Program-made: the position numbers and the translations under genes
The notes under the pieces: generated by a model
Database searches by the model: none
Told to the model about the DNA's origin: nothing
Seen by the model: only the letters and a program-made list of their open reading frames with translations
Assembly (NCBI GenBank): GCA_947630105.1
Contig: CANRGD010000008.1
Span: 1-33,110 of the forward strand
Origin: an uncultured Bacilli bacterium
GTDB lineage: Bacteria > Bacillota_I > Bacilli_A > RF39 > UBA660
Direction: 5' to 3'
DNA length: 33,110 nucleotides
Shown: one piece after another, positions 1-33,110 of the stretch
How positions within the stretch are numbered: position 1 is the stretch's first letter
How the letters are laid out: the number at the start of each line of letters is the position of its first letter

Positions 1-154
1 TCATCACACATTTTGCCACTGTTATCAGTTGAACCATCATCTATAACTAATATTTCTAAATTCTTATATGTTTGATTTACTATTGATGCAAGACATTCAT
101 CTAAATATTCTTCTACATTGTAAACTGGGACAATAACACTAATTTTATCTTTCA
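1..154. repeat. Direct repeat copy A (GT2 5' end)
   Basis: 152/154 identical to 937-1090. Confidence 0.95.
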
Positions 155-155
155 T
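1..155 (-). CDS. GT2 family glycosyltransferase, N-terminal part only (runs off the left edge)
   Basis: ATG at 155 with upstream GAGGTG; translation [52 protein letters not shown] is a typical GT2 (GT-A) start. Confidence 0.85.
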
Positions 156-167
156 GTTTTCACCTCA

Positions 168-1091
168 TCATTTAATTTTTTTTAATAATAAATATAGTGG
201 TGTAAAGTAAACAGCCATTATTATTTTTATTCTATTTTGAAGCCCAATCTTTTTTCTTAAAATATGGTTATCAAGATAACTTTTTATTATTCTTTCATAT
301 TTACTATAATCAAAATTTTTACCTATTTTATTTCTATAAATATAAAAATTGCATATATTATCGCATTGTATATAATACCTTTCAAATATATCATATTTTT
401 CAAAAACTTTATTAACTATATAAGCAGATTCAATAGATGTAATAAGTTTTTTAGGATCGCCAACATGTCTAATACTTCCTTCTCTTTGTCTAAAATAATA
501 TAATGGCTTATGCACATAATTAATTTTTGAAATTTTATCCAAATAGGTATAAAAGAATGAAATATCTTCCATAGCTTTAACATCTTCTATAAATAGTAAA
601 TTATCTAATTTTTCTCTTAAATACATTTTATTCCAAACAGTTCCATCTCCTAATGAAAACATTTTTCTAATCATATATTTAATATCATAGTTATCATATG
701 AGAATGTAACTTTATCAAGTGAATTATTTTTATAAGAGAAATATTCGCAACAAACTAAGTCAGCTCCAATGCTATTTTTAATTAATTCTTCATACATAGT
801 TGTGTCTATAAAATCATCTGAATCAACAAAGCTAATCCATTTACCAGTTGCATGTTTTAAGCCTACATTTCTTGCTGAAGATAAACCACCATTTTCTTTG
901 TGAAACACTTTAATTCTCTTATCTTTCGTTGCCCATTCATCACACATTTTGCCACTGTTATCAGTTGAACCATCATCTATAACTAATATTTCTAAATTTT
1001 TATATGTTTGATTTACTATTGATGCAAGACATTCATCTAAATATTCTTCTACATTGTAAACTGGGACAATAACACTAATTTTATCCTTCAC
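168..1091 (-). CDS. GT2 family glycosyltransferase; start probably GTG at 1091 rather than the ORF-track start at 1115
   Basis: SVIVPVYN...[10 protein letters not shown]...SFVDSDDF motifs; GTG at 1091 has an upstream AGGTG, aligns with the ATG of the neighbouring paralogue, and removes the overlap with the upstream gene. Confidence 0.85.
   Translation of the reverse strand: MKDKISVIVPVYNVEEYLDECLASIVNQTYKNLEILVIDDGSTDNSGKMCDEWATKDKRIKVFHKENGGLSSARNVGLKHATGKWISFVDSDDFIDTTMYEELIKNSIGADLVCCEYFSYKNNSLDKVTFSYDNYDIKYMIRKMFSLGDGTVWNKMYLREKLDNLLFIEDVKAMEDISFFYTYLDKISKINYVHKPLYYFRQREGSIRHVGDPKKLITSIESAYIVNKVFEKYDIFERYYIQCDNICNFYIYRNKIGKNFDYSKYERIIKSYLDNHILRKKIGLQNRIKIIMAVYFTPLYLLLKKIK
937..1090. repeat. 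Direct repeat copy B (GT2 5' end)
   Basis: 152/154 identical to 1-154 (differences at 63/999 and 150/1086). Confidence 0.95.
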
Positions 1092-1099
1092 TATAACAC

Positions 1100-2236
1100 C
1101 TACTCTACATTCCATTTATTATATAATGATAGTATTTTATATAATAAATAATTATTTTTTATATAACTTCTATAAAATAATTTATCTTTTTTATTTTTTA
1201 TTTCATTATAATTTAATTCTAAATTTTTAATAAATTTTGAATTTAAGTAAAATATTTTTTTCTTTATTTTTAGTGGTAATTTATTTAATCTTGTATAAGA
1301 AATTACTTCTAATTCATTTAATAATACTTGTTTATAAATATTATCTATTTTTAAATTAATATTTTTAGCATATTGATATATGTATCTTGGTAAATAATAC
1401 TGACTTAAACATTTATAATTTATAGAATGCTCCACTGTTTTAGATATATTATTATCATGTTGTCTATAGTAATATAGGCAATCTTTTATGCCAATAACTT
1501 TCTTACATGTTGGAAATATTAAAGATCTCATAACCATATCTTCATACCAATATCCTTCTGGTAAACGAATATCATATAAAATACTTCTTTTAATAACGCT
1601 CATCCAGAGAAAGCCTTCTATTTTTAAAATATCGTTTCCAAGTCCATTATTATTTCTATAAACAATTCCATAATTGTTTTCTAAAAAATTATCATATTTC
1701 GTATAATAGCCACATTTAACAATATCTGCATCATATGAAATAGCTTCATTCATTAAAGTTTCAATATAGTTTTCTTTAATAAAATCATCACTATCAATAA
1801 ATGAAATATATTTACCAACTGCATTATCTAAACCATTATTTCGAGCCTTAGCAGCTCCTCCATTTTTTTGATTTATTATTTTTATTCGTTTATCTTTATA
1901 TTCCTTTAATATTTTTAAAGAAGAATCAGTTGAACCATCATTAATTACTAATATTTCATAATTATATTTAGTTTTATTATTTAAAATTGAATCAATACAT
2001 TCTTTTAAATATTTTTCTGAATTATAAATGGGAATTATAATTGATAAATCAATATTTTTATCTATATGTTTATTCGTTGGTTTTTTATAAATATAAGGCT
2101 TTGGATTATATATTTTTCTTATATCATGTTCATATTCTTTAAGCTTTTCTTCCGATATTTTTTTTGAGAATAATGAAACAAATGGTATTAATATTCTTAA
2201 GAAAAAACATATTATTTTTTTTACTATTTTTTTCAT
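1100..2236 (-). CDS. GT2 family glycosyltransferase
   Basis: LSIIIPIYNSEKYLKECIDSIL...INDGSTDSS...SFIDSDDF. Confidence 0.88.
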   Translation of the reverse strand: MKKIVKKIICFFLRILIPFVSLFSKKISEEKLKEYEHDIRKIYNPKPYIYKKPTNKHIDKNIDLSIIIPIYNSEKYLKECIDSILNNKTKYNYEILVINDGSTDSSLKILKEYKDKRIKIINQKNGGAAKARNNGLDNAVGKYISFIDSDDFIKENYIETLMNEAISYDADIVKCGYYTKYDNFLENNYGIVYRNNNGLGNDILKIEGFLWMSVIKRSILYDIRLPEGYWYEDMVMRSLIFPTCKKVIGIKDCLYYYRQHDNNISKTVEHSINYKCLSQYYLPRYIYQYAKNINLKIDNIYKQVLLNELEVISYTRLNKLPLKIKKKIFYLNSKFIKNLELNYNEIKNKKDKLFYRSYIKNNYLLYKILSLYNKWNVE

Positions 2237-2250
2237 ATTCTCACCTCTTT

Positions 2251-3441
2251 TTAAAGTAAATCATATATTTTACTTAGTTCTTCTTTATTTTCAATAGTAT
2301 TATCTTTTTTAAGATTATCAATAAATTTATCTCTAACACTTTTATTATCTATTAACAATTTAATTTTTTGAGCTATTTCTTCATTGGTATTAGCTAAATA
2401 TCCGTTTACACCATCAGTAATTTGTTCAGCAATTTCTTTGATATTATTTCCAACAATTGGTTTTGCTAAAGCTTTAGCCTCTAGCACTGTAACGGCATAG
2501 CCTTCGAATCTAGAAGTTGTAACATATATATCTGATTTTTCTATCCATTTATATGGATTATTAGTAGCACCATATAAAATAAAATGATTTTCTAAATTTT
2601 TTCTTTTAATTTTAGTTAAAAGATTTTCTTTTTCTTCTCCTTCACCAAAAACATACCACTTAATGTTATATCCTAATTTATTAACAAGAATATCACAAAC
2701 ATCAATAGCATTATCTAAACCTTTCTGGTAAACAAGTCTTCCTACTGTAGATATCCAAATTTCATCTTTTTTCTTCTTTATATCTATTGGTTCTTTACCC
2801 ATCTCTTTTATCATTTTTTTAGATATCATATTTTTAATAACCAAAAATTTATCTTTATATTCAGGAAAATATTCATTTAATGCTTCTAAACAAGTATTTG
2901 AAACAGTAGCAATGTTATCATAAAAATTAAAGTAATATTTATCTAATTTATAATCAAAGGGATATTTTTTATAATTATTATGAATAAATCCTATTTTCTT
3001 TTTAGCTTTAACTTTATCAATATTGAAATATAATGAATATCTTTCCATAAAACCAATAGAAACATCATAATTTTTATTTAAACCAGAAATTATATGTTTT
3101 ACATGATTCCAACCTAAATATATAGCTTTTCTATGTAACAATTTATTATAAATATAACCAAATATATATAGTAATGAATAAAAAGCTTTTTTTGGTTTTT
3201 TATTTATTAAAAATATTAATGGAGCAAATGCTTTATTTTTTTCAAATTTTTTAAAATCAACATCTTCAGCTAATAAATTAACCTCTTTAGGTAATTGCTT
3301 TAAAAATTCTCCTTCTACACCAAATAAGAATAAATCAACTTCATATTTTTTATAATCAAATAAAGATAAAATAGTAACTAAACTTTTTTCAGCTCCACCT
3401 ATACTCAAAGAATTCATTACAAATACTATTTTTTTCTTCAT
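2251..3441 (-). CDS. GT4-like glycosyltransferase
   Basis: MNSLSIGGAEKSL N-terminus; C-terminal VGRLVYQKGLDNAI...YVTTSRFEGYAVTVLEAKALAKPIV motif. Confidence 0.87.
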   Translation of the reverse strand: MKKKIVFVMNSLSIGGAEKSLVTILSLFDYKKYEVDLFLFGVEGEFLKQLPKEVNLLAEDVDFKKFEKNKAFAPLIFLINKKPKKAFYSLLYIFGYIYNKLLHRKAIYLGWNHVKHIISGLNKNYDVSIGFMERYSLYFNIDKVKAKKKIGFIHNNYKKYPFDYKLDKYYFNFYDNIATVSNTCLEALNEYFPEYKDKFLVIKNMISKKMIKEMGKEPIDIKKKKDEIWISTVGRLVYQKGLDNAIDVCDILVNKLGYNIKWYVFGEGEEKENLLTKIKRKNLENHFILYGATNNPYKWIEKSDIYVTTSRFEGYAVTVLEAKALAKPIVGNNIKEIAEQITDGVNGYLANTNEEIAQKIKLLIDNKSVRDKFIDNLKKDNTIENKEELSKIYDLL

Positions 3442-4461
3442 TTACTTCACCACTTTATTTATTAGTAATTTTATGTTTCTTTTGCAATTACTAAATATTT
3501 TTAATTTAATAAATAATAAATAACTTTCATATTTATCAAAGATTTCTATTTGATATCTTTCTTGTAATTCTTTGTATTCTTTATATTCATCCATATTTTT
3601 TAAATAATTTATATATTTTAAATATTCTTTATATGAGGAACTGATGGAAATTTGTCTACACCAGTTCATAGTAGCATTTTTAGTACACTCTAGCAATCCT
3701 TTTATAAAATCTTCTTTACCCATGTCAATAATAATTTTATCAATAAATAAATCTATCCTATAATGATCTACTATTTTTTTTATAAGTTTACTACTATCAT
3801 TTTTTCTAGTGGCACTATATTCATTAATAGCATAATGATAATAAGCATTATCACTAATAAAAATATTGGAAGCAGCTAATAAATTTAAAAAATAAAATAA
3901 ATAATCCTCTCCATAACTAAATTCTTTATTAAATTTATTATTTTTAATTAATTCCTTTTTAAAAAAAGAATTACAAACTGAACCAAACTCATGATTGACT
4001 AAAAACATTTTTAGTAAAGTATTTAAATCTGTTTTTAAATCTAAATAACCATTAACAGAATTTTTTGATTTTTTTTGAAAGTTTTTTACCTCTAAGTAAC
4101 TTTGAAATTTTATTATATCTGGATAATTATTATTTATAGCAATATTAATCATTTCTTCAAAATAATTAGTATCAATATAATCATCAGAATCAATAAAAGT
4201 TATATACTTTCCTTTAGATACATCAATACCTTTATTTCTAGAAATAGAAACGCCTTGATTTTTTTGATGAATTACAGTTATTCTTTTATCTTTTTTGGCC
4301 CATTCATCACACATAGGACCACTATTATCAGTTGAGCCATCATCAATTAAAATTACTTGAATATTTTTAATTGTTTGATTTATAACAGATGAAATACATT
4401 TATTTAAATACTTTTCAACATTATATACTGGTATAATAACTGATATTAAATCTTTTTTCAT
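3442..4461 (-). CDS. GT2 family glycosyltransferase
   Basis: ISVIIPVYNVEKYLNKCISSVINQT...[24 protein letters not shown]...TFIDSDDYI. Confidence 0.88.
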   Translation of the reverse strand: MKKDLISVIIPVYNVEKYLNKCISSVINQTIKNIQVILIDDGSTDNSGPMCDEWAKKDKRITVIHQKNQGVSISRNKGIDVSKGKYITFIDSDDYIDTNYFEEMINIAINNNYPDIIKFQSYLEVKNFQKKSKNSVNGYLDLKTDLNTLLKMFLVNHEFGSVCNSFFKKELIKNNKFNKEFSYGEDYLFYFLNLLAASNIFISDNAYYHYAINEYSATRKNDSSKLIKKIVDHYRIDLFIDKIIIDMGKEDFIKGLLECTKNATMNWCRQISISSSYKEYLKYINYLKNMDEYKEYKELQERYQIEIFDKYESYLLFIKLKIFSNCKRNIKLLINKVVK

Positions 4462-4488
4462 GTCCCTAAACTCCTTACAACTTTTTAT

Positions 4489-5493
4489 TTATTTCTTTTT
4501 TCTTTCTACTAATCGATTTGGATAAAAGAAATATTCAACAAAATTAAATAATTTAATATTTTTATAACTCCAAACAATAATTAGTGATAATAATATTGAT
4601 AAAATAGTACCTATTAGTAATAATAATGTAAAATTACTGATACCTATATTAATAAAAACTGTTCTAACAATTGCCGTAAATATTGTATGTAATAAATATA
4701 TAACCATACTGTAAGTACCACATAACTTTATAAAATTCATCTTTTCTTGTTTTTGCATAATAATTATTAAAATTATTGCTAAAGGAATACCTATTAATAC
4801 CATATTAATTTCAGTAGGCACACTATTAAATGTAAATATTCCAATTATTAAGATAATTGCATTAAATATTAAATATTTACTTTTATGAAGGTGAATGTTT
4901 TCTTGAGCGATATTATATCCAACATTATAAAACAATCCATAACTCATCCAATTTAATAAAACCAATGTTTTTGATTTACTTAATAAAATAATATTTAATA
5001 TATAAATAAGAATCCAAAAGATAGTATTAATATATTTTAAATTTTTATTTTTTTCAAAAATCCCATGAACAACTTTTATTATTAATAGTGATAATAAATA
5101 CCAAAATACCCATTTACCACTATAAAATAATGTATATAAATCACTAAAAGTAGCTTCATGATTACCACTAAAGATAAACATTTTTATAAACCAAAATAAA
5201 TAGACAAAAATGAGATATGGTATATAGAGCTGAATTATATTTTTTTTCAAATACTCAAAATATGATATTTTGTTTTTATTTAATTTACCAAAAAGTTTTT
5301 CTGTCATACCACTTAAAATAAACATTAGTGGTAAGTGAAAACTATATAATATTTTATCTAAGATAAGAGCATAATTTGAATTTATTCCAGCACTAACTAA
5401 GCCTCTTTCCATATGGCCTATAACTATTAATATAATCGCTATTCCTCTTAGAATATCTAAATATTTTATTCTTGATTGTTTCAAGATTATCAC
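4489..5493 (-). CDS. Multi-TM acyltransferase (acyltransferase-3 family)
   Basis: RIKYLDILRGIAIILIVIGHME...FHLPLMFILSGM; many TM helices. Confidence 0.85.
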   Translation of the reverse strand: MIILKQSRIKYLDILRGIAIILIVIGHMERGLVSAGINSNYALILDKILYSFHLPLMFILSGMTEKLFGKLNKNKISYFEYLKKNIIQLYIPYLIFVYLFWFIKMFIFSGNHEATFSDLYTLFYSGKWVFWYLLSLLIIKVVHGIFEKNKNLKYINTIFWILIYILNIILLSKSKTLVLLNWMSYGLFYNVGYNIAQENIHLHKSKYLIFNAIILIIGIFTFNSVPTEINMVLIGIPLAIILIIIMQKQEKMNFIKLCGTYSMVIYLLHTIFTAIVRTVFINIGISNFTLLLLIGTILSILLSLIIVWSYKNIKLFNFVEYFFYPNRLVERKKK

Positions 5494-6603
5494 CTACTTC
5501 ATATTTTGAAGATAAAAATCATATACTTTTTGATAACTATTTTTACTATTAAATTCAGCTGGTACTTTTTCTATTACTTGATCATCTCTTTGGTTAGGAG
5601 AATTTAAAATTATATTTGCCCATTCTTTAGGACTTAACTCTAAAGATAAAAATTCAACATTACCAGTTATATTAGAAGTTTTATCAACGTTACTAGAGGT
5701 ATAACATTTTAAACCATTAACTTGAGCTTCGATTAAAGCTATACTCATTCCTTCAAACTTAGAAGGCATCACATATATATCTATTGCGGATAATATTTCA
5801 TTAACATCATTCCTATTTCCTAAAAATAAGACATTATTTGCAATATTAAGCTCTTTAACTTTTTCTTCCATTTTTAATCTTATTGGACCTTCTCCAACTA
5901 AAATAAGCTTACTATCTTTATTTATTTTTAAAGCTTCATTAAATATATCTATCAAAAAGCTATGATTTTTTACATCCATAAATAATCCTACTAAGCCAAA
6001 AACTGTAGTACTAGCAGATATATGTAATTTTTTTCTCACTTTTGACCTATTACTTTGTTGAAAAGTAAATTTAGCAATATCAATACCATTGTTAAATATT
6101 ATAAAATCTTTATTTCCATAAGCAAATTTTCCAGCTTTAGCACCACAAGCTACACGAATTATTTTTTTATTGTATTTTTTTACTGCTAATCTGCCTAGTT
6201 TATCTAAAATTTTAGTTTTAGTATAATTTTTTTCTTTTTTAAAACCAGCTGTATGACAATGAACTATTACTTTGGCAGTGGAATATTTGCAAGCATAAGT
6301 AATTCTTTCAAATAAACTATAACTCATCATATTTATATGAATATAATCAAAATCATTATGTAAATATATATCTTTTAAATCTTTAAGATATTTATGGTAG
6401 CTTTTTTTGCGATCTTCAACTTCATATATTTTAACTCCAGATTTTATATACTCATCATAAAAAGAAATTTTCATACCTTTTTGGATTAATAAAGATATTT
6501 CAAATATTTCATGATTCATATTTTTATAAAGATTATATATATATGTTTCAATACCACCAATATCACTTGATAATCCTTCATATAATATTTTTATTTTTTT
6601 CAT
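5494..6603 (-). CDS. GT4 glycosyltransferase, EpsF-like
   Basis: GIETYIYNLY N-terminus; FNNGIDIAKF; VPSKFEGMSIALIEAQ. Confidence 0.85.
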   Translation of the reverse strand: MKKIKILYEGLSSDIGGIETYIYNLYKNMNHEIFEISLLIQKGMKISFYDEYIKSGVKIYEVEDRKKSYHKYLKDLKDIYLHNDFDYIHINMMSYSLFERITYACKYSTAKVIVHCHTAGFKKEKNYTKTKILDKLGRLAVKKYNKKIIRVACGAKAGKFAYGNKDFIIFNNGIDIAKFTFQQSNRSKVRKKLHISASTTVFGLVGLFMDVKNHSFLIDIFNEALKINKDSKLILVGEGPIRLKMEEKVKELNIANNVLFLGNRNDVNEILSAIDIYVMPSKFEGMSIALIEAQVNGLKCYTSSNVDKTSNITGNVEFLSLELSPKEWANIILNSPNQRDDQVIEKVPAEFNSKNSYQKVYDFYLQNMK

Positions 6604-6645
6604 ATTTTTTCACCTCTAACTTTGGCAAAATTATTAAAATAGATA

Positions 6646-8460
6646 TTATTTACCTCGTATTATAAATCTCATTTTTCTATAAATTGTTATACAAAAATAT
6701 AAAATAAAATCTTTTAAATTTCTTTTTCTGTTAGCGTATGTTTTAACAATTTCATCTATATCTACATCAAATTCAGCTAAATTAGCTTTAATAAAATTCT
6801 CTAAATATTCTAATTGGTTATCAGTAATATGATTAGGATGATATACAAAAGTAAAAATACCATTTTTAGAAATTTTATGAGGGGTATCAAATACTGATGG
6901 CAAAAATAACATTCCTTTATATTTATAAGGGAAAAATGCATAGCCATCAGAGATGAAAGAAAAATATTTTAAGTCCGTACAAGCTTTTATAGTTAATTTA
7001 TCAAAACTATGATTAGGAGCAAAAAAACAAGTTGCTTTTATATTTTTTTCTTTTAATATCTTATAACCTTTAGCTAATATTTTTTTTTGGGCAGTATAAC
7101 TTTTTCCCATATATTCTGTTTTTTTCTTTTTTAAATGAGAATGGGGAAAATCATATTTATGATGATATCCATGAAGAGCCATAATCCACCCTTTTTTCTG
7201 CCATTTTTGAGGATACTTTTGCCAAAATTTATCAATTATACCATAATTAAATTCTAAATCTTTATTAGCAGGTATAATACCCACAATAGGTTTAATATTA
7301 TATTTATCTAATAATTTTTCCATCTTGTTCCAATTTTCTTCATTCATATTTGGGCAAGCATCATCAAGTCTAATTATGTACTTTAACATTTTACTTCCTC
7401 CTTTTCCTATAAGTTGATCTTTTAGTTTTGGTTTTTTCATACCATATAAATAGGGAAAATATTTTTTTATTATAAAACCTAATAGTAGAGAAACACTTAC
7501 TGAGATCATAGTTATAAATAAACCTAAGAGAATACAATTTAGTGTACTACCAGTACTTAAAATAATTTTTGAAAAATTAATCTTAGTTTGAAATAAAATT
7601 ATTATAATTTTATGAAATATTAATATACTTAAAGTATTTTGACCAATTATTTGTAATACTTTATTTTTACCAATTTTAAATGAAATAAGAAATGTTGTAA
7701 GGGAAAATATAATACTAGTAAATAAAAAGTATAAATAATTTCCATAGATGTAATCAGAGCATGAGATGGTACCATTAATTTTACTAATATATATTGCTTC
7801 TATAACTAAAAGAAATAAGATTATTTTCGATATAGTATTAGTACTTAACTTCTCAATTAGCTTATACTCTTTTAAAATAAAGCCTAAACTATAAAATGGC
7901 ATCACTACTAATGCTGTGTTTATTCCCCAAGGTAATATAAGGGAAAGTTTTGTTGAGAAAAAACTTATAATAAATAAAAAACTTAACTTAATCCAGATAT
8001 TAATTTTTTGTAAAATTTTTGTATCCAATAATTTATATAATACTTCTGTAGTAAATAATGCTGGTAAAAACCATAAAGAATTATTTTGTCTTAATGATAA
8101 TTGATAACCAACACCATATAATATTTCAAGAATTGAATCTTTTAATTTAAAAGTTGCATTGGCATTTATAGTAGCATTAACGCTTCTTCCAAATAAGAAA
8201 TAAGGAAGTAAAAAAGCTAAAGTAAATATAAAATAAGGAATCATTAAGGTTAAAAATTTTTTTACTACAAATTCTTTAGTATTTTTTTCTCTATTATATA
8301 AATAACCAGATATAATAAAGAATAATACAACATGAAAACTATATATTAAATTAAATAACCGATAGGTATTCCCATTATGAACTATAGTATGACCAAAAAC
8401 AATTAATAATATGGCTAGTGCTCTGGTGATATCTATAAAACTAATTCTTTTGTTTTTCAT
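6646..8460 (-). CDS. Fusion: N-terminal acyltransferase-3 (about 357 aa) and C-terminal polysaccharide deacetylase-like / DUF2334-type domain (about 247 aa)
   Basis: N-term RISFIDITRALAILLIVFGHTIVHNG...FHVVLFFIISGYLYNR; C-term MLKYIIRLDDACPNMNEENWNKMEKLLDKYNIKPIVGIIPANKD...ALHGYHHKYDF...CFFAPNHSFD; no stop codon in between. Confidence 0.82.
   Translation of the reverse strand: MKNKRISFIDITRALAILLIVFGHTIVHNGNTYRLFNLIYSFHVVLFFIISGYLYNREKNTKEFVVKKFLTLMIPYFIFTLAFLLPYFLFGRSVNATINANATFKLKDSILEILYGVGYQLSLRQNNSLWFLPALFTTEVLYKLLDTKILQKINIWIKLSFLFIISFFSTKLSLILPWGINTALVVMPFYSLGFILKEYKLIEKLSTNTISKIILFLLVIEAIYISKINGTISCSDYIYGNYLYFLFTSIIFSLTTFLISFKIGKNKVLQIIGQNTLSILIFHKIIIILFQTKINFSKIILSTGSTLNCILLGLFITMISVSVSLLLGFIIKKYFPYLYGMKKPKLKDQLIGKGGSKMLKYIIRLDDACPNMNEENWNKMEKLLDKYNIKPIVGIIPANKDLEFNYGIIDKFWQKYPQKWQKKGWIMALHGYHHKYDFPHSHLKKKKTEYMGKSYTAQKKILAKGYKILKEKNIKATCFFAPNHSFDKLTIKACTDLKYFSFISDGYAFFPYKYKGMLFLPSVFDTPHKISKNGIFTFVYHPNHITDNQLEYLENFIKANLAEFDVDIDEIVKTYANRKRNLKDFILYFCITIYRKMRFIIRGK
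7389..7405 (-). promoter_or_regulatory. Internal ribosome-binding site plus ATG at the fusion junction
   Basis: Minus strand AAAAGGAGG-AAGTAAA-ATG, in frame with the ORF (codon 358). Confidence 0.65.
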
Positions 8461-9499
8461 TTATATCACCTTCTTTTATTTTCATTAAATTTATATAATA
8501 CATTAATAAAACTGATTGATGTCTTGCTAATGTACCAAAATCAGATTCTGAAGCTACTAGCATTATTAAATATGATAAAACTAAAGTTACATATGTTATA
8601 TTCTTTATATTTAATTTTTTTATAGATTGTTGAAGTAACGAAATATTAAAAACTTGATATATAAAGAATATAACATATTTTGGTCCAAATTTAATTATTT
8701 CTAGTGGAAGACAAATTCTTACAAAATTAATTATATAATTGGGAATAAAAAATATGGTACTATTTCCTGAAAATACATTTTTAATAATTGTAGTAACACC
8801 CGTTATATCTTCTAATGATTCACGTCTATTAATTAATTCATCAAAAGAACTATATGAAATAAATCTACATAAGTATACTCCTATAAAGAAGACAATAAAT
8901 ATAGGGATAATGCTTTTTATAATTCCTAATTTTTTTTCATTTTTAATTTGCTTGGAAAGAAAATAATAACAAATTATAATTAATCCTGCTTCTATTATGT
9001 AATATTCTCGAAAAACTAATGATTCTATAAAAAATATAAAAGCAGTAATTAGTATTTTTTTATTATTACTAAGTTTAGTTTGGAACAATCCATATATAAG
9101 TAATAAAAAAATTAATTGAATTAAATCTTTATTGGCATTAAATACTGTCCATGATAGTACAAACATACTAAAATAAATATAAATATATTGTTTTAAGGAA
9201 TACTTTTTAAATTTTAATAATAAGACAAACATGATAGGTGTAAATAATAATGTAAAGAAAATGCTCCATTCTAGGTTTGTTGTGAATCCTAAAAACTTAA
9301 AAACTGAAAATATTTTAATGGGAAAATCAAATGCTTTTTGACCAGTTAAAGTATTATTAATTATACCATTTCTGATATAATTCATAATTCCAAAACCAAA
9401 TGCTTCACTCATTGTATATTGATATATTTTACCAATAGCTGAAACGACAAAAATCAATAATAATAAGAAAAATGTATTTTTATTTACTTTTTTGCTCAT
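8441..9499 (-). CDS. EpsG-like multi-TM protein, candidate EPS polymerase (Wzy role)
   Basis: Multi-TM protein inside a GT cluster; overlaps the next start codon by 20 nt (translational coupling). Confidence 0.65.
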   Translation of the reverse strand: MSKKVNKNTFFLLLLIFVVSAIGKIYQYTMSEAFGFGIMNYIRNGIINNTLTGQKAFDFPIKIFSVFKFLGFTTNLEWSIFFTLLFTPIMFVLLLKFKKYSLKQYIYIYFSMFVLSWTVFNANKDLIQLIFLLLIYGLFQTKLSNNKKILITAFIFFIESLVFREYYIIEAGLIIICYYFLSKQIKNEKKLGIIKSIIPIFIVFFIGVYLCRFISYSSFDELINRRESLEDITGVTTIIKNVFSGNSTIFFIPNYIINFVRICLPLEIIKFGPKYVIFFIYQVFNISLLQQSIKKLNIKNITYVTLVLSYLIMLVASESDFGTLARHQSVLLMYYINLMKIKEGDINEKQKN

Positions 9500-9516
9500 A
9501 TGATTTTCCCCTTTCT

Positions 9517-10635
9517 TTAATTTATATAAAATTTTTGTAATTCATTAGCTGTGTCTTCGATTAAATAATTTTTATTTTTTAATTGTTTTTTATTATTTCT
9601 TCTTTTTAAATTAAAATTACATATTTCAGTTGCCCACTTTTGGGGAGGAGCTGATAAACTAATAAATCTTAATCCTTCAGTTATTTTCACTTCAGTTGTT
9701 ATAACGTCTTTAGATATAAAGCATGGAAGTCCAGCTGCTTGAGCTTCAATAGCTGTAATTGGTAATCCTTCATATAAAGATGGCATTATAAATACATCCA
9801 TAGCTTGCATATATTCATTAACATTACTAGCAAAACCTGTAAAAATAACTTTATCTTCTAAATTTAATTTTTTAACTTTATCTTTTATGTCTTCTTCTAA
9901 AGGACCAGTTCCAATTAATAATAATTTTGAAGTAGGTTTTATTTTTTGTATTTCATTAAATATATCTATTAAAAAAGTATGATTTTTTACTCTATCAAAT
10001 CTTCCCACATTTCCAAAAACTAGTTCTTCAGCAGATATATTTAATTCATTTCTTATTTGTTTTCTTATTTTATTATTTGGTTTAAATCTAGCATACTCAA
10101 TCCCATTATGAATAATTGTAACATTTCCTTTAGCAATTTCTTCTTTTCCATACAACCATTTTCCTGCTGAATTAGAACAAGCAAAATAATTAGTAGCATA
10201 TTTCTTTAAAGGCTTTTTTAATACATTACCTAACAATTGTTTTAATTTATTCTTTGTTTGAAATGTTACACTATGAGCATGTACTATTCTAATTGGTATG
10301 CCATATTTTTTAGCATACTTTAATACCATATAATTTTTACTAGAAGAATGCATATGAATAACTTTATAATCATGATGTTGTTGGAAAAACTTTTCAATAT
10401 TTTTTTTATGTTTTAGATAATCCCATGGTTTGTTAAGCCAAGCATCTATTTTAGTAATTTTGCAGCCTAATTTTTTTATTTCTTCTTCAAGAGGATAACT
10501 AACCCCATCATCTAATAATAAAAAATCTATTTGGAGTTTATTTCTATCCATATGTTTAATATTTTCAAGACAAAATTGTTGAATTCCACCATGTCTTAAT
10601 CTATCAATAAAATATAAAACTTTAACTTTTTTCAT
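9517..10635 (-). CDS. GT4 glycosyltransferase, EpsF-like
   Basis: LRHGGIQQFCLENI; IHNGIEYARF; GNVGRFDRVKNHTFLIDIF; MPSLYEGLPITAIEAQAAGLPC. Confidence 0.9.
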   Translation of the reverse strand: MKKVKVLYFIDRLRHGGIQQFCLENIKHMDRNKLQIDFLLLDDGVSYPLEEEIKKLGCKITKIDAWLNKPWDYLKHKKNIEKFFQQHHDYKVIHMHSSSKNYMVLKYAKKYGIPIRIVHAHSVTFQTKNKLKQLLGNVLKKPLKKYATNYFACSNSAGKWLYGKEEIAKGNVTIIHNGIEYARFKPNNKIRKQIRNELNISAEELVFGNVGRFDRVKNHTFLIDIFNEIQKIKPTSKLLLIGTGPLEEDIKDKVKKLNLEDKVIFTGFASNVNEYMQAMDVFIMPSLYEGLPITAIEAQAAGLPCFISKDVITTEVKITEGLRFISLSAPPQKWATEICNFNLKRRNNKKQLKNKNYLIEDTANELQKFYIN

Positions 10636-10691
10636 TTACTATCACCTTTAAAAAATCCATGTCTCTAATTTGTTCTTTAATATAAGAAGTT

Positions 10692-11867
10692 TTACTCTTC
10701 TACACTATTTTTTAAAAATTCAGAAGACTTTTCTTTAAACTTAGCCAAATTCTTATTTACTTTCTTAAAATCTATTTTATAATTTAAAACATCAGCTACA
10801 TTTTCTAGACCTGTTAATATTCTTTCATTACTAATTCCCGCTATTTTTAATAAAGAATCAATTCTTGAATTAGTAGAAGCCTTATTTTTTTTATTATATC
10901 TTCTAAAATTAAAGAATGTTTTATTATAAATTAAAGAAAATACTGTTCCATGAAAAGAATCTGTACAAATATATTCGGCATTTTTTATTAAGTTAAGCCA
11001 TTCTCTAGGTCCAATATCATAGGGTGTTATATCTGCAAATTTATCAGAATATTTTACATACTCATCTGCATGATTTAAAGAAACTATTTTTAGTCCTGTT
11101 TGAGCTTTTAATTTTTCAGCAAACTTTCTATGGGCAATGTTTTTACCTAAAAAATAACATAAAATATATTTATCTTTAATTAATCTTTTTTTACTAGCTA
11201 CTATATCCCATTCAGATTTTGTTAATAAAAGAGTTGGATCACAAACAAGTGTTGCTTCTACATTTGCTAAATCATAACAAAGTTTAACTCCTTCATCTTC
11301 TCTTACCGAAATATGATTTATTCTTTGTAAAAAATATTTATATTTATCTTGATATTTTTTAGGAATATAAGAAACTCCAAAACTAGTTGCTAAAGAGATT
11401 TTATTAATCCTATCCTCTACCCAAGTTAAAGTATAATAATCGGCAACAACATTAACAGGTAACCATAATTGATCACTACCTACAATAATACTTTTATACT
11501 TTTTAGCTTGAATAGCTAATTCCCTATACGTTTTATAAGGTTTAGTTAATTTAAATTCTTTTTGAAAACTTTCATATTTTTTATCTCTAAGGGCAATATT
11601 TTTACCTAAATTTTTATTTAGTTTTTTATAAAATTTTAATTTTAACATTCCTAGTTTAGTTTTTATGAAAGGAATATTAAATAGTTGGGCTAAGTAATAT
11701 TTCTTTTTTCCTTTTTTAAAATCAATATTTTGCGAAATATTAATTGTCTCATTTTCTATATTCATGTTATCTAAAATTTTTTGTGTAGCATAAGCTTGGA
11801 GCATACTGCCATAATTATGTTTAAAATAACATGATACTATTCCTACTTTTCCTTTCATTTTTGTCAC
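10692..11867 (-). CDS. Polysaccharide pyruvyl transferase family protein
   Basis: KVGIVSCYFKHNYGSMLQAYATQ; VGSDQLW; CDPTLLL; CTDSFHGTVFSLIYNK. Confidence 0.88.
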   Translation of the reverse strand: MTKMKGKVGIVSCYFKHNYGSMLQAYATQKILDNMNIENETINISQNIDFKKGKKKYYLAQLFNIPFIKTKLGMLKLKFYKKLNKNLGKNIALRDKKYESFQKEFKLTKPYKTYRELAIQAKKYKSIIVGSDQLWLPVNVVADYYTLTWVEDRINKISLATSFGVSYIPKKYQDKYKYFLQRINHISVREDEGVKLCYDLANVEATLVCDPTLLLTKSEWDIVASKKRLIKDKYILCYFLGKNIAHRKFAEKLKAQTGLKIVSLNHADEYVKYSDKFADITPYDIGPREWLNLIKNAEYICTDSFHGTVFSLIYNKTFFNFRRYNKKNKASTNSRIDSLLKIAGISNERILTGLENVADVLNYKIDFKKVNKNLAKFKEKSSEFLKNSVEE

Positions 11868-11883
11868 CCTACTTTATTATTAC

Positions 11884-13056
11884 TTATGATTTACTATAAG
11901 ATATAAATGATTTTTGCTTTTTTAATAATTCTAGTTTATTTTCTTCTTTTAATAATTGTTCATATTTATTTTCTAATTTTATTTCTTCTTGTTTTATATT
12001 AAAGCCATTATTTGATATTTCTTCTTTTCTATCTACTCGTTTAAAATTATTAAAAGCAGTTAATAGCTTATTAGCCCACGCCTCAGCTGAATTATTCAAA
12101 TCTATAAAATTTGTACTTTCTAAAACTTTAGTTTCCTTAGTCATAGCACTAGATAAAATACATAAAAGCCCAGCTGCTTGAGCTTCAACTCCAACTACAG
12201 GTAAGCCCTCATATAAAGATGGTAGTAAAAAAACATCCATTGCTTGATATAGAGCTGTAGGATTAGTTACTTGTCCTAAAAACTTAACATAATCTTCTAA
12301 CTGTAATTTCTTTACTTTTTCTTTTATCATTTCTTGATTTGGTCCTTGACCAGCTAATAACAACACTGAATTTGGTATTTTTTTATGAACTTCATTAAAT
12401 ATATCTATTAAAAATTCATGATTTTTTTGCTTTACAAATCTTCCAATATGACCTATTACTAAAGTATCATCTGCTATATTTAATTCTTTTCTTTTTTCTT
12501 TACGTAACTCTATATTAAATTCAAATTCATCTAAATCAATGGCATTATTTAATAAATAAACTTTTCCTTTATTATAAGTTCTATTACCAAATAACCATCT
12601 ACCAGCTAATTCACTACAACAAAAATAATCAGTAGCATAGACTTTAGAAAAATGTTTTAAAATTTGTTTTAACAAGTTTCTTTTCCATTCTTTTTTATTA
12701 GTAGTGGAATGACTATGGGCAATTCTAATTGGTACTTTAGCAGCTTTAGCGGCACATAAGGGAAATATTGATAAAGTATTAATATGAGAATGAACTATTT
12801 TATAATTTCCTGTTTTAAAAATATTTTTTAATTCCTTATAATATTTTAGTATTTTTTGATAAGGGGAAACTAAAATTACATTTCCACCTAGTTTTTTTAT
12901 TTCTTCATAGGGGATATTAGTTGAATCACTATCACAAATAAAATCAAATTGAATCTTACTTTTATCTATATTGCGATAATAATTCATAATAACAGCTTCC
13001 ACTCCTCCACCTATCCATTTGCCGATAACATGGGCTACTCTTATTTCTTTATTCAT
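11884..13056 (-). CDS. GT4 glycosyltransferase, EpsF-like; start more likely ATG 13056 than TTG 13074
   Basis: RVAHVIGKWIGGGVEAVIMNYYRNI; GHIGRFVKQKNHEFLIDIF; LPSLYEGLPVVGVEAQAAGL; AGAGGG SD upstream of ATG 13056. Confidence 0.9.
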   Translation of the reverse strand: MNKEIRVAHVIGKWIGGGVEAVIMNYYRNIDKSKIQFDFICDSDSTNIPYEEIKKLGGNVILVSPYQKILKYYKELKNIFKTGNYKIVHSHINTLSIFPLCAAKAAKVPIRIAHSHSTTNKKEWKRNLLKQILKHFSKVYATDYFCCSELAGRWLFGNRTYNKGKVYLLNNAIDLDEFEFNIELRKEKRKELNIADDTLVIGHIGRFVKQKNHEFLIDIFNEVHKKIPNSVLLLAGQGPNQEMIKEKVKKLQLEDYVKFLGQVTNPTALYQAMDVFLLPSLYEGLPVVGVEAQAAGLLCILSSAMTKETKVLESTNFIDLNNSAEAWANKLLTAFNNFKRVDRKEEISNNGFNIKQEEIKLENKYEQLLKEENKLELLKKQKSFISYSKS

Positions 13057-13078
13057 ACCTGTACCCTCTTTCAAAAAA

Positions 13079-13110
13079 AGATTATATTATTAGGCTTTAT
13101 AATATAATCT
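13079..13110 (-). terminator. Intrinsic terminator between the CpsB and GT4 genes
   Basis: Perfect 12-bp stem AGATTATATTAT / ATAATATAATCT, 8-nt loop, followed on the minus strand by a T7 tract that abuts the SD of the next gene. Confidence 0.7.
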
Positions 13111-13148
13111 CAAATTTACTTTAATTTAAAATTATTAACCCCTACTAC

Positions 13149-13922
13149 TTACTTCCATTTTCCAAAAATAGTTTTTTTAAATGGTTTTATATTTGTTTTT
13201 TCTAGTGGCTCATTATTTAGTACTTTCTTAGCATTATTTACTAAAACATCTTCTATTTCTTCTTTAGTTAAATACTTTTTTAATATTTTTTCTAAAGATA
13301 TTAATTTTTCATAATAATTGTCTTTAGCATGATGAATATCACTACTAATAAAAGTAATAGCCTTATGCTTTAACAGCAACATAACAAGTTTTTTAGTACT
13401 TTTCCCATATTCTCCAAAAAAACTACCTATATTACATTGAAAATATACTCCTTGTTCTATTAATTTTTCTATTAGTTTAGGATCTTTATGAAAATTACTA
13501 TATCTTTCTGGATGGGCTATAATACTATTAACATTATTACAAAGTAATTCAAATATAAAATTATTTAGACCTTTAAAATATCCTGTTAAAGGAAGTTCAT
13601 ATAATAAATAATTACTATTATTAAGAGTACTTATTAAATTAGCTTCTTTTAACTGTAAGACATTATTATCTATAAAAACTTCATTACCTATATAAATATT
13701 AGCTTTAATTTTTTCTTTTCTTAATATTTTTTTTATTTTCTTAATAAGTTCTATTTTACTTAAATTATTTGTATTATAATTAGTACCTAAAATATAATGT
13801 GGGGTCATTACAAAATCTGTTACCCCAAATTTAGTTCCTTCTTTTATAATTTTAATACTTTCTTCAATAGTTTTAGCTCCATCACAAATACCTGGTAAAA
13901 TATGCGTATGTATATCAATCAT
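13149..13922 (-). CDS. cpsB: PHP-family tyrosine-protein phosphatase, CpsB/YwqE-like
   Basis: MIDIHTHILPGICDGAKTIEESIKI...TPHY...IAHPERY...SSDIHH. Confidence 0.9.
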   Translation of the reverse strand: MIDIHTHILPGICDGAKTIEESIKIIKEGTKFGVTDFVMTPHYILGTNYNTNNLSKIELIKKIKKILRKEKIKANIYIGNEVFIDNNVLQLKEANLISTLNNSNYLLYELPLTGYFKGLNNFIFELLCNNVNSIIAHPERYSNFHKDPKLIEKLIEQGVYFQCNIGSFFGEYGKSTKKLVMLLLKHKAITFISSDIHHAKDNYYEKLISLEKILKKYLTKEEIEDVLVNNAKKVLNNEPLEKTNIKPFKKTIFGKWK

Positions 13923-13923
13923 T

Positions 13924-14592
13924 TTAATAATAGTAATTATAGTAATAATATTTATTATCTTTTTGAGGCATATTATTAACTATACAACCTGCTAGCTTAG
14001 TATCAAAATTACCAAGTATTTTTTTAGAATTAGCTAAAAGTTCCATTGGTGTCTTTTTATAAGAACATACTAGTATAACTTTATCTACTATATTAGTCAT
14101 AATTAAAGAATCAGATAATCCAATTATTGGAGTTCCATCCCATATGATTACATCATAATCTTTATCTAAAATTTCTACTAATTTTTTTGTTTTTTCAGAA
14201 GAAAGTAATTCACTTGGGTTAGGAGGTACTATTCCTCTAGATAAAACTGCTAAATTTTCAATACTTGTTGATTGAATATAACTTTTATATTTTTTTAAAT
14301 CTGTTATTAATAAATTTGATAATCCTACTTTATTTTGAATTTTAAAAATTTTATGTTGTCTTCCTTTACGCATATCACAATCAACTAATAAAACTTTTTT
14401 ACCAAGTTGAGCAAAAGATATAGCTAAATTAGCACTAATAAAACTTTTTCCATCTCCTGAACAAGGACTAGTAATTAATAAATTCTTACAAGGACCATTT
14501 ACTGATAAAAATTCTAAGTTTGTACGTACTCCATTAATAGCTTCACTTATTCTAGATTTAGGATTTTTTCCAACTATTAGTTCATTTTGCAT
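13924..14592 (-). CDS. cpsD: BY-kinase CpsD/CapB-like with C-terminal tyrosine cluster
   Basis: ITSPCSGDGKSFISANLAISFAQLGKKVLLVDCDMRKG (Walker A/A'); ends NKYYYYNYYY. Confidence 0.92.
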   Translation of the reverse strand: MQNELIVGKNPKSRISEAINGVRTNLEFLSVNGPCKNLLITSPCSGDGKSFISANLAISFAQLGKKVLLVDCDMRKGRQHKIFKIQNKVGLSNLLITDLKKYKSYIQSTSIENLAVLSRGIVPPNPSELLSSEKTKKLVEILDKDYDVIIWDGTPIIGLSDSLIMTNIVDKVILVCSYKKTPMELLANSKKILGNFDTKLAGCIVNNMPQKDNKYYYYNYYY

Positions 14593-15370
14593 GCTTTTTC
14601 ACCTTCTTTTTTTCATTATTCTTTTTATTACTTTTTTTATTATTTTTTTTATTAGTAAATAATTTCTTTTTTTCTTTAGGCTTATTTTCAGCTACTGGTA
14701 TAATAGCTAAAACAGGAAGATCAATTTTTGATTCAATTTGTTCAGCACTTTTTACGGTAGTATCAAAATAATATATTATAAATATGATAACTATTCCTAT
14801 AATTAAGCCAATTCCTACAAAAAGAAGATAATCTTTTTTAGGATTAATGTTGTAAGGTGCAGTTGGTATAGTTGCTTCATCTAAAATGGTAATATTATTA
14901 ATATCATAAATATTAACTATCTCTTTACTAAATACTTTTAATATTTCTTTAGTAATTTTTTGAGAAGTTTTTTTATTAGTATCAGCAACAGCTATTTTTA
15001 AAAGGGCTGTATCTACTTCATTAGATACACTAATTCTACTCATTAATTCTGCTGAGGTAGTTTTTAATTTTAAATTACTAATTACTTGATCTAAAACTCT
15101 TCTACTTTTAATAATACTACTATAAGTAGTTATTAATTGTTTATTAAAGGAAATATCTCTTTCACTAATAGCACTATTATCATTATTATCTGAATTATCA
15201 TTTGTTCTAGTTAAGGCTATAGTAGTTGATGATTGATACATAGGCACTTTAAAAAATTTATTATATACAACTCCACATCCTATACTAAGTATTAATAATA
15301 AAATAATAATAATTTTTTTATCCCAAAAATAATTTAATATCTCTTTTATATCTAGTTCTTCCATTTCCAA
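14582..15370 (-). CDS. cpsC: Wzz-domain chain-length regulator / kinase activator, CpsC-like
   Basis: Two TM segments flanking an extracytoplasmic domain (EILNYFWDKKIIIILLLILSI... and ...INPKKDYLLFVGIGLIIGIVIIFIIYYF); next to cpsD with 11-nt overlap; Lys-rich tail. Confidence 0.88.
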   Translation of the reverse strand: MEMEELDIKEILNYFWDKKIIIILLLILSIGCGVVYNKFFKVPMYQSSTTIALTRTNDNSDNNDNSAISERDISFNKQLITTYSSIIKSRRVLDQVISNLKLKTTSAELMSRISVSNEVDTALLKIAVADTNKKTSQKITKEILKVFSKEIVNIYDINNITILDEATIPTAPYNINPKKDYLLFVGIGLIIGIVIIFIIYYFDTTVKSAEQIESKIDLPVLAIIPVAENKPKEKKKLFTNKKNNKKSNKKNNEKKKVKKHAK

Positions 15371-15376
15371 ACCCTC

Positions 15377-16783
15377 CTATTTCATAACTTTCTTAATTTT
15401 TTCTTTAGCTATATTTACGGTAGTTAAATCTGGTTCCATTACATAATCTTCATAAGTTGTTAAATGTACTTTATTTCTACTATCAGTTCCATCAACACTT
15501 TGAAGTTCTATCTTCCAAGAATTACCATTAATAAGTATTTCTTTAATTCCATTATTAATTATTTTTCTAGGAATTGTTGTTTTATAAAAGTTAGAAATTT
15601 TTTCTGATATTTCTTTATAATTAGTAAGTGTATTAATATTTTTTAATTTTTCAAATATAGCTATAATTATTGTTTGACAGTTTTTTTGTCTTTGTCTATC
15701 TCCACCAATAGCTTTTCTTTCTCTGGCTACGGTTAATGTTTCAATACCATTTAATTTTTGACAACCTATATTTATTTTTACTTTTTTACCTTTACTATCA
15801 TCATAAGTATCTATAACACTGGAATGAGAAGTTATAAATGATGTAGTAGAACAATAATTTATACCACCTAAGGCATCTACAAGTTCTACTAAATTCGTTG
15901 TATTAATATCTATATAATAATCAATTTTAGTAGTAAATAAATTTTCTAAAGACTTCATAATTATATCTATTCCATAAGGACCCATATAACTTATAGTATC
16001 TTTTTTACCATTTTTAGATGCTACTTCAATATAATAGTCTCTAGGAATACTTGTTAAAAGTATTTTTTTTGTTTGTAAATTAACTGTTACTAACATATTA
16101 AAATCTCTTAAGCTATTAGTAAAATCTGCCCCACCAATATAAATATTAAAACTATTTTTTTCTTTATCTTCAACCTTTGAAACTGTTTTTATTTCAAATT
16201 TATAAATAATTTGAAAATCTTCTTTGGAAAAATTAGTAGCTAAACTAAAGATGATATTATAAGTATCTTTATCAAGTAACATAAATTTATTTTTATTTTC
16301 TTTAATACTAATAAATAACTCTTCTATATCATCGACTTCTTTACTTGTTACGGAATAATTTTTTTGTATTTTTTTTATAGCCTCTTTTATATTTATTGTA
16401 TCTTTGTAATAATAAATATTTCCTTTAATATCTTTTTTAGTAAATTTATTTTTACTATTAGCTACTACATAATAAGTAGTAATAGTTTCTGTTTTATTTT
16501 TAAAAGTTTTATCAAATAAATTATTAGTAAAATATAAATAATAACTTCCTAGAGCATTTATTAGTAGTGATAATAATATAAATATAAGTCCTATTACTTT
16601 AATGCCTTTTTGTTTTAAATTTATAAATAGTATTCCTACTACTGTAATAGTAATAGTAATAATTAAGCTTAAAATTAATATAAATGTTGGTAATATATTA
16701 ATTTTTAATAATAAATATATAAATAAAAACATTAATATTAAGGATAGAATACCAATAATATTTAAAGTTTTATTTTTATTCAT
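15377..16783 (-). CDS. LytR-CpsA-Psr (LCP) family protein; start probably ATG 16783 (ORF track extends to 16819)
   Basis: NMLVTVNLQTKKILLTSIPRDYYIE; LNGIETLTVARERKAIGGDRQRQ; N-terminal TM segments; GGGGGT SD before ATG 16783. Confidence 0.9.
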   Translation of the reverse strand: MNKNKTLNIIGILSLILMFLFIYLLLKINILPTFILILSLIITITITVVGILFINLKQKGIKVIGLIFILLSLLINALGSYYLYFTNNLFDKTFKNKTETITTYYVVANSKNKFTKKDIKGNIYYYKDTINIKEAIKKIQKNYSVTSKEVDDIEELFISIKENKNKFMLLDKDTYNIIFSLATNFSKEDFQIIYKFEIKTVSKVEDKEKNSFNIYIGGADFTNSLRDFNMLVTVNLQTKKILLTSIPRDYYIEVASKNGKKDTISYMGPYGIDIIMKSLENLFTTKIDYYIDINTTNLVELVDALGGINYCSTTSFITSHSSVIDTYDDSKGKKVKINIGCQKLNGIETLTVARERKAIGGDRQRQKNCQTIIIAIFEKLKNINTLTNYKEISEKISNFYKTTIPRKIINNGIKEILINGNSWKIELQSVDGTDSRNKVHLTTYEDYVMEPDLTTVNIAKEKIKKVMK

Positions 16784-16809
16784 ACCATAACCCCCAATTT
16801 CAAGCTCAT

Positions 16810-16838
16810 ATTCTATCATAAAAATGTAATTAAAGCAA
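16810..16838 (-). promoter_or_regulatory. Candidate promoter of the main EPS operon
   Basis: TTGCTT - 17 nt - TAGAAT on the minus strand, between the upstream terminator and the LCP gene. Confidence 0.55.
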
Positions 16839-16862
16839 GAAAAAAATAATAAAAATAAAAAC

Positions 16863-16884
16863 CAAGAGTAAAATCTAACTCTTG
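16863..16884 (-). terminator. Intrinsic terminator after the sugar transferase gene
   Basis: CAAGAGT...ACTCTTG stem, then GGTTTTTATTTTTATTATTTTTTT on the minus strand. Confidence 0.65.
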
Positions 16885-16892
16885 ATTTATAT

Positions 16893-17579
16893 TTATTTAG
16901 AACCTATACCTTTGATTACTACTATAAATGTTTTAAGAAAAATCTTTATATCTAATTTTAAATTAAAATTATTAGAGTAATAACTTTCAAGTTCTAAACG
17001 CTCTTTAAATGTTGTGTTGTTTCTACCATTTACTTGCCAATATCCAGTAAGTCCAGGGGTAGTTTTAACAATATCATTATAATATATTCCCATTTCTTCT
17101 TTTTCTCTTGGTAAATATGGTCTATTACCTATTAAGGACATATCTCCTTTTAAAATATTAAGTAATTGGGGTACTTCATCTATGGAAGCCTTTCTTAAAA
17201 TTTTACCAACTTTAGTTATTCTGGGATCATCAGTTAATTTTTTATTTAATTTATATTCTTTAGTTTTTTCTATATCTTCGGCTAATATTTTTTTTAGAAC
17301 TTCATCAGCATCAGGAACCATTGTTCTAAATTTATAAAATTTAAATATTTTACCATTTTTACCAATTCGATCTTGAAAAAAGAAAATAGAAGCATAATCT
17401 TTGTGAAAAATATATATTATTTTAATTGTAAGAGCTAAGGGTATTATAAATAAACAACCAATTAATGAAATAACTATATCAATAAATCTTTTTATAATAA
17501 GATAAATATCTTTTGTTAGTTCTTGCATTATATTTTTTTCAATTTCTACTTCTTCCATAAATATAAACCCCCAATACAC
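16893..17579 (-). CDS. Undecaprenyl-phosphate sugar phosphotransferase (EPS initiating transferase)
   Basis: KRFIDIVISLIGCLFIIPL; FKFYKFRTMVPDADE; RKASIDEVPQLLNILKGDMSLIGNRPYLPREKE; TPGLTGYWQVNGRN. Confidence 0.93.
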   Translation of the reverse strand: MYWGFIFMEEVEIEKNIMQELTKDIYLIIKRFIDIVISLIGCLFIIPLALTIKIIYIFHKDYASIFFFQDRIGKNGKIFKFYKFRTMVPDADEVLKKILAEDIEKTKEYKLNKKLTDDPRITKVGKILRKASIDEVPQLLNILKGDMSLIGNRPYLPREKEEMGIYYNDIVKTTPGLTGYWQVNGRNNTTFKERLELESYYSNNFNLKLDIKIFLKTFIVVIKGIGSK

Positions 17580-17644
17580 TGACCACTTTGCTTTTATATA
17601 ATATCACTAATTATAATTTTTGCAAGTAAAAATAAAAATAAAAA

Positions 17645-17677
17645 AGAATTAGTATAATTATTGTAGGTACTAATTCT
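17645..17677 (-). terminator. Intrinsic terminator after the 179-aa gene
   Basis: AGAATTAGTA / TACTAATTCT stem followed by a T-rich tract on the minus strand. Confidence 0.65.
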
Positions 17678-17711
17678 AATATATAAATTTAAAGTTTCCT
17701 TATTAAAAAGT

Positions 17712-18251
17712 TTAACTTATTTTATTTAGTCTGATATTATTTAAAACATCAAAAATAAATGAACAATCTTCACCAATTACTAAATCTGTTGTATCATATG
17801 CTGGATCCATGTCACTAGGTCCAGTTGTATCTTTATGACTAATCAAACTAATTGTATTACCATTTATTACGAAAGTTCCTTCTCTTAAAAGAGTTTGATA
17901 CTGGTAAGTATAGGTACTATCTGTATTTAAAGTATATGTATAATTTCTTCCATAACTATCTTGGGCAGAATAAGTTCCAACACATTTTGGAGCAGGAAGT
18001 GAAGGACATGAGGTTATATTTTGATTTTGATTACTTTCATTATTATCCGTAGAAGTATTAGTATTTTCAGTTGGTTCTGTTTGATTTGTAACTTCATTAT
18101 TTTTACTTTCAGTATCTTTATAGTTAATTTCTATTTTTTCATAACCTAGATAAGCTATAAGACCAATTACTAGTAATAAAGTAATTATAAATGGAACAAA
18201 AAAATTATTTTTTCTTTCTTTAGGATATAAATTTTTATTTTCTTCTATCAT
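17712..18251 (-). CDS. Membrane-anchored extracytoplasmic protein of unknown function
   Basis: N-terminal TM (FFVPFIITLLLVIGLIAYLGY), Asn/Thr/Glu-rich linker, small beta-rich domain with Cys. Confidence 0.65.
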   Translation of the reverse strand: MIEENKNLYPKERKNNFFVPFIITLLLVIGLIAYLGYEKIEINYKDTESKNNEVTNQTEPTENTNTSTDNNESNQNQNITSCPSLPAPKCVGTYSAQDSYGRNYTYTLNTDSTYTYQYQTLLREGTFVINGNTISLISHKDTTGPSDMDPAYDTTDLVIGEDCSFIFDVLNNIRLNKIS

Positions 18252-18352
18252 TATATGACTCCTTTCTATTATATATAGAGTATATCAGTTAATTAATATC
18301 TTATAAAGGGTTTTATATTATTTTTTTTTAATTTACAGTAAAATATAATATA

Positions 18353-18550
18353 TTAATTATGAGAATAGTCCTTTTTTATTTTTGTAAGTCGAGATAAAAG
18401 AGATTGTTCCATTATTTTAAAGGTTTTTAAATCTATAACTTTTTCATCATATAATTCTTTATTAACTATTAATCTAAATTCTAGCCATTTATATTCAAAG
18501 GGTAAATGTTTGGTACTAAATAAAACTTCTATATCATTAGTTTCTGTCAT
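18353..18550 (-). CDS. Small 65-aa helical protein, SHOCT-like motif
   Basis: GGAGG SD upstream of ATG; LIVNKELYDEKVIDLKTFKIMEQSLLSRL. Confidence 0.55.
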   Translation of the reverse strand: MTETNDIEVLFSTKHLPFEYKWLEFRLIVNKELYDEKVIDLKTFKIMEQSLLSRLTKIKKDYSHN

Positions 18551-18642
18551 TAAAAAAGACCTCCATCTTCTTTAAATTTTATGAAAACTAATAAAAAAAA
18601 GAATAATAAGTCAAAATTAGACATTATTATTATTTTATAGGC

Positions 18643-19188
18643 TTAGTTAGACTTTATTTTAGTTTTATTTATTATAAATATTATTAAGCAAATAAGTAGT
18701 ACTATAGGAATTATTCCAAATATTAGATAAGTTTTAGTATCTTTATATATACCTTCATTATTTTTAAGGCATTTGTTAATATCAGCTTTATTATTTATAC
18801 AAGTAACTATATCACAATAATCATTTTTGTCATAAAGACTAACTGCTTTAGTTAGTTTATTCATGATTATATTATTAAAACCAGTAAAATATGTAGTACC
18901 AATTATAGTTATAGGTAATTTATCATTATTTATTTTTAAATTTTTCTTTATTTTTTTTACTAATTCTTTATTTTCATTAATATTTATATATTCTATATTA
19001 ACACTATTATCATCTTCATATTTTTTTTCTAATAGCTTTCTTTCTTTAGCACATTTTTGACAAGTATCAGTATATAATATATATATTTTATTTTTTGCAA
19101 ACATAGATGAAGTAGTTGCAACAGCATGAGATACTACTGGTATAAATAAAATCATTAGCAAAGCAAGTATAATTAGTAGTTTTTTCAT
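18643..19188 (-). CDS. Exported, membrane-anchored thioredoxin/glutaredoxin-like protein
   Basis: Signal peptide, YILYTDTCQKCAKERKLLEKKY (CxxC) and C-terminal TM segment. Confidence 0.65.
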   Translation of the reverse strand: MKKLLIILALLMILFIPVVSHAVATTSSMFAKNKIYILYTDTCQKCAKERKLLEKKYEDDNSVNIEYININENKELVKKIKKNLKINNDKLPITIIGTTYFTGFNNIIMNKLTKAVSLYDKNDYCDIVTCINNKADINKCLKNNEGIYKDTKTYLIFGIIPIVLLICLIIFIINKTKIKSN

Positions 19189-19210
19189 TTTTACTCCTCA
19201 TATATTAATA

Positions 19211-19237
19211 AAGGTGTGATATAAAATATCACGCCTT
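19211..19237 (-). terminator. Probable terminator hairpin downstream of the 1610-aa gene
   Basis: AAGGTGTGATAT-AAA-ATATCACGCCTT, 12-bp stem with one wobble pair; T-tract imperfect. Confidence 0.5.
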
Positions 19238-19253
19238 ATATAAATATTATTAT

Positions 19254-22200
19254 TTAAGTTTTATCATTATAAGTAAGTTGAACAGCTTTTTCAGCCGTTA
19301 AAGTTGATCCAGAATAAGATATTTCAAATTTTTTAGCTGTTGATTTATAAGTATTAATAATTAATCCTGATGCATCTTCAGCTAAAGTATTATCAATAAC
19401 AATTTTAGTTTTATCTACACTGCTTTCTTTATCAGCTAAAAATATTGAACTAACTTGTAAGGTTGCTTTTTCTGAAGGGGCATGAGCTTTAATATTGATA
19501 AATGTAGCATTTTTAGCTGGTGTTAAATATAAATCATTTTGATTTACTCTCAAAGTTGTACCTGCCTTAATTTTATTAATAGTTATAAATGTTTTAGCAT
19601 TAGTTTTATCATAGAATAAATTTCCTATAACGGAAGAGCCAGCTACTTGAGATTCAGTATCACTCATACCATCTACTGTTTTATTAAATTCAATGTAAGT
19701 AGCAACATTGGCATTAAACTTATTATAAAATAGTGTAGTTGTAGGTTCTTCTATTTCATAATATATGATACTGGCAAAACTACTATCTTCGTCTTCAATA
19801 GAATATTCTGACTCATCGGATCTAAATTTTTTCTGCTTAACAGTAATTACATGGTGTGGTGATTTATCACCTATTTTTTTACCAATAATTTTTATTTCAT
19901 CAAATAATACACCTTCAGCTGCAATAACTATTTCACCTTCAATAGAACCCTTTATTTCTTTAGATCCAGATTCAGAACCAATTAAAGTTACAGGACGAGA
20001 AATAGTTAAAATATTTTCAAGAGTAATTTTATTTTTTACAACTATATATTTTTTATTACTATTAGTTAGAGCATTATTTAATTGAGTTTCATCACTTACT
20101 ACATCAACTGTACTATCATCATATGATGCTGTATATTTAGCTATATAAGAAGTACTTGTAGTAGGAATTTTAATTTGGCCCGTTGGATATTCATGACCAT
20201 CAGTAGAGCTCCAACTTGAAACATTAAATGTAGCAAGATTATCTTTATATTGAGTTATAGTACCAGCATTTTTAGGTTCAGGCAAATACTCTTCATTAGA
20301 ATCTTTATCATAGTACATTCTATAAGAACAAGGGGCCTGCGTTATAGTTCTATCTGCAGAAAAGGTAACTTCAATCCATCTATTTTTAATATCAGGATTT
20401 AAGAAATAATGTTTAACATCATTATATGTAGGATCAGCTTCTAAAGTATCTGAAAAATATGTATCTCCACTAAAATTACCTGCATATTTAGTAACTTTTT
20501 GAATTGTTACTTTTTCAGCTTTTGAAGTCTCATCTCTAGTTACATTGACAGTAGAATTATTTCCAGCTTTAACTAAAGGTTTCATATATTTCTCACTAGC
20601 ATATTTTAAATTAGTTCCTGTAAATGAACCATTACCTTTAACTAAAACACCCTCTTCTGTAACATTATTAAAATCAACTTTATCAACTATTACAGATGCA
20701 CCAGCTTCTACCGTTAGAGCAGATTTTGAACCAGTCAAATTTAAGTTATTAATATTAATATTATTACCTTTAATATCAAATATAGTCTCAATACTATTAC
20801 CTGTTAAAGTATTAATTTCTTTAGTTGAAGATGATTTAATAGTAATATTACTTCTTGTAATATCATGTTGCTGTTTAACAGCAAAACTAGTACCTATATC
20901 AATATTTTTTATACTATCATTAGTTAAAGCCTTTTTTAATTGTTCTTCATTCATAACAATAGCACTTTCTGTTTTAAAATTAAAAGTATAAACTAGTGAA
21001 GCTAAATCATTGGATAATTTTACAGACTTAGCTAAATTTTCAAAACTTAAAGTAAATTGTTTATTATCTATAGCCATATTATTTAAGGTTTCATCCTCAG
21101 TAGCTAAAGCTGTGGTAAACACTTTTGTTAATTTTGATTTAATTTTTTCTTTTAATTGTTCTGTCTCTGCAAGACTTTCTTTAGTAAATTTTTCACTATT
21201 TCCATCTATATCAAAAGTTATACTACCAATTTCTTCTTTATTAAGAATATAGGCAATTGTTCCGGCTAAAACATCTTTCAATTTGCTTATTTTTATATCA
21301 TAATCTTTAACTTCAATGATAATATTATTACTAGCAACTTTAAATTCTAATTTATCATCATAATTAGGTGAAAGCGAACTACCATCATTTTTATTTAAAT
21401 CAGCAATTACATCTTTTACAAATTCAGATTCATTAATTGTATAATGAGCTTTTAAAGTAATTTCAGAATTTAAAGGAGTTTTTTCTAAAGCAAATTTTTC
21501 CCCAGTGGCTTTATCAATCCAATATTCATCAAAAGTGTGATAAGCAAAATTAGCAATATCAGTTACTTTATTAGTATTAATTAACTCACCCTTATATTGT
21601 TGATCAATTACTTTTTTTAAAGTACCAGTATTATTAAAATATTCGAAAGTAACATTATAATAAGGTATAAAAACAAAATCAGAAGAATAATCAATAACTA
21701 CTTCATATGGTAAATAATTATTTTTATTACCATCAAAATCTATTTTATAACTAATTTTATTAGTATCTTCTTTCAATTTAATTAATACTGTTATGAATCC
21801 ATTAGTATAATCAGTTTTACTAGGTGTTACAGCGTTCATCCAAAGGCCTTTTTCATTCTTAAATTGAACAGTCCAGTTATTAATATTTTCTTTTCCTACT
21901 TTATCTGCGGTTGGTCCGAATACTTTTAAAGCAACATAATATCCCGTGTCATCTTCAAAGCCGGCTTTACTAACTTTCTGTTGCTTTACAGAGCCTGTTA
22001 ACTTATAGTTAGCATTTGCAGAAGTTGCTGTTAAAAGAGGTGTTCCTGCTTTTTCAAAACTATAGCCCCATTCTTCTAATTGTTGTTTATCTTCTTTAGA
22101 AATATAGCCTGAATCAGTTGTAGTTTCGCTTCCTGTAGCAAGAAAGACATTTGTACTACTAGAAACTTCTTGGAAGTTTAATCCACTCCAATCAACTGTC

Positions 22201-24086
22201 AAAGTATAGGGAGCATATTCTTTTTTCTCACCATCTATATCAATAACAATATCAAATGTTTTGTTACTATCGTTAGGATGTAAATGTTTTAATACATATA
22301 TATCATTAGAAGTATCAAAATCACTACCAGTTGCAGTTTTATCTTCAGTACTATTATCTTTAGAATGAACAATTTTAACAGTTGTACTATTTTGTTTAGC
22401 TATATTAGTATGGATAGTAAATGCTAAATAATATCCAGTCTTAGCTTCACCACTGAATGGTGTTTTATTATCTTCAAATTTGTCAATAATAGGAATTAAG
22501 CCATTTACTTTTACTAAATTAGGATTAGTATCAGCTACAGTAAAGTTGGTTTTATAACCATCTTTAAGTACCCACCCATAATCATCTTTTAATTTTGTTT
22601 TAATACTTTCCTCACTAGATATATCTTTTACAGTAATAAGGGAGTTTTTCACAAAAGTTACTTCACTATAATCAACTGTATATTCAACTGGTAAATATTT
22701 ATTACTATTACCATCATTATCAATTGTAAGTGTAAATTTGCACTTTTCTTTATTACCAGCTTGTGCACATTTATCATCTAACTTCTTCATTAAACCAATA
22801 GAACTATCTGTATCAAAGGCTGAAGCAGTGATTATTGTTTTATCATCAGTAATAGTTACTCCACTTTTTTTAGCTGCAAATTCTTTTTCACCATCCATAG
22901 CAGTTAAAACTAAGGAGAAGAAATATCCTTCAACATCAGCTTTATCAAGGCCATTATATTTAGTTTTTTCTTGGAAAATACTACCCTTTAATTTATATGT
23001 TTTATCATTTTCTTTAGTTAATGTTAACTTATCAAAGCCATCAACTTCTCTGTTACCAACAAAACTAAATGATTCATTAATTAAATCAGCAAAAGTTTTA
23101 TGATCTTTAGCTTCCTTATTTAAAGATTCTAAATCTATTTTCATACCTGAATCTTCTTGAAATTTTAACCTACTATAATCAATAGTATATGTTTTAGCGG
23201 CATACTCTTTACCACTACCATCAAAATCAATAGTAATAGTTATTTTTTTATCACTATCTTTTGTATCAGGATCAACAGAATATAATAAAGCTATGCCAGC
23301 TTCATCAGCTGTTGTTACATCAAAATTATCATAGGTAAATTCTTTTTCTGTTTTGGCACCTTTTACTTTTATTGTTGTTTTTGTCTTAGCTGTTGCTCCA
23401 GGTACTTTTAAAGCAAGGGCAAAATAATATCCTGTTTTTTCTTCTGTATTAAATACATTGTCATTTAGTGTGGTAGTTTTTAATAATAATCCTTCTAAAT
23501 ATTTAACTTCATCAGTTGAATCAGTAGAAATTTCTAGATCTTGTTTGCCAAGTTTAGTAAAATATTTTTTTATAACTTCTTTATATGTAGTATCAGTATT
23601 AGCAATTAATTCTACTTTAGAAGGTGTTTCTTTAGCAATATAATTATAATCTATATAACGTATATCAATTTTATTTTTATTATTATCTAATTTTAATTCA
23701 GTATTTCCAACTACTATATTTTTTGAAGGGACTTCCCAACCTATTGGAGCCCAATTAGCATCATATTTTCTTTTTATCATATTAATTGTCATTTTACCAT
23801 AAATTTCATCGGCTGTTACTTTTGTTGCTGCATCAGGACCTTTTTCTCCATCATTAACAGTTGTATTTATACTTTTTGCTGCTAACATTATATCTTGTGT
23901 TGTTAATTTATGAGCTGAAGTAAATACATAGTTACCAATAATATAAGCAGACTCTGCATCTTTATTATATTTTTCTATTTCATTACCTAATTCATTTAAA
24001 GTCATTTCTTTAGCAAATACTGGTGTTATTGATGATAACAGTATTATAAATAAAAAGGCTAATAATTTTTTGAGATTTTTTATCAT
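19254..24086 (-). CDS. Large secreted/surface repeat protein (1610 aa)
   Basis: Signal peptide MIKNLKKLLAFLFIILLSSITPVFA; repeated DxDG-x(4)-Y...YTxDYSxLxF modules; InlB-B-like segment; beta-helix-like Asn/Ile-rich segment. Confidence 0.8.
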   Translation of the reverse strand: MIKNLKKLLAFLFIILLSSITPVFAKEMTLNELGNEIEKYNKDAESAYIIGNYVFTSAHKLTTQDIMLAAKSINTTVNDGEKGPDAATKVTADEIYGKMTINMIKRKYDANWAPIGWEVPSKNIVVGNTELKLDNNKNKIDIRYIDYNYIAKETPSKVELIANTDTTYKEVIKKYFTKLGKQDLEISTDSTDEVKYLEGLLLKTTTLNDNVFNTEEKTGYYFALALKVPGATAKTKTTIKVKGAKTEKEFTYDNFDVTTADEAGIALLYSVDPDTKDSDKKITITIDFDGSGKEYAAKTYTIDYSRLKFQEDSGMKIDLESLNKEAKDHKTFADLINESFSFVGNREVDGFDKLTLTKENDKTYKLKGSIFQEKTKYNGLDKADVEGYFFSLVLTAMDGEKEFAAKKSGVTITDDKTIITASAFDTDSSIGLMKKLDDKCAQAGNKEKCKFTLTIDNDGNSNKYLPVEYTVDYSEVTFVKNSLITVKDISSEESIKTKLKDDYGWVLKDGYKTNFTVADTNPNLVKVNGLIPIIDKFEDNKTPFSGEAKTGYYLAFTIHTNIAKQNSTTVKIVHSKDNSTEDKTATGSDFDTSNDIYVLKHLHPNDSNKTFDIVIDIDGEKKEYAPYTLTVDWSGLNFQEVSSSTNVFLATGSETTTDSGYISKEDKQQLEEWGYSFEKAGTPLLTATSANANYKLTGSVKQQKVSKAGFEDDTGYYVALKVFGPTADKVGKENINNWTVQFKNEKGLWMNAVTPSKTDYTNGFITVLIKLKEDTNKISYKIDFDGNKNNYLPYEVVIDYSSDFVFIPYYNVTFEYFNNTGTLKKVIDQQYKGELINTNKVTDIANFAYHTFDEYWIDKATGEKFALEKTPLNSEITLKAHYTINESEFVKDVIADLNKNDGSSLSPNYDDKLEFKVASNNIIIEVKDYDIKISKLKDVLAGTIAYILNKEEIGSITFDIDGNSEKFTKESLAETEQLKEKIKSKLTKVFTTALATEDETLNNMAIDNKQFTLSFENLAKSVKLSNDLASLVYTFNFKTESAIVMNEEQLKKALTNDSIKNIDIGTSFAVKQQHDITRSNITIKSSSTKEINTLTGNSIETIFDIKGNNININNLNLTGSKSALTVEAGASVIVDKVDFNNVTEEGVLVKGNGSFTGTNLKYASEKYMKPLVKAGNNSTVNVTRDETSKAEKVTIQKVTKYAGNFSGDTYFSDTLEADPTYNDVKHYFLNPDIKNRWIEVTFSADRTITQAPCSYRMYYDKDSNEEYLPEPKNAGTITQYKDNLATFNVSSWSSTDGHEYPTGQIKIPTTSTSYIAKYTASYDDSTVDVVSDETQLNNALTNSNKKYIVVKNKITLENILTISRPVTLIGSESGSKEIKGSIEGEIVIAAEGVLFDEIKIIGKKIGDKSPHHVITVKQKKFRSDESEYSIEDEDSSFASIIYYEIEEPTTTLFYNKFNANVATYIEFNKTVDGMSDTESQVAGSSVIGNLFYDKTNAKTFITINKIKAGTTLRVNQNDLYLTPAKNATFINIKAHAPSEKATLQVSSIFLADKESSVDKTKIVIDNTLAEDASGLIINTYKSTAKKFEISYSGSTLTAEKAVQLTYNDKT

Positions 24087-24108
24087 TTTTCTATTTCCCT
24101 TCTAATAA

Positions 24109-25494
24109 TTAATTATAATATATTGGAACATTATTTATTGTAGTTCCATCTTGTAAGTGAAGACTAGCTGTTTTTATATTTGAATCTATTGTTACTTCAG
24201 TAGTATAGATATATTGTTTAAATGGTTTGGTTACACCATTATAAGTTATAGCAACATAATCTTTAAAGGCACTGCCATTTCTTGTTACAGATATCGAATA
24301 TTGAAATATTCCTGTTAATTCTTTCAATGCCGTTAAAGTTATAGCATAACTTGCTGGTTTTTCACTAACTGTTATTGTTATACTAGCTGTTTTGCCTCCA
24401 TCATTCGTTTTAACTGTTATTATTGCTTGGCCTACTCCATTAGCTCTTATATTTCCACTACCATCTACTGATACAATCTCAGAATTATTACTACTCCATG
24501 TTACATCTTTATTACTAGCATTACTAGGATTTATATTAGCTGTTAATTTTTTTGTATCTCCTATATACATGGTATTGCTACCACTAATACTTACATTAAT
24601 TACATGTACAATTGATGGAGAAGCAGGAGGTGATGAAGTATTAGGTTTACTATTACTACTATTATTATTTGTTTGAGGTTTATTTGTATTATTACTTTTA
24701 GCTTTTATAGTTATTTTATATGTAGCTGTTTTACCATTTTCTGTGGTTACTGTAATTGTTACAGTACCTTCTTTTAAGCCTTTTACAGTACCGTTTTCAT
24801 CAACAGTAGCTATAGAATTGTTACTACTTTTCCAAGTAACTTTTTTATTAGCAGTAGCTGGTTCTATATTGACAGTTAATTTAATAGTACTTCCTACGTT
24901 AACAGTAGTTGCACCAACTATACTAATACTAGTTACTGCTGTTTCTTCCGTTACTGTCACTATACAACTAGTTTTATATTTTCCATCTTTAGTCTTAACA
25001 GTAATTGTTGCAGTACCACTTTTTAAAGCTTGAAGCTTACCATCTTTATCTACTGTAACAATATTTTCATCACTTGAGTCCCATATTAAATCTTTTACAT
25101 CATATCCAGCTAATATTTTTGTTACTTTTAACATTTTTATATCATCAGGGGCTAAAGTTAAACTAGAATAATTTAATTTTAGCTCAGTAGTTGATTTAGA
25201 CCATTTAGCTTTTAAAGTCATATTTTTAGTAACTTTAGTATTAAAATCATATATTTTTTTATTATAATACCAACCTACAAAAGTATAACCTTCTCTTTTT
25301 GGATTAGTTGGTTTTTCTATTAAAGAATTTTCTTTTACTACAATAGAACTAACTTTACTCCCTCCATTACTATCAAAAGTAATTTTATACTCTTTACTGG
25401 TACAAGACTTTAATAATATTAAAATAATAGCTGCAATAATTAATATAACTAAAATTATTTTAAAAATTAGTGACTTTTTATTTTTTACTTCCAT
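24109..25494 (-). CDS. Membrane-anchored surface protein with an InlB-B (Flg_new) repeat and Big_2 Ig-like domains
   Basis: N-terminal TM; YKITFDSNGGSKVSSIVVKENSLIEKPTNPKREGYTFVGWY; repeated V(T/S)W(K/S)S(S/N)...TVKGLKEGTVTITVTT. Confidence 0.85.
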   Translation of the reverse strand: MEVKNKKSLIFKIILVILIIAAIILILLKSCTSKEYKITFDSNGGSKVSSIVVKENSLIEKPTNPKREGYTFVGWYYNKKIYDFNTKVTKNMTLKAKWSKSTTELKLNYSSLTLAPDDIKMLKVTKILAGYDVKDLIWDSSDENIVTVDKDGKLQALKSGTATITVKTKDGKYKTSCIVTVTEETAVTSISIVGATTVNVGSTIKLTVNIEPATANKKVTWKSSNNSIATVDENGTVKGLKEGTVTITVTTENGKTATYKITIKAKSNNTNKPQTNNNSSNSKPNTSSPPASPSIVHVINVSISGSNTMYIGDTKKLTANINPSNASNKDVTWSSNNSEIVSVDGSGNIRANGVGQAIITVKTNDGGKTASITITVSEKPASYAITLTALKELTGIFQYSISVTRNGSAFKDYVAITYNGVTKPFKQYIYTTEVTIDSNIKTASLHLQDGTTINNVPIYYN

Positions 25495-25790
25495 TTTTTA
25501 CTCCTTTAAACATATCTAAATATACTCTTAACTTCCTATTATATAATTTAGTGTATCATATAAATATTTTATTTTCTACAATTTTCGACAAAAACATTTT
25601 ATAAATATTAGTAATAAGAATTTTTTGATTTTGCTTGAAATTTTTTTAACTTAATATAAAAAAACTAGAGTAAGCTTACTTTAATTACAATTATTCTAAT
25701 ATATTATACTGCTTTATTTTGTATGCACAATGTACTGCTAATTAAATATTTTGTTAATTGCTTTATCTTATTTCCATATTATAAACTAAA

Positions 25791-26021
25791 TTAAACTAAG
25801 CAACCATCAATTTTAGTATATTTAAAATTATATGTTCCTGTATTGACTCCCTGATTGCAAGAGTTTTGTAAAACTTCTAAAAAAGTTTGATCTCCATGTC
25901 CCCCAGCTTTCCAACAGCGCATAGTAGCTCCATCAACAGTTACTTTACCTGAATCATAAAAATGATCTTTTTCTAAATCAACTACTTTTTCTTCTACTGC
26001 TGTAGCCATAGTTACAACTTT
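25791..26021 (-). pseudogene. Class B PBP transpeptidase fragment between the SXXK and SXN motifs
   Basis: FKVVTMATAVEEKVVDLEKDHFYDSGKVTVDGATMRCWKAGGHGDQTFLEVLQNSCN, then unrelated GVNTGTYNFKYTKIDGCLV and stop; continues in frame from the 29374-30297 fragment. Confidence 0.8.
26011..26021. repeat. Candidate attachment-site core copy 1 (GTTACAACTTT)
   Basis: Identical 11 bp at 29396-29406; located at the split PBP reading frame. Confidence 0.75.
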
Positions 26022-26091
26022 GAACGTGACGACTATTTTAAGACCAAAATAAAAAAATTATAAATAATATAACTTTTTTATAACTTTTATC

Positions 26092-27366
26092 TTAATCTTT
26101 TAATGCTGTTATAGGTAGTACAATAACACCGTCATCTCTTGTATAAATAGCATTAGATAAACCACATATAACAACTAGTGTTTTTGGTGGAATGCCACCT
26201 TTTTCTTTTATAGCATTACTAATTCTAGTTAAGTTAGTTGCAGCTTCTTCAATTTGATTGGCACCCAGTTTTATTTCAAAGGCAGCATAAGAACCATCTT
26301 CAAATTCAATTACGGCATCAAATTCATTACCATCGTAATCTTGATAATGAAATAAATTCCAATTATTTGCCTCAGCATATATTCTTAAATCTCTTTCAAC
26401 CATTGCCTCAAAAAAGAAACCAAATGTAAGTAAATCATTAATACATTTATCAACTGTCATATTAAGTAGGGAAGTCGCAATAGAGGGATCTACAAAATGT
26501 CTTTTTTCCATTTGTTTAACTCTCATACTACTTCGAATATTTGAATTAAATGGTAGTTGATTTTCAATTAAATATAATTTGCTTAAATCATTTAAATATT
26601 TATTAATAGTTTTAACATCTATATCTAAATTATTAACTCCTTTTATATCTTCTTTTAGTTTAGCAATAGATGAAGTAGTAGATTCATTGCGAGAAAGACT
26701 TCTAAGTAAAAGCATCATTTTATTTAAGTCTCTTTTAGTATTACTAATTCTATCTATATCCATATCAAGTATCTCTTTAATATACTCTTTAGGTAATTTA
26801 ATTGCTTCATCAAATGGAACATCAATACTGCCTGGAAATCCTCCTCTTAATACTAATTTTATAATATCTTTTAAATTAACATCACGAGTTTTTTTACTTT
26901 TAACCTTATTATTATAGATATCTTTTATAGAAACATCTCCTGTAGAATCACCTGATTCATATAAACTCATAGGATACATTTTTAATTTTTTAATTCTGCC
27001 AGCACCAGAATGCTTAATTTTAGCTTGTTTTTCTTTAGGTAAGACAGTAGAACCTGTTAATATAAATTTTCCTTTTACGCCATCTTCATCACATTTATAT
27101 CTAGTAGCATCCCAAATTTCTGGAACTTCTTGCCACTCATCAATAAGTCTAGGATTTGCTCCTTCAAATATTAAAGATATATCAGTTTCTGCTAATGTTC
27201 TATTTTGGTAATTACCACTAGGATCCATAAGTAAAAATTCGCTTTTAGCCTGTTTTCTTCCAGCCCAAGTTTTCCCAATCCATTTAGCACCTACAATATT
27301 TACTGCTCCATATGCTTTTAAACTAGCTTCTATTTCTTTATCAATTAATCTAGGTCTATATTGCAT
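26092..27366 (-). CDS. AAA ATPase with DUF4143-type C-terminus
   Basis: Walker A GAKWIGKT, Walker B-like RLIDEWQ, FILTGS; C-term GNEFDAVIEFEDGSYAAFEIKLG. Confidence 0.82.
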   Translation of the reverse strand: MQYRPRLIDKEIEASLKAYGAVNIVGAKWIGKTWAGRKQAKSEFLLMDPSGNYQNRTLAETDISLIFEGANPRLIDEWQEVPEIWDATRYKCDEDGVKGKFILTGSTVLPKEKQAKIKHSGAGRIKKLKMYPMSLYESGDSTGDVSIKDIYNNKVKSKKTRDVNLKDIIKLVLRGGFPGSIDVPFDEAIKLPKEYIKEILDMDIDRISNTKRDLNKMMLLLRSLSRNESTTSSIAKLKEDIKGVNNLDIDVKTINKYLNDLSKLYLIENQLPFNSNIRSSMRVKQMEKRHFVDPSIATSLLNMTVDKCINDLLTFGFFFEAMVERDLRIYAEANNWNLFHYQDYDGNEFDAVIEFEDGSYAAFEIKLGANQIEEAATNLTRISNAIKEKGGIPPKTLVVICGLSNAIYTRDDGVIVLPITALKD

Positions 27367-27461
27367 TTTACCAACTCCTTATATACATATATATTATAAT
27401 ATATTATAATTATTTTGTCTATTTATTGGATTAAATTTGCATAATTTATTGGATGATATTT

Positions 27462-29198
27462 TTAAATTTCAGTGGATGATTTTTTTAAATAAACATTATA
27501 AGTAAATTTGTTAGAGGGAGATTTTTTTCTTTTACATTCAAGGGTATTTATTATTTGCTTTTCTAAGTATAAAGGAGCTTCTTTTAATAACTCATTTAGA
27601 TAGTTAGATCCTTTAGGGTGAGGAGTTAGTATTCCACTTAAATTTAAATATATATCAAGGTTTATATTATACCTATTATTATCTATTTTAGATACAATTA
27701 TTTCATCTACAAAATTCCTTACAAAATCTTCTATAAAATCACTATTTAACTCTTCTATAATAGATGATTCTAGTTTATCTTTATTAGTACTTTGTTTTAA
27801 AAGTTCTATTTGTTTATATAGCTCTTCTTTTCTTTTATTAAATATTAATAGCTTATTTTCTAAATTTTTAAATTGATACTTTAAAGATTCTTTTTTTAGT
27901 TCTTTATTGATAAGCATATCTATAAGAAAATTTTTTTTATCTTCAATATTTTTAATACTTTTATCTATTTCTTTTAATTCTTTAGTATATTGATTATTTT
28001 TATCAATATTATTATAAAGTGTTAGCATACTCTCTATTATTACTTTACTATTTGGTAAAATGTTATTCATAATTTGTTTTATGATATTATAAAGATCTAT
28101 TTCAGCAATAATTGGGGAGGTGCAAGCATTAAGTCCTTGTTGTAAATACATTCCACAACTCCAAGTAGGTCTATTTTTTCTTTTACTTCCATGACTTCTT
28201 TGAAAATGAACATTATGTTCCTTACAATAAATTTTGGAACTAAAAGGATATTTTAAACTGCCAAAATATGTACTTTTATTACTTTTATTTTTAGTTCTAA
28301 TAGACAATATTTCATTTGCTTTCTCCCATAATTCTTCAGTTACAATTGCTGGAACAATATCAGGTGCTTTATATATAATTTGCTTTTCTTCAGCTATTTT
28401 AATTCTTTTTTTAGTTCTATAATCTATTGTTTCAGTAGTTCTTCCTCTATAATATCCTTTATATTTAGGGTTTTTAATAATTCTTTTTAAAGTATCTTTA
28501 TCATACATATTTCCATTTTTATTAGAAAAACCTAAGTCTTTTAATTTCTTTGATAATTTATAAAAACCATATTTACCACTTGCATATAATAAAAATACCT
28601 TTTTAATAAATTTTGCTTCAGCAACATCTATTATTAATTTACAATTTTCTTTTTTATATCCCGTAATATTAGAAGAACCTAAAACATGTCCATTTTTTAT
28701 TGCTTCTCTATGACCAAATTTTACTCTAGAAGATAACTTTTTAGATTCATCTTGAGCTAAATTAAACATAATATTTAGAATTAATTCTGAATTAGAATCA
28801 AATGTATTTAAGTTTTGATTTTCAAAATATATTCCAACATTATTTTCTTTTAAAATTCTAATATAATGAATACTATCTTCTAAATCTCTTGCAAAACGAG
28901 AAACTTCTTTAGTAATAATTAAATCAAATTTTGCTTTTTTAGCATCTTCAATCATTCTTTTAAAACCAACTCTTTTTTCGACTCTTACCCCTGATATACC
29001 TTCATCAATATATCCATCAACATATATCCACTTAGGTTTTTCATTTATATAATTTTTATAATAACTTAGTTGATTTTCTAAAGAATTTAATTGAACATCG
29101 CTATCAGTAGAAACTCTTGCATAAAATACTACTTTAAGTGGTAAATTAAAGATTTTTTCTCCATTCATTAATAATTTAGATATATCATTAAAGTTCAT
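27462..29198 (-). CDS. Large serine recombinase, intact (578 aa)
   Basis: YARVSTDSDVQLNSLENQL; TKEVSRFARD; recombinase domain; KNPKYKGYYRGR; Cys/His zinc-ribbon-like segment; C-terminal coiled coil. Confidence 0.92.
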   Translation of the reverse strand: MNFNDISKLLMNGEKIFNLPLKVVFYARVSTDSDVQLNSLENQLSYYKNYINEKPKWIYVDGYIDEGISGVRVEKRVGFKRMIEDAKKAKFDLIITKEVSRFARDLEDSIHYIRILKENNVGIYFENQNLNTFDSNSELILNIMFNLAQDESKKLSSRVKFGHREAIKNGHVLGSSNITGYKKENCKLIIDVAEAKFIKKVFLLYASGKYGFYKLSKKLKDLGFSNKNGNMYDKDTLKRIIKNPKYKGYYRGRTTETIDYRTKKRIKIAEEKQIIYKAPDIVPAIVTEELWEKANEILSIRTKNKSNKSTYFGSLKYPFSSKIYCKEHNVHFQRSHGSKRKNRPTWSCGMYLQQGLNACTSPIIAEIDLYNIIKQIMNNILPNSKVIIESMLTLYNNIDKNNQYTKELKEIDKSIKNIEDKKNFLIDMLINKELKKESLKYQFKNLENKLLIFNKRKEELYKQIELLKQSTNKDKLESSIIEELNSDFIEDFVRNFVDEIIVSKIDNNRYNINLDIYLNLSGILTPHPKGSNYLNELLKEAPLYLEKQIINTLECKRKKSPSNKFTYNVYLKKSSTEI

Positions 29199-29213
29199 AA
29201 ATTCTCTCTTTCT

Positions 29214-29339
29214 TTATTTTAAATTTTTTATTAGGAGTTCATTTGCTTTTTGAAAAGTTATCTCATCAATAATATTTTTTTCATATAGTTTTCTATTTAT
29301 AATTATTTTAATAGTTTGTATAAAATTTTTATTATTCAC
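29214..29339 (-). CDS. 41-aa SHOCT-like microprotein upstream of the recombinase (GTG start, not in the ORF track)
   Basis: MNNKNFIQTIKIIINRKLYEKNIIDEITFQKANELLIKNLK; GGTG 7 nt before the start. Confidence 0.5.
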   Translation of the reverse strand: MNNKNFIQTIKIIINRKLYEKNIIDEITFQKANELLIKNLK

Positions 29340-29373
29340 AATTAATCACCAATATATATTATGATAGTGTATT

Positions 29374-30285
29374 TTAAATATAACTAAAAATTGGTGTTAC
29401 AACTTTAAAAGTACTACCCGGTTCATAGGATGCCCATATAGGTAAATTTCTACTTAATACTTCTTGAGTATAATTTTTATAATTATTAGGATCATAATCT
29501 GGTCGAGAACCCATTCCTAAAATTTCTCCAGTATTAGGGTCCATAACAACCGCCAAAGCCATATCTGGAGAAAACATATCAATAATATTATCAAGTTCTC
29601 TTTCAATTGACTTTTGAATATTTATATCTATAGTCAAAGTTAAGTTCATACCTGCTTGTGGTTCTACATAAACATCAGTTAAATTTAATTTATTTCCTTT
29701 AGAATCAGAAAAATATTTTATTGCTCCACTTTTACCAGTTAAATATTTATCATATTGTAATTCTAAGCCGGATAAACCTTGATTATCAATTCCTACATAC
29801 CCTAAACTATGAGAAAGTAAATTACCATAAGGATAATATCTTTTAGCTTCTTTGACTAAATATACTCCTTCAAAATCCAAAGAAGAAATTTTCTCTGCTA
29901 TCTCATAAGGTAGTCTCCTACCCTCAGGATGAACTCTTTCAATAGATGTTTTTTTATAAACATGTTTTTTCATTTCATCATAAGAAACATTTAAAATTTC
30001 TGATAATTTTAAGGTTACTTCTTTTTTATTTTTAATTTGATTAGGAATTAAAACTAAACTTGTTGTAGTTAAATTATCTGCTAAAACAACTCCATTTCGA
30101 TCATAAATTTTACCTCTATCAGCTTCTATAGGTAAATCTCTACTCCATAAATCTTTAGCATAGTTATTTAATTTTTTATAATCAAATACTTGAATATAAA
30201 AAACTCTAAAAATTATTGTTAATAAGAGAATTAAAATAATAAGAAAAGTAACTTTTATACGTTCATCTATTTTTTTTAAAAACAT
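29374..30285 (-). pseudogene. Class B PBP (SpoVD/FtsI-like), N-terminal fragment truncated after the SXXK motif; start probably ATG 30285
   Basis: N-terminal TM, ADRGKIYDRNGVVLADN, LTIDINIQKSIERELD, MDPNTGEILGMGSRPDYDPN, SYEPGSTFKVVT, then PIFSYI and stop. Confidence 0.88.
29396..29406. repeat. Candidate attachment-site core copy 2 (GTTACAACTTT)
   Basis: Identical to 26011-26021. Confidence 0.75.
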
Positions 30286-30318
30286 AGCCCACCTCACTAA
30301 AGATTATGCAAAATAAAA

Positions 30319-30361
30319 AAAAAGATACTTAAGTTAAGAACCTGTACTTGAGTATCTTTTT
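30319..30361 (-). terminator. Intrinsic terminator of the ABC transporter operon, overlapping the 3' end of the last CDS
   Basis: AAAAAGATACTCAAGT / ACTTAAGTATCTTTTT stem with one wobble and a T9 tract on the minus strand. Confidence 0.75.
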
Positions 30362-31110
30362 ATACCCTTATAGAATATATAAATACTTGGAATTAAATAA
30401 AATATTACTAAAAGTTCGGAAAAAGCATAACTTAATTTATTTACTCTACCTAAAAAATATAACAACGGATAATAATTTACTAAGCCATAAGGAATAATAA
30501 AAGTAAAGATAAAAGCAATATTTTTTTTAAATATTCCTATAGGATATTGAGCAATTTCTTTACCTCCAGCTGTTAAAACATTTCTTGCTTCTAGTCCTTG
30601 GATGGTTATAAAACAAAATGATGCTGATACTAAAAAAATACAAAAGAAAGTAATAATTGAACTAATAATCATTAATAGTAATAATATTATATGAAATAAT
30701 GTTAGTTTTATTTTTAAATTTATTAAAGCAATTATTAAAATTATAAATGCTTGAATTAATCTAGAAGCTTTAACATAATCAGCATCACTAGCCATAGCTT
30801 GAAGTAAAATATTTTTGGGGCGAAGTAATATTCTATCAAAATTTCCATTAATTATTAAATTTTCAAATGTATCTATTCCTCTTGAAAATATTTCATTAAA
30901 AGCAAATCCTATTTGAATTATAGAAAAACATAAAAGCACCTCATATAAAGTAAATCCTTTTACATTACTAAATTTTGAAAATAAAGAAACTATTACAAAG
31001 TAATATGAAAAGAAAACTAATATTTGTGATAAAAATGAAATTATAAAAGAGGCTTTATATTCTAGAAGAGATTTTAAATGAAGTTTAAGTGATTTAAAAT
31101 AAATATTCAT
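30334..31110 (-). CDS. ABC-2 type transporter permease
   Basis: Multi-TM protein with GFAFNEIFSRGIDTFENLIINGNFDRILLRPKNIL; operon with an ABC ATPase. Confidence 0.82.
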   Translation of the reverse strand: MNIYFKSLKLHLKSLLEYKASFIISFLSQILVFFSYYFVIVSLFSKFSNVKGFTLYEVLLCFSIIQIGFAFNEIFSRGIDTFENLIINGNFDRILLRPKNILLQAMASDADYVKASRLIQAFIILIIALINLKIKLTLFHIILLLLMIISSIITFFCIFLVSASFCFITIQGLEARNVLTAGGKEIAQYPIGIFKKNIAFIFTFIIPYGLVNYYPLLYFLGRVNKLSYAFSELLVIFYLIPSIYIFYKGIKRYSSTGS

Positions 31111-31111
31111 A

Positions 31112-31915
31112 TTAACCTCCTTGAATCTCTACTCTTTTAAGTGTCTTTTTTAATAAATAATAACCTGAAATTATTAAAATAATAGTCCATATTAGTTGCA
31201 TAAAAATACTTAAAAAACCTGTTTTAACAGAGATATTACCTATATATAAGCGAAATGGTAAGTCACTTATATATTGAAATGGTAAAAGAGCAGATATATT
31301 TTTTAAAAATGTAGGAAAAAATGGTATGGGAATAACTAAGCCTGAAAAGATATCTGCCATAACTATAAATATATTTACAATTCCCTTATCACTTAGAGTT
31401 TTTAAAGTAATTATAGGATAAAGTGTGGTAAGGGCAGTAGATAAGAAAGTTCCAAATATAAGAGTTATTATAAATAAGAAAAAATTAATTAAACTTGGAG
31501 GAGCTATTAAGGAATAAGGCTTTTTTAAAAGTAATACTACTATTAACATAGGAAGAAATCTTAATGCTAACATAGAAAGTCTTTGACCAATTATTTTAAA
31601 ATACCATAGAAAATATATATTTTTAGGTCTTAAAAGTTCATATGATATATTTCCTGTTTTGGCTAAACTTATTAATTCTTTATCTTTATAAAATTGGTAA
31701 ATTAAAGAGAAAAAAATTTGATTAAACCAAATATAGGTTATTAGTTTATTTAATTCCATAGGTATGTGGGTGGTATCTGATTGATAAAAAGCTAAATAGA
31801 TAAATATATATGTAAAGCCAAAAAATAATTGCGTAATAATGGAAGCAATTGCTGCTTGGCGATATTGTAGGCCTGTAATAAAACGAAGTTTAAAATAAGT
31901 ATAGTAAGCTTTCAT
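31112..31915 (-). CDS. ABC-2 type transporter permease
   Basis: Multi-TM protein; IWFNQIFFSLIYQFYKDKELISLAKTGNISYELLRPKNIYFLWY; start overlaps the ATPase stop. Confidence 0.82.
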   Translation of the reverse strand: MKAYYTYFKLRFITGLQYRQAAIASIITQLFFGFTYIFIYLAFYQSDTTHIPMELNKLITYIWFNQIFFSLIYQFYKDKELISLAKTGNISYELLRPKNIYFLWYFKIIGQRLSMLALRFLPMLIVVLLLKKPYSLIAPPSLINFFLFIITLIFGTFLSTALTTLYPIITLKTLSDKGIVNIFIVMADIFSGLVIPIPFFPTFLKNISALLPFQYISDLPFRLYIGNISVKTGFLSIFMQLIWTIILIISGYYLLKKTLKRVEIQGG

Positions 31916-32892
31916 ATTTCAAACTCCTTATATAAGTTAATTATTATGTTATCTATATTTTCATTTTCTATTTCAACATCTTCAATATCTATTTTCTTTG
32001 CTACTAAGTTTAAAAAATTAGAAATATTTAGTAAAGCTGTATTAATGATAAAATAATAACCATTTTTAGTTTTGTTTTTTTGCAAAATACCTTTGTGCTT
32101 AATTTCTAGTTTATCTTTAGTTGTTATTGAAATATATTTTTTAACAGAATAAAGATTTTTTAATTTGGTTAGTGAGCCATCATATAATACTTCTCCTTTA
32201 CCTATAAGAATAATTCTTTTGGCTAGGGATTCAATATCTGTCATATCATGAGTTGTTAAAATAATTGTTACGGCATATTCTTTATTAATTTTTTTAATAA
32301 AATCACGTACTTGTTGTTTAGAAACAGCATCTAATCCAATAGTTGGTTCATCAAGAAATAAAATTTCTGGTTTATGTAATAAAGAAGCTGCAATTTCAAG
32401 GCGCATTCTTTGGCCTAGAGAAAGTTGTCTTACAGGTATATTCATAATATCTTGTAAATTTAATTTATTTATCAAGTTATTTTTAGTTTCTTGGTATTCT
32501 TTATCTGGTAAATCATACATGTCTTTTAATAAGTCAAAAGTATCACAAGCAGGAATATCCCACCATAATTGACTTTTTTGGCCAAATACTACTCCTATTT
32601 TTTTAACATAGGTTTTTCTTTCTTTCCAAGGGGTCATATTCATAATTTTACATTTCCCCGAGTCAGGAGTTAAAATTCCACTTAAAATTTTTATTGTCGT
32701 GGATTTTCCTGCTCCATTTGGTCCTATATAACCAACAATTTCACCTTTTTTAATTGAAAAGGATATATTTTTGATAGCTTCTATTGTTGTATAATCTCTT
32801 TTCAAAAAGGATTTTAAAGCTGCTTTTAAGCCACTTCCTTTCTTAGCAACTTTAAAAGTTTTTGTTATGTTATTTACCTCGATGATTGACAT
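31912..32892 (-). CDS. ABC transporter ATP-binding protein
   Basis: GYIGPNGAGKSTTIKILSGIL; LSLGQRMRLEIAASLLHKPEILFLDEPTIGLD. Confidence 0.95.
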   Translation of the reverse strand: MSIIEVNNITKTFKVAKKGSGLKAALKSFLKRDYTTIEAIKNISFSIKKGEIVGYIGPNGAGKSTTIKILSGILTPDSGKCKIMNMTPWKERKTYVKKIGVVFGQKSQLWWDIPACDTFDLLKDMYDLPDKEYQETKNNLINKLNLQDIMNIPVRQLSLGQRMRLEIAASLLHKPEILFLDEPTIGLDAVSKQQVRDFIKKINKEYAVTIILTTHDMTDIESLAKRIILIGKGEVLYDGSLTKLKNLYSVKKYISITTKDKLEIKHKGILQKNKTKNGYYFIINTALLNISNFLNLVAKKIDIEDVEIENENIDNIIINLYKEFEI

Positions 32893-32921
32893 TTTATCAC
32901 ACTCCTTTCAACGCAAAAAAG

Positions 32922-32939
32922 CCACATATTTCTATGTAG
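32922..32939 (-). terminator. Hairpin plus U-tract directly upstream of the ABC ATPase SD
   Basis: Minus strand CTACATA-GAAA-TATGTGG followed by CTTTTTT, then GAAAGGAG SD. Confidence 0.5.
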
Positions 32940-33015
32940 ATACTAAAAAAATATAGCTAATTTGCAAAAACGTCAGTTTAATAGTAACCTATTTTTGGGG
33001 AAAAAGCAAGAAAAA

Positions 33016-33035
33016 ATCTACATTTTAGTGTAGAT
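33016..33035 (-). terminator. Intrinsic terminator of a gene beyond the right edge
   Basis: ATCTACA...TGTAGAT stem followed by a T-tract on the minus strand. Confidence 0.5.
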
Positions 33036-33110
33036 GTTAATTTTAATTTGGAAGTCCACTTTTAACAAAATAACGGCATTAAGTCTGATTATAGTATAAT
33101 ATGTTATGTT

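Follow-up and report, generated by a model that had tools for sequence, protein, structure and literature searches.

Serine-recombinase elements interrupt the sporulation gene spoVD at three conserved sites in a family of uncultured gut Bacilli

The window analysed here, a stretch of 33,110 nucleotides on contig C8 of a draft genome (G000) of an uncultured Bacilli bacterium, carries a 3.4-kb serine-recombinase element (element 1, 26021-29406) inside the SxxK motif of a penicillin-binding protein (PBP) gene, identified below as spoVD. In G000, spoVD lies in four pieces, cut within the codons of SxxK (window), SxN (window, ~25855) and FGQG-TPIQ (contig C17), the first two being active-site motifs. 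Element 1 is a mobile, site-specific large-serine-recombinase element, one of three that cut spoVD into four, and these three probably act as skin-type gene-intervening elements; the findings suggest that spore formation depends on cutting these elements out again. For the wider proposition, that three recombinases, each dedicated to the codons of SxxK, SxN or a third conserved motif, put spoVD together from four pieces in the DNA itself, recurrently in a family of gut Bacilli and with an extension to dacB and spoIVA, we see about even chances.

The split gene and its junctions

The N-terminal part of the gene reads ...SYEPGSTFKVVT, and the C-terminal part picks up with FKVVTMATAVEEK (Table 1). 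When the outer ends of element 1 are joined, the PBP reading frame is restored at that junction. Aligned with the intact homologue, both junctions keep exact register, and relatives without the element (G003 and G007) show a single uninterrupted frame across the SxxK site. A sequence-only reading of the window had proposed that a serine-recombinase element cuts a PBP gene in SxxK and that precise excision could rebuild this junction; the coordinates, the register of the ends and the uninterrupted relatives agree with it on both points. It had also described 11 bp shared by the two junctions and a frame restored by removal of the interval. The sequence GTTACAACTTT does occur at both junctions (offset 3385), but the core common to all elements at the SxxK site is shorter, only AA. 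Likewise, removal rebuilds that junction, but removing element 1 alone does not restore the gene, because a second element cuts the C-terminal fragment ~50 codons further on, directly after SCN of the SxN motif.

The same reading had set out beforehand what would speak against it, namely a gene split at the same codons in relatives lacking the element. Relatives without the element have an intact gene, and those split at the same codons carry related elements. The SxxK site is occupied by related recombinase elements in G006, G030, G028, G127, G074, G098, G086, L129 and L135, so the insertion is not a chance event.

Element 1 consists of the recombinase, a 41-aa ORF and an AAA_14-DUF4143 ATPase. 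The recombinase possesses Resolvase (PF00239, 6.8e-31) and Recombinase (PF07508, 1.1e-17) domains, together with a zinc ribbon scoring 24.6 bits, just under the cut-off of 25.3, in line with the large serine recombinase in conserved catalytic codons that had been proposed. No phage structural genes occur in the gene content of element 1, which does not fit a prophage. A Pfam search with the 41-aa ORF gave no significant match.

Table 1. Features of the window associated with the interrupted spoVD gene
Feature	Positions	Strand	Remarks
Element 2 (SxN site), left part	1..25856	.	Runs off the contig; right end at G000:C17 ~9488, recombinase at C17:9448-11178
Capsule genes (CpsB/CapC, AAA_31 ATPase, LytR_cpsA_psr, Bac_transf)	13149..17579	-	Probable element 2 cargo
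1610-aa surface protein, element 2 cargo	19254..24086	-	Apparent homologue in the L197 SxN element (by inspection)
Big_2 / Flg_new surface protein, element 2 cargo	24109..25494	-	Similar protein at the same place in the L197 SxN element
spoVD piece 2, ~residues 297-351, ends after SCN of SxN	25848..26027	-	78% identical to intact G007 spoVD
Element 1 gene-right junction core (attR side)	26011..26021	-	
Cargo AAA_14 / DUF4143 ATPase	26092..27366	-	PF13173, PF13635
Large serine recombinase of element 1, 578 aa, SxxK-site lineage	27462..29198	-	PF00239, PF07508, tree
Small ORF, 41 aa, directly upstream of the recombinase	29214..29339	-	Candidate recombination directionality factor
Element 1 gene-left junction core (attL side)	29396..29406	-	Always-shared AA = Lys codon at 29406-29405
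spoVD piece 1, residues 1-297, ends in SxxK motif	29395..30285	-	85% identical to intact G007 spoVD

The remainder of the gene is found on C17, where residues 348-415 (9488-9285) abut the second recombinase and residues 412-634 (4532-3864) abut a third (4492-6153); contigs C8 and C17 would be joined across element 2. In G006, spoVD is cut at the identical three sites. The cut originally noticed is real, but two further elements cut the same gene, as part of a family-wide set of site-dedicated lineages.

For ~20 elements both ends are available, and at each junction the register matches that of the intact gene exactly. Precise excision at every cut site would rebuild spoVD. By our reading of the end alignments, the bases always common to both ends are AA of the Lys codon in SxxK, AA of the Asn codon in SxN, and CA of the Gln codon in TPIQ following FGQG, and the crossover would lie within these 2 bases. 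A short core shared by the ends and in register with an intact target is the arrangement of large serine recombinase elements. The element-side arms form inverted repeats (an attP dyad) in 17 of 21 elements at p<0.05, those of element 1 being weak (p=0.036). At the SxN site of G153 (L223) and of L184 the arms are unpaired, and each end looks like a different SxN sub-lineage, suggestive of a combination of two elements.

Gene identity and the sporulation programme

Intact orthologues score 719 bits (G007) and 749.8 bits (G035) against the model for stage V sporulation protein D (TIGR02214, cut-off 688); the other class B PBP of the family (716 aa) reaches 197 bits with its N-terminal 359 residues. 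By inspection, MraY- and FtsW/SpoVE-like genes come after the last spoVD piece in G000. Among 145 genomes of the family, spoVD is present or absent together with spoIVA (114/7/8/16, p=1.5e-10) and is likewise lost together with a sporulation sigma factor (p=2e-13), both tests ignoring relatedness and incomplete genomes. G000 itself encodes Spo0A (276 bits, cut-off 200), a sporulation-type sigma factor (279.8 bits, under the SigK cut-off of 298.65) and spoIVA. On the strength of the TIGR02214 scores, the co-occurrence and these three genes, the interrupted gene is identified from sequence as spoVD, in a host that encodes a sporulation programme; the insertion therefore lies where skin-type elements lie, inside a sporulation gene of such a host. 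A vegetative cell-division PBP was considered and rejected, since the spoVD model accepts the intact orthologues and loss of the gene goes with that of spoIVA and the sigma factor. The target is indeed a PBP, as first described, but its identity is the sporulation PBP SpoVD. No second intact copy of spoVD was found in the source genome, an 87% complete draft in 60 contigs.

A CATA-type -10-like motif, possibly a SigE-type promoter, stands a few tens of bases before the spoVD start at ~60 of 76 loci of L118-L197, a figure from a seeded search without a background comparison on spoVD itself. Names on the related contigs include Bacilli, Tenericutes, Ca. Onthousia and Ca. Scybalousia, and the family probably belongs to the order RF39. 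A published survey describes spoVD and spmB as reduced or absent in that order (PMC10868615).

Recombinase lineages, cargo and further targets

In a tree of 39 recombinases, each target site corresponds to one clade, with support of 100/99 or better: nine recombinases for SxxK, 12 for SxN and eight for FGQG of spoVD, four for SxxK of dacB and five for a site near SxN of a second D,D-carboxypeptidase. Sequence divergence indicates that the elements spread horizontally between species. Between G153 and L184, pS is 0.155 for the recombinase and 0.66 for the spoVD N-terminal pieces, and in its FGQG recombinase G000 stands closer to G029, a member of another genus, than to G006. For G000 and G006, a long vertical descent of the insertions is unsupported, the SxN and FGQG recombinases being less diverged than spoVD at synonymous sites.

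Directly upstream of nearly every recombinase there is a short ORF of similar pattern (e.g., NKELYxxxxI); the pattern matched in 24 of 38 cases, and most of the remainder are alike by eye. By analogy with the small directionality factors of skinCd and SPbeta (PMC5025042), this ORF is a candidate directionality factor.

The cargo varies across elements. The surface proteins of the window are attributed to element 2 because, by inspection, L197 has similar proteins in the corresponding position of its SxN element, and the capsule genes probably lie inside element 2 as well, depending on the join between C8 and C17. Element 3 of G000 carries an AbiEi/AbiEii-type toxin-antitoxin pair (L077 7762-9204, G000:C17), and element 1 of G006 an NlpC/P60 protein.

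Other genes of the family are interrupted as well. The dacB gene is cut at SxxK in G032, G035, G090 and G163, and is followed in G035 and G163 by apparent spmA/spmB genes (by inspection; PF07670 for the first gene). A different type of serine recombinase, again codirectional with its target, spoIVA, and abutting the 3' piece, cuts that gene near residue 122 in G006:C15 (L221 914-6005) and G028:C12 (L228 3759-6789). An apparent split near residue 122 is also seen in G009, G076, G082, G119, G123 and G141, and in G111 the cut is near the C-terminus. The second D,D-carboxypeptidase is cut in G016, G029, G034, G123, G129 and G135. On IMG/VR contigs classed as viral (L249 3443-7748, L250 and L256), dacB or the second D,D-carboxypeptidase lies in pieces beside these recombinases, dacB of L249 being seemingly cut at two sites. 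Related recombinases are also present at further loci (L225, L226, L216, L217, L239, L242 and L243, in G017, G014, G088, G094, G109, G110 and G164), several of them with a C-terminal FKRGYDT-like stretch.

Excision, alternative explanations and known systems

The skin-type reading is favoured because the anatomy matches that of elements excised in sporulation by a serine recombinase. On this reading, the interrupted gene would be required in the sporulating mother cell alone. In that cell, the recombinase and a directionality factor, for which the adjoining small ORF is the candidate, would excise each element by crossover in the 2-bp core and rebuild spoVD, and the forespore would retain the interrupted copy and hand it on to its descendants. 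Excision in sporulation is thus proposed by analogy, as are its timing and control.

In about 30 of the 145 sampled genomes, spoVD is split at one, two or all three of its sites; the count is approximate, since some genomes were called from a fragment that stops at the site close to the end of a contig. An assembly or binning artefact is highly improbable, even if G000 is a fragmented draft and the placement of element 2 relies in part on contig ends: many assemblies made independently in different studies have these junctions at identical codons, and in G026, G027, G065, G080, G074, G127, L119, L184 and L197 a single contig carries both ends. A more serious competitor, which we nevertheless regard as rather unlikely, is that ordinary site-specific mobile elements permanently knock out spoVD, the catalytic codons being merely conserved landing sites in a gene dispensable for growth and the carriers being non-sporulating or heading there. 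Horizontal spread to the same sites would agree with such a loss, as would the negative results on excision and promoters: one exact circle-junction search of IMG/VR for element 1 gave no match, no excised form was observed in the assemblies, and SigE/SigK-like promoters are not enriched upstream of the recombinases across elements (p=0.18 and 0.29). A promising SigE/SigK-like candidate in the window (CATAATATA) was dropped for lack of that enrichment. Against permanent loss, spoIVA and the sporulation sigma factor are kept in 30 of 30 split genomes (0/30 lack either), and the pieces show no decay: pN is far below pS and there are no stops inside the gene parts, the two stops counted being, by their coordinates, in tails past a junction. 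Both observations are still compatible with a knockout, since the insertions could be recent; for the same reason, purifying selection on the pieces may predate insertion, and low pN/pS does not prove function after it.

The elements might also form a reversible switch independent of development, in which random excision and reinsertion leave part of the population able to sporulate (bet-hedging or active lysogeny). Insertion by a serine recombinase at an exact site can in principle be reversed, and excised and integrated subpopulations occur in cultures carrying the yin element (PMC10747680), but chance excision of all three elements from one gene would be rare and the assemblies gave no evidence of a mixed population, so that we find this explanation improbable. 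Contig ends near junctions were considered as a sign of such mixture and discarded, as those inspected fall inside the element and not at the core. Excision during sporulation remains our preferred reading, and what counts against it, beside the negative results on excision and promoters, is that the elements, being mobile, may have entered each host recently, that the second D,D-carboxypeptidase may not be a sporulation gene, and that related recombinases occur at further targets.

Should excision happen on cue, a large group of uncultured gut bacteria needs several exact DNA deletions, akin to splicing at the DNA level, in order to form spores, and whole-gene annotation models will score spoVD as absent. 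The question can be tested directly, attB and attP of the site-dedicated recombinases being known.

Among known systems, the skin-type gene-intervening element of sigK, spsM, spoVFB, gerE and yabG comes closest; a serine recombinase, assisted in several of them by a directionality factor, removes such elements during sporulation (PMC5025042, PMC4191935, PMC5595907, PMC10747680). The skin elements of sigK employ spoIVCA in B. subtilis and CD1231 with the directionality factor CD1234 in C. difficile (PMC5025042). As with skin, a serine-recombinase element lies in a mother-cell sporulation gene, which in skin is rebuilt by exact excision, and the small factor encoded by the C. difficile element has a candidate counterpart here in the small ORF. 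Unlike skin, the target is spoVD, one gene holds up to three elements, the window element is small, and excision is a proposal. The gin element in gerE of B. cereus ATCC10987 is a single 28.6-kb element with three recombinases and a 9-bp core (PMC5595907); it shares with ours a non-phage character, a short common core and a serine recombinase with a small factor, whereas here separate elements, each with its own recombinase, occupy several positions within a single gene. SPbeta in spsM, vfbin in spoVFB and yin in yabG (PMC4191935, PMC10747680) similarly interrupt sporulation genes by a recombinase element, with a small directionality factor in SPbeta and a predicted one in yin. They are prophages or prophage-like, unlike element 1 with its lack of phage genes. 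In heterocystous cyanobacteria, the nif and hup elements are several independent elements in genes used only in a terminally differentiated cell, with different hosts, recombinases and cell type. In the open-access literature we found no paper on interruption of spoVD, dacB or spoIVA and no report of three elements in one gene. What is new in relation to these systems is the target, the presence in one gene of three lineages each dedicated to its own site, the insertion in catalytic-motif codons and the recurrence across a family.
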